From Physcomitrium patens (lineage: Eukaryota; Streptophyta; Bryopsida; Funariales; Funariaceae), in the NCBI RefSeq assembly GCF_000002425.4, contig NC_037253.1:14606343-14670342 (forward strand): a DNA stretch of 64,000 nt, given 5' to 3'. This document shows, one piece after another, positions 1-64,000 of the stretch. Position 1 is the stretch's first letter, and each line of letters starts with the position of its first letter. Both the position numbers and the translations under genes were made by a program. The notes beneath the pieces were generated by a model. The model did no database searches and had not been told where the DNA came from. It worked only from the letters and a program-made list of their open reading frames with translations.

Positions 1-255
1 TTTTAATGTATTTGTAAGATTTTTTGATGACTTTTATATGTATTAGCTGATATCTTACTTGGATCGATGAATAAGGTATTTCAACCTATATTAGTGCCGC
101 CTTGAGTTTGAATTCTTGATTATCATCCACTTTTATAGAAGGCGATGGTAGTTGTCATCTTCTTGACATATTTATAGTCTTATATGGTTTTAAAAGAGAT
201 ACGTGAAATACAAGATAGATTTTTATAAACTCTAAAAAATGTAATCGATAAGCAA
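1..255 (-). mobile_element. E1: decayed gypsy element, 3' part of pol (left piece)
   Basis: Minus-strand remnant that aligns by eye to the chromodomain and the linker before it in E6 (about 39750-40020), but rich in C-to-T and G-to-A changes. It runs off the left edge. The same element resumes at 6654 after the E2 insertion: the sequence before 256 and after 6653 joins into one continuous match to E6. No open frame survives. Confidence 0.85.
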
Positions 256-260
256 CTAAA
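256..260. other. Target site duplication of E2, left copy (CTAAA)
   Basis: CTAAA directly precedes the TGTCACGG start of the E2 5' LTR and recurs at 6649-6653 directly after the E2 3' LTR. A perfect 5-bp duplication is what gypsy integrases leave. It fixes both ends of E2. Confidence 0.93.
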
Positions 261-821
261 TGTCACGGCCATAATCATGTAAGCTAATAATTACATATAC
301 AAATAGGTAGAAGTAAGTAAAAGTGAGTAAAAGTAAGTTAATTCTATAATATTTAATATGAGAGCTTCTTAGAAGCTTCCTAGATGCCGCTTTGACTTCA
401 TAGGTGTCTTTAATTGATTTTTTGGATTAGAAACGTGGTCAATTAGTTGGCCATGTGCCACACATGTTGTTAGCTTGAAGATCAAGCTAACTATGTGGCC
501 CACACGTAGAAAAACTTGCTTTGTAAGTCAAGGCATGTGTCCTACAAAGTCTACACATATTGGAGGTCCTATAGAACGTCGCCACGTAGCCTCTAGTTAC
601 ATAATATATATAGAGACAAGAGTGAAGGCTTCTTCACTCTTGTCAACTCCTTTCTTGCTTCTAGTCTAGTTTCAAGGGTCTCTAGTTTTCTTGTCTTTTG
701 GCAATAGCCATTCCAGTTTCTCTTTCAATATATATACTTGTTTATATATATTTTGTTACCTCTCTTTGAGTGAAGGCTCACTTGTCTGAATTGTTTTTTC
801 ATGGAGTTCTTATCCTTGACA
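261..821 (+). repeat. E2 5' LTR
   Basis: Begins TGTCACGG and ends CCTTGACA, with short inverted ends TGTCA/TGACA. It contains a TATATATA box at 605-612, a 13-bp dyad at 615-644 around the expected start site, and further perfect or near-perfect dyads in the presumed U3 at 452-466, 469-491 and 518-534. The same blocks occur in all LTRs of this family in the window. Confidence 0.95.
605..646 (+). promoter_or_regulatory. E2 LTR core promoter and likely start of R
   Basis: TATATATA at 605-612 is followed 31 nt after its first T by the CA at 635-636, a typical Pol II start dinucleotide at a typical distance. The 11 bases from 636, ACTCTTGTCAA, are complementary to the sequence just inside the LTR at 824-834 except for one changed base. 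A dyad of 13-bp arms (615-627 and 632-644) spans the site. The start site is inferred from spacing, not shown by transcript data. Confidence 0.65.
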
Positions 822-823
822 GA

Positions 824-834
824 TTGACAAGAAT
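824..834 (+). other. E2 putative self-complementary primer binding site
   Basis: TTGACAAGAAT starts two bases after the LTR end. Apart from one G-to-A change (TTGACAAGAGT in E5 and E6) it is the reverse complement of the predicted first 11 bases of the RNA. No tRNA-type site starting with TGG is seen next to the LTR. See the E6 entry for the exact match. Confidence 0.6.
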
Positions 835-1033
835 ACACCTACAATATCAGAGCTTTGTCTAATCTTGATTAAGAGTGGATTATCCCTTTTTTTTCATAAG
901 ATATAAGCGTATTGGAAGTTGCGGATTACCTTCTTCTAAACTGATATTGTCCTTAGTATTTTCTTTGTCCGCAAGTCCTCTCTTCTATTTGTCTTGAGCG
1001 ATATTAGACATCTTCTCTCTTCTAAGTATTATC

Positions 1034-2041
1034 ATGGCAGAACTTCTTGAAATGGAGAGTGCAATGGCACAAATGGAAGAGCAATTGAGAGAATTAATGC
1101 TTATGATGCATCAACTCAATTTACCACCACAAGGAGCAACAAGATTGGCAGGAAGTGAAGATATAGAAATGGTTGGAGCTCCTTCAACATCTGCACCAAA
1201 CCATATCCTTTCTCCTATGGTGGAACGTCCTTCAAATGTTAGAGAACCAAGAATTGTCCTACCCGAGAAGTTTGATGGCACCAGATCCAAGTTTCGAGGA
1301 TTTATCAATCAAGTGTAACTAGTGATTGAACTTCAACCCCAAAGCTATCCAACTCCAGGATCACAAGTTAGATTCATTGGTACGCTTCTTTCAGGTTCGG
1401 CACAATCGTGGTTTTCATCTTTTCTTGAACGACGAGATCCAATATTGGATAATCTAGAGGCTCTTTTGGCGGAGTTTCGGTCCATGTATGGAGAACATGA
1501 TGCAATTCGTGTTGCAATCAATAAGATTCGTATTTTACGATAAGGCAATCGATCAGTAACGTTATATGCTTCACAATTTCGACAACTTGCAACTGATATC
1601 AAGTGTGATGATGCTGCACTTATTAGCCAATTTCTCTACGGATTACAATATGAGGTAAAAAAATTAATGCTCAACTTACCTGATCCTCAAACATTGAGTC
1701 AAGCAATTGACTTTGCTGTGAAGTGCGACAATCGCCTTTTTGAATTCTGATCTGAGAACCGTACAAGTGGACCTCAACGTTACTATAAATCAATGGCAAT
1801 ACCAACATCTCTTCAACACATACATTTAGAAGTAGAGGATATGTAAATTGATGCAGTACGTTTCAAACCTCTTAGTGAGCAAGAAAAGACTCGTCGTCGT
1901 CAAGAAGGATTATGTTTATATTGTGGAGAACCAAAGCATACTGCTCAGCATTGTCCAAAGTAATGACGCAATCACAAAATGAGGAGTATGGCTAAGAAAG
2001 AAGATAATATGTTGGAAAATGAGTTTGTCCAGCTACAATAG
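1034..2041 (+). pseudogene. E2 gag (broken)
   Basis: Starts MAELLEMES, matching the intact gag of E6 residue by residue for long stretches, including the KFDGTRSKFRGFINQV block. It would form the capsid of the element's particle. In-frame stops appear at about 1316, 1541, 1748 and 1843, mostly CAA-to-TAA or CGA-to-TGA, and near the zinc knuckle (CLYCGEPKHTAQHC) two adjacent codons became TAA and TGA. It ends at the family's usual CAA TAG. Confidence 0.9.
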
Positions 2042-5000
2042 GGACCCTGCGGCTGGAACCTTGTACAACTTCTAATAAAGGTCCGATTCTCTCCTCAGAG
2101 CCCTTTGCTTATTTTACATTAAATGTTATTTAAGGACCTAAACATTACAAAGTCTCTGCCTTGTTAGATTCAGGAGCCTCAGCGTGTTTCTTAGATGAAG
2201 AATTTACTAAAAGACATAGCATATCTTTAGTAAAGAAAACTAAACTTGTTCATGTAGAAGTCATAGATCGTCGTCCATTGTCTTTTGGAGATATTACTCA
2301 CAAAACCCTTCCTATAGAAGTAATAATCAATGGTCATAATAGTTTTGTAGTATTTAATATCATTAGATCTCAACACAGTCATTTTAGGTTTATCGTGGTT
2401 AGAAAAATACAACCCTCAAATAGATTGGATTTCCCGAACTCTCACTTTCTCTGAAAGTATAACTAATAGTGTAGTTAAGCAAGTAGAGAGTCATAAGTCC
2501 AGTTCAATTAAACCCATATTTATAGATGTAAAAGCTTTCTTACATGATGCTATGAAAGAATCACCATACATTATTTATGCTACACCCGTTTCTACTGGTG
2601 AAAAGACTGCAAGTGTCATTCCAAGCCAATATCAAGAATTTCAAGATGTATTCAAAAAAAAGAATGCGGATACACTCCCGAAACATCGTCCCTATGATTG
2701 CTCAATTGACCTTCAAGAAGGAACACAACCGCCATTCGGACCAATCTATAGTTTATCACAAAATGAGTTGGCTGAACTCAAGGAGTATATTGAAGAAAAT
2801 CTAGCCAAGAATTTCATACGCCATTCTAAATCTCCGGCAGGAGCTCCAATTCTATTTGTGAAGAAAAAAGATGGATCATTGCGGATGTGTGTTGATTATC
2901 GAAGACTCAACAAGATTATCATCAAAAACAGGTATCCACTACCTTTAATATCCAGACTTCTTGATCAACTGAATCAAGCTAAGATCTATACAAAAATAGA
3001 TCTTCGAGGAGCATACAATCTAGTACGCATTAAAGAAGGAGATGAATGGAAGACTACGTTTCGAACTAGTTATGGACATTTTGAATACAACGTCATGCCT
3101 TTTGGACTTACAAATGCACCAGCAGCTTTTCAACATCTAATGAATGATGTTTTTCGAGAGTTTTTGGACAATTTTGTGGTATGTTATCTCGACGACATCT
3201 TGATCTATTCTAAGAATCCAAAAGAACATGAACTTCATGTTCGTCATGTGTTACAAAAATTAAGAGATGCAGGACTCTATGCCAAGATAGAAAAGTGTGT
3301 ATTCCACACTACTCAAGTCAATTTTTTAGGTTACATCATTTCAAATGATGGACTTATGATGGATCCTAAGAAAGTTCAAATTATTATAGACTGGAAGATC
3401 TCAAAAACGGTAAGAGATGTCCAATGTTTTTTGGGATTTGCCAACTACTGTCGGATCTTCATCAAAGACTTCTCTCGAGTTGCAGCTCCACTTACACGTT
3501 TGACTTGTAAAGACAAACTCCAATGGAATCAAGAAGCGGAAGTTGTTTTTGAATCTTTGAAGACAGCATTTGTTTCTACACCAATCTTATATCGTGTTGA
3601 TTTTTCCAAAGCATTCTTTATGGAAACAGATGCATCGGACTTTGCTCTGGGTGCGATTTTATCACAAATGGGAACAGATGACAAACTTCATCCAGTAGCC
3701 TTTCATTCAAGAAAATTCTCAACAGCAGAAATCAATTATGAGATCTACGACAAAGAACTTCTTGCAATTGTGGATTCTTTTCAAGAATGGCATTATTATC
3801 TCGAAGGCGCTTCTAGTCCAGTCATCGTGTATATGGATCACAAGAACCTTGAATATTTTATGTCAACACACGTATTAAATTGTCACCAAACTCGTTGGAG
3901 CATGTCTTTATCAAGATTCGAATTCATCATCACTTATCGGCTAGGAAAACAACAAGGTTTATCTGATGCCTTGTCTGGACGTTCTTATCTTGTACCAAAA
4001 GAAGGAGATGCAGCTTTTGAGCAACAAAGAACGGTTCTCTTGAAGCCGGAACAATTTCATCTTCGAGCAATAAAATCAACATTGACTATTGATTTAACTT
4101 TCATTAAGAAATCCAGTTAAGTATGTCTTCAGACCCTCTTGTTCATGATATCAAGAACAATTCTTCTAAATCTTATGATCCATCTAAATTTGAATTCAAG
4201 AACAACCTACTCTATTTCGAAGGACGCCTATATGTTCGAGAAGGAGAAGCTCGTTTACTTATTCTTCAAGCTCGTCATGACTTCTCAGTAGCAAGACATT
4301 TCGGATATAATAAGACTTTGGAGCTGATATCTAGGGATTTCTGGTGGCCTCAAATGTGGAAGGTAGTTAAAGATTTTGTACAATCATGTGAAGTTTGTTC
4401 AAGATCGAAAACTCCTCGTCATCGACCTTTTGGACTTCTTCAGCCATTACCCATTCCAGAACAACCATGGTCTTTTATTTCTATGGACTTCATCACGGAT
4501 CTTCCAATCTCAGGTTCTTATGACTCTATATTTGTGATAGTAGATCGTATTACCAAGATAGCACATTTTGTACAATGTACAAAATGTATCACATGTGAAG
4601 AAACAGCTAAGCTCTTTCTTGACAATATCTATCGCTATCATGGATTATTGAAGGATATTATATCAGATAGGGGAACTCAATTTGTAACAAGATTTTGGCA
4701 AACTCTTTTCAAGATTCTTAAAGTGGATATAAAACTATCTTCGGTATTCCATCCTCAAACTGATGGACAAACAGAGCATATTAATCAAGTTTTGGAGCAA
4801 TATTTAAGATGTATCATTAATTATCAACAAGATGATTGGACAACTCCTTCGCCATTGGCAGAGTTTGCTTACAATAACATGGTACACTCTTCTACAAAAC
4901 AAATACCTTTCTTTGCCAATTATGGTTATCATCAACGACTTGATACTTTTGACTTTTCAAAAGTTGATAATCCTACTGCGAATGATTTGGCAATTCATTT

Positions 5001-5529
5001 ATCAGAGCTACATGCAACGATGAAGGCGCAGTTAAAAGAAGCTCAACAACAACAAAACACCAATGCAGATGTCTATCGAAAGGAATAACCATCATTCGTC
5101 TTGGGTGATAAGGTATGGCTACTTCGTCACAATATCAAGACCACTCGTCCTTGTGACAAGTTGGACTATCAAAGGCTGTGACCATTTTCTATTTCTGCAC
5201 AGATCAATCAAGTTACATATCGTTTACATCTACCGGAGTCAATGGAAATCCATCTAGTATTCCACGTGTCTCTTCTTGAACCATACAAGACAGTGGACAT
5301 ACCAAGAAGACGACAAGCTCCACCTCCTCCTATAAAAGTGGACAATAATGAAGAGTTTGAAGTAGAAGAAGTCTTAGATTCAAGGCGACGCCGAAATAAA
5401 TTAGAATATTTTATCCATTGGCGGAGATATGGTATTAGTGAACACACATGGGAGCCAATAAAAAATCTTACAAATGCAGCAAAGGCGGTGGAGGTTTTTC
5501 ATCAACGACATCTATCAAAATCAAGATGA
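2042..5529 (+). pseudogene. E2 pol: protease, RT, RNase H, integrase, chromodomain (broken)
   Basis: Protease motif LDSGAS is at 2164. Compared with E5, a 5-nt loss near 2370 shifts the frame. From 2552 to 4120 one open stretch carries RT with YLDD at about 3187 and RNase H (METDASDFALG). A 1-nt loss near 4110 shifts the frame again. 4123-5088 holds the integrase zinc domain (H-H-C-C, CEVCSRSK) and core with MDFITDLP and ISDRGTQF. A CAA-to-TAA stop follows, then 5242-5529 encodes the chromodomain (VEEVLDSRRRRNKLEYFIHW). In an intact copy these are parts of one polyprotein acting in the particle and, via the chromodomain, in target choice. Confidence 0.93.
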
Positions 5530-5623
5530 AAACCTTTTTTATAAAAGAAACAACATCTAGGCAAGATAACATTCTACTTTCAATTCTTGTTCGTAGCTTC
5601 ATTGTAGTAGTGGCACTCAAGAG

Positions 5624-6046
5624 ATGGAGAACCAACAACCAACGGATTCAACTCAAGAGCCTTCATTTGCTGACCTACCGGATGAGACATTACGATTGTC
5701 ACAACCTTCAAGACGACGCAATCGAGATGAAGATCTTCAAGAACGACATATTCTTCCTCGAATAGATGGTGAGATACAACGCGTTTGATATCACGATTTG
5801 GGAAGGGACTCCCGATGTTTGGTGGTTTTGCTAGAGATAGGAACAACTCCTGATGGTGTTTCATATATTCTATTTGAAGGAAGTTACGAAGGCCTCAACA
5901 ATGATCAAATAACTGGGTGGTCTTCTCGCCTTGGTATGGGACACTACCGATGGTTGAGAGGCCCTATCAATCATCTTCGAAGAGAACAAAGATCAGAGTA
6001 TGTGGCGAATACAATTCGTCGCATCATAGATTTCTTCAACATATGA
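5624..6046 (+). pseudogene. E2 ORF3, third reading frame after pol (one stop)
   Basis: 423 bp, beginning 94 bp after the pol stop, as in E3, E5 and E6. It matches E6 ORF3 at all but about a dozen of 140 residues. A single TGG-to-TGA change replaces the W in the VWYHDLG block, so E2 makes at most a truncated product. By eye the E2/E6 differences include about 11 silent and 13 replacement changes; drift alone would give far more replacements. Function unknown. Confidence 0.8.
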
Positions 6047-6073
6047 TGAACTCTCCTCGTGGAACTCGTCTCT

Positions 6074-6087
6074 AGAAGGGGGGATAA
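6074..6087 (+). other. E2 polypurine tract
   Basis: AGAAGGGGGGATAA lies directly before the 3' LTR start. Such purine runs prime plus-strand DNA synthesis in LTR elements. Equivalent tracts precede the 3' LTRs of E5 and E6. Confidence 0.75.
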
Positions 6088-6648
6088 TGGCACGGCTATA
6101 ATCATGTAAGCTAATAATTACATATACAAATAGGTAGAAATAAGTAAAAGTAGGTAAAAGTAAATTAATTCTATAATATTTAATATGAAAGCTTCTTAGA
6201 AGCTTCCTAGACGCTGCTTTGACTTCATAGGTGTCTTTAATTGACTTTTTGGATTAGAAACGTGGTCAACAAGTTGGCCATGTGCCACACATGTTGTTAG
6301 CTTAAAGATCAAGCTAACTATGTGGCCCACACGTAGAAAAACTTGCCTTGTAAGTCAAGGCATGTGTCCTACAAAGTCAACACATATTGGAGGTCCTATA
6401 GAACGTCGCCACGTAGCCCCTAGTTAGATAATATATATAGAGACAAGAGTGAAGGCTTCTTCACTCTTGTCAACTCCTTTCTTGCTTCTAGTCTAGTTTC
6501 AAGGGTCTCTAGTTTTCTTGTCTTTTGGCAATAGCCATTCCAGTTTCTCTTTCAATATATATACTTGTTTATATATATTTTGTTACCTCTCTTTGAATGA
6601 AGGCTCACTTTTCTGAATTATTTTTTCATCGAGTTCTTGTCCTTGACA
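6088..6648 (+). repeat. E2 3' LTR
   Basis: 561 bp, same length and order of blocks as 261-821. The first bases read TGGCACGG instead of TGTCACGG. It ends CTTGACA, followed at once by the second CTAAA duplication at 6649-6653. Confidence 0.95.
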
Positions 6649-6653
6649 CTAAA

Positions 6654-9648
6654 TTGACTTGTTCACAAATAGAAAATGATTTAAGTCTATAATAATCTAA
6701 TTTTTCATAATAGCAAATAATTTTAATATTACAACAAATTAATCATATCTTATTATCAACATGAAAATGAGGTTATTCTTTGTAATAAGCATCTCCATTG
6801 CTCTTTTGTTGTTTTTGAATCTCTTTTAATTACCCTTCATTGTTGTATACAACTCAAATAAATGATTTACTAAATCTTTTGCTACAAGATTATCAACTTT
6901 TGAAAAGTCAGAAACATCGAGTTGTGGATGATAATCATAATTAATAAAGAAAGATATTTTTTGTATAGAAAAATATATCATATTATTATAAGCAAACTTT
7001 GACAATGGCAAAAGAGTTGTTCAATCATCTTGTTAGTAATTGATGGTACACCTTATATATTGCTTCAAATCTGGATTTACATGCTTTATTAGTCCATCAA
7101 TTTGAGGATAGAAAGCCAAAGATACTTTTATATCTACTTTTAAAATATTCAAAATTATTCTTCAAAATCTTGATAGAAATTGAGTTTTCCTATTTGATAT
7201 AATATCCTTAGGTAATCCCTGATAGTAATAGATGTTGTCAAAGAAAAGCTTGGTTGTTTCTTCACCTGTAATAGCTTTTGTACATGGTACAAAATATAAC
7301 ATCTTGGTAAAATGATCTACTATCACAAATTTAAAGTCATAAAAATTTGAGACTTAAAAATTTGTAATAAAATTCATAGAAATAGAAGACCATGGTTGTT
7401 CTGAAATAGGTAATGGTTGAAAAAGTCTATAAGGTCAATGACAAAGAATTTTTGACCTTGAATAAATATCACATGATTAAACAAAGTCTTTCACTGCCTT
7501 CGACATATGTAGCCATCTAAGATCTCTACATATAAATTCTAAAGTCTTGTTGTATTCAAAATATCTAACTGCTAGTAAGTCATAACATGCTTAAAAAATA
7601 CGTAAAGGTACTTCTTTTTTATGAATATATAGGTGTCCTTATAGTAGGTTATTTTTGAACTTGAACTTGAAAACATCATGAGACTTAAAAGAAGAGTTTT
7701 TAATATCATGAACAAGAAGATCAAAAGATATATTTGATTGAATTTATTTAACAAGAGTTGAATCAACAATCAATATTAATTTTATTGCTCAAAGATAAAA
7801 AAAATTCTCTAACTTTAAGAAAATCATTCTTTATTAATCAAAAGATGTTTTTTCTTTTTTTGATGTAAGATAAGAACATCTAGAAGGGGGCTTTGATAAA
7901 TCTTATTGTATTTTGAATTAATAAGTGATTTTAAAATCAAATCTTAATAAAAATATACTCTAATAAGCTTGGCGATAATTCAAAATATATACTAATATAC
8001 AATATTTAAGATTTTTGTAGTGATTATAAATAATGACTAGATTAAAAGCACCTTTTAGATATTGGCGCCATTCTTAAAACAAATCTATACTTCCAAGAAG
8101 TTCTTTATTGTGATCCTTGTAGTTGATCTCAATTACTAAAATATTTCTTGAATGAAAAGCTATTAGATAAATTTTATCACTTATTTCTATTTGTAATAAT
8201 ATGGCATTTAAAGCAAAATTTAATGCATTTGTTTTCATAAAAAATGGCTTAAAAAAGTCAACATAATATAAGATTAGAGCAAAAATAAAAGATGATTTTA
8301 AAGCTTCAAATGCTACTTCTACTTTTTAATTCCATTAAAATTTGTCTTCACAAGTCAAATGTATAAGTGGAGCTACAACTTGAGAGAAGTTCTTGATTAA
8401 TATCCAATAGTAGTTGAAAAATTTCAAAAAACATTAAACATCTCTTATCATTTTTGAAATCTTTCAATGTATAATAGTTTGAAATTTTTTAGGATCTATG
8501 AAAAGTCTATCATTTGAAATAATGTATTCTAAGAAGTTGACTTGAGTAATGTGGAATATATACTTTTCTATCTTGGCATGGAATTCCACATCTCATAATT
8601 TTTATAATATACAAGAAACATGAATTTTATATTCTTTTATGTTCTTAGAATAGATTAAGATATCATTTGAATAACAAACAACAAAGTCATCTAAAAACTT
8701 TCAAAAAACATCATTCATTAGATGTTAAAAAATTCCTAGTACATTTGTAAGCCTAAAAAGCATAACGTATTCAAAATATCTATATCTTGTTCAAAATATA
8801 ATCTTCCATTCATCTCTTTCTTTGATAAGTATCAAATTGTATGCTCCTTGTAGATCTATTTTTGAATAGATCTTAGCTTAATACAATTAATTAAAAAATC
8901 CATATATAAAATTAATTAATTATCTTGTCACAAAATATAGATCTTATTGGTTGCAATACAAATTACATCATATTCTCCATACATGAATTGAAACTTTGAC
9001 AAAAAATATTTTAGATTAATTAATTTTAGATCTCATTATTTAAAAAAAAATAAAAACCATGATAATGCTGAACCTGAAAAGAGTATATTAATGAATCTAA
9101 CTTACAATCCTACAGTTAAATAGTTTTGGGATTGAAGTTCAATCACAAGTTGTACTTGATTGATAAATCCTCAAAACTTAGATCTTGTGCTATCAAATTT
9201 TTTAGATAGTACAATCCTTGATTCTCTAATATTAAAAAGATATTATATTATAGAAGAAGGATCATGATTTAATAGAAATATTGAAGTACCTTCAATCATG
9301 TCTACATCTTTATTTTTTGCTATTCTTGTTGCTCTTTATGGAAATAAATTGAGTTGATACATCGTAAGTATTAATTCCTTCAATTGTTCTTGTATTTATT
9401 CTATTACACTTTTTATTTCAAAAAGCTCTGTCATGATAATACTTAAAAAAATAGAGATGTCTAATATTACTCAAGATAAATAAAAGAAAAGACTTAAAAA
9501 TAAAAAAATATATTAAAGATAATATTAGTTTACAAGAGTATAATTCACAAATCCTAATAATCTTAGGTCTCATCAAAAAAATAATAATAATCTACTATTT
9601 ATGAAAAAAAGACAAAGCTTTGATATTATAAGTGTATTCTTGTCAATT
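6654..9648 (-). mobile_element. E1: decayed gypsy element, integrase to gag and leader (right piece)
   Basis: Continuation of the element at 1-255. Reading on the minus strand, integrase remnants lie near 6830-7560, RNase H near 8000-8330 and RT near 8350-8900. At about 8905 the match to E6 jumps from RT straight into the middle of gag, so roughly 1.4 kb (rest of gag, zinc knuckle, protease, start of RT) has been deleted. Gag remnants fill 8906-9430, then the leader. At 9636-9646 a putative primer site remains: TTGACAAGAAT on the minus strand. Stops are everywhere. Confidence 0.85.
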
Positions 9649-9897
9649 TTTTAAAGACAAGAACTTGATGAAAGTAAATAAATAAGTAAAATTCTCTCAA
9701 AGAAATATGAAAAAATAAAAATAAAGAATTATATATACTAAAAAGAAATTGGAATGACTATTGTCAAAAGACAAAGAAACTAGAGACTCTTGAAACTAGA
9801 CTAGAAGCAAGTAAAGACTTAATAAGAGTGAAGAAGGTTTCATTCTTGCCTCTATATATATTATCTATGTAGAATTTATATGATAATATTCTAGAGG
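9649..9897 (-). repeat. E1 5' LTR, first part
   Basis: Inner part of the minus-strand 5' LTR of E1, with the dyad region and TATATATA near 9845. The LTR is cut at 9897 by E3 and continues at 15902-16095 with the ATAGGACCTCC block, which proves that E3 jumped into this LTR. Confidence 0.82.
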
Positions 9898-10466
9898 TGT
9901 CACGGACATACACATGTAAGCTAGTAATTACATGTATAAATATATAGAATTAAATAGAAATAGATAGAAATAGATAAAAATAAGTTAATTTTATAATATC
10001 TTCTAAAGAAGCTTTTTAAAAGCTTAATAGACACTACTTTGACTTTATAGGTATCTATTATTGACTTTTAGGTTAGAAACTTAGTCAACAAATTAAACAT
10101 GTATCACACATATTGTTAGTTTGAAGACGAAGCTAACTATGTGGTCCACATGTAGAAAAACTTGCCTTATAAGTCAAGGCATGTGTCCTACAAAATCAAC
10201 ACATATTGAAGGTCCTATAGAGCATCGTCATGTAATCTCTAATTAGATAGTATATATAGAAAGAAGAGTGAAGTCTTCTTTACTCTTATCAATTCCTTTC
10301 TTGCTTCTAATCTAGTTTCAAGAGTCTCAAATTTTCTTATCTTTTGGCAATAAGCCATTCTAGTTTCTTCTTAAATATATGTACTTCCTTATTTCTATTT
10401 TGTCACTTTTTCTTTGACATCGATTTCATTAATTTATGCATCATCTTACAGTTCATGTCCTTGATA
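9898..10466 (+). repeat. E3 5' LTR
   Basis: Starts TGTCACGG and ends CCTTGATA (from CCTTGACA). It is recognisable along its whole length against E2 and E6 LTRs but has many C-to-T and G-to-A changes. Confidence 0.88.
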
Positions 10467-10665
10467 GATTGACACTTACAATATCAGAGCTTTATCTTGT
10501 TTTGATTAAGAATAGATTACCTTTTTTTCATGATAAAATATAAACATATTAGAATTTATGGATTACCCTCTTTTAAACTGATATTATTCTTATTATTTTC
10601 TTTGTCCTCAAGTCTTTTCTTTTACTTGTCTTGAGTGGTATTAGATATTATTTTTGAGTATCATT

Positions 10666-11673
10666 TTGGCAAAGCTTCTTGAAATGAAAAGTGCAATGAT
10701 ACAAATACAAGAGCATTTGAGGGAGTTAATACTTATGATGCATCAACTTAGCTTACCACCACAAGGATCAACAAGAATGGAAGAATGTGAGAATATGGAG
10801 ATGATTAGAGCTACCTCATTATCCACACCAAATCATGTTCTTCTATCCATGGTGGAACATCTTTCAAGTAATAGAGAACCAAGAGTTGTCCTGCTTGAGA
10901 AGTTTGATGGTACAAGATCTAAATTTTGAGGATTTATCAATCAAATACAACTTGTCATTGAACTTCAATCTCAAAGCTATCCAACTCCAAGATCACAAGT
11001 TAGATTCATTGGTACACTTCTTTCAGGTTTAGTACTATCATGATTTTCATCTTTATTTAAACAACAAGATTCAATATTAGATAATTTGGAGGCATTTTTG
11101 GCAAAAATTTGGTCCATGTATAGAGAACATGATGCAACTTGTATTCCAACCCACAAGATCCATATTTTACAATAAAGCAATCAATCTGTAACATTATATG
11201 CTTCATAGTTTTGATAACTTGTAATTGATATCAAGTGGGATGATGCTACACTTATTAGCCAATTTTTCTATAGATTATAATATGAAGTAAAGAAATTGAT
11301 GCTCAACTTACCTGATCCTCTAACATTAAGTCAAGCAATTAACTTTGCTGTGAAGTACGACAATTGATTTTTTGAATTTCAATCTAAGAGCCACACAAGT
11401 GGGCCTCAACATTACTACAATTTGATGGCAATACCAACATCTCTTCAACACATACATTTTGAAGTAAATAACAAGCAAATTGATGCAATACGTTTTAAAT
11501 CTCTTATCGAGCAAGAAAAGACTCATTGCTATCAAGAAAGATTGTGCTTATATTGTAGAGAATCTAAACTCAATGCTCAAAATTATCCAAAGAAGTGATG
11601 AAAGTACAAAATGAAGAACACAACTGTCAAAGAAGATAATGTGTCAAAAAACAAATTTATCTAAGTACAATAG
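10666..11673 (+). pseudogene. E3 gag (decayed)
   Basis: The start codon reads TTG where E2 has ATG. The LLEMKSAM and LPEKFDGTRSKF blocks are still visible. Many stops follow, for example TGA after RSKF near 10927. The zinc knuckle is altered (CRESKLNAQNYPKK). It ends at a CAA TAG at the family's usual place. Confidence 0.8.
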
Positions 11674-14600
11674 AAATTGTGCGGCTAGAATCTTCTACAA
11701 TTCCTAAAGAAGGTCCTGTCCTCTCCTTAGAACTATCTGCTTATTTTATAATAGATGTGTATTTAGGACCTAATATTTATAAATCCTCCGCCTTGATAGA
11801 TTCAAGAACCTTAACTTGTTTCTTAAATGTAGAATGTGTTAAAAGTCATAAAATATCATTAGTACAAAAAATTAAACATGTTCATGTAGAAGTCACAGAT
11901 GCTCGTCCATTATCTTTTGGAGATATTACTCATGAAATACTTCCTATAGATGTAGTAATAAATAGTCATAGTAGTTGCATGATCTCTCTCTAATCCAATC
12001 ATTTTAGATTTATTGTGGTTAAAAAAGTATAATTCTTGCATAGATTGGATTTCTCGTACTCTTGACTTCTTTAAAAGTATAACTAAGAGTGAAATTAATC
12101 CAATAGAAAGTCATAAGTCTAGCTTAATAAAACTTGTATTTGTAGGTGCAAGAGCTTTCTTGCATGCTTCAAAAGAAGAATCACCTTGTGTCATTTATGC
12201 CACACCTATTTTTAAAGATACAAAGACTTCAAGTAGCATTCTAAGCCAATGTCAAGAGTTTTAAGATGTATTCAAGAAGAAAAATGCGGATATTCTTCTG
12301 GAACATTGTCCTTATAACTCTTTAATTGACCTTAAAGAAGGAGCACAATCGCCATTTGGACCAATCTATAATTTATCACAAAATAAATTAGCTAAATTCA
12401 AAGAATATATTAAAAAAAATCTCACCAAGAATTTCATATGCAATTCCAAATCACCAGCAAGAGCTCCGATCTTATTTGTGAAGAAGAAAGATGGATCATT
12501 AGGGATGTATGTTGATTATTGAGGACTCAACAAGATCACCATTAAGAATAGATACCCTCTACATTTGATATTCGGACTTCTCGATCAAATGAATCAAACT
12601 AAGATCTATATAAATATATATCTATGGGAAGCATACAATCTAGTACGTATTAAAGAATGAGTTGAATGGAAGACTGCTTTTTAAACTAGGTATGGATATT
12701 TTGAATACAATGATATCCTTTTGGACTTATAAATACACTGACAACTTTTCAACATCTAATGAATGATGTTTTTTAAGAATTTTTGGACATTTCTGTTGTC
12801 TGCAATCTAGATGATATCTTGATCTATTCTAAGAATATAGATGAAGATGAACTTCATATTCATTGTGTGTTACAAAAATTAAGAGATACGAGATTCTATG
12901 CCAAGTTAAAAAAGTGTGTATTCCACATTATTCAAGTCAACTTCTTAGGATACATCATTTCAAATGATAGACTTGTGATGGATCCTTAAAAAGTTTAAAC
13001 TATTATAGATTGAAAGATTTTAATGATAAGAGATGTCTAATGTTTTTTGGACTTTGCCAACTATTATCGGATCTTCATCAAAGACTTTTCTTGAGTTGCA
13101 GCCTCACTTATATATTTGACATACAAAGACAAACTTGAGTATAGCAGAGAAGCTGAAGCATCTTTTGAAGCTTTAAAGTCAACATTTATTTTTGCATCAA
13201 TCTTACATCAGGTCAACTTTTTTAAGCCATTTTTTATGAAAACAAACACATCAAACTTTGTTTTAAGTGTTGTATTATCACAAATGGGAACACATGATTA
13301 ACTTCACTCAATAGCTATAATGAAATCAACATTAATTGTTGATTCAACTCTTATAAAATAAATCCAATCAAATATGTCTTCTAATCCTCTTATTTTTAAT
13401 ATTAAGAATCTTTCTTCTAAGTCCCAAGATACTTCTAAGTTTGAGTTCAAAAACAACCTACTCTATTTCAAAAGTCAATTATATGTTCAAAAAAGAGAAG
13501 CACGATTACATGTTCTTTCAACACATCATGACTTTCCAACAACAAGATATTTTGGATACAACAAGACTTTGGAACTTATACCTAGAGATTTTTAGTGGCT
13601 ACAAATATGAAAGGATCTGAAAGATATTATTCAATCATGTAACGTTTATTTAAGATCAAAAATTCCCCGTTATCAATCTTATAGACTTTTTCAACCATTA
13701 CCCATTCCAGAACAACCATGGTCTTCTGTTTCTATGGATTTTATCACAAATCTTTCAATCTCATGTTCTTATGACTCTATATTTGTGATAGTAGATTATT
13801 TTGCCAAGATGGCATATTTTGTATTATGTACAAAATCTATCTTAGGTAAAAAAATAACTAATTTTTTTCTTGACAACATCTATCACTATTATGGATTATC
13901 CAAGGATATTATATTAGATAAAGGAATTGAGTTTGTATCAAGATTTTGGCAGATTCTTTTCAAGATTCTAAAAATAGATATAAAACTATCTTTGACATTC
14001 CATCCTTAAACTAATGGATAAACAGAGCGTGTTAATCAAGTTTTAGAATAGTATTTAAGATGTACTATCAACTATCAACAAGATGATTGAATAATACTTT
14101 TACCATTGGTAGATTTTGCTTATAATAACATGATCTATTCTTCTACAAAATAAATATCTTTCTTTGCCAATTATGGTTGTCATCTATGACTTGTTATTTT
14201 TAACTTATTAGAAGTTGATAATCCTGCAGCAAAAGATTTAGCAAATTGTTTATCAAAGCTATATGCAGCAATGAAGGTATAGTTAAAAGAAGCTCAAGAA
14301 CAACAAAAGATCAATATGGATGTGTATCAAAAGAAACAACCACCATTCTATGTGGGTGATAAGGTATGGTTACTTCATTGCAATATCAAGACTATTCATC
14401 CTTATGACAAGTTGGACTATCATAGGCTTGGATCATTTTCTATTTCTACACAAATCAATCCAATTGCATATCATTTATACCTATCAAAGTCAATAAAAAT
14501 CCATCCAATATTCTACATGTCTCTTCTTGAACTACATAAGACAATGGACATACAAAGAAGAAGACAAGTGCCACCTCCTCCTATAGAAATATATAATAAT

Positions 14601-14780
14601 GAAGAATGTGAAGTGGAAGAAGTCTTAGACTCAAGGCGGCGCTAAAATAATTTGAAATAATTTATTCATTGGTGCGGATACAATATTAGTAAATACAAAT
14701 AAAAGCCAACAAAGAATCTTACAAATGCAACAAAGAAGGTGGAGGCTTTTCAATGACAACATCCATCAATATCATGATGA
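11674..14780 (+). pseudogene. E3 pol (decayed, RNase H deleted)
   Basis: Protease (ALIDSRTL, with the catalytic glycine changed), RT ([12 protein letters not shown] near 12800 in place of CYLDD), RNase H start (MKTNTSNFVLS), integrase (MDFITNLS, near 13734) and chromodomain linker can all be followed, but with frequent stops and a roughly 390-bp internal deletion near 13318. It cannot encode an active protein. Confidence 0.85.
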
Positions 14781-14874
14781 AGATCTTTTCTATAATAGAA
14801 ATAAGATCTAGGTCAGATAATACTCTACTTTCAATCTTTGTTTATAGCTTCTTTGTATTTGTGACACTATAGAG

Positions 14875-15297
14875 ATGGAGAATCAACAACCAGCGGATTT
14901 GACTAAAGAGCCTTTGTTTACTGACTTGTTGGACGAGACATTGTGATTGTCACAACCTTCAAGACAATACAATCGAGATGAAGATCCTCAAAAAAGACAT
15001 GTTTTTCCTCAAATAGATGGCAAGATACAATGTGTTTGGTATCACGATCTTAGAAGAGACTCTTGATGTTTGATAATTTTATTAGAAGTAGGAACAACTT
15101 CTGATGGTATTCCAAATATTTTATTTGAAGGAAGTTATGAAGGTCTCAACAATGATCAAATAATAGGGTGGTCTTTCCACCCTAGTATGGGACACTATCG
15201 ATAGTTGAGAGGCCCTATCAGCTATCTTCAAAGAGAACAAAGATCTGAATATGTGGCGAATTTAATTTATCACATTATAGATTTTGTCAACATATGA
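14875..15297 (+). pseudogene. E3 ORF3 (decayed, length kept)
   Basis: ATG and final TGA are 423 bp apart, exactly as in E2, E5 and E6, and the start is 94 bp after the pol stop. Several internal stops (TGA, TAG) have arisen, but no net insertion or deletion. The EGSYEGLNNDQI block is still readable. Confidence 0.75.
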
Positions 15298-15338
15298 TGA
15301 CCGCTCATTGTAGAATTCGTCCCTAAAAGAGAAGGTAA

Positions 15339-15896
15339 TATCACGAGCATATACATGTAAGCTAGTAATTACTGATATAAATAGATAGAAGTAGATAGAA
15401 GTAGGTAAAAATAAATTAATTCTATAATATCTTCTAAGGAAGCTTCTTAAAAGCTTAATTAATGATATTTTGATTTTATAAGTGTCCATTATTGACTTTT
15501 ATGTTAGAAACTTAGTCAACAAGTTAACCATGTACCACACATATTGTTAGCTTAAAGACCAGGCTAACTATGTGGCTTACACGTAGAAAAACTTGCCTTG
15601 TAGGTCAAGGCATGTGTCCTACAAAGTCAATACATATTGGACGACCTATAGAACATCATCATGTAGCTCCTAATTAGATAATATATATAGAGATAAGAGT
15701 GAAGCCCTCTTCACTCTTGTCAACTCTTTTCTTGCTTCTAGTCTAGTTTCAAGAGTCTTAAGTTTTCTTGTCTTTTAGCAATAAGCCATTCCAATTTCTT
15801 CTTAAATATATGTACTTCTTTATTTCTATTTATCACTTTTTCTTTGACATGAATTTCATTGATTAATGCATCATCATATAGTTCATGTTCCTAACA
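15339..15896 (+). repeat. E3 3' LTR
   Basis: Starts TATCACG (from TGTCACG) and ends CCTAACA. It still carries the exact ACTCTTGTCAA at the presumed start of R. ATAGG follows as target duplication. Confidence 0.87.
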
Positions 15897-15901
15897 ATAG
15901 G

Positions 15902-16095
15902 ACCTCCAAAAATGTATTGACTTTATATGATACATATCTTTATTTTAAGGCAAGTTTTTTATATGGATGCTATATGGTTAGCTTGTTTTACAAGCTACCA
16001 ACACACGTAGCATGTTGTTAGCTTGTTGATAAAATTTCTAACTTATCAATTAACTATAAATACATATAAAATCAAAACAACATCTAAGTTATCTT
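15902..16095 (-). repeat. E1 5' LTR, remaining part
   Basis: Picks up the LTR at GACCTCC, the bases that follow the insertion point of E3, and runs about 190 bp to a truncation near 16095. The normal LTR end (CGTGACA) is not found, so the outer end of E1 is lost. Here it resembles the LTR at 23388-23911 more than the E6 LTR. Confidence 0.7.
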
Positions 16096-16752
16096 TGACA
16101 TTATCTTTCAATTTTTATTAAAATTGATTGAAAAAAACTTTATTATTCTATTGAATGTTACAAAAAAGGTTTTGGAATATAATATCATATTTGGTAGCTA
16201 AATGTGATTATTATTGAAAAGTTATATATTTGGTCTCTGCTATCTTTTCTTAATTATTTTTTTCAAATATGATTGTAAAGATTTCTAAGAATGAATTAAG
16301 ATTATAAAAAAATTATGAATTCGTTTCTATCAAAGGTACAAATTAAGAAAGAATATTCTATAATAAAAATATATATTTAAATCTAATTTGAATAAATTGA
16401 TCAAGATATTAAAAATGATGCAATTTTAGATGAAGCTTTATTTCTATAAAAATCCTTAAAACTTTGATTTTTTTTCTTATCAAAATTTTCTAAAATCCAT
16501 CTTTGCATCTTTCATACTTATAAAAGTGAGATTTCTTGAATTCAATTAAGAACTTGATTTACTTATTTTTTTCAATTACAAAATTTTTTGGCATAGAATA
16601 TGAATTTTATTATTGACTTCTTCTATGTATGTAAGAATATTACTTCTAAAGTTTATATTAGAAATACATAAAATTTTGATTCTAAAAGTATTGACATTCT
16701 TATGAAGATCTACAATAGTTGTAAATCTGTTTTCACTTTCATCAAAAGAGGC
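16096..16752 (-). mobile_element. E4: decayed gag-like region of a divergent gypsy element (left piece)
   Basis: From about 16170 this matches 63480-64000 by eye over several hundred bases (for example around AAAGGTACAAATTAAG and TATATTAGAAATACATAAAA). In E7 that region precedes a recognisable zinc knuckle and gag/pol junction, so it is gag of a related family. No open frame. E5 interrupts it at 16753 and it continues at 23125. Confidence 0.6.
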
Positions 16753-17298
16753 TGTCACGAACAAACTCATATTTACATATACAAATAGGTAGAAGTAAGT
16801 AAAAGTAGGTAAAAGTAAGTTAATTCTATAGTATTTTATATCCAAGCTTCAAAGAAGCTTCATAGACGCTGCTTTGACTTCATAGGTGTCTTTAATTGAC
16901 TTTTTGGATTAGAAACGTGGTCAACAAGTTGGTCATGTGCCACACATGTTGTTAGCTTGAAGACCAAGCTAACTATGTGGCCCACATGTAGAAAAACTTG
17001 CCTTGTAAGTCAAGGCATGTGTCCTACAAAGTCAACACATATTGGAGGTCCTATAGAACATCGCCACATAGTCCCTAGTTAGATAGTATATATAAAGACA
17101 AGATTGAAGCCTTCTTCACTCTTGTAAATTGCTTTCTTGCTTCCAATCTAGTTTCAAGGGTCTATAGTTTTCTTTTGGCAATAGCCATTTCAGTTTCTCT
17201 TTCAATATACATACTTGTTTATTTATATCTTCTTAATTTTCTTTGAGTGAAGGCTCACTTGTTTGAATTGCTTTTTCATTGAGTTCATGTCCTTGAAA
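16753..17298 (+). repeat. E5 5' LTR
   Basis: Starts TGTCACGA and ends CCTTGAAA (CA changed to AA). Its R start is altered (ACTCTTGTAAA), while the 3' LTR copy still reads ACTCTTGTCAA. Confidence 0.92.
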
Positions 17299-17300
17299 AA

Positions 17301-17311
17301 TTGACAAGAGT
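17301..17311 (+). other. E5 putative self-complementary primer binding site
   Basis: TTGACAAGAGT lies two bases after the LTR and is the perfect reverse complement of ACTCTTGTCAA in the E5 3' LTR, the E2 LTRs and the E6 LTRs. It supports the self-priming reading described for E6. Confidence 0.65.
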
Positions 17312-17511
17312 ACACCTAGAAAATCAGAGTTTTGTCTAAACTTGATTAAGAGCAGATTATCCCTTTTTTTTGATAAGATATAAGCATATTAGAAGATGTG
17401 AATTACCTTCTTTTAAACTGATATGGTCCTTAGTATTTTTTTTTGTTCTCAAGTCCTCTCTTCTATTTGTCTTGAGCGTTATTAATCATCTTCTCTTTTC
17501 TAAGTATTATC

Positions 17512-18519
17512 ATAGCAGAACTTATTGAAATGAAGAGTACAATGGCACAAATACAAGAGCAATTGAGGGAGTTAATGCTTGCAATGCATCAACTCAATTT
17601 ACCACCACAAGGAATAACAAGATTGGTAAGAAGTGAAGATATAAAAAGGATTGGAGCTGCTTCAACATCTACACCAAATCATGTCATTTTTCCTATGGTG
17701 GAACGCCCTTTAAATGTTAGAGAACCAAGAATTATCCTACCAAAGAAGTTTGATGGCACCAGATCCAAATTTTGAGGATTTATCAATCAAGTGCAACTTG
17801 TGATTGAACTTCAATCCCAAAGCTATTCAATTCTAGGATCGCAAGTTAGATTCATTTGTATGCTTCTTTCAGGTTCAACACTATCATGGTTTTCATCTTT
17901 TCTTGAACGACGAGATTCAATATTAGATAATTTAGAAGCTTTTCTGATGGAGTTTTGATCCATGTATGGAGAACATGATGCAATTCGTGTTGCAACCAAT
18001 AAGATCTATATTTTATAACAAGGCAATTGATCACTAATGTTGTATGCTTTATAATTTTGACAACTTGCAACTGATATCAAGTGTGATGATGCTGCACTTA
18101 TTAGCCAATTTCTCTACGGATTAGAATATGAGGTAAAAAAATTAATGCTCAACTTACCTGATCCTCAAACATTGAGTCAAGCAATTGACTTTGCTATGAA
18201 GTACGACAATCGTCTTTTTGAATTTTGATCTGAGAATCCTACAAGTGGACCTCAACATTACTATAATTCAATGGCAACACCAACACCTCTTCAACACATA
18301 CATTCGAAAGTAGAGGATATGCAAATTGATGTAGTACGTTTCAAACCTCTTAGTGAGCAAGAAAAGACTTGTCGTCATCAAGAAGGATTATGTTTATATT
18401 GTGGAAAATCAAAACACACTGCTTAACATTGTCCAAAGAAATGACGCAACCACAAAATAAGGAGTATGGCTATCAAAGAAGACAATACGTCAGAAAACGA
18501 GTTTGTCTAGCTACAATAG
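17512..18519 (+). pseudogene. E5 gag (broken)
   Basis: The start codon is changed from ATG to ATA. The next residues (AELIEMKSTMAQIQEQLREL) match E6 gag. Stops occur after RSKF (17773) and at many later codons. The zinc knuckle region reads CLYCGKSKHTA followed by a stop. It ends CAA TAG. Confidence 0.88.
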
Positions 18520-21500
18520 GGATCGTGCGACTGGAACCTTGTACAACATCTAGTAAAGGTCTTATTCTCTCTTTAGAGCCCTCTCCTTGTTTTACATTAA
18601 ATATTATTTTAGAACCTAAACATTACAAATCCTCTATCTTGTTAGATTCAGAAGCCTGAGCGTGTTTCTTAGATGAAAAATTTACTAAAAGACATAGCAT
18701 ATCTTTAGTAAAGAAAACTAAAACTATTCATGTAGAAGTCATAGATGGTCGTCCATTATCTTCTGGAGATATTACTCACAAAATCCTTGCTATAGAAGTA
18801 ATAATCAATGATCATAATAGCTTTGTAGTATTTAATATCATTAGATCTCCCTCTAATCCAGTCATTTTAGGTTTATCATGGTTAGAAAAATACAACCCTC
18901 AAATAGATTGGATTTTCCGAACTCTTACTTTCTCTAAAAGTATAACTAACACTGTAGTTAATCAAGTAGAGAGTCATAAGTCCAGTTCAATTAAATCCGT
19001 GTTTATAGGTAAAAAAGCTTTCTTACATGCTGCTATGAAAGAATCACCATATATTATTTGTGCCACACCCGTTTCTGATGGTGCAAAGACTTCATATGGC
19101 ATTCCAAGCCAATATCAAGAATTTCAAGATGTATTTGAAAAAAAGAATGTGGATACACTCCCGAAACATCATCCCTATGATTGTTCAATTCACCTTCAAG
19201 AAAGAGCACAACCGCCATTTGGACCAATCGACAGTTTATCACAAAATGAGTTGACTAAATTCAAGGAGTATATTGAAGAAAATCTAGCCAAGAATTTCAT
19301 ACGCCATTCTAAATCTCCTACAAGAGCTCCAATTTTATTTGTGAAGAAAAAAGATGGATCATTGCGGATGTGTGTTGATTATCGAGGACTCAACAAGATT
19401 ACCATCAAAAATAGGTATCCACTACCTTTAATATCTGAACTTCTTGATCAGCTGAATGAAGCTAAGATCTATACAAAAATAGCTCTCTAGCGAACATGCA
19501 ATCTAGTACGCATCAAAGAAGGAGATGAATAGAAGACTGCATTTCGAACTACATATGGATATTTTGAATACAATGTCATACCTTTTGGACTTACAAATGC
19601 ACCAACAGCTTTTTAACATCTAATGAATGATGTTTTTTGAGAGTTTTTAGACGATTTTGTGGTCTGTTATCTAGACAACATCTTAATCTATTCTAAGAAT
19701 CCACAAGAACATGAACTTCATGTTCATCATGTGTTACAAAAATTAAGAGATGCAGGACTCTATGCCAAGATAGAAAAGTGTGTATTCCACACTATTCAAG
19801 TCGTTTTCTTAAGTTACATCATTTCAAATGATGGACTTATGATGGATCTTAAGAAAATTCAAACTATTATAGATTGGAAGATCCCAAAAATGATAAGAGA
19901 TGTCCAATGCTTTTTGGATTTTGCTAACTACTACCGGGTCTTCATCAAAGACTTCTTTTGAGTTGCAGCTCTACTTATATGTTTGACTTGTAAAGACAAA
20001 ACTCCAATGGAATCAAGAATCAGAAGTTGCTTTTGAATCTTTGAAGACAGCGTTTGTTTCTGTACCAATCTTATATTTTGTTGATTTTTCCAAAGCATTC
20101 TTTATGGAAACAAATGCATCAGACTTTGCTCTAGGTGTGGTTTTGTCATAAATGGGAAAAAATAACAAACTTCATCTAATAGACTTTCATTCAAGAAAAT
20201 TCTTAGCAGCAGAAATCAATTATGAGATCCAGGACAAAGAACTTCTTGCAATTATAGATTCTTTTCAAGAATGGCATCATTATCTAGAAAGCACTTCTAG
20301 TCCAGTCACCGTATATACGAATCACAAGAACCTCAAGTATTTCATGTCAACACGCGTATTAAATCATCGTCAAGCTCGTTAGAGGATGTCTTTATCAAGA
20401 TTCGAGTTTATCATCATCTATCGGCCAAGAAAATAACAAGGTTTGTCTGATGCCTTGTTTAGGCGTTCTTATCTTACATCAAAAGAAGGAGATGCAGCTT
20501 TTGAGTAATAAAGAACGGTTTACTTGAAACTAGAGTAATTTCATCTTTGAGCAATAAAATCAACATTGACTATTGATTTAACTTTTTTCAAGCAAGTCCA
20601 GTTAAGTATGTCTTCAGACCCTCTTGTTTATGATATCAAGAATTATTCTTTTAAATCTCATGATCCCTCTAAATTCGAGTTCAAGAATAACCTACTTTAT
20701 TTCAAAGGATGCTTATATGTTCCAAAAAGAGAAGCACATTTACGTGTTCTTCAAGCTCGTCACGACTTCCCAGCAATAGGGCATTTTGGATACAATAAGA
20801 CTTTGGAGCTGATATTTAGGAATTTTTGGTGGCCTCAAATGTGGAAGGTAGTCAAAGATTTTATACAATCATGTGATGTTTGCTCAAGATCAAAAACTCC
20901 TCGTCATCGACCTTTTGGACTTCTTCAGCCATTACTCATTCCCGAACAACCATGGACTTCTATTTCTATGGACTTCATCACGGATCTTCCAATCTCATAT
21001 TCTTATGACTCTATATTCACGATAATAGATTATTTTACCAAGATGGTACATTTTGTATCATGTACAAAATCTATCACTTGTGAAGAAACAGCTAAGCTCT
21101 TTCTTGACAATATCTATCGCTATCATGGATTATCCAAGGATATTATATCAGATAGGGGAACTCAATTTGTATCAAGATTTTGGCGAACTCTTTTCAAGAT
21201 TCTAAAAGTGGATATAAAACTATTTTCAGCATTCCATCTTCAAACTAATGGACAAACAAAGCATATTAATCAAGTTTTGGAGCAATATTTAAGATGTACC
21301 ATTAACTACTAACAAGATGATTGGACAACACTTTTACCATTGGTAGAGTTTGCTTATAATAACATAGTATATTCTTCTATAAAACAAATACCTTTTTTTA
21401 CTAATTATGGTTATCATCCATGACTTGATACTTTTGATTTTTTAAAAGTTGATAATCCTACTGCAAAAGATTTAGCGATTCATTTGTCAGAGCTATATGG

Positions 21501-22014
21501 ATCGATGAAGGCGCAATTAAAAGAGGCTCAAGAACAACAAAAGGTCAATGCGAATGTCTATCGAAAGAAACAGCCACCATTCCACTTAGGTAATAAGGTA
21601 TAGATACTTTGTCACAATATCAAGACCACTCGTCCTTATGACAAGTTGGACTATCAAAGGCTTGGACCATTTTTGATTTCTGTACAAATCAATCCAGTTG
21701 CATATCGTTTACATCTATTGGAGTCAATGAAAATCCATTCAGTATTCCACGTGTCTCTTCTTGAACCATACAAGACAGTGGACATACCAAGAAGACGATA
21801 AGTTCCACCTCCTCCTATAGAAGTGGACAATAATGAAGAGTTTGAAGTAGAAGAAATCTTAGATTCAAGGCGATGCCATAATAAATTAGAATATCTTGTC
21901 CATTAGTATGGATATGATATTAGTGAATGCACATGGGAGCCAGTAAAGAATCTTACAAATGCAGCAAAGGTAGTGGAAGCTTTTCATCAACGAGATCTAT
22001 CAAAATCAAGATGA
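18520..22014 (+). pseudogene. E5 pol (broken)
   Basis: Protease (LLDSEA, glycine lost), RT (18999-19490 open, then stops; CYLDN in place of CYLDD at about 19665), RNase H near 20110-20400, integrase open from 20566 to 21312 with CDVCSRSK, MDFITDLP and ISDRGTQF, and chromodomain (VEEILDSRR) near 21850. All domains of a gypsy polyprotein are present in order, but stops and a lost RT catalytic aspartate make it dead. Confidence 0.9.
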
Positions 22015-22108
22015 AAACCTTCTTTATACAAGAAACAACATCTAGGCAAGATAAAATTCTACTTTCAATCCTTATTTGTAGCTTCTTTGTAGTTGTGACA
22101 CTCAGGAG

Positions 22109-22531
22109 ATGTAGAACTACTAACCACCAGATTCGACTCAAGAGCCTTCATTTGCTGACCTACCGGATGAGACATTATAATTGTCACAACCTTCAAGACG
22201 ATGCAATCGAGATGAAGATCTTCAAGAACGATATGTTCTTCCTCGAACAGATGGCGACATACAACGTATTTGGTATCATGACTTAGGAATGGACTCTCGA
22301 TGTTTGATGATTTTATTAGAGGTAGGAACAACTCCTGATGGTGTTCCAAATGTTTTATTCAAAGGAAGTTATGAAGGCCTCAACAATGATCAAATAACTA
22401 GGTGGTCTTCTCGCCCTAGTATGGGACACTACTGATGGTTGAGAGGCCCTATCAATCATCTTCGAAGAGAACAAAGATCAGAGTATGTGGCAAATATAAT
22501 TCGTCGCATCATAGATTTTTTCAACATATGA
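22109..22531 (+). pseudogene. E5 ORF3 (stop at codon 2, otherwise readable)
   Basis: 423 bp and 94 bp after the pol stop, as in the other copies. Codon 2 is TAG instead of GAG and a few later stops occur. The blocks EGLNNDQIT and LRREQRSEY are kept. Confidence 0.75.
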
Positions 22532-22573
22532 TGACTGCTCCTCGTAGAACTCGTCCCTAGAAGGAGGGGAGAA

Positions 22574-23119
22574 TGTCTTGGACATACTCATGTTTACATA
22601 TACAAATAGATAGAAGTAAGTAAAAGTAGATAAAAGTAAGTTAATTCTATAGTATTTTATATGCAAGCTTCAAAGCAGCTTCATAGACGCTGCTTTGACT
22701 TCATAGGTGTCTTTAACTGACTTTTTGGATTAGAAACGTGGTCAACAAGTTGGTCATGTGCCACACATGTTGTTAGCTTGAAGACCAAGCTAACTATGTG
22801 GCCCATACGTAGAAAAACTTGCCTTGTAAGTCAAGGCATGTGTCCTACAAAGTCAACACATATTGGAGGTCCTATAGAACGTCGCCACGTAGCCCCTAGT
22901 TAGATAATATATATAGAGACAAGAGTGAAGGCTTCTTCACTCTTGTCAACTCCTTTCTTACTTCCAATCTAGTTTCAAGGGTCTCTAGTTTTCTTTTGGC
23001 AATAGCCATTTCAGTTTTTCTTTCAATATACATACTTGTTTATTTATATCTTCTTACTTTTCTTTGAGTGAAGGCTTACTTGTCTAAATTGCTTTTTCAT
23101 TGAATTCTTGTCCTTGACA
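22574..23119 (+). repeat. E5 3' LTR
   Basis: 546 bp, beginning TGTCTTGG and ending CCTTGACA. A purine tract (AGAAGGAGGGGAGAA) directly precedes it. Confidence 0.92.
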
Positions 23120-23124
23120 AAAGC

Positions 23125-23387
23125 ATCCATAATTTATTTTTTAAAGATAATTCAAATAAAATTAAAAATTAATTTAAAAGAAAGTAATTAGTAACCTCAT
23201 ATATTAATTGAAAATTTCTAAAAAATAAAATAGTCTACTCTTTTTAAACAAATAATCAATATTAAAAAATTATATTCTTAATTTAAAGGTAGATAGACTG
23301 CAAATTTTAAAATGCAACAATAGAAGTAGGATAATCCACTCACTTCTAAAAACAAACCAAGACTAGTGAATAAGCATTCTTGCCAAC
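23125..23387 (-). mobile_element. E4: leader region (right piece)
   Basis: Between E5 and the LTR at 23388. The part from about 23330 matches the E6 leader (GATAATCCACTCACTTCT against the E6 leader at 44350). At 23376-23386 the minus strand reads TTGGCAAGAAT, one base from the LTR, a weakened version of the putative self primer site. Confidence 0.6.
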
Positions 23388-23911
23388 TGCCAAGGATATG
23401 AATCTTAAATAATCAAAAGATTAATACATTCTCGTGTCACTCAAAATGACTAAAAAATCACCAAAATATGATATAATATAAAATTAGAATAGCTATTGCC
23501 AAAGATAAGAAGACTAGAAAATCTTGAAATAAGACTAAAGACTAGAAAAGTATTGATAAGAGTGAAGAAGATTCCACTCTTCCTTCCATATATACCATCT
23601 AATTATAAAGTATGTGGCAACATTCTATAGGACCTCTGATATGTGTCTTAATTTACAAGATAAGTTTTTTATATGTGCGCAACATAGTTTATTGGTACAA
23701 CAAGCTATTGATATGTACAACATGTGGTTAACTTGTCAGTCAAGTTTCTAACCTATCAATCAACTATAAATATGTGTAAAAGTAAAGCCATATCTATGAA
23801 GTTCCAAAGAAGCTTCTCTATAAGATATTATCAAATTTATCTACTATAATCTACTTCTATCTATTCATATTATCTAGGTAATTATTAGAATAAACATATA
23901 TGTCCATGACA
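23388..23911 (-). repeat. E4 5' LTR (divergent family)
   Basis: 524-bp LTR on the minus strand, with ends TGCCAAGG and CCATGACA. It shares the dyad, TATA and start-site blocks with the E2/E6 LTRs but differs clearly in the outer U3, so it represents a second subfamily. The fragments at 56240-57036 are of the same type. Confidence 0.75.
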
Positions 23912-24233
23912 ATAAGCCTACAAAATTGAGATTTTAAATCTTAAGTAATCTAATAGTTTTTCTAAATAATATAGGAAGAATTTAATTAGCCACATATTTA
24001 CTATTATTAGTTATAAATGTAACAAAAAGATAGGATATGGTAGTGCATTATTGGTCACAAATATTTTGTACACAAGATGTTACAATAAAGAGTTACCAAT
24101 ATTATTTTATAGCATTAAAAATGAAAATAAAAAAATAATAATTCATTAATAAGAGCATCAAATAAACAAATGGAAGGGTTATTCAAAGATTGTAAAATGC
24201 ATTCAATTTTTTAAAAAAAACAAAAAAACAAAA

Positions 24234-24264
<31 letters not shown>

Positions 24265-26502
24265 TATTGAATAAAATACAAATTAAAAATATTTACAAGT
24301 TGTAGTAACATTTTTAGATAATAATATTTAGTTTAAAAGACTCCTACTTAATAGCAACTAATAATCAATTATGATACTTTATATCTTCATTAAGTTTTTA
24401 TATATATATATATATATATATATACAAAAAAGATTAATATGATATATGTTTATATGTAATTTAAGAACATCATTAAAAACTTCAATAGGACATTTATATA
24501 TTTATGATACATTTAAAATATGATCTATTTATTAGATATTTTACAATGACTAAAATAAAATAAACTTGATGAACAGCTCACTTGGTATATACAAATCATT
24601 ACTAATGTTCAATATCAATTTTTTAATGAAAAAGAAAAAGAAATTATTACAATAAACTGCAAATTCTGAAGTTTAACAATAAATAATATAAATTTGTAAT
24701 TTATCTAAATTTTTGTGTTAATTTAAGGATTTCCACAATATAAAAACAGCATTTATCTCCTGGTGAGTTAACCACAGTACTTCAAATAATTTCAAATCTT
24801 AATGATGTGTAAAAACTGTAATCATACTTCTTTTTGTTTTTGCAGTGTGTGATGCTTTAAAGGATGTAAATTGAATATTTTAGAGTATATAATTGCAAAA
24901 GATTTTAAACTTCTTCACAGCTGCAAAACTCTTGCAATTGCTAACCTTACAATACCATGTATTTTCTACAGATGTATGAATTTATTTTAAAGACAGCATG
25001 TTAAAATTAAAACTGCATTAATGGTAGGTTGACCTAGAAGATGTTTTATACATTAAGATGACAGATAATAAAAACAATAATGAGGATTCTCCTTAATCTG
25101 AATATATATATTGAGAATTTCAACTTTTATTCTAGTGACATATTTTTCAGTTTAATATAGAAAACCAAAATATTTTATTATAATATTTTATAACCTTATT
25201 AAATACAAAAATGACTACTTTGTCATTGTTCAAATAAATAGTTTGTTCAAGACATTCAGATTGGTTCAAACTTAAGGAACACTTTAAAATTACGGCATTG
25301 AACACCAAAAATGTAGTAAATTTTAATAAGAATGCACCCATAATATACTATAAACTTTAAAAGATTATTTTTATTACATAATATTTTAAAGAAAAAAAAG
25401 AAAATTTTGTAATGATCCGCATCATTAAAGACTACAGAAAAAAAACAATAAATTAAACTAAATAATATTTTAAAGACTTTCATTGTTTATTTTAATGTTC
25501 TACCGTATCAGCACATACACAAATCTAATGGATACAAGTGATTTTAAAAAGCAAGCTTAAATTTCATTCTATCTATCTATATATATATATATATATATAT
25601 TACTTTAGTTGCAGATTCAAATCATAATTGCGTTAAAATAAGTATTGTCATTATTAGAAATTTGATTAATATGCAGTAACTATAAAATTATAATATAAAT
25701 CAGTGAAAACTTCATGACAAAGTAGTTCCTATCATTAAAAGCACTTTCTTTTCTATTGAAATTATTTTTCAAAAATGGCTGGATAAAGTACAATTCTATT
25801 TTTAGAAATTGTCTTTTGTCAATCGCAAAAAAAATTACAACTCAATAATATGTATTTATATTTATATTTTCTTTAAAGATTATGAATTTAACTCAATATT
25901 TCTGGAAATATGAAGTACTGAAATTATATACTTTTAAAATCACATGGTTAGATAAGAAAAAAATGAAAAATCATATAATAATTCCTTTCCTGGCTTAAAA
26001 TATTGAATTTTATGTAGGAGTGAAGCTCCTGTGTCAACTTCCGTAGTAAAGATGTAAACAACATTGTAATTATCTTGACGGGAACACAGGCTTTGATTTG
26101 TTTTAGAAGAATTTCTACTAAATATTTTTACTTTATACAAAAACTCTACACTAATTGTGTAAGATTTAGAATTTTATTTTATAACAACTTTACTCAAAGC
26201 TCATATAATCCCTCAACCAGTGAAAGAACATGCTTGCTTTACAAAGGATTCATTAAAGCATGACATGTTTACTTAATTAAGAGTATATTTTCAATTACTA
26301 AACATAAATATTGAATTATAATATTAAATTGTATGAACATTTAAAATTTCAAAATTTGAGTAATGTATTAAATATTTTTATATATTAATATTATTTTGAA
26401 ATTAGGATAATAAATGTATCAAATTTTATTTTAAATAGAAAAAAGAATTAAATAAGATTATGTTTATTTTGAGATTATTTAATTTTTAAAAAATATATGC
26501 AA

Positions 26503-26533
<31 letters not shown>

Positions 26534-26547
26534 TGTGCAAAAATATC
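23912..26547. other. AT-rich intergenic stretch, no gene seen
   Basis: No open frame with a recognisable product. It holds simple repeats: an A-rich (CAAAA)n tract at about 24213-24264 and TA microsatellites at 24399-24422, 25580-25600 and 26509-26533. Confidence 0.7.
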
Positions 26548-26800
26548 ATAAATATTCCTAAAATTTGCCAAAATATTAATAATACCTGTATATTCTTGAT
26601 AATATCAAATCTACCCCTTCTTTTTGTGATAATTGTAAATTTGTTGTTTAATATAATAAGCTAAAACCTTTTTTTTTTTATAGTTACAATTGGGCCCAAA
26701 ATAAATATGGCATAGATTTTGACACTACTCTTTGTTCTATATCTTAAGCACCTCATAAAATAGAAGCTGTTTTATTTTATCGTGTGTAGCAATTGATAAA
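26548..26800 (+). repeat. Left terminal inverted repeat of the MULE-like element
   Basis: Matches 27700-27955 in inverted orientation, with scattered substitutions and small gaps. The outer 100 bp is the best conserved. Confidence 0.7.
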
Positions 26801-27699
26801 AGGATTCTTTTAGTGGTTCAAAATAAAATTCAAACTTTCTTTACTATGCTCATAAGCTCTTTGTAAAGTGGCCTATGACCTCATTAGCTTCTATCTTTTA
26901 AAGAATTATAAGCTCTCAATGGTCAACAACCTGACACATTCTTTTTTTGTAAAGTCGTTTTTATATATCCCAAAAAATATTGATAAATCTTTTCTTTCCT
27001 CTAAAATTAATTTATAATGCAAAGTCTTTTTTTTATTTATTTTTTAGATATATTCTCTTTTAGTTGCCAAATATGAGTAAGATTAGTCTATTCTTTGAAA
27101 TAGTCTCAATCCAAAGAATCTTGAAGACATAAAAGAACTTAGACTATGCTTTTTACATAAGTATTAGAATTGATGACCATGAATCAAATATTCTATATCA
27201 ATGGGATTGTTTAAGTACCACTACCATAGATAGAAGAAGCTTAGTTAACTTTGTCAATCTTAATATCATATCAAACTCTATTTAAAGTGATTTTTTTTTT
27301 TTCAAAAAGTCCTAAAAGAGGAAGTGAATGCAAGTCTTTGAAAATGACTAAATTTGAGTACTAACTTAGTTTTTATTGGCATAACTAAAGAATTCTTGAT
27401 AGTATTTATGAGATTGTATTTGCATAAAGATAACTTGATGATCAAAATGTTATTATTACTAGTAAGGTTGAGATCCTTGCAGCTTGCTTTGGTTGAGAGA
27501 AACATGAAGTGAATTCTTCCAATAGCTACTATACTTGATCTTGGATTTAATTTTAAGAATGTTGCATCTGATGATGCTGCCAACATCATATTGTGCTTCT
27601 TTCATGTGGCAATAATATCTAGAGTCCTTAATCAAGACACCATTACTAAAAATAAATCCAAAGTAGATTCTTATATGATTAGTTGATATAGTTTATGAA

Positions 27700-27955
27700 T
27701 GCGCTGACATTGGCAACAATAGAAGTGGTGTCTATTTTGTGAGGTTTTCAAGATATCACGCAAAGTGTCATGCCAAAATTTGTACAATATGCACTTTAGG
27801 CCTTAGTTGCAATTTAAAAAAATAAAAAGATTACAACTTATCATATTGAATGGCACATTTGTAATTATCAAAAAATATAGGGATAGATTTGATATTATCG
27901 AGAATACAAGGATTTTCTTGATATTTTGGCAAATTTCAAGGATATACACATTGAT
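27700..27955 (-). repeat. Right terminal inverted repeat of the MULE-like element
   Basis: Inverted partner of 26548-26800. The block GATAGATTTGATATTATC near 27880 pairs with the same block near 26610. Confidence 0.7.
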
Positions 27956-28910
27956 TTGTATATGAAGAACGTTTTCAAAAAGTTGAATACACTTTAATTT
28001 GTAAAAGAATTCATAACTTTAAAAAATAAAAAACTTTACAATTAAAACAATAGGAAGAAAATAGTATTAAGTAGAAATTTAATCATTAATAATTATATAA
28101 TAAAATATTTAAGTAAATTAAATAAATTTATATTTTCAATAAAAATATTATATATATATATATATATGATTACAAATCCATATTTATCCATTCGTGATAT
28201 AAGCAAGGGAAAGGGCTTCACCTGGGATTGAAAGAGGCCAACGAATGAAAACTTTGGATGGCTCGCAAACCCCCTGCCACCGCGGCGCTGAGTTACCGTT
28301 ACGAAAGAGCGCCCGCCCTTGACGGTTTGAAACAATCTGGTTCGGCAACGCTCTTGGGCATGGCTGAGCAGGGTTTGGTACGGGACAGGTTCGACGTTCG
28401 GTTCGGTGTTGGGTTCGGTGCATAGTGGTTCAAATTGAAGAGGAGCTCCCGCGGACTTTAGTTGCTGTCTGAGCTCCTCTTCAGTGTCGTCGTCTTCGGA
28501 TGCGTGTCTGTGTCTGGGTCAGTCCATCGTCAGTCAGTAGTTCTAGGCTAATCTTCAGTGACTCTTGTGAAGCTCCTAGTTCTGTCTCTGTAGAACCTTG
28601 AGTGAGAGATTAGTGTGTGTATTTGAGTGTGTGTGTGTGTGTGTGTGTTGGTCTTGTTAGTCGTTTCGGTTCTTCCATTGAGTGTGTCTCGTACATTATT
28701 TGGAGGTAGGTGGTATTCTATCTGAATAGGTTGGGTGGTCTTTGTCTGGGTACGTTGTCGATTCCTACTGTCTTAGCTACAGTGTTTGTGGTGTGAATCT
28801 CTATTCCTTGGAAGTGAAGGACATTTCATATTGGTGCTACAGAATTATATCGTGAATCCCTTTGTCGTGGTCCGTTTCCCAGTTGTTTGTCTACACCGCA
28901 TCTGGTATCT
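27956..28910 (+). promoter_or_regulatory. Upstream region and probable 5' leader of the seven-exon gene
   Basis: AT-rich up to about 28180, including a TA microsatellite at 28149-28166. It then turns abruptly GC-rich. It contains a 13-bp perfect inverted repeat (28436-28448 with 28471-28483), clustered GTTCGGT motifs at 28397-28420 and a (GT)n run at about 28626-28648. No intact gene is seen. The transcription start is not identifiable by eye. Confidence 0.5.
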
Positions 28911-31900
28911 ATGGACTATCATGCCCTTAGCAGACGAGAGCTCCAGGCGCTGTGTAAGCAGTACAAGATACCTGCCAACAAGACTAATGTGTTCATGGCG
29001 GATGCTCTGGCTGCCCTGCTGAATGTAAGTTGTGCCCTCGCCATCTGGTCTGAGATCTTCTTCTTCTTCAGTTTATCTCGCCGTCGTGTATAGGACCGCG
29101 GTACCCTTTTTACAGAAGCCAACGGGAAATTGAACCCCCTTTTAACACAAGTGAGCAGATATCTACCCCGAGAAGATGTGGTTGTAAGCGGAAACTAGTA
29201 TTGATTTCATTTGGATCATCGTTGTTGCCGTCAGTCGCTTGGGCGCATTGATGAGTCTGCTGATTCATAGCGCTATTTTTCTTCGCTTGGATACTTTTCA
29301 GGGTGCCGACGAGGATAAAACAGCTAATGTCGACACGCTCGCGGAGGCCGCCCCTGCGGCGCCTGCTGATGAACCAATCCCAGAAGGTGTCCACGAAGGT
29401 ATACTCTCAGGACACCTGATGCTCTCTATTGGTACAATCTTAAATTTAGCCTCTCCGTAACCTTGTCTCACAAGCACTGTATTATTTTGCATTTGAAGAT
29501 AAAATCCAGACCTAACTTGAATATTGTATACTCTTTCTGAGTAGAGTCACTCCGTAATTAAGTTCCGTGTTTAAACAACTGCTTTACTATTCTCCCTTGC
29601 CCTATCATCCAGGAGTTGTCGAGAATGCCATCGATAATGTTGTAGCTTCGAAGAAGACCAGAGATAGATCTTCTAGAAGAGCTGCGGTTGTGGATGCAGA
29701 TCCACTGATTGTGGACGATTGCATACCCGCGAAGTCTAGTTCCGGTAGGAACAGAGGAAGAGGCATTGTGGTCCCTGCCCCTACCCTAATATCTGCGGAG
29801 CACTTGGACGTTGTGGAGCCTTCTGCGGATTCAAAGGTTATTAATCTCATCTCGTCCTAAGACTTTAAGCAATTTTTATTGTCGGCTCGATGCTCATCAC
29901 AAACTCCCATTTTGGCTTTCCCATAACCTTGAGTAGCATGCGGAACTCGGCCACAACTTACCATTCGTTCGAACTGTCATTTCTTCCTCAATTCGTCTGA
30001 ATCTTGCTTGTGTAACATGTGTAGAAGCTTGCGATGAAGAGCAAGAGCGTTAGTGCATTAGTCAAGGCTGCAACTGCTTCAGACATTCCTGCGATTATTT
30101 CCGCAGCAATTGGCGTATCTAGGGAGGACAACTCTGACAATATCGATGTTTCACTGGAGGAGGTTCCAGTAGAGGAAGCTTTCGCCGTTCGTTGTGACCG
30201 TTCCCGAACAGACGGTGACCTGGATGAACCGATGGAGGGAGATGTGGATGTTCATGATAGCTTGACTAACATTCTCCTTAGCGAAGAGAAAGATATCAAA
30301 GGCAGCCTCCCGGGTGCTGAATGTGAGGAACAAGTGGTACCAGAAGTCCAACCCCAGGACGACCTCGTTGCATACATAGAAAAGCTTTCCTTGGAGGAGG
30401 CGCCCGTAGATGGTGGTCCAGGGAAAAATGAAGTGCGTAAACGTACCGGGAAAAGAACAGGGAGATCCAAGAAAGCCACTATTAATGATCAGCAGGAAAT
30501 CCTTGCAGCCGTCTCTTCTACAACAGAAGCCGTCGGTGTCTCTATTGCAGATTTCACTGTAGTACCTACTTCGGCGGACGGTGGCAAAGAACACAAGCTG
30601 GCACCTAAGAGACGTGGGAGAGGCAATAAAGCAGCAACTTCCGCTCCACCTCTGATTGAGTCGGAATCATCAGCAGCAGCTGTCGACGTGATGCAGTTCA
30701 GTGGCTGCGGGAATTCAGACAGTGGTAACATTTCCTCACCTAAGCCCAATTACACGACATTCTGTGAAATTTTCCATGGATGCATGAGTCTGCATACTAG
30801 TCATGACTCAATAGATCCTTGTTGTTTTCAGGCCTATTGCTGACTGTGCCCTCAGAACAAGCAGGGGAGAGTGAGGGAATGATACCCGTGATTAAGAAGG
30901 GCAGCAATGCGAAGAAAGAAGCGCATGCGTCCCTACCAGCTACCGACATTGCCGCCCCTGATGGTGCCATTGAAATGCAGCCCACCGGAAGTGACTATGT
31001 CCATCATGGTAATCCTCACGTCTCGAACTTTTTCCGTTTTTGTCGCTACTGAGTTGGAACTCAGTAGCTGCGGATGCTGCCGCCCCGGTAACTCATGTGT
31101 CGTGCTGAGTTTCCCTTCAGCCACAAACTCCGTCATTGTCCTCTGAAGCGGTCGTTTCTGCCTACCTCAGGTGTCCTTGCAGTAAAGGAACTTCTCCCCG
31201 ACGCTGGAATTCCAAAGCCCTGTAACACAAAAGCCCAGAAGGCTAAGAAAGGAGCACGATCTACAGAATTCAAGGGCGACCTTGAAGCTCTTGTTGCCGC
31301 AGCTGATGATGTGAAGCTTGAGGCTACTGTTCCTGCAGCTGAGGAGGTGGAGCGAAATAACGATTCTGGTAAAATCTCTCAGCTTGGGTACTATCTCTGT
31401 TTCCGTAGCTGTTAAGTTTCGAGCTGTCAAGTTTTGTGAACCACCTCGCCGGAGTTGATCTTAACAGCGTTGGTGTGTTCAGCTGCCCACGAAGATTCTG
31501 TCGACATGGAGGAGGAATCAGAGATTGTGAAGCCGAAGAGAGTGAAAGGAACTAGAAAGAAGGCCGGGAGGAATAAGGGAGGTAAGGCTAAAGCCAATTC
31601 CCTGAATATTGAGGTCTACGTAGACGCCAGTTTCGTGAAAACCGCGGAGGTTATCGAGCCTGATGCCCCTGAGCCTGAACCCTCCGCAAGCGTCGCAAAC
31701 TGTCACGATGGCGTTTCGTCGCCAGTGAAGAGCCACCTGGGATGTGAATCCCCAGTGAGAAGTCCTTCTTTCGCTCATGTGAGCTCTCCACCTCAAAGCC
31801 CCTCCCTTGCCTACATGGGAAACGAGTCGGACTGCGAAATGGATGACCCCACCCCTAATGTTCAGCAGATTAATCAGCAAAGCAGTCCCAACACTTCAAT

Positions 31901-32114
31901 GGTGTTTGCTGACGAGGAAGCAGACAAGGAAAACTCTGGCAGTAAGCACAATGTGACAGAGATCCCGAAGAGCTTGCGCAAGCTTCGAAAGCAAATAAAG
32001 GAAGCTATCATCAAGAAGAAAAGCACTCCCGTGTCATCACCTCTGAAGGACATTTCGCTCAATGTGCAATCGCCACTGATGATGCAGTCGCCAGCCTTTT
32101 CCTTCCAATTTTGA
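28911..32114 (+). CDS. Plant protein of unknown function, acidic with repeated basic patches (7 exons)
   Basis: Exons 28911-29024, 29302-29398, 29613-29836, 30025-30724, 30832-31008, 31171-31368 and 31483-32114, all with GT/AG introns, join in frame to 713 codons. The N-terminus (MDYHALSRRELQALCKQYKI, then PANKTNVFMADAL) resembles a conserved start I recall from uncharacterised plant proteins and looks like a short SAP-like helix pair. The rest is low-complexity and acidic, with basic patches such as RKRTGKRTGRSKK, PKRRGRGNK and KRVKGTRKKAGRNKGGK that suggest nuclear location and nucleic-acid binding. A KEN tripeptide at residue 652 could be an APC/C degron. The C-terminus has a basic helix, SLRKLRKQIKEA. 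Exons 5 and 6 are phase 1-1 and could have multiplied by duplication. The function is not known to me; a chromatin or cell-cycle role is only a guess. Confidence 0.82.
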
Positions 32115-33200
32115 GGTGCCAACTTTGAATCATAATGTGTCGATTATCATGAATTCTTTTCTTGCGTCGTGTTCCTTTGTGCTCTATACAGCATTGCAAA
32201 TCACTCGGTTCTTGTTTCCTCGCAGTCTTCCCAGTACTACATCCATGTCGACATATGACCGAGTTTGTTGATGTGAGATCCTGATAGTTTACAAAATATG
32301 GCAAAGCCATTACCATTCGAGCACCAACAACTACGACGGACAATTCGAGCTTTCCATCGTCGTTTGCAGTCCCATTAAGTTATTAGACTGGCTAACGGCT
32401 TTAGAGTTATGATGCAATATAGTACATCAGATTCGGTAGTACTCTATATCAGTGGACTGATGCACATGCCACTCAGATTATTGACCATACCATACACCCG
32501 CCTTGTTACAGAGAATCTTTCGTGTGTGCAGCCTAACAAAGCGTTCCATCAGCTTCCAAGACTAAAGATGTCGTTAGTGAAATGCTACCAAACATAATGG
32601 ATTCGTTCAAGATAAAACGGTTGAAAGTGTCCAGTTTGGTGAGATTACTAGTCCATCGCTTGTAAAGAAACTTATCCGTCCCCAGTGATGTGGGGATTTA
32701 AGCCAGAATGCCTGAACAAAGCCCAATTGCCTTAATTTCCTGTAGCACGACAAATTATGGAAAATTCAAATGCTGACTAGCAACATTGCAGTAAGCATCT
32801 ACGTGTGTGAATACTAACTAATTCAACATGCAATGCCGATAATGTTGCTAATCCATTACCGTCCTGGACAAATACACACTAATTAATTGTTCACAGTTGC
32901 TGCTGTCAGACTATTCCTAGCGAGTTGTTGACGTAAATGCTACTAGCACTGGTGTGACGCATACTACTCCTTGCTTGTATCCATGTTCTACTCCAGCATA
33001 TTTGACTTAATTCTACCCAGTACTGCTAAGTCGAACCACAGTTGATAGATTATGATCCATCAGCCCTCCTAATCTCTACCTCTACCTTACAACATTTCTT
33101 AACATTGTCTTATCTCTTTATCTCTTTACTTACATAAATGTATATAGACAAGTAATAAAGCAATCCAAAATTTTCTTGTAGTGATCCATTCAATTACAAT
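32115..33200. other. Downstream flank of the seven-exon gene
   Basis: Moderate-GC sequence that likely contains the 3' untranslated region and then non-coding DNA. Short open frames here have no recognisable product. The composition drops to strongly AT-rich after about 33100. Confidence 0.55.
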
Positions 33201-36200
33201 CATGAAAATAAAATTATCTCTACATTAAATTTTCTACCATTAGATTTGCAACCAATGAAAAGGATAAATTTGTTTGCAAACATGATAATTTAATCTTCAT
33301 TGTAGCAATCTATAATGATAGTTGTTGTAGACCTTAAATATAGAATCCCAAGTAATTGTTTAAAAGAGAGAGACTTGTTACAAATATAACAAGAGAGAAG
33401 GATTTGTTACAAACATATTTCACTACACTGCTCTTCTTAGAAGGAAGGTGAGGTTGGCCTTCCCTTCTTCTCATTTGTTCCTTTCACTCCTATTTTGTAT
33501 TAGTCTTGTTGCAAGTTTTGCATCATAATCTTGGTTGGTGCCTCTAACTAAGAGCTTATACGCTACTAATTAAGCCTAGATCTATTAATGAAAGCTCAAT
33601 TTTCACTTCCTCATCCTTATTTACATTCTTATTAGGATTTATGAGTGCCTCACTTTGCCTCCATTAAGTCATTCATTAGATAAAGCAAATTTTTGGATGT
33701 TGTTTTATTTGATAGATTGGATTGTACATTGTCCTATTTAATTAGTCTTGTTGGTGAAGTAAATCCAATATTAGGTTGATAGGTGTTTATTAGATGTGAT
33801 TTGAAAAAAACTTGGTTGCATTATTTGAGTTGGTTTGCATTGAAATTCTATAAAGTGTCTCACTTTGCCTTTATATCTTTTTGGAATAACTTGAGAGGTT
33901 GAGATTGTACATCTTTTATTTTTTTATTTTTTTATCTAAAATATATTAAGATTCATATTCATTGATTGACTTAACTTTGATAATTGCTTTATTGTCTAAA
34001 CAATACATTTGGCTCTTCAAAAGTCCAATTTGGGCCTTGATTGGTTTAAGTAGAATAGATCTTTTTGTTGTTTGAAGGACATGTTATGATTGGTTTTGGT
34101 GCATTGGATGAAGTTCAAGTCTTTGAAATGGAGGACAATGGTAGTGATGCTATGGACAATAATGAAGATAATGGTGATATTTTCATTGAAGGTAATAAGG
34201 ATAGTGACAATGAATTCAACTTAGAAGATGTTCCACCTATTAGACTGAAGTTCTAAAATTAATTACATTATGTTTTATATTTATTGTAGTAGATACAATT
34301 GTCTCTAGTATTTTTTTACTTCAATAGGATCAAGTTATGGATAGAATGTATTTATGAAGGTTGTTCATTCTCTATAATTATTGTGAACTTGAATTTATTT
34401 GGAAGTTTTTCATAAGGACTAGTTTGTATTCTTGATGTTTATTTTTAAAGTCTATCTTTTAAAATCATCTCTCGTTAATATATTTTGTAGAATGAGACTT
34501 TTGATTCTGAGTGTATACTTCAATTGTCATATGTATAATACTCAAAAAATTTGGAAGGAATTGGCAAACAATGTAAGAAGTCTTTATGATGGATTATTAT
34601 CCAAGTCAATGGATTCTTTAGGTGGATGGAGAGGCCCAAAGACATTAGCTTAGATGCACCTATTGGAATTTGCCATTAAGCTCTTTCATGTTAGTTTTTT
34701 TAGGATTACTTTTGTATCTTGCAATTTGTTGGGCATGCTTTTTAAGACTTTGGCAACTTTATTTTTATATTATTTAATTTTTATCTTAATTCAACAAAGA
34801 CATTAGGATTTGAAAGAGATATTTGCATCTTTATGTAAACTGTAGCAATTGATCATATTGATGAAATGAATAAGCCACAAAAGTGGCTCAGAATAGTAGG
34901 TATTGTAAAATAAATCATTAAAGAAGAGGAGTCTTATGTACAGTGTCTTTGATGTAATTGGTTTTGGTAGAATGAAGAAGATAATGGTAAAGAAGAAGAA
35001 ATTTTGACTAGAGAAGAAGAAGTTATTAATGATGAGATTATGAATAAGAGTTTTTTTTTAGTATTGATGCAACAATATAAGTTAAGTCAATGATAGGAGA
35101 AAGTGAAGTAAATCAAGTGAGTGAGATGTTGGAAGGTATATCTGTGGAAAGAGGCAAAAGCAAATGGATAGAAGATAGATCCAATTTGCATGTGGATACT
35201 ACTTTTAACAAACTTAACATACTTAGTATGCAACTTGACCTAAATTCAAGATTGCAAGTAAGAGTTTTTATTGTTCCACTTATGTATTTTTCTAAGGTTT
35301 TATATTTTTCAACCATTAATTAATTGCATTCTTATATTGATAGGACCTTTATGTAGAATAAGTTGTGTCAATATGAGTGGTTCAAATATTTTTATTTTAG
35401 ATGTATTGAGGATGCTGACTAATTCCAACTATGTTTTGATTTCTTTTATCTTATTATTTTGAAATACTTAGGAAATATGGAAATTCAATTTTTCTTAAAT
35501 GCTATCATTTCAATTCACTCTCTTTACCATATACATGGTTATTTTTAAAAATTTATAAAAATATAAGATTTTTGTAATGGACAATCAGACATATTAGTCC
35601 ATTTTATTGTAATAATCATGGAATGGATTAATCATAGTGAGAATAAGATTAAGCAAGCTCTCAAAGTATTATATTGATAAGAACTTGGTCTAAAAGTTGA
35701 AATATGGTCAAATATTTTACAATTTCAAGAAGTGATATCATTAAATTTTACATAATTGATTTAGTTTTGTCTATGGAATAGTTTGAATATTTATAAAGGT
35801 TGAAAGTTTAGATAAAAACTCCAAATTTCTTCATTCATTTTTTTTTATTTTTGCTTTTTATTTATGAATCATTTTTTTTTTATCAAGTATTGAATTCTCA
35901 TTATTCTTGGTAGATTGGGTGCTAGTTTAGAGTCATATTTTTCATTGAGGAAGCAAAGATTATTAGAGTTTGTTTTTTAGATATGGTCTTGTGAGTAAGT
36001 ATTGGCATTGATGATCAAACTTTTCATTTTTAATTCGATAGGAATATATGTATATATGTATATATGACATTAAATACCTTAACAAAAAGCAAATTTTATT
36101 TCTATTGTATTTCACTACTCACAACTAATAGCAGCATCAAAAGGTTCAAGATATGTCATTAGATATATTATTTTTACTTTTTTAGTATGAATTAAATTTA

Positions 36201-36949
36201 TAATTAATATTTTTTAAAGTAATAACCATCTATAATTTTTTAAATAACTATATTTAGTATTTTTTCAAAATAGTATTTAATATATGGTTGAACTTTATTT
36301 TATTTGTAAATTATTCATAAACAATTGCAAGGAAAAAGTTGTCCTTGAGGAATATGTACAAATGTTATGTCCCATTAACATATAGTTGCTACAAAAGCTC
36401 TTCTATACTCTTGCTTCTATAGTTTTGAATTGTAATACAGATTGTTATATTGATGTTTCTATATACATATTACTTCTAGTTTTATTTCTTGCTCATTCTG
36501 GCCTTCCCTTTTGATAAGACACTCACAAATTTTCTAATTATATAGTTATTATTGAAAGCTCAATTAATTTCTTATGTAGATTTTCTTACTAGTGAAGAAG
36601 TAAAACATCAAAAGTTTAACTATGAGCAACATAAAGTGGATGTAAACTTTCAAAAGAGAATGGAACTGTAAGTGCTATTGAAATAAATTGGTTAAGAATA
36701 TTTACTAAGTAATATTAATGATGAAAATTAATGGGACAAAACATTTTTTCTCCTCAATAAAATTTGTATCTACTTATATGGTAAATCAAATATATTTGTC
36801 ATTGTCCTTGTATAAAAAAAATTGTGTTCATCAATTTATGCTTTTGCTTGTTTATATTACTTAAGGGCAATAATAACAGCATATAAAGATATATGTATTT
36901 TACAACATTGGTGAAGAAACCAATATTGTGTTGATGAATAATATGGATT
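33201..36949. other. AT-rich region, unidentified
   Basis: No gene supported. The short acidic open stretch at 34065-34256 and the one at 35090-35323 have no matches I can name and lie among stops. They may be remnants of another transposon. No inverted or direct terminal repeats were noticed. Confidence 0.5.
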
Positions 36950-38262
36950 TGTTTTGAATTTTCTTGAGCCTTTAATTCTCTTGTTGTATTCTCAAAAGAG
37001 TAGAAGAAAGAAATTTGAACTTCTCTAAGGTCTTTGGTAGAGACTTTTAAGTAGGATTTTAATGCTGAATGTTGATCCTTTACTTGTGATGTAGTAATAC
37101 TTCCAAGCTGAAATAGATTATTTGTCCAAGCTTTAACAAATCTCTTCTTTTGTGAAATCCAAGTATTTTTTTAAGTAGTCAATAGCTACATGAGCAATAG
37201 TATAAATGTAGTTATTGGAAAAATTAGTCCACTTCAAATCAAAAAGCTCTACAGAATATATACAAATCATAATGGTCTAATTTACAAGGAATAAAGACCA
37301 TACTAATTCTATTTCGTTTAAAAAATATTTTTACAATTTCCTATCACATTTTTTTTGTGTATGCCAAATATAGAGTAATATATTTGAAGTGAGAAATATC
37401 AATTCAATGAAATTTATTAATGCTAAATTCCTATCAACACCTATGTAAATAGGTCGAATTTTTCCATACACTTGTTAAAGTTGGATTAATATCCAACAAA
37501 AGAAGGACTTTGTTTTTTCTTTTAAAAAAGCAATATCAATAGTAAATGTGGTATTAAAATTTTTCATTCCAATTACACGTAATATTGGCATTTTAAATCT
37601 ATTTATTTAGTATGTAAAATCTATGACAATGGAAAAATGGTATCTTTTTGTAAGTTGAATACAATTAGAATGTACAAAAAATAAACAAGTAATTTTATCT
37701 TCTTCATCAAAATAATAAGTAAAATGGTAATTAGCACCTTGAAAAGTTTTCATAAGATACATAATAATTGATCATCTCGCAAATGCAATGTGACGTAATT
37801 TTTGCCACTCATTATAAATAGTATTAGTCTTATTCTCACATAAGGCAACAACAACATTTTTTAGTGAAGTGCTTGCAGCTAACTATTGTAAAGTTAGTTC
37901 TTTTTTGGCTCGTTGCAAATCGCGAGCAAATAAATGGCCTAAAAGAGAAGAAGTAGCTCCATCGTTGTGAAGATGGTTTCAAACTATCAAATATCATTAT
38001 ATACTATTATGCAAACAAGAAGTATGTAACACAAATGGACACCCTATCAGATAACTTGCATTATTTTTTTTGTGAATGTGACAATTTTTATTTTTGTAAA
38101 TCTCTCTCATGTCATACTTGTAACCAATGCAATTTTTGTCAGAGTTTCATTTGCATATAACATAGCCTTGATTGTCTGCAAATGCATCAATACTATATTT
38201 TATTTCTCCTATACTCACAAAATATTCCTCTGGTGATGAATACATATATTCCTCATTTTCTA
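36950..38262 (-). pseudogene. Decayed MULE (Mutator-like / FAR1-type) transposase
   Basis: Minus-strand translation, with a few frameshifts and stops, gives the parts of a MULE transposase in order. First a FAR1-like zinc domain (SSPEEYFVSIGEIKYSIDAF ... YLIGCPF). Then the DDE-type core: FDEEDKITCLFFVHSN, VIDFTY.INRFKMPIL, GVDRNLALINFIE and LYIWH. Then the C-terminal part, KKRFVKAWTNNLFQLGSITT followed by SQV and HSALKSYLKVSTKDL. The catalytic D-x-TY and D-R-x-x-AL motifs are readable. It would have cut and pasted a DNA transposon but is broken. Terminal repeats were not found, so only the gene body is claimed. Confidence 0.8.
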
Positions 38263-38586
38263 TTGTAAAATGTAAAAAAAATTATAGAATATATATTATT
38301 TTTTCTCTATCCACTACACACAATTCTAAAAAGAATATATAGTAGAATAAGATGAAGTAAACTGAGTACATGCATACTTATAGGGCAAGTAGAGAAAGAA
38401 GAATAAAAAGATGTTACTACTTGCGTTTGCAAACTTTTGAAATCCATTGAAAATTACATTCAAAATGATGATCCTATTTATCCAACTGTAGATTATGGTC
38501 TTAATGATGAAAAAGTTTATACTCTCTATGTACAAAATTGTCATGACGGATGGATTGCTTTAGTAAAAATTTTGGTTGCTTTATTA

Positions 38587-38591
38587 TTCGC
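38587..38591. other. Target site duplication of E6, left copy (TTCGC)
   Basis: TTCGC precedes the element and is repeated at 44964-44968 after it. Perfect 5-bp match, which sets both ends of E6. Confidence 0.96.
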
Positions 38592-39143
38592 TGTCAAGGA
38601 CAAAGACTCGATGAGGAAAAATATACACCAAAAGGCTATCTCGATATAATAAGTCAAAATATAAACAAGTAGGTATATTAAAAGGAAACTGGAATGGCTA
38701 TTGCCACAAGACAAGAAACTAAAGACTCTTGAACCTGGACTAGAAGCAAGAAAGGAGTTGACAAGAGTGAAGAAGCCTTCACTCTTGTCTCTATATATAC
38801 TATCTAACTAGGGGCTACGTGGCGACGTTCTATAGGACCTCCAATATGTGTTGACTTTGTAGGACACATGCCTTGACTTACAAGGCAAGTTTTTCTACGT
38901 GTAGGCCACATAGTTAGCTTGATCTTCAAGCTAACAACATGTGTGGCACATGGCCAACTTGTTGACCACGTTTCTAATCCAAAAAGTCAATTAAAGACAC
39001 CTATGAAGTCAAAGCAGCGTCTAGGAAGTTTCTAGGAAGCTTCTATATTAAATATTATACAATTAACTTACTTTTATCTACTTTTACTTACTTCTACCTA
39101 TTTCTATATGTAATTATTAGCTTACATGATTATGGCCATGACA
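38592..39143 (-). repeat. E6 3' LTR
   Basis: 552 bp. It differs from 44412-44963 by one C/T change near 39032 and one A/G change near 39139. Inverted ends TGTCA/TGACA. Confidence 0.97.
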
Positions 39144-39160
39144 TTACCCCCCCTTCTAGA
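39144..39160 (-). other. E6 polypurine tract
   Basis: On the minus strand TCTAGAAGGGGGGGTAA runs directly into the 3' LTR. It is the expected plus-strand primer. The two bases before TG are AA, which pairs with the two-base gap (GA) on the other side and fits an integrase that trims two bases from each end. Confidence 0.8.
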
Positions 39161-39184
39161 GACGAGTTCCACCAGGAGCGGTCA

Positions 39185-39607
39185 TCATATGTTGAGGAAA
39201 TCTATGATGCGACGAATTGTATTCGCCACATACTCTGATCTCTGTTCTCTTCGAAGATGATTGATAGGGCCTCTCAACCATCGGTAGTGTCCCATACCAG
39301 GGCGGGAAGACCACCCAGTTATTTGATCATTATTGAGGCCTTCATAACTTCCTTCGAATAGAATATTCGGAACACCATCAGGAGTTGTTCCTACCTCTAG
39401 CAAAATCACCAAACATCGGGAGTCCCTTCCCAAATCGTGATACCAAACGCATTGTATCTCACCATCTGTTCGAGGAAGAACATGTCGTTCTTGAAGATCT
39501 TCATCTCGATTGCGTCGTCTTGAAGGTTGTGACAATCGTAATGTCTCGTCCGGCAGATCAGCAAACGAAGGTTCTTGAGTTGAATCTGCTGGTTGTTGGC
39601 TCTCCAT
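39185..39607 (-). CDS. E6 ORF3: 140-residue protein of unknown function downstream of pol
   Basis: Open from ATG to TGA, starting 94 bp after the pol stop and in a different frame from pol, so it needs its own start or a special mechanism. The N-terminal third is acidic and polar, followed by a basic patch (SQPSRRRNRDEDLQERH). The middle has VWYHDLGRD, and the C-terminal half has EGSYEGLNNDQITGWSS and LRGPINHLRREQRSEY, ending in a probable helix. I see no signal peptide, membrane segment, zinc finger or protease motif, so it does not look like an envelope protein. It keeps 423 bp in E2, E3, E5 and E6, and the E2/E6 differences are enriched in silent changes, which argues for past selection. 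Candidate roles (RNA binding, host interaction) are guesses. Confidence 0.8.
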   Translation of the reverse strand: MESQQPADSTQEPSFADLPDETLRLSQPSRRRNRDEDLQERHVLPRTDGEIQCVWYHDLGRDSRCLVILLEVGTTPDGVPNILFEGSYEGLNNDQITGWSSRPGMGHYRWLRGPINHLRREQRSEYVANTIRRIIDFLNI

Positions 39608-39701
39608 CTAATTAGCGTCACAAATGCAAAGAAGTTACAAACAAGGATAGGAAATTGAATGTTATCTTGCCTCAATCTTGTCTCTTTTATAAGAGAGATT
39701 T

Positions 39702-42700
39702 TCATCTTGGTTTTGATGGATGTCGTTGATGAAAAACTTTGACTTTAGTTGATGCATTTGCTAGATTCCTGGATGGCTCCCATGTGCGTTCACTAATATC
39801 ATATCCGCGCCAATGAACAAGATATTCCAGCTTATTTCGACGCCGCCTTGAGTCTAATATCTCTTCCACCTCAAATTCTTCATTATTATCTACTTCTATA
39901 GGAGGCGGTGGCATTTGTCTTCTTCCTTGTATATCCACTGTCTTATATGGTTCAAGAAGAGATACGTGGAATACAGGATGGATCTTCATTGACTCCGGTA
40001 GATGTAACCGATATGCAACTGGGTTGATCTGTTCAGAAACAGAAAAGGGGCCAAGCCTACGATAGTCCAACTTGTCACAAGGTCGAGTAGTCTTGATATT
40101 GCGACGAAGTAGCCATACCTTATCACCGACGTTGATCTGTGGTTGCTCCTTACGATATAGATCTGCGTTTATCTTTTGTCGTTCTTGAGCTTCCTTCAAT
40201 TGTGTCTTCATTATTGCATGTAACTCTGACAACCGATTTGCCATATCTTCTGCTGCAGGATTATCAACTTTTGAAAAATCAAAAGTATCAAGTCGTGGAT
40301 GATAGCCATAATTGGCAAAGAAAGGTGTTTGTTGCGTGGAAGAATGTACCGTATTATTATAAGCAAACTCTGCCAATGGCAGAAGGGTTGTCCAATCATC
40401 TTATTGGTAGTTGATAGTACACCTTAAATATTGCTCCAAGACTTGGTTTACGCGCTCTGTTTGTCCATCAGTTTGAGGATGAAAAGCCGAAGATAGTTTT
40501 ATGTCCACTTTTAAAATCTTGAAAAGGGTCCTCTAAAATCTTGACACAAATTGAGTTCCCCTATCCGATATGATATCTTTAGGTAATCCATGATAGCGAT
40601 AGATATTATCAATGAAAAGCTTAGCTGTTTCTTCACCTGTGATAGATTTTGTACATGGCACAAAATGTGCCATCTTGGTGAAACGATCTACTATCACAAA
40701 TATAGAATCATAAGATCTTGAGCTTGGAAGATCTGTGATGAAATCCATAGAAACAGAAGACCATGGTTGTTCTGGTATAGGTAATGGCTGAAGAAGTCCG
40801 TAAGGTCGATGACGAGGAATTTTTGATCTTGAACAAATATCACATGATTGTACAAAGTCTTTGACTGACTTCCACATTTGTGGCCACCAAAAATCTCTTG
40901 ATATGAGTTCCAAAGTCTTATTATATCCAAAGTGCCCTGCTGTTGGAAAGTCATGACGTGCTTGAAGAACACGTAAACGTGCTTCTCCTTCTGGAACATA
41001 TAGGCGTCCTTCAAAATATAATAGATTATTTTTGAACTCAAACTTAGAAGGATCATGAGACTTGGAAGAATTATTCTCGATATCATAAACAAGAGGGTCT
41101 GAGGACATACTGGACTGGATTTGCTTGAGAAAAGTTGAATCAACAGTCAATGTTGATTTCATTGCTCGGAGATGAAATTGCTCCGGTTTCAAGAGGACCG
41201 TTCTTTGTTGCTCAAAAGCTGCATCTCCTTCTTTTGGTGCAAAATAAGAACGTCTAGATAGGGCATCGGATAAACCTTGTTGTTTTCTTGGCCGATAAGT
41301 GATAATGAACTCGAATCTTGACAAAGACATACTCCAACGAGCTTGACGACGATTCAATATGCGTGCTGACATGAAATACTCGAGGTTCTTGTGATCTGTA
41401 TACACAGTGACTGGACTAGAAGCGCCTTCTAGATAATGACGCTATTCTTGAAAGGAATCCACGATCGCAAGAAGTTCTTTATCGTGGATCTCATAATTGA
41501 TCTCGGCTGTTGAGAATTTTCTTGAATGAAAAGCTATCGGATGGAGTTTGTCATCTGTTCCCATTTGTGATAAAACTGCACCCAAGGCAAAATCTGATGC
41601 ATCTGTTTCCATAAAAAATGCCTTGGAAAAGTCAACACGATATAAGACTGGTGCAGAGACAAACGATGTCTTCAAGGCTTCAAATGCTGCTTCCGCTTCT
41701 TAATTCCATTGAAATTTATCTTTACTAGTCAAGCATGTAAGTGGAGCTACAACTCATGAGAAATCTTTGATGAAGATCCGATAGTAATTGGCAAATCCCA
41801 AGAAACATTGAACATCTCTTACTGTCCTTGGAATCTTCCAATCCACAATTGTTTGGACTTTCTTAGAATCCATCATGAGACCATCATTTGAAATGATGTA
41901 TCCTAAAAAGTCAACTTGAGTAGTGTGAAATACACACTTTTCCATCTTGGCGTACAATCCTGCATCTCTAAGTTTTTGTAATACTTGACGAACATGTATT
42001 TCATGTTCTTCGACGTTCTTAGAATAGATCAGGATATCGTCTAGATAGCAGACGACAAAATTGTCTAAGAATTCACGAAATACATCATTCATGAGATGTT
42101 GAAAAGCAGCTGGTGCATTCGTGAGTCCAAAGGGCATGACATTATATTCGAAATGTCCATACCTGGTTCGAAACGCAATCTTCCATTCATCTCCTTCTTT
42201 GATCCGTACTAGATTATATGCTCCTCTTAGATCTATTTTTGTATAGATCTTAGCTTGATTCAACTGGTCAAGGAGTCTTGATATCAAAGGTAATGGATAC
42301 CTGTTCTTGATTGTGATCTTGTTGAGTCCTCGATAATCAACACACATTCGTAAAGATCCATCTTTTTTCTTTACGAATAGAATTGGAGCTCCTGCTGGAG
42401 ATTTTGAATGGCGTATGAAATTCTTCGCTAAATTCTCGTCAATATATGTCTTGAGTTCAGCCATCTCATCTTGCGATAAACTGTAAATTGGTCCAAATGG
42501 TGGCTGAGTTCCTTCCTTGAGGTCGATTGAACAATCATATGGACGATGCTCAGGAAGAATATCTGCATTCTTTTTCTCAAAAACGTCTTGATACTCCTGA
42601 TATTGACTTGGAATGCCACTTGAAGTCTTTACGTTTTCAGAAATAGGTGCAGCATAAATAGCAAAAGTTGATCATTCTTTTGCTGCGTGTATAAATGCTT

Positions 42701-43259
42701 TTGCACCTATCAGTACGGGTTTTACTGTACTAGACTTATAATTTTTTACTTGGTTCGTAGAACTATTAATAACGCTTTTGGAAAAGTCAAGTTTACGCGA
42801 ATTCCAATCTATTCGAGGGTTATATTTTTCTAGCCAGGATAAACCTAAAATAACTAGATTGGACGGGGATTTAATTATGTTAAAAGCTATGTAGCTATCA
42901 TGACCGTCTATTGTTACTTTTATAGGATGAGTTTCATGAGTGACATCTCCAGAAGACAAGGGACGACCATCTATGACTTCTACATGTACTGGTTTAGGTT
43001 TCTGTACATAGGGTATTTTACGACTTTTAACAAATTGTTCATCTAAAAAACATGTTGAGGCTCCCGAATCTAATAAAGCAGAGGCTTTGTAATTCTTAGG
43101 TCCTAAATATAAGTCTATTATAAAAGAAGGAGAGGGTTCTGAGGAGAGGATAGGACCTTCATTAGGAATTGTACAAGGTTCCAGCTGCACGGTCCCTATT
43201 GTAGCTGGACGAATCCGTTTTCCGACATGTTGTCTTCTTTGACTGTCGTACCCCTCATT
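39702..43259 (-). pseudogene. E6 pol: protease, RT, RNase H, integrase, chromodomain (six stops)
   Basis: The frame is open from 43259, overlapping the end of gag by about 60 bases in the -1 frame, and runs without any shift to 39702. Protease ALLDSGAST lies near 43070, [14 protein letters not shown] near 42045, RNase H METDASDFALG near 41610, integrase H-H-C-C with CDICSRSK near 40830, core MDFITDLP and ISDRGTQF, and chromodomain VEEILDSRR to VHWRGY near 39800. In-frame stops are at 42672-42674, 41754-41756, 41700-41702, 41442-41444, 40533-40535 and 40401-40403. Five are single C-to-T or G-to-A changes (CGA, CAA, TGG codons), and the first is an extra TGA codon not seen in E2. The encoded enzyme is therefore truncated before RT. 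Confidence 0.95.
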
Positions 43260-44200
43260 TTATAGTTGCGTCGTTTCTTTGGACAATGTTGAGCAGTGTG
43301 CTTAGGTTCTCCGCAATATAAACATAATCCTTCTTGACGACGACGAATCTTTTCTTGCTCAGTTAGAGGTTTAAAACGTACCGCGTCAATTTGCATGTCT
43401 TCTACTTCCGAATGTACGTTTGGCAAAGATGTTGATGTTGCCATTGAGTAATAACGTTGAGGTTCCCGTGAATGATTCTCAGATCGAAATTCAAAAAGTC
43501 GATTATCACATTTTACCGCAAAATCGATTGCTTGACTCAAAGTTTGAGGATCAGGTAAGTTGAGCATCAATTTCTTTACTTCGTATTGCAATCCATAAAG
43601 AAATTGACTGATGAGTGCAGCATCATCCCACTTGATGTCAATTGCAAGTTGTCGAAATTGTGAAGCATATACTGTTACTGAGCGATTTCCTTGTCGCAGA
43701 ATTCGGATCTTATTTGTTGCAACACGAGTTGCATCGTGTTCACCATACATAGATCGAAACTCCGCCAAAAAAGCTTTCAAATTGTCCAATATTGGATTTC
43801 GTTGTTCAAGAAAAGACGAAAACCACGATAATGCAGAACCAGAAAGTAGAGTGCGAATAAACCTGACTTGTGATCCTGGAGTTGGATAGCTTTGCGGTTG
43901 AAGTTCAATTGCCAATTGTACTTGATTGATGAACCCTCGAAACTTTGATCTCGTACCATCAAATTTCTCAGGTAAGGCAATTCTTGGTTCTCTAGTGCTT
44001 ATAGGGTGTTGTACAATTGGAGAAGGAACGTGATTTGTTGTAGATGTTGAAGCAGCTCCGATCATCTCTATATCTCCACTTTCTGCTATTCTTGTTCTTT
44101 CCTGTGTTGGTGAATTGAGTTGATGCATCGCAAGCATTAACTCCCTCATTTGCTCTTGCATTTGTGCCATTGCACTCTTCATTTCAACAAGCTCTGCCAT
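43196..44200 (-). CDS. E6 gag, capsid/nucleocapsid protein (intact)
   Basis: 334 residues from ATG at 44200. That start is chosen because MAEL aligns with the E2 start; a longer frame reaches 44239. Features in order: a Met/Gln-rich N-terminal helix (MAQMQEQMRELMLAMHQL), the retrotransposon gag core with FDGTRSKFRGF, SYPTPGSQVRFI, ALSWF and EFRSMYGEHDA, and one zinc knuckle CLYCGEPKHTAQHC (C-x2-C-x4-H-x4-C) near 43300 that would bind the element RNA. It ends VQLQ then TAG. Pol continues in the -1 frame. No damage is seen, so E6 could still provide Gag. Confidence 0.93.
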   Translation of the reverse strand: MAELVEMKSAMAQMQEQMRELMLAMHQLNSPTQERTRIAESGDIEMIGAASTSTTNHVPSPIVQHPISTREPRIALPEKFDGTRSKFRGFINQVQLAIELQPQSYPTPGSQVRFIRTLLSGSALSWFSSFLEQRNPILDNLKAFLAEFRSMYGEHDATRVATNKIRILRQGNRSVTVYASQFRQLAIDIKWDDAALISQFLYGLQYEVKKLMLNLPDPQTLSQAIDFAVKCDNRLFEFRSENHSREPQRYYSMATSTSLPNVHSEVEDMQIDAVRFKPLTEQEKIRRRQEGLCLYCGEPKHTAQHCPKKRRNYKMRGTTVKEDNMSENGFVQLQ

Positions 44201-44398
44201 AATGACACTAAGAAGAAAAATTTGTTTGATATTGCTCAAGACAAAAGAAAAGAAAGACTTGATAACAAAGAAGATACTAAGAACAATATCAGTTTAGAAG
44301 TGGGTAATCCGCAAACTTCTAATACGCTTATGTCTTGTCAAGAGGAAGGGGTAATCCACTCTCACTCAAGAAAAACAAAGCTCTGATATTCTAAGTGT

Positions 44399-44409
44399 AC
44401 TCTTGTCAA
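44399..44409 (-). other. E6 putative self-complementary primer binding site
   Basis: On the minus strand TTGACAAGAGT starts two bases (GA) after the 5' LTR end. It is the exact reverse complement of ACTCTTGTCAA at 44578-44588, the predicted first 11 bases of the transcript. In the Tf1 element of fission yeast an 11-base RNA 5' end pairs with such a site and is cut to prime reverse transcription. There is no TGG-type tRNA site here. A short TATCAGAGC (44380-44388), like part of an initiator-tRNA site, lies about 21 bases inside. Confidence 0.7.
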
Positions 44410-44411
44410 TC

Positions 44412-44963
44412 TGTCAAGGACAAAGACTCGATGAGGAAAAATATACACCAAAAGGCTATCTCGATATAATAAGTCAAAATATAAACAAGTAGGTATATTA
44501 AAAGGAAACTGGAATGGCTATTGCCACAAGACAAGAAACTAAAGACTCTTGAACCTGGACTAGAAGCAAGAAAGGAGTTGACAAGAGTGAAGAAGCCTTC
44601 ACTCTTGTCTCTATATATACTATCTAACTAGGGGCTACGTGGCGACGTTCTATAGGACCTCCAATATGTGTTGACTTTGTAGGACACATGCCTTGACTTA
44701 CAAGGCAAGTTTTTCTACGTGTAGGCCACATAGTTAGCTTGATCTTCAAGCTAACAACATGTGTGGCACATGGCCAACTTGTTGACCACGTTTCTAATCC
44801 AAAAAGTCAATTAAAGACACCTATGAAGTCAAAGCAGCGTCTAGGAAGTTTTTAGGAAGCTTCTATATTAAATATTATACAATTAACTTACTTTTATCTA
44901 CTTTTACTTACTTCTACCTATTTCTATATGTAATTATTAGCTTACATGATTATGGCCGTGACA
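44412..44963 (-). repeat. E6 5' LTR
   Basis: 552 bp, ends TGTCAAGG and CGTGACA as read on the plus strand. It contains the TATA box, the start-site dyad and the three U3 dyads (CATGTG-CCA-CACATG; GTTAGCTTGA-AGA-TCAAGCTAAC, a 23-base palindrome; GCCTTG-TAAGT-CAAGGC), all perfect in this copy. Confidence 0.97.
44578..44619 (-). promoter_or_regulatory. E6 LTR core promoter and predicted RNA start
   Basis: TATATATA at 44612-44619 (minus) precedes a CA start dinucleotide whose A is at 44588, 31 nt after the first T of the box. The 11 bases from there, ACTCTTGTCAA, match the putative primer site. The start overlaps the right arm of a 13-bp dyad (GACAAGAGTGAAG and its complement). Confidence 0.65.
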
Positions 44964-44967
44964 TTCG

Positions 44968-44968
<1 letters not shown>

Positions 44969-45000
<32 letters not shown>

Positions 45001-46130
45001 TAAAATTTTATAACAATTACTTGATATCTTATATAATACTACAATGATGTTTTATTTTTAATATATATTCTTCAACTTATAAAAATTCTCCAAAAAATAT
45101 ATTTTCTATTTTTTTACTTGCAATCTTTCATAAATAGATTTTTTCTAAATAAATTTAGTTATTTTCTCAAAATAGTAAGTATTAGATTAAAAAAAATTAT
45201 ATTTAAATATGATTTTTTCAATCAATATATGTGCTTTTTTTAATTTTAGAGTTTAAAAAGTAATATATCCAATTTTTTCTATTCCAAAAAAAAAAAATCC
45301 ATAATATTTGCAAGAAAAAAATAATTACAACTACATCTCTATGCATAAGTTTACAAACATTTGTGTCAATTGCTCTATATTAAGTAGAGTCATCTTCCTT
45401 AACTCTTTTCTACTTTGTAATGTTTATTTGATTCTCATTGTTTTGGTGTGTCTTTCTATGTCCTTCTATATTGTAAAATTTTTATTTTTTTTGCATTTAC
45501 TATTTGAATGCAATTATTATAATAAAAAATAACTTATAACTTAGAAATATAAAATATAAAAAAATCCTCTTTCTTCTACAATTTCTATAATTTTTTCTTT
45601 TTTTGTTTTGTTGTGGTTTTACACCATTTTAAATTTGTATTTGAATTCTCATAAAGTTTGTGTTTTGATTATTGCAATAGTAGTAATTTTCAATATTAAT
45701 AATATTTAATTATTCTATAATAATAACATTAAAACTCTATTTAATTTGAGTAACATATAGAGTAGTTGTGAGTGTTATTCAAAAGAATGGAAGATTTTTA
45801 TAATACTATTTTTACCTTGGTATTAATTATGCCAATTACAAAAAAAATACAATTTAATTATGAATTCATGTATGCATATCTTTTATTCAAAATGCCAATA
45901 AAATTATTAAGAACTAGAAATCAATTTATCAAAAAATATAATTTATCAAATGAGTTAATTTAAGATTTTTGTTAAAATAAAATTCATAGTGTCATCATGG
46001 AACTAATATTCAAAATGAATTATCTCTATATATAGTAATATATAAAGGAGAATATTAAATTGATGCAAAAATTTACTAAATCGATCCATCCATCCTAATC
46101 ATCATCAAAATTCCCTATTCATACATGTTT
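44969..46130. other. AT-rich intergenic stretch
   Basis: Starts with a TA microsatellite (44971-44999). The rest is very AT-rich with homopolymer runs. The short open frames at 45308-45532 and 45772-45963 are low-complexity and not convincing genes. Confidence 0.65.
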
Positions 46131-46908
46131 AATTTCTTAAAATGCACTCCTGTCAGATTCCATAGAATGTTCTACAAAACTCATTAAGAAATGCACCAAA
46201 ACATCAAGTCTACTGAAGACATTGTCCAACACTGCAAGGGTTAGGGTACTTTGGCTTACCGTAAACTGTTTTAAAGACACACCACAAATAGACGAACAAG
46301 ACCACAGCTCAAACAGGGAAAAAACAGACAAAAAGCCACGCAACGATCGAAGCGATGACGAAAAATAACGAATTTAGGGCCAATGGGAAAAGGTCTACGC
46401 GTGCAGCAACAACTAAGATGTGAACCGCGCAGGGCTAACGCCATGTCGGACGGTCACAATTCAAGGGGCTCATTCGCCCTAGATCGGACGGAGGAACCAG
46501 GAGGGGGGGGGGGGGGGGAGATTCCAGGCGTGAAAAGGTCGGGGTCATTCCAGGGTGTCAAAGGGGCTTCTGTAAGTGAGGAAGAAGATTCTACATAGTG
46601 CGGAGGAGCATCATCACTCGTCGCAAGTCCCTTCAAGTGCCCCCGGTACCCTTTTCCTCCATACCTCCCTCTTTCCCTCTGCCCCAATTTCTGTAACCTC
46701 CTCTACTCCACCTGGAAAATCCCGTGTCTCACACACTTCCTCTGGATTCGCGAATTCCTAGTTACTCGCTGCCGTTCTTTTGAGCTCGTTTTCTCGTCTC
46801 CTCGTGATGTATTGGGCTTGTTTCTGTGTATAGTGGATATATATATATATACATATATATATATACATATAGTTTTTTTTTGGTTTTGTTGTTACGGTCT
46901 CGGTCAGG
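46131..46908 (+). promoter_or_regulatory. Upstream region and probable 5' leader of the importin alpha gene
   Basis: Composition rises from AT-rich to mixed. It contains a run of 16 G at 46503-46518 and a TA/CA microsatellite at about 46838-46868, only about 40 bases before the start codon. The short open frames here lack recognisable products. A 5' untranslated intron is possible but not demonstrated. Confidence 0.5.
46503..46518 (+). repeat. G16 homopolymer upstream of importin alpha
   Basis: Sixteen consecutive G on the sense strand, about 390 bp before the start codon. Runs of this kind can form G-quadruplexes and are also prone to sequencing errors, so the exact length is uncertain. Confidence 0.85.
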
Positions 46909-49900
46909 ATGTCTCTCCGACCTAATGCCCGCGTAGAGGTTCGTAAGAAGGGGTACAAGCTGGCAGTCGATGCCGATGAAGCTCGCAGGAAGAGAGAGGA
47001 TAACATGGTGGAGATTCGGAAGAGCAAGCGGGAGGAGAGCCTTTTGAAGAAGCGCAGGGATGGTATGCTTCAGCAGCAGCAGCGCATTTCGTCCGTTACG
47101 AGTTCCATTTCCGACAAGAAGGTGGGTCATTTGATTTGATTTGATTTGATTTTTTTTTTCGGGGGGGGGGTAGTGTTAACCTAAGTTTGAAAATTTCTGT
47201 GGATTTTTAAATGTTTATTTATTCATTTGCATCTGATCGGTATCATTGTATTCGGAGGTGCGACTCGAACTGGATCTGCTGATATGTGTGCCCCCCTCTG
47301 GATCCTTTCGTACTCGTGCCCTTGAATTTGTGCTAGTTGATGTTTATTCCAAAGTGTTCGAGTCATACACTTAATTACCCTCGCCATTGCAGCAACTCGA
47401 GAGTCTTCCAGGGATGGTCGCTGGTTTACATTCTGATGATCCTGCCATTCAATTGGAAGCAACCACACAATTTCGCAAGCTTCTGTCTATTGGTATGACC
47501 AGGTTCTGTAGACTTGATTTTTTGGCTTAACGTTCATTTTTTATTGCATAGGGATATTTCTACTTCGGTGGGCATATTGGTCTTTAACCTATTTCTGTTT
47601 GCAGAGCGTAGCCCCCCTATCGAAGAAGTAATTTCAGCAGGTGTCGTACCTCGTTTCGTTGAATTTCTAGTTCGAAGCGATTTCCCACAGTTACAGGTAC
47701 CTGTCTGTGTTACCCCTGCTGTTGACCTCATTAGAATAGTTTATTATTAAGCCCTGCGACAAGAGGGTGACATGATGATCTCACACATTGAATGGCCTTC
47801 GCAGTTTGAGGCAGCATGGGCGTTGACTAACATTGCATCCGGAACATCTGATCACACTCGTGTTGTGATTGAGCATGGGGCTGTTCCTATCTTTGTTCAG
47901 CTTCTGAGCTCTCCTAGTGACGATGTTCGTGAGCAGGTATGAATTGAATGATTTTGGGATATTACTGCTTAACTGCCAGGTGTTCTGCATCTAATGGATA
48001 GTTTTGCTTCAGATTTCTATCTGGTGTATCACTGCATCCCTCGTTTCTCCATGAATTTATGTCTTCAGCCCACGCCAGCTGTGTTTACTTGAATTTAATA
48101 GGGACTTCTTTGCACTTATAACGCGTATTACACTAAATATCCTCTGCTTTCTTTATCGACTTTATCTATGAGAATTGAATTTTGTGATGGGGTGCATCTG
48201 TATTTGGGCCTTAAAAGTGGCTGTCACACTTAAGCCAGGATATTCTATATTCTTCAGTCTTGTGACTACTTTCATAATCCTTTGCAGGCAGTATGGGCTT
48301 TGGGAAACGTCGCGGGTGATTCGCCTAAATGCCGTGACCTTGTTTTAAGTCACGGGGCCTTGATGCCACTGCTTGCCCAGCTCACCGACAATACGAAACT
48401 CTCTATGCTCAGAAACGCCACGTGGACGCTCTCTAATTTTTGCCGGGGCAAGCCGCAGCCACCATTTGAGCAGGTGTGTATTTTTTGTTTTTGTTTTTTG
48501 TTCTATCTACAATCACTCATTGCAATTACCGAAGGATGAATGACTATCATTTTCTGGAGAATTCCTGTAGAGAATGCAATGCAAACAAATTTTTGCTGTA
48601 GAATTAGAAGGCTGGCGCTGGTATCGCGCTTTAGATCGAAAGTTGTTTCGATTCCAAATCCCAAATTGATTCAATTTTGCGAATCTCTTCTTGCAGTCCA
48701 AACCTGCGCTGCCCGCCTTGGAGCGTCTCATCCATTCCAACGACGAAGAGGTTCTCACGGATGCGTGTTGGGCCCTTTCTTATTTGTCCGATGGCACAAA
48801 CGACAAAATCCAGGCTGTGATTGAAGCTGGTGTCTGTCGTCGACTTGTGGAGCTGTTGCTGTATGGGTCTTATTTTTCCCTTTTGTGTTCTTATCTTCGT
48901 TTTCTTTCTAGCTAGTATTTTATGACACGATTGTTTGAATTAAGCGTGCTCGAGAAGTTACTTCAGAACTGAGTATTGGCTTTGTCGTTCGTAGCAGCCA
49001 TCCATCACCCTCTGTTCTCATTCCTGCACTGCGCACTGTCGGCAATATTGTTACTGGTGACGATCTCCAGACGCAGGTATGCATGCTTTGATTTGACTTC
49101 TACGGGATTATTTCGGTTTTTAGTACGAAGATCATATCCTTTCAGGAGTGGGCTGACAGCACCCTCCCAGTAAGAATGTCGATAATGTACTTATTATGTA
49201 AAGGCATTTATTGCACCTTATCTTGAGGTGCTACTGTCCTCTTTTTGGTAGCAATACGTGTTTTTTAAAATTCAGTAAGGAAATAAGGGGGACGGCCTGA
49301 AATTTGTGTACTTTCCTCTATTGCTGTTTTGTATCAGTTCATCATCAACAATCAGGCCCTCCCGTGTCTTCTCGCTCTTCTCACCAACAACCACAAGAAA
49401 AGCATTAAAAAGGAAGCCTGCTGGACTATCTCCAACATCACTGCTGGAAACAAGGATCAGATTATGGTACGAACTCAAAATCTGTTCTATGATCAAACTT
49501 TGGTTTAGATTTGGTTGGTCCCAATCAATCCTTAACTGAGTGGTAATGTTACTGATGTCGTGGATTATTTTCTGCAGGCTGTAATCGACGCCAACATTAT
49601 TCCACCTCTTGTTTCTCTGCTTGCTACTGCAGAGTTCGATATTAAGAAGGAGGCCGCTTGGGCCATTTCAAACGCTACATCTGGTGGTAGTCCCGAGCAG
49701 ATCAAGTACCTTGTCACCCAAGGTTGCATCAAGCCACTATGTGATTTATTGACCTGCCCAGACCCTAGAATTGTTACAGTTTCTCTTGAAGGCCTGGAAA
49801 ATATTTTGAAGGTTGGAGAGCAGGAGAAGGATCTTGGTAACAGTGGTGGTATCAATCTCTACGCTCGCTACATTGATGAAGCTGAGGGCTTGGAGAAGAT

Positions 49901-50081
49901 CGAGAATTTGCAGACTCACGACAACAACGAAATCTACGAGAAGGCTGTGAAAATTCTGGAGACTTACTGGCTAGAAGAGGACGAAGATCAGAATTTTGCA
50001 CCTGGAACGGAGGGTCAAGGTTTCGCCTTTGGTACTAGCAGTGCCGCAGGAGCTCCGCCCGGTGGCTTTAACTTCGGCTGA
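46909..50081 (+). CDS. IMPA: Importin alpha (nuclear import receptor adaptor), 9 exons
   Basis: Exons 46909-47121, 47393-47492, 47605-47696, 47805-47936, 48288-48473, 48697-48860, 48995-49076, 49338-49466 and 49578-50081 join through GT/AG introns to 533 residues, the normal length of plant importin alphas. Residues 1 to about 85 form the importin-beta-binding domain, rich in Arg/Lys ([18 protein letters not shown]). Armadillo repeats follow, with the W-x3-N signal-binding ladder: W140/N144, W182/N186, W225/N229, W266 with Y270, W352/N356 and W394/N398. The tail ends GGFNFG, as in plant homologues. The protein binds nuclear localisation signals in the cytoplasm and, with importin beta, carries cargo through the pore. 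No damage is seen. A GT-type donor (50084) just after the stop hints at an intron in the 3' untranslated region. Confidence 0.97.
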
Positions 50082-52217
50082 AAGGTATGCTTACTGTACT
50101 GTAGTGATGCACAGCTTATATTCAGCAATGCATAGGATGTGAACCAGGGTTTTGCTTGTTTCGATTACTATATGGGTAATTCAAGTAGTCACCCATCTAG
50201 TGCCCGAGTAGTCATCTGCCCATCCTGATATTCTCCGATCTAGAAATGAGTAAAAGTTATAATACTCTATTGCTGGGGCGCAGGATGAAAATTGGCCTGA
50301 AAAGCTGTCAATCTGAAACAAGGAGAGATTGCTGAGGCAGGCTATTCATCTACTGATACTTCGCAGCTGTGACCTAAAACGTTGGTTACGATAGGAAAGT
50401 GTCTGGTCCTAAAGAGATACGGGCGCCTAAGCGGTGGCTGAGCACAAGGCTTGGTTGTGGGATCTACCATTCTCTAACCGAACTATTCTGCGCTTAGTGC
50501 TGTCAGTTCTGAACTCTACTCGTTCTAACTGTCATCACTTTGTGGGGTCTGGGTTCCATTGTCGGGAACCCGTAATTGTCGCAGCAGATGCTGCAAAGAC
50601 GTCCTCTTCTCACCTTTGTGTATTGCTCATATAGGGGAGAAGTCCTGCTCAGGGTAAGAGACAGCGTCGTCTTACCCAAAGAGCTTTATTCACGTGTCGC
50701 ACATCCATGATGTGTCTGGTCCGCGATTGCTTACATGTGGATGAATTCATCCACTTGATAACTTTGAGTGCAGCGACTTCTGCTGCCAACTCTAGCCCCG
50801 AGTCGGCTTTAAAGCCACAAAGAGGGTCCCACTTTGGGGAGGTGGGCAGGTTGTCCATCTCGATCACCTCGGTCACTAATCTTTGGCCATGCAATTGTGT
50901 GGCTGACTGATATGTCTGTAGCGTCCATGATTGTGGATAATTGCAGACTCTAATTCTAACTGACATCATAAGTGCCACACGGTTAATCGATATCCTTGGC
51001 ATGTTTGACTTCACGCCATACTTGAGCATAAGCTTGGCGTTAAGGGCTCTACTATGATTTGACTAACCTGTATAGCTGACACACAGTACCAATTAACCAG
51101 CTAACAGAGACATATCGTTTAAGTGTCATGCTTCTTCAGCTCTCAAGTTAGTCTGACTGTGTTTAACATGGAATTGCTTCATCTCTAACCGGGGCAACAA
51201 ATGCGACGGAATCCTAGCTAGCTTATTTCGTTGTAGACTATCCCTACCCTGTTATAAATATATGATCACATTTGTTCGAAGTCTGTCACAAAGCCAGAGT
51301 TGGAGTTTTCTATGTAGGCCTCTCTACACTGATATGAGGCTATTCTGTAGTGTTTCGTGAGTTTTAGCTTTACGACGTCTATATATCGTATCCTAGGTTT
51401 CCTGAAGGAGGTGCCAATGACAGTATGGCTTTGCTATACCGTGAATGTGCTGTGCACATCGACTTTGTCAAAGTGAATCCAATAATTTGATGTCGTTACA
51501 TGGGCATCACCACCTCATTCTGATAGGCAACCTTTGTGTTGGGCTTCGTTAGTCGAGTTTGTTCAGGCTAATGTTTGAGTTGTACGAATACGTATTGAGA
51601 AGCGTGAGGAGGTCCTTTCATGTTTTCAAGCTTTTCTAGACCCTGGGCCTTGTAAAAGGTTGCAGTGTGCTATGTCCAGGAGAACCTGTGCTCCCTTCAT
51701 TGTGATTGAATATCCTAAATTAAATACGCAATCTACATACTGGTGTGAGTAATGAAGCTTCAGGTGTACTGGAGTTGGTTCTCTTGTGTTTAAACACCCT
51801 TACGGATTGTCACTTTTTATCATCCATCTATTCGCTACATGCTAGTTATCCTGCTCTATGAATGAGATGTTGGTCCAAATTTTCTGAATGCTGGGTACGA
51901 AACTTTCTGTTAAACCCTAGCTAATAATAATGCCACTGGCCCAAATCAACTTTCCACCTTCAGATATCACTGGAATTTGTCTCTCATTCAGCGAGAGAAG
52001 ATAGATTTGATGTACTCATGGCAAATGATATTAACTTCTTTTAGACCAGAATTTCTGGTTTTGGTGATTTGGTAGATGTAGACTTAGTTAAGATTGTTTA
52101 TCCTTGCGTTGGCTCATTCCTTACCTGTTAGTGATGCTTACAGCGTTCTGTTCTTTCAAACCCATTTCAAAGACGCTTCTGAAGAGGTGCTCAACCGTCG
52201 TGACATTTGATGTAGCT
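50082..52217. other. Intergenic region between importin alpha and the SHIPPO gene
   Basis: Mixed-composition sequence, without repeats resembling the elements around it. The first part is probably the importin alpha 3' untranslated region. Open frames at 50434-50634 and 50649-51029 (minus) have no features I recognise and no support from splice structure. Confidence 0.55.
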
Positions 52218-52568
52218 GTGGCACTTCATCACTCCCTCTTCCATTCCCCAGTTTCTGTGGCACTTCATCACTCCCTCTTCCATTCCCCAGTTTCTGAGGC
52301 ACTTCATCACTCCCTCTTCCATTCCCCAGTTTCTGAGGCACTTCATCACTCCCTCTTCCATTCCCCAGTTTCTGAGGCACTTCATCACTCCCTCTTCCAT
52401 TCCCCAGTTTCTGTGGCACTTCATCACTCCCTCTTCCATTCCCCAGTTTCTGTGGCACTTCATCACTCCCTCTTCCATTCCCCAGTTTCTGTGGCACTTC
52501 ATCACTCCCTCTTCCATTCCCCAGTTTCTGTGGCACTTCATCACTCCCTCTTCCATTCTCCAGTTTCT
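52218..52568. repeat. 39-bp minisatellite, nine copies
   Basis: Nine head-to-tail units of 39 bp, nearly identical; they end at 52568. Two unit types differ at the second base (GTGGC or GAGGC), in the order T-T-A-A-A-T-T-T-T, and the last unit has one further change (CCATTCTCC). Because 39 is divisible by three, the array stays open in several frames on both strands (for instance the 13-residue unit VALHHSLFHSPVS). I regard it as a non-coding variable-number repeat about 250 bp upstream of the SHIPPO gene rather than a gene. Confidence 0.93.
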
Positions 52569-52819
52569 GTGGCGCCTTATCTAATGCTGTTTGGCCATAC
52601 TTCTGGTCAAGTGCACGTTACATCTTTCAACTTAAAGTGATGGTAGCATTGATGACCAGAATCGTACCAGGAGGCTGACATTTACAGAAATGTTGGAATT
52701 CCACCCACCAGACGAACACCCTGACCATGGACTGGCCTGCCACATGAAGCTCACCAAGCGTTGCTGAACATCTGGCCTGGATCCAACGTTCTCTAAAAGC
52801 TGAATAATTACATTTCATC

Positions 52820-54130
52820 ATGTCGATGGGCTTTGATGATCGTGAGGACAATCCAGGACCAGGATCTTATTACTTGAACTACAAACATGTTCTATTGAAT
52901 GCACCTGGATATTCCATGGGGTTGCGCCCTGACTTGTGGTTTGACCATGATAAACCTGGACCAGGAACTTATAACATGCGGAAAGATTTGAACGACAGTC
53001 CGAAGCATACGATGGGGATCCGCTGCTATAAAGTCAGCCCGCTGAATTTGCCTGGTCCAGGGACTTATGATCTCACTCACCACCACAATTGTACAAATAT
53101 TCGAGGTCCATGCCACTCAATGGGTGAGAAGATTATGTACTTCCCCGATGGGGGAGTCCCAGGACCAGGAACATATGACTTGCGGGATGAGATTTCACTC
53201 CAATCTGTTGGAAAATGTATCACTATGGGAAGACGGTTTAGAAACGGAGCACCTTGCACTCTTGGTTCCAAGATTCCATGGTCTGCACCTGTCTCCGCCA
53301 GATACAGCATCTCTGACAAACCAGGTGTTTGCTTGTTCCAGCCCTCTTCACCCGGGCTTGAAACACACAGATCTCGCTCTTCAGAATTTGCTGGCCCCAT
53401 GTATACGATGGGCCAGAGGTTCTATCGCCTTCGGAACAGAGTGGAGAGGAGACACATGTGTTACTCTCCTCCCACCAAGTCCAAGCCCACTAAAAGCGCC
53501 ATCCATGGTAAGCCTGCGTCAATCGTTGAACCTTCAAAGCCCAGTAAGCACACAGAAGTATGATTTCTATTGCGGAGGAGATGAGGAATGTCTAGAACTG
53601 GAAATAGCGTCGTCATGTTCACAATCCTGCTGTAAAGCTTCTGCTAGAAGTCCGTGTTCATGTAGTATGTATGTGATTAGGAAGCAGATCTTTTTTTAAG
53701 CAGATGTGTACTACTTGCTTTGATAGTAAACAGATTTTCAATCTAGTTTGAATCCAGGAAATAATCTCGTTCAACTCATGTCGGAAGGTCACAATGCTGT
53801 GTTGCAGTTCCGCCCAAATCAGGGGCTGATGCCACCACATTCAGCCCCCGTATGCTCAAGAAATTTCTAGAACACTTCCCCCAAGTCGTCAATGTGGAAC
53901 CAACTCCTTCACCTCAAGTTGGAATTCACCGCAAGTACAGCACACATGTACATTCACAACCTTCTATTTCTGTTGCAACCCAAACTCCGTCAGCGCCACA
54001 AAAGGAGGCAATTCCACCTGCTGCTCCTAAGTTGAATGCATGGATGGAGGTCAGCAAAAACTTGCAATTTGTTCGCACGAGGCTTTCTGCAGCAGCTAGA
54101 ATTTCGGATCCTGAATCTCCTCCAGAGTGA
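52820..54130 (+). CDS. SHIPPO/STPG-repeat protein (ODF3/CIMAP-like, cilium or sperm flagellum), 2 exons
   Basis: Exons 52820-53507 and 53808-54130 join in frame to 336 residues. An in-frame TAA at 52805 with no splice site after it supports the ATG at 52820. Four PGPG(T/S)Y motifs at residues 12-17, 46-51, 78-83 and 114-119 alternate with SMG/TMG motifs (3, 32, 64, 100), the signature of SHIPPO repeats; weaker repeats follow up to SMYTMG-like text near residue 195. The C-terminal exon is Pro/Ser-rich with no named domain. Members of this family sit in or on the doublet microtubules of motile axonemes. In a plant that means the sperm flagellum, so expression in male organs is expected. The function here is inferred from the family. 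Confidence 0.85.
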
Positions 54131-55190
54131 ACCCAGCTTCACCTTCGGGGCTCACATCACTGAAACTTATCATCCCTCCTCATCATCCTAACAGAAGGTT
54201 GATCAAATCGCAAGACCTTGTCATGGTGTTTGTGCTCAACCATGGAAAGGATGAATCCAGGCTCAGCCTCTGGGTGTCTGCTTTAACCCCTAGGACAAGT
54301 TATAGGTAACTTGGACGAACTTGCCATAGAGAGCAGAGCCAGGATTCTGCATCACAGATTTATTCATGTGTCGAAGAGGTAATCTACTTCAATTGTTGCC
54401 CTATTGTTCATGTCTCACTGGCATTGTCGTAGTGCCTTTCAAGCAAGTGGATGATATCATTGTCACACTTGATTTTGTGGTCATTGTCCGGGAAATGAGT
54501 TAGAGTATCGTGTAATGTTGCACTTTTCATGAAAGAGAGCTTCGTGAAAAATCTGTGCATCTGTTGTGTACACTTTTCGATTTTACAAAATTGATTTGAT
54601 GTCATGCATATTTTAATACTGGATTGCCCTTCTGCAGCTTCAGAAATATCACATTCTCAAAGCTTCACGTTTGAGCAGGTGCACATGGCAACTACACCTT
54701 ACTCTGCATGACTAGTTCTTTGGCTTAAGCTTTCATATATATATATATATATATATATATGTATACATACAATACATTCATGTGGGCCTAAATGATATTT
54801 AAATCATTTGGTTGTCAATATGAAAATCTTAAAGCCATAGACCATTGCAAATCCAGTATTAAAATATGCATGTTAAGGAAATTGTTAGGTGGATGCATTT
54901 TCATTCCACACACCTATGTAGACACACCCTTGTAAAAAAACTAATTTTGATTTCAAATTATGATTCTTGTTATATTTAGAGAATTGTTAACACAACATTC
55001 CCAAATTGGTATTGCTACATTCCACATGACTTCCACGCAACTTAAATTGACCAAAAAACATGCTTCTAATATGATGCATTTGACAATCTCATATTTAATT
55101 CCAATATTGATTCAAAAATAGAATAAGTAAAAAATCTATTTATGTTTTAGGTTTATGATTATTTTTTTTTGAATTAAATAATCTTTGAGG

Positions 55191-55227
<37 letters not shown>

Positions 55228-55734
55228 TTTAAAAATTATTTTGTGATTTATTTTTTTTATAAAATATTCATTATCTCCTTTTCAACCACCATTCTTTTTT
55301 AAAACAAAGAAAGGAAAAAATGCACAAAAGAAAGAAACATGTTATTAGCAAGTTGTCTATGTAGAGGTCATGTGGAGAATATAGTAATTGATATTAGTAT
55401 TGACATATTCTATATTTAATATTACAACACTAAAAATTGACATAACCTTATTCATTTGTATTTTACAACTTTATATTCTAAATTTTTAAATTTATTTTAT
55501 TAGATCTAAGATGTAGATGTTTAAAAAGAAATTTAAAATTTAAAATTTAGATTAAATGCTTTTAAAGTTTTTATCTTAAATCACAAGAAATTTGATTATT
55601 ATTAATAGATATTTGTATTCTATTTGACTTGTAATTAAAATTTAAATATTTTTTAAATTAAAATTTTAAAATTTAATTTATAAGTTGCTTTTGAAAAATA
55701 TTTTTATATGATATGATAATATTTATATATTAAA

Positions 55735-55784
<50 letters not shown>

Positions 55785-56239
55785 CTTTAAAATTTTAAAC
55801 ACATAATTTTTTAAATCTATTATTTTTAATAAATATTATTTCATATAATGTACTTAAGTTAAAAAGTATCTATAAAATAAATTAGTAAATTTATTTAATT
55901 TATAATTAAATATAAAATATTAAAATATATTATTTCTATTTTTTTTACAAAAAGAAAAGAGATTATTTTCAAATATATAATACATAAATCTTTTAAACTA
56001 AGACTAAAACAATAAAAAGGTGTTAGTAAGACAAAAGATAGATTTGAAATAAAAAGTTTAAGATGTGTGAGAAAAGAATAGATTAAAAAAGAATATAATA
56101 CTCAAGAATTAATGCTAATATAAAATAATTTTTATAAGTCAAAAAAAGAAGTAATTATAGAAATATGATGTCAAGATAAAAGAAGCATTAATCTTATTTC
56201 TACTTATATTATTTTTAAAACTAAGGATTTTTATTTAAG
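54131..56239. other. AT-rich intergenic stretch with TA microsatellites
   Basis: First about 500 bp moderate GC (likely 3' untranslated region of the SHIPPO gene), then very AT-rich. TA microsatellites at 54737-54760, 55195-55222 and 55737-55782 (about 23 TA units). No gene seen. Confidence 0.7.
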
Positions 56240-56589
56240 TGTCAAGAACATGAATCTCAAAACAATCAAAAAGTCAATACAATCTTTTATCATTAGAAAA
56301 GAATAAATAATCACTCTAAAATAAAATTAATATTAAAATTAGAATGACTAATGCTAAAGACAAGATGATTAAAGATTCTTAAAATAATACTAAGAACAAA
56401 TAAAACATTGAGAAAAGTAAGAAATACTTCACTCTTACTTCTATATGTACTATTTAATTAAAAACTACTTGACAATGTCTTATAGATTATCTAACACATG
56501 TCTAACTTGCAATGCAATTTTTTGAAATTTACCTCTTATAACAAACTTGTATCATAAGTGGTTGATATGTGCAACATGTAGCCAACTTA
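56240..56589 (-). repeat. Truncated gypsy LTR (E4-type)
   Basis: Starts TGTCAAGAAC and follows the E4-type LTR to the block GCCAACTTA, where a second LTR begins at 56590. The E7 element therefore seems to have inserted into this older LTR. Confidence 0.7.
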
Positions 56590-56902
56590 TGTCAAGGATA
56601 TGAACTTTAAAGAAGTCAAGTTCAATATACTTTTGTGTCACTCAAAAAGACTAAAAAATCACTCAAAGATGATATAGTATTAAATTAGAATGGCTATTGC
56701 CAAAGATAAGTAGACTAGAAAGACTTAAAAAAAGAATAAGGACTAAAAAGGCATTGTCAAGTGTAAAGAAAGCTTTATTCTTGCCTCTATATATACTATA
56801 TAATTAAGATCTACATGGCAATGTTCTATAAGACCACTAACATGTATTAACTTTGTTAGACACATGTCTTAACTTGCAAGGCAAATTTTCTATGTGTGCA
56901 CT

Positions 56903-56982
56903 ACATAGTTAACTTATTCTACTAGTTATCAACATGTATGGTACATAGTTAACTTATTCTACTAGTTATCAACATGTATGGT
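56903..56982. repeat. 40-bp perfect tandem duplication
   Basis: ACATAGTTAACTTATTCTAC and the following 20 bases occur twice in direct succession, with a partial third copy after them. It is a local duplication inside the E7 LTR. Confidence 0.85.
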
Positions 56983-57036
56983 ACATAGTTAACTTGTTGA
57001 CGAAGTTATTAATCTATCAATCAACTACAAATATGT

Positions 57037-58605
57037 TATTTTATTGTGCTTTGGTTATCATGTGAAAATAATTTTCATATATATTTAATGTATAATTTAC
57101 TATACAATGTAGTAAAAGCTACATTATTAGATTTTAGTTAATTACAAAATGTGGTTGGATTGCTACTTTGAAGTAGTTAGTCTAAAAGGTCTACTATTGA
57201 AGTTGATTTTATATTGATAATAGTTTTATATATTTAGAGCCACCTTTATTAGATATTGGTGATTCTTGAAATCTTAGTTTCTTTCATTTATTTAGTTTTT
57301 AGGACATAAATCATGTAAAAATTATTAAAAAAATGATTGAAAAAGAATTTTTATGTAAAAAAAAGATAATTAGGCCTTCTATATGGATGAATGGAGATGG
57401 ATAATAAAAATCTCCATTCCTATTGGCCAAAATTCATGTCCAAAGGGCTTGAAGGAGACTACTTGATGCCTTATTAAGGATTAGGATTACTCTTTTGGAA
57501 GATTCAAATATCAAAGATTAATACTGTTATTTTAAAGATTTTAGATATGATTTTGGTAAAATTTTTGTATAATTTGGAGTTTTTGTGAAGGAGATATAGA
57601 TGCTCAAAGTTAAAGTAATGAATTTGTACCTACTATTGCTCTTTAGAGTATAACACAAGCATATGAAGGGCTTTTGAGGATCAAATTGTCTTGTTAGAAA
57701 GTTGTTTTAAAGAGCTATATTTTGCATGAAAAATGCAAAAGGTTTGGAGTTGATTTGGAAGAGAAATGAATTTTGGAAGAAAATACTTTTAAATTGAAGT
57801 TAGTTAATAAACCAAATTCATGAGGGATTTGGTTCTAGCCATATCTTAAGCATTTGGACAAATCTTTAGTTATTTTTATTTTTTAAAATATATATTATTA
57901 TGTTGTAAAGTTATATATTAAAGTTTGTGTCATTTAAGTTTTAGGTTTTTGAAATATGAAAAAAAATAATACTTGGGTGCCTGTAAATTAGAGTTTAGAG
58001 TACTTGCTAGGATTTTTAAGATGCTAGACAAACTGTAATATATTTATAATTCATTATTTTTGTAGTAAAACTTAAGAATAAATGATATATTATCTAGAAA
58101 TTTTTAAAAAATTAAATAGTTGGATCAAGAGATATGGAATTCTTAAATTTAGGAAAAAAAGATCTTTTGTGGAAAAAAAATATTTTGAAAAGATTTTACT
58201 AAAATTTGAGTATTTTATGTAAAGTAAAGGGATTTATAGAAGCAAAGACTTTATATATGTCAAAGATGGAGATATATAGCTATTACAATATTATGATATA
58301 AAGATGAGTTTTGAAAAGAGATTACAGATTTTCTTTGAAATTATTAAAAATCCAACTTATTGACAAATGATTAATTATAATTTGATATAGCAAAAGATGT
58401 TAGAAAATTTCTAGATGCTTTAGAAAGCCTTATGTACAAATCTTCTTTAATATTTCTAGTAGAATATCTTTTGATATTTATTTATTTATTTATTTTTTAT
58501 ATTAAGAATAAATCACTTATTGAAGCTTAGCCAACAAATTAAAGCTAAATCTTTTATACTAAGCATCTAGTATATTTTTAGATTATAAATCATGCCATAT
58601 GATAA
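57037..58605. repeat. R2a: non-coding dispersed repeat inside the E7 LTR
   Basis: AT-rich sequence without open frames that shares blocks with 61930-62885, for example the stretch around CTAGCCATATCTTAAG near 57835, which matches AGAGCCATATCTTGAG near 62432. It splits the LTR. It could be a solo LTR of an unrelated (copia-type?) element; the ends were not resolved. Confidence 0.5.
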
Positions 58606-59636
58606 TATTTAAAATCAAAAGTACATCTATGAAGCTTCTAAGAAGATTTTCTAAAAGATATTATGAAATTAATTTATATTTATTTACTTATATCTAATCA
58701 TATAGATAATTATTGGAATAAATATATATTTTAGTGAAATTGCCTCTTCTTCTAGAGACGAGTTCTATAAGGAGTGGTCACCATCTTTCATGAATCTTAT
58801 TATTTTTTATCTTGGTTTTAATAGATATCGTCAATAAAAAGCTTCAATCTTCTTTATTGTATTTGCAAGATTTTTTGTTGGCTCCCATATGCATGTGTTA
58901 ATATTATATTTGCATTAATAAATAAGATATTTTAAACTACTTTGGCATTTCCTTAAATCTAAGATTTTTGTCATATCAAACTCTTGATTATTATCCACTT
59001 CTATAAAAAGAAGTAGAATTTTTCTTCTTTTTGAGATATTAATTATTTTATATGGCTCAAAAATAGACATATAAAATACAAGATGGATCTTCATAGATTC
59101 TAGTAGTTGTGATCAATAAGCAATAAAATTGATTTATTTACAAATAGAAAAAGATCTAAATCTACAATAGTATAACTTGTCAGAAAGACAAGTAGTCTAG
59201 ATATTACAATAAAGTAATCATATCTTATCACTCATATTGAATTGTTATTTTTCCTTATAATAGGAATCTACATTAATCTTTTATTATTCTTGAGCTTCAT
59301 TTAATTGTACCTTTATTATTGCATGTAGCTCTAATAAACAATTTTTTAAATCTTTTGTCATAGGATTTTTAACTTTTAAAAAGTCAAAAGCATCAAATTG
59401 TATATGGTAACGATAATTGATAAAAAAAATATTTGTTAAATAGAAGAATGTATCAAATTATTATATAAAAACTCTATCAATAAAAAAAGAATAATTTAAT
59501 CATTTTAAAGAAAGTTGATAGTATATCTTAAATATTACTCTAGAACTTGATTTATCCATTCTATTTGTCTATTAATTTAAAGGTAAAAATCCAAAGAAAG
59601 TTTTATATCTATTTTTAAAATCTTAAAAAAGGTTCT

Positions 59637-61860
59637 CTAAAATCTTAATACAAATTGAGTATTTATATTCAATATAATATCTTTAAACAATCTATGATAG
59701 TAATAGATGTTGTCAAAAAAATGATTAGTTATTTTTTCACATGTGATTGATTTTGTATATAGTACAAAATATGCTATATTGGTAAAATGATCTACTATCA
59801 TGAATATAGAATTATACAAATCTGAGATTGAAAAATCCATGATAAAATTCATAGAAATAAAAGATGATGGTTATTTTGAAATAGATAATAGATGAAGGAG
59901 TCGATAAGGTCAATAACAAGGAATTTGGATCTTAAACAAATATCATATGATTGCACAAAGTCTTTAATTACCTTCCATATTTGAGGTCACCTAAAATCTC
60001 TAGATATTAGCTCCAAAGTCTTGTGGTATCTAAAATGATCAATTTTTGAAAAATCATGATGAGCTTGAAAAACATGTGATTATGTTTTACCTTTTGAAAT
60101 GTATAATCATTCTTTAAAATAAAATAGATTATTTTTGAACTCAAATTTAAAAGTATTATGAGACTCAAAAGAATTATTTATAATATTATAAATAAGAAGA
60201 TCACATGATATGCTCAATTGAACTTAAAAAAGATTGAATTAATAGTCAATATTGATTTCATTGCTCAAAGTTAAAAATGCTTTGACTTCAAGAAAATTAT
60301 TATTTTTTGATCAGAAGATTCATTTCTTTCTTTTTATAAAAGATAAAAATCTTTTAAATGACGTTTGATAAACCTTATTATTTTTTAAGTTGATAAGTAA
60401 TCTTGAAATCAAATTTTGATAAAGACATGTTAAAATGAGCTTGGCAACAATTCAAAATATGTATTGACAAGAAATATTTGAGATTCTTGTGAATTATATA
60501 TATCATAACTAGATTCAAGGCACCTTTTAGATAATGATACCATTTTTGAAATGAATCCATGATTGCAAGAAGCTCTTTTTTATTGATATTATAGTTAATT
60601 TTGATCATTAAATTTTTTTTGGAATAAAAAGCTATGAAGTGGAGCTTGTTATCAACTCCTATTTGTAACAAAATGATACATATAGTAATATTTGATGTGT
60701 CTATTTTCATAAAGAATGCCTCAAAAAATTGATACAATATAAAATTGGTATAAAAATAAATATTGTCTTCAAGGCTTTCAAAGATGCTTCAAATTCTTTA
60801 CTCTACTCAAGTTTATCTTTATATGTCAAACATATAAGAAGAGCCACAATTTGAAAAAAGTTCTTGATGAAAATCTTATAATAATTACCAAATTCCAAAA
60901 AATATTGCTTATCTCTGATTATTCTTGAAATCTTTCAATCTATAATAGTTTGAAACTTTTTGGATCCATCAATAGTCCTTTTTTTGAAATGATATATCCT
61001 AAAAAGTCAATTTGAATAGTGTAGAATACATTTTTTTCCATCTTGATATATAACCTTACATCCTTAAGTTTTTGTAATAATCAATGAATATAAAATTCAT
61101 GTTCTTTTGTATTCTTAGAATAGATTAGAATTTTTTTAAGTCAAAAATAAAAAAATCATCAAAAAATTCATAAAAAATATCATTCATGAGATATAAAAAA
61201 GTAATTGGTACATTTGTGAGTCCAAAGAGCTTGATATTATATTAAAAATGTCTATACTTTGTTTAAAAAGGAGTCTTCTATTTATCCCTTTTTTTGATGT
61301 AGATGAAGTTATATACTTCTTATAGATCTATTTTTGTATAGATCTTTGTTTGATTGAGTTGATTAAGAAGTCCTAAAATCAAAGGTAGGAAATATCAATT
61401 CTTAATGGTGATCTTATTAAGTCCTCGATAGTCTATGCATACCCACAAAGTTCCATCTTTTTCCTTTACAAATAAGATAGAAGCTCTTACTTAAGTTTTC
61501 AAATAACATATGAAGTTCTTAGCCAAGTTCTCTTCAATATGCCCCTTTAGTATAACCAACTCATTTTAAAATAAGCTATAGATTGGTCCAAATGGTGGTT
61601 GAGCACTTTCTTACAAATCAATGGAATAATCATAGGATTGATGTTTTGAAAGAATATCTGCATTTGTTTTTTAAAAAATGTCCTAAAAATCTTCATACTG
61701 GCAATGAAATTCACTTTATGTCTTTTTACCATACATAATAAGCATGGCATATAAAACAAAAGATAATCCTTCTTTTGTCATTATAATGAGATCTTTTGTA
61801 CCTACCAATATTTGGATGTACTAGACTTATATATTCTTACTATATTAACAAAATTTAAAA
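59637..61860 (-). pseudogene. E7 pol remnants (integrase, RNase H, RT)
   Basis: Open fragments match the family: 59637-59852 integrase core (MNFIMDFSIS, equivalent to MDFITDLP), 60378-60737 RNase H with the MKIDTSN block in place of METDASD, and 61547-61759 the start of RT. Catalytic residues are partly changed and stops are frequent. Confidence 0.8.
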
Positions 61861-61929
61861 TCAAATTACAAAAAAATTAAGATTATAAAAAATCCAATGT
61901 ATCTAAAGATTATATTTTTTATCTATTTT

Positions 61930-62885
61930 TATTTTAATATCTAAATTATATAAGATTTAAAGCTTTATATTAAATATTTAAATTTAGATGAAGGCACAAG
62001 ATAAAGATTTTTATTCCTATTGATCAAAGGCCATGTCCAATAGGCATTCAACAAGCAATCCATGACCATAACAAGGATTTTGGCAACTTCAAAAGAAATA
62101 TTTGAATATCAAAAGCAAAGATTGTAAGGTTTAGAATTTGGGCTATAATTTGTATGCAAATTATAGAGGATTTGGAGTTAGGATGAAGAAGTTATAGCCA
62201 TTTGAAGTCAAGGTGTTGTTTAAGACATACTATTGCTGTTTTAAAGAAACAAGGAGTTTTATGATAGATTTTGGAGATTGGAAGATGCGGCTATAAGGAT
62301 GATATTAAGATCTATATTTTTTATGAAAGAATTTTTGTATTTAGAGTTTTTATGAAGACGTTATTGAGCTATGAAGATAGCACATATAATTCAAAGGTAA
62401 TAAGTTAGTTATTTTGTTGATAGTAATGGTTAGAGCCATATCTTGAGTTTTTGGAGAAATTTTTGGCTCAAGATTTTTAAAAGTATGTATTATTGAGTTA
62501 AAAAGCTATATATCAAAATTTTATGGTATTTAAATACTTATTTTGTGATATATGAAGAAATTTTCACACAAGTATATGTAAGAAAGGGTTTAAAGCTAAT
62601 GTTAGAGTTTTGGTAATATCTCAAGATCTATAATGAATTTATAGTTGAAATTTGTTATGGTAGTTTTTAAAAGTACATTAGTACTTCATGTAGAATTTAG
62701 GTTTATGTGGATAATTAGATCGTGAGATATGAGTTGTTGAAGTTCAAGAAGAATTTACTTTGAAGATATATAAGTTTTTTATGATATTTTTATCACATTT
62801 TTGGTGATCTTTGGTACTTAAGGCTTTATGTATTGATATAATTGCCTCTAAAAGGATAATTTTATATATAGACTTAGTGTTTTAT
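61930..62885. repeat. R2b: second copy of the non-coding repeat, inside E7 pol
   Basis: Interrupts the E7 protease region. It shares several blocks with R2a in the same orientation. No coding capacity. Boundaries are approximate. Confidence 0.5.
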
Positions 62886-64000
62886 TTATCTAGAGGCTTG
62901 ATTGAGCATTTAGTGACAGCGAGAAGCCTAACGCTTTCTTAAAGCAAATTCTTTCTACCTTGACAATAGTCCCTATTGTAGTTTTTTTTTTTTTTTTTTT
63001 TTTTTTTTTGAGATATTGTCCTCTTTGGTAACCATACTCTTTATTTTGTGATTTCATTGCTCTTTTGAACAATGTTGAGTAGTGTGCTTGGATTCTTCAC
63101 AATATAAATATAAACCTTCTTGACAACGATGAGTCTTTTTCTTGTTTAGTCAAAGATTTAAAATATATCATATCAAATTGCATAGACTCGGGTCTGAATA
63201 AATAAGCTTCCAAAAACTTAGAATGTATTGCTATAGCTTGACATATACTTTTCCAATCAAATCTTTATTTTTGGTATCTTTCAAAAAGTTAATTGTTGCA
63301 TGAAATTACTTAAGTAATAAATTATTTCAATGAATATGCTCTTAATACTTTCAATAATAAATCTTTAATATTATCTTTTAATCCATATTGAAATTAATTT
63401 ATTAGAGATTTATCATTTCAATTCACGTCGCAAGCAAGATTTTGGAATTCAATAATAAATATGGTGGCTGAACATGTTCTTATTGTAGTAATAAAAGCTT
63501 GGTTTTTGCTACTTTTTCTTCATTATTTTTTTTAAATATATCCATAAATACTTCAAAGAATGAATTCAAATCATAGAATAGTTATGAATCTTTTTTCATT
63601 AAAGGTACAAATTAAGAGAGAGTACTTTCTAATAGAACTGTCTCTATAAATCTAACTTTAATAAATCCATTGGAATATTGGCAAAGAAGCAATCTTAAAT
63701 AGAGCTTAACTTGTTGTAAAAATCCTTAAGATTTTGATTTTGTTCCATTAAAATTCTTAAGCATACTAATTCTTGCATCTCTTGTGTTGATAGAAGTAAA
63801 ACTTCTTAAATTTGGTTATGAGGCTAATCTACTTGCTTCCTTCAATTGCACAACTTCTTGGTATAGACTTTGGACTTTTTCTATATATGTAGGAATAGTA
63901 CTTCCATGATTTATATTAGAAATACATAAAATTTCTATTCTTAGAATATTAACAAGTTTATGAAGATTTATATTAGTTATAAATCTATTTTTACTTCTAT
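62886..64000 (-). pseudogene. E7 gag and gag/pol junction remnants
   Basis: On the minus strand ACAATAGGGA marks the usual gag stop at about 62975. Upstream, a zinc-knuckle remnant (CEESKHTTQHC) lies near 63080. Further upstream, around 63720-63760, the NFNGTKSKSKDF block resembles the KFDGTRSKFRGF block of E6 gag. The 63480-64000 part matches 16170-16752 of E4. Confidence 0.65.
62982..63009. repeat. T28 homopolymer
   Basis: Twenty-eight T in a row, i.e. A28 on the element's sense strand, replacing the short A-rich stretch of the gag/pol overlap found in other copies. Confidence 0.9.

Follow-up and report, generated by a model that had tools for sequence, protein, structure and literature searches.

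In the window, the 64,000-nucleotide stretch of Physcomitrium patens DNA that was analysed, the LTR-retrotransposon E6 is with high probability a Tf1/Sushi-type chromovirus of the plant Tcn1 clade that would use its own RNA 5' end as the primer for reverse transcription. Judged from its sequence, self-priming by E6 is well supported by what was observed of its anatomy, its self-complementarity, the co-variation of the paired sites, and the grouping of its reverse transcriptase (RT). A Tf1-like mechanism had been put forward in an earlier sequence-only reading of this DNA, and co-varying matched pairs across six elements, together with the RT grouping, support that proposal.

E6 lies in minus-strand orientation and is one of several window copies of the same LTR-retrotransposon family; its features are given below on that strand. 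The 5' LTR (TGTC...TTGACA, 44412-44963) was delimited by its match to the 3' LTR (38592-39143) and by a 5-bp target-site duplication, TTCGC (38587-38591, mate at 44964-44968, unstranded). Both LTRs are 552 bp long, with 2 differences between them, and the 3' LTR contains a second TATA box, dyad, and R block. In the 5' LTR, the first T of the TATA box TATATATA (44612-44619, LTR position 345) is located 31 nt before ACTCTTGTCAA (44578-44588), the putative RNA 5' end and self-primer at the start of R, which was identified by its complementarity to the primer-binding site (PBS), its TATA spacing, and the CA at its start. In sense order, the distance from ACTCTTGTCAA to the 5' LTR end ...CCTTGACA is 177 nt. 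The LTR is followed by a two-base gap, GA (44410-44411), the PBS TTGACAAGAGT (44399-44409), and an untranslated leader from PBS to gag (44200-44398) that is 72-82% alike in the four other window copies.

The coding region comprises gag (43196-44200; Retrotrans_gag/Ty3_capsid, Pfam PF03732 and PF19259), a protease ORF fragment of pol (42672-43190; RVP_2), an RT ORF fragment (41754-42464; RVT_1), a fragment with the RNase H end and integrase N-terminus (40533-41405; RT_RNaseH, scoring below the Pfam cut-off, Integrase_H2C2, and rve), and the integrase C-terminus with SH3_Tf2-1 and a chromodomain (39702-40376; PF24626 and PF00385). A polypurine tract ending in GGGGGGGTAA before U3 (39144-39157) adjoins the 3' LTR. 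The splitting of pol among several ORFs counts against the self-priming case. When the chromodomain was aligned with CDYL, its F, W, and Y stood opposite the Y, W, and Y of CDYL, which we take to be the aromatic-cage positions.

The PBS, 2 nt past the 5' LTR, complements ACTCTTGTCAA over exactly 11 nt. Re-measurement of the anatomy thus confirmed the earlier observation that an 11-mer two bases past the LTR is the exact complement of a block 31 nt from the first T of the TATA box, as well as the GA gap between U5 and the site (44410-44411). The reported lack of an adjacent TGG-type tRNA site also held, with no TGG found 0-5 nt after the LTR in E6 or in any of the six elements compared below, and searches of the window with Rfam (gathering scores) and ARAGORN found nothing. 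The window contains eight exact copies of the 11-mer, all of them priming sites or R blocks, and 20 matches were found at up to one mismatch compared to 1.99 expected. In the available text of PMC6317226, an element counts as self-priming if it lacks a tRNA-type PBS and has a self-complementary stretch of 10 nt or longer that begins no more than 5 nt past the 5' LTR; E6 has 11 nt at offset 2 and no TGG.

Chance complementarity in A+T-rich sequence was considered as an explanation, since an 11-nt match to the LTR arises in roughly 1 of 670-1,250 control leaders. Its frequency was 0.0008 in dinucleotide-shuffled leaders (20,000 trials) and 0.0015 (76 of 51,040) for a match anywhere in the LTR from real control starts, taken from two parts of the window in which the family has no copy. 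None of these 51,040 starts gave a best match that both reached 9 nt and began 26-38 nt from the initial T of the TATA box; in 60 starts the best match near the start site was 8 nt. Chance is an extremely improbable account of the pairing and was rejected on these control frequencies and on covariation, as compensatory changes occur at the same place in six elements with five distinct pairs. In predicted minimum-energy folds of the RNA 5' end, the R:PBS helix formed with 11 of 11 pairs in five elements and 11 of 12 in the sixth (L005); mean pair probability was 0.94-0.96 over the six and 0.96 for the E6 PBS.

The proposed course of priming is as follows. Based upon TATA spacing (31-34 nt over the six elements) and the initial CA, we infer that the RNA would start at ACTCTTGTCAA, in E6 about 31 nt past the TATA box. 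The first 11 nt would then loop back to pair with TTGACAAGAGT, two bases past the 5' LTR, and the element's RNase H would cut after nucleotide 11, leaving CAA on one side and C on the other. From the 3' end so released, synthesis would proceed through GA into U5, with the cDNA then moving to the 3' R. Plus-strand synthesis would later copy the primer and restore the PBS, presumably rewriting it from R in each cycle so that the two sites stay matched, and integrase would trim two bases from each end. According to the available text of PMC7175516, Tf1 RNA anneals to the PBS by its first 11 bases, with an RNase H cut between bases 11 and 12; the statement in the earlier reading that Tf1 is primed by an 11-base RNA 5' end agrees with that source.

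Comparison of the window copies yielded mixed results. E6, with its 2 LTR differences, retains 11 of 11 R:PBS pairs. The plus-strand copy at 16753-23119 (LTRs 94% alike) has AA in the gap and an unchanged TTGACAAGAGT (gap and PBS, 17299-17311), and 10 of 11 pairs form between that PBS and the R block in the copy's 5' LTR, the latter with one change; the perfect 11 bases previously credited to this copy therefore apply to its PBS and not to its R block. Likewise 10 of 11 pairs remain in the plus-strand copy at 261-6648 (LTRs 96% alike, target-site duplication CTAAA), where the gap GA is followed by TTGACAAGAAT (822-834). A truncated minus-strand copy at 9.6 kb also has TTGACAAGAAT (9636-9646), the same single G-to-A transition, and has 8 of 11 pairs left with its own R block. 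In the copy at 9898-15896 (LTRs 85% alike) 8 nt of the site are lost. The earlier account of the 11-mer in the other copies can accordingly be restated as one perfect PBS, two with one transition, and one heavily changed. That the PBS is changed in three of the five window copies counts against the self-priming case. LTR likeness and R:PBS pairing across the copies loosely fit a rewriting of the PBS from R.

In addition to the copies within the window, an RT alignment scan of GTDB contigs yielded 13 loci (L001-L013) in bacterial metagenome-assembled genomes (MAGs). These loci, from cyanobacterial and other bins, were judged to be misbinned eukaryotic retrotransposon DNA, and their occurrence in GTDB bacterial MAGs serves as a contamination flag. 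Complementarity of at least 10 nt upstream of gag was sought in 12 loci, L013 being left out because its RT match starts at the contig edge. The contigs of L002, L007, L009, L011, and L013 stop short of the site, and that of L008 falls just short (1770 nt compared to at least 1788). All five contigs of E6's RT group that reach the site contained a matched pair, with R and PBS, respectively, of AGTCTCGACAA and TTGTCGAGACT in L001 (12 nt in all), AAGGCGAACAA and TTGTTCGCCTT in L003 and L004, CTCTTGATCAA and TTGATCAAGAG in L005 (12 nt in all), and AAGGTGAACAA and TTGTTCACCTT in L006. The relatives thus have four distinct pairs, none the same as that of E6, and since R and PBS are identical in L003 and L004, the six elements represent five distinct pairs.

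The setting of the site was constant while its sequence varied. All six elements have an LTR ending in TGACA, a two-base gap of the form G-N, and a C after the proposed cut; in the five relatives the site begins with TTG and is 11-12 nt long. The distance from the first T of the TATA box to the first paired R base was 32-34 nt in the relatives, giving the range for all six stated above, and the site lies 1788-1964 nt upstream of the RT match in the relatives and 1948 nt upstream in E6. All 66 R:PBS cells were paired over the six elements, a completeness partly due to selection, as the relatives were picked for at least 10 nt of complementarity. Eight of the 11 pairs were doubly changed, a value reached by 6 of 500 shuffles, while none of 500 shuffles reached the 18 doubly changed cells or the covariation score (0.873 against 0.232). 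Slid registers of R:PBS were 30-47% paired. Matches between R and PBS of different elements, L003/L004 excepted, were 0-8 nt, with one of 10, compared to 11-12 nt within each element. The compensatory primer and PBS changes for which the sequence-only reading had advised a search are therefore present between families, at those same 8 of 11 pairs.

The search also gave further matches, which weigh against the self-priming case. Besides its matched pair, L006 has two other self-matches that reach the 10-nt limit, neither of them with a TATA box inside 40 nt. Among loci outside E6's RT group, L010 has five matches of 10-12 nt, whose partners likewise have no TATA box inside 40 nt, together with a 9-nt match, and the contig of L012 reaches far enough and contains no self-match of at least 10 nt. 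Scans of viral contigs returned 6 and 27 matched stretches and no confirmed relative.

Two features outside the priming sites were also common to E6 and some of these relatives. The gag and pol frames overlap by 43-64 nt with an identical frame difference in E6 (43196-43259, minus strand), L001 (1430-1472), and L006 (1857-1914), and all three have the 9-mer CGGAAAACG and a gag end of CARTAGG; the overlap may be a programmed frameshift signal. The leaders of E6 (44200-44398, minus strand) and L001 (293-470) each contain two GGATTACCC-like stretches, one of them enclosed by a short stem (TTAGAAG/CTTCTAA in E6, TTAGAGG/CCTCTAA in L001), possibly a packaging signal. A consensus fold of the two leaders was similar, without gain from covariation (the covariation term was unfavourable).

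The U3/R junction of E6 contains a 13-nt perfect dyad, formed by the U3-tail arm GACAAGAGTGAAG (44597-44609, minus strand) and CTTCACTCTTGTC (44580-44592). It had been cautioned that nine bases of the PBS recur in this start-site dyad, and GACAAGAGT of the PBS is indeed found at 44597-44609. The R:PBS complementarity could accordingly be a by-product of the dyad, in which case the site would be a displaced duplicate of the left arm, with a tRNA or tRNA fragment as the actual primer; the strength of the E6 dyad and the GACAAGAGT shared by left arm and PBS both speak for such an origin. In contrast, the PBS runs two bases further, its TT before GACAAGAGT pairing exactly with the AA of R and missing from the left arm, and the PBS of L001 matches R perfectly where the left arm has a G-U pair, so the PBS is not a copy of the U3 arm. 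Furthermore, L005 lacks the full dyad yet has 12-nt R:PBS pairing, and a TGG-type site is absent. On the TT extension, the L001 G-U pair, and L005, copying of the PBS from the dyad was rejected; a by-product origin is very unlikely, and the dyad is a real feature separate from the PBS.

This dyad has counterparts in the relatives. In five of the six elements (E6, L001, L003, L004, and L006) the U3 tail is able to pair with 9 of the first 11 nt of R, and in predicted folds of the U3/R junction, representing the RNA 3'-end state, those R bases were paired with probability near 1, with exceptions at helix ends (R nucleotide 9 in E6; 1 and 10 in L006). Shuffled U3 tails matched each of the five hairpins in 0-1.25% of trials, and L005 has a 7-nt U3/R helix only (4.6% of shuffles). 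Over these five elements (four distinct rows), chosen for having the hairpin, 97.2% of cells were paired; 7 of 9 pairs were doubly changed, reached by 6 of 500 shuffles, and the covariation score was reached by none of 500.

The hairpin could tentatively be interpreted as part of a two-state RNA switch acting on the primer. The full-length RNA would contain two primer copies, the 3' copy locked by the U3 tail and the 5' copy free to pair with the PBS, as the U3 tail is absent from the RNA 5' end. The lock would shield the 3' copy, needed for strand transfer, from the RNase H cut or from the PBS, and reverse transcription would open the hairpin. With the U3 tail pairing with R and R with the PBS, the U3 tail, R start, and PBS would evolve as a matched triple. 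Alternatively, the dyad is possibly a promoter palindrome. No lock on the 3' primer copy was found in a limited survey of the literature on hairpins and inverted repeats or in the available text of PMC10085805, a scope that leaves the original Tf1 papers outside and is no proof of novelty. The hairpin poses a question for all self-priming elements, namely what keeps the 3' primer copy unused and uncut.

Additional duplexes were predicted around the PBS. L003-L006 have a predicted PBS-upstream duplex in which the LTR end pairs with the sequence just past the primer (GTTACGGA-type with TCCGTGAC-type), with P 0.013-0.057 when tested by shuffling of the flanks; a different PBS-upstream duplex is predicted in E6 (P 0.06) and none in L001 (P 0.93). 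A PBS-downstream duplex reached P <0.05 in L004 only of the six elements.

A tRNA primer was also considered. Nine bases of the leader, TATCAGAGC (44380-44388, minus strand), starting 23 nt past the LTR, match the complement of tRNA-iMet and could be the site of tRNA priming or a relic of it; three of the five window copies retain them. Met is moreover the commonest plant primer according to the available text of PMC6317226. The TGG that would accept the tRNA CCA end is missing at TATCAGAGC, so the tRNA 3' end could not be extended, and the LTR boundary and target-site duplication place the start of synthesis upstream. L001, furthermore, has TATTGGAGT at the aligned place. With no TGG and no conservation in L001, the site was rejected; priming by tRNA-iMet is very improbable, and the resemblance is likely a coincidence.

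To place E6 among known retrotransposons, a protein search was performed with the RT-RNase H ORF of a sister copy. The named matches among the best 120 of 8000 candidates were from frog, fish, fungi (one Tf2-9), amoeba, and one seed plant (Cucumis melo pol). In an RT tree of 24 rows, with a midpoint root and without Tf1, L009, and L013, E6 and the sister copy grouped with L001. A group of 18 of the 24 rows (support 96/91) united E6 with fungal, fish, frog, and amoeba rows and L002-L007, while Cucumis, Ty3, L008, and L010-L012 fell outside; little can be read from the branching inside the group. This group was taken as the Tf1/Sushi group, the plant members of which are called Tcn1. The earlier description of E6 as a plant chromovirus needs one correction, in that its RT does not join Cucumis, the sole seed-plant row, and groups with fungal and vertebrate Tf1/Sushi-type rows. 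In seed-plant chromoviruses (Tekay, Reina, CRM, and Galadriel) a tRNA-Met PBS adjoins the LTR, whereas E6 has no TGG site and its RT is apart from their single row.

Two host genes in the window by themselves suggest a land plant with motile sperm, likely a moss. A SHIPPO (sperm-tail) repeat gene (52820-53563) had a best match of 99%, with the nearest named matches in the moss Ceratodon purpureus (43 and 45% identity) and then the club-moss Diphasiastrum (33%). The importin-alpha end at 49560-50081 scored 296-298 bits with importin alpha-1A, presumably of rice, and 322-324 bits with two higher rows, compared to at most 244 bits with human-type importins and 231 with yeast SRP1. Just before the SHIPPO gene, an ORF at 52104-52640 (plus strand) contains in-frame tandem 13-residue repeats (S-V/E-ALHHSLFHSPV).

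Of the known systems, Tf1 of Schizosaccharomyces pombe resembles E6 in an 11-nt RNA 5' end that complements a PBS at the 5' LTR, the lack of a tRNA site, a chromodomain, and an integrase domain of Pfam SH3_Tf2-1. Tf1 is a single ORF, whereas E6 has gag and pol in different frames and a land plant as host. Tf1 is described in the available text of PMC10085805 as requiring a three-duplex 'pretzel' RNA; in E6 and its relatives, predicted folds show such an RNA only in part, with the central duplex (R:PBS) in all six elements, and this incompleteness counts against the self-priming case. Tj1 of S. japonicus (PMC4600332) likewise has a PBS complementary to the RNA 5' end and is proposed to be self-priming; unlike E6, it is a yeast element and has been tested for transposition. 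Cryptococcus Tcn1 has also been proposed as self-priming (PMC7175516, available text).

Among plants, most Tcn1-clade elements, from mosses and club-mosses, were predicted to be self-priming by Neumann et al. 2019 (PMC6317226, available text). In the features compared, the clade shares with E6 a Tf1/Sushi-type RT, an aromatic-cage chromodomain, a non-seed land plant host, the lack of a tRNA site, and predicted self-priming. The same source predicts self-priming for the TAR lineage of Ty1/copia, another superfamily, whereas E6 has a Ty3/gypsy-type RT and a chromodomain. Selaginella SM-Tcn1 resembles E6 in belonging to the Tcn1 clade of chromoviruses, in its non-seed plant host, and in its TG...CA LTRs. 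The available part of Novikova et al. 2010 (PMC2864245) reports no tRNA site for SM-Tcn1 and no sign that it self-primes, whereas both partner sites are clear in E6. The claim of the sequence-only reading that land-plant gypsy elements offer no established case stands in that no experiment was seen in the sources consulted, and fails in that the Tcn1-clade prediction was in print in 2019.

Self-priming in this clade is therefore already predicted in print and is not new in kind. What is added here is compensatory evidence across families, a constant frame around the changing site (TGACA, G-N, TTG...; ...CAA, C), and a co-varying U3/R hairpin. A published motif-based prediction of self-priming in plant Tcn1 elements is now backed by co-variation, and exact primer and PBS sites are offered for a direct test in plants. 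These findings suggest that an alternative to tRNA priming that ranks among the best defined is kept in the Tf1/Sushi-type elements of land plants as it is in those of fungi.
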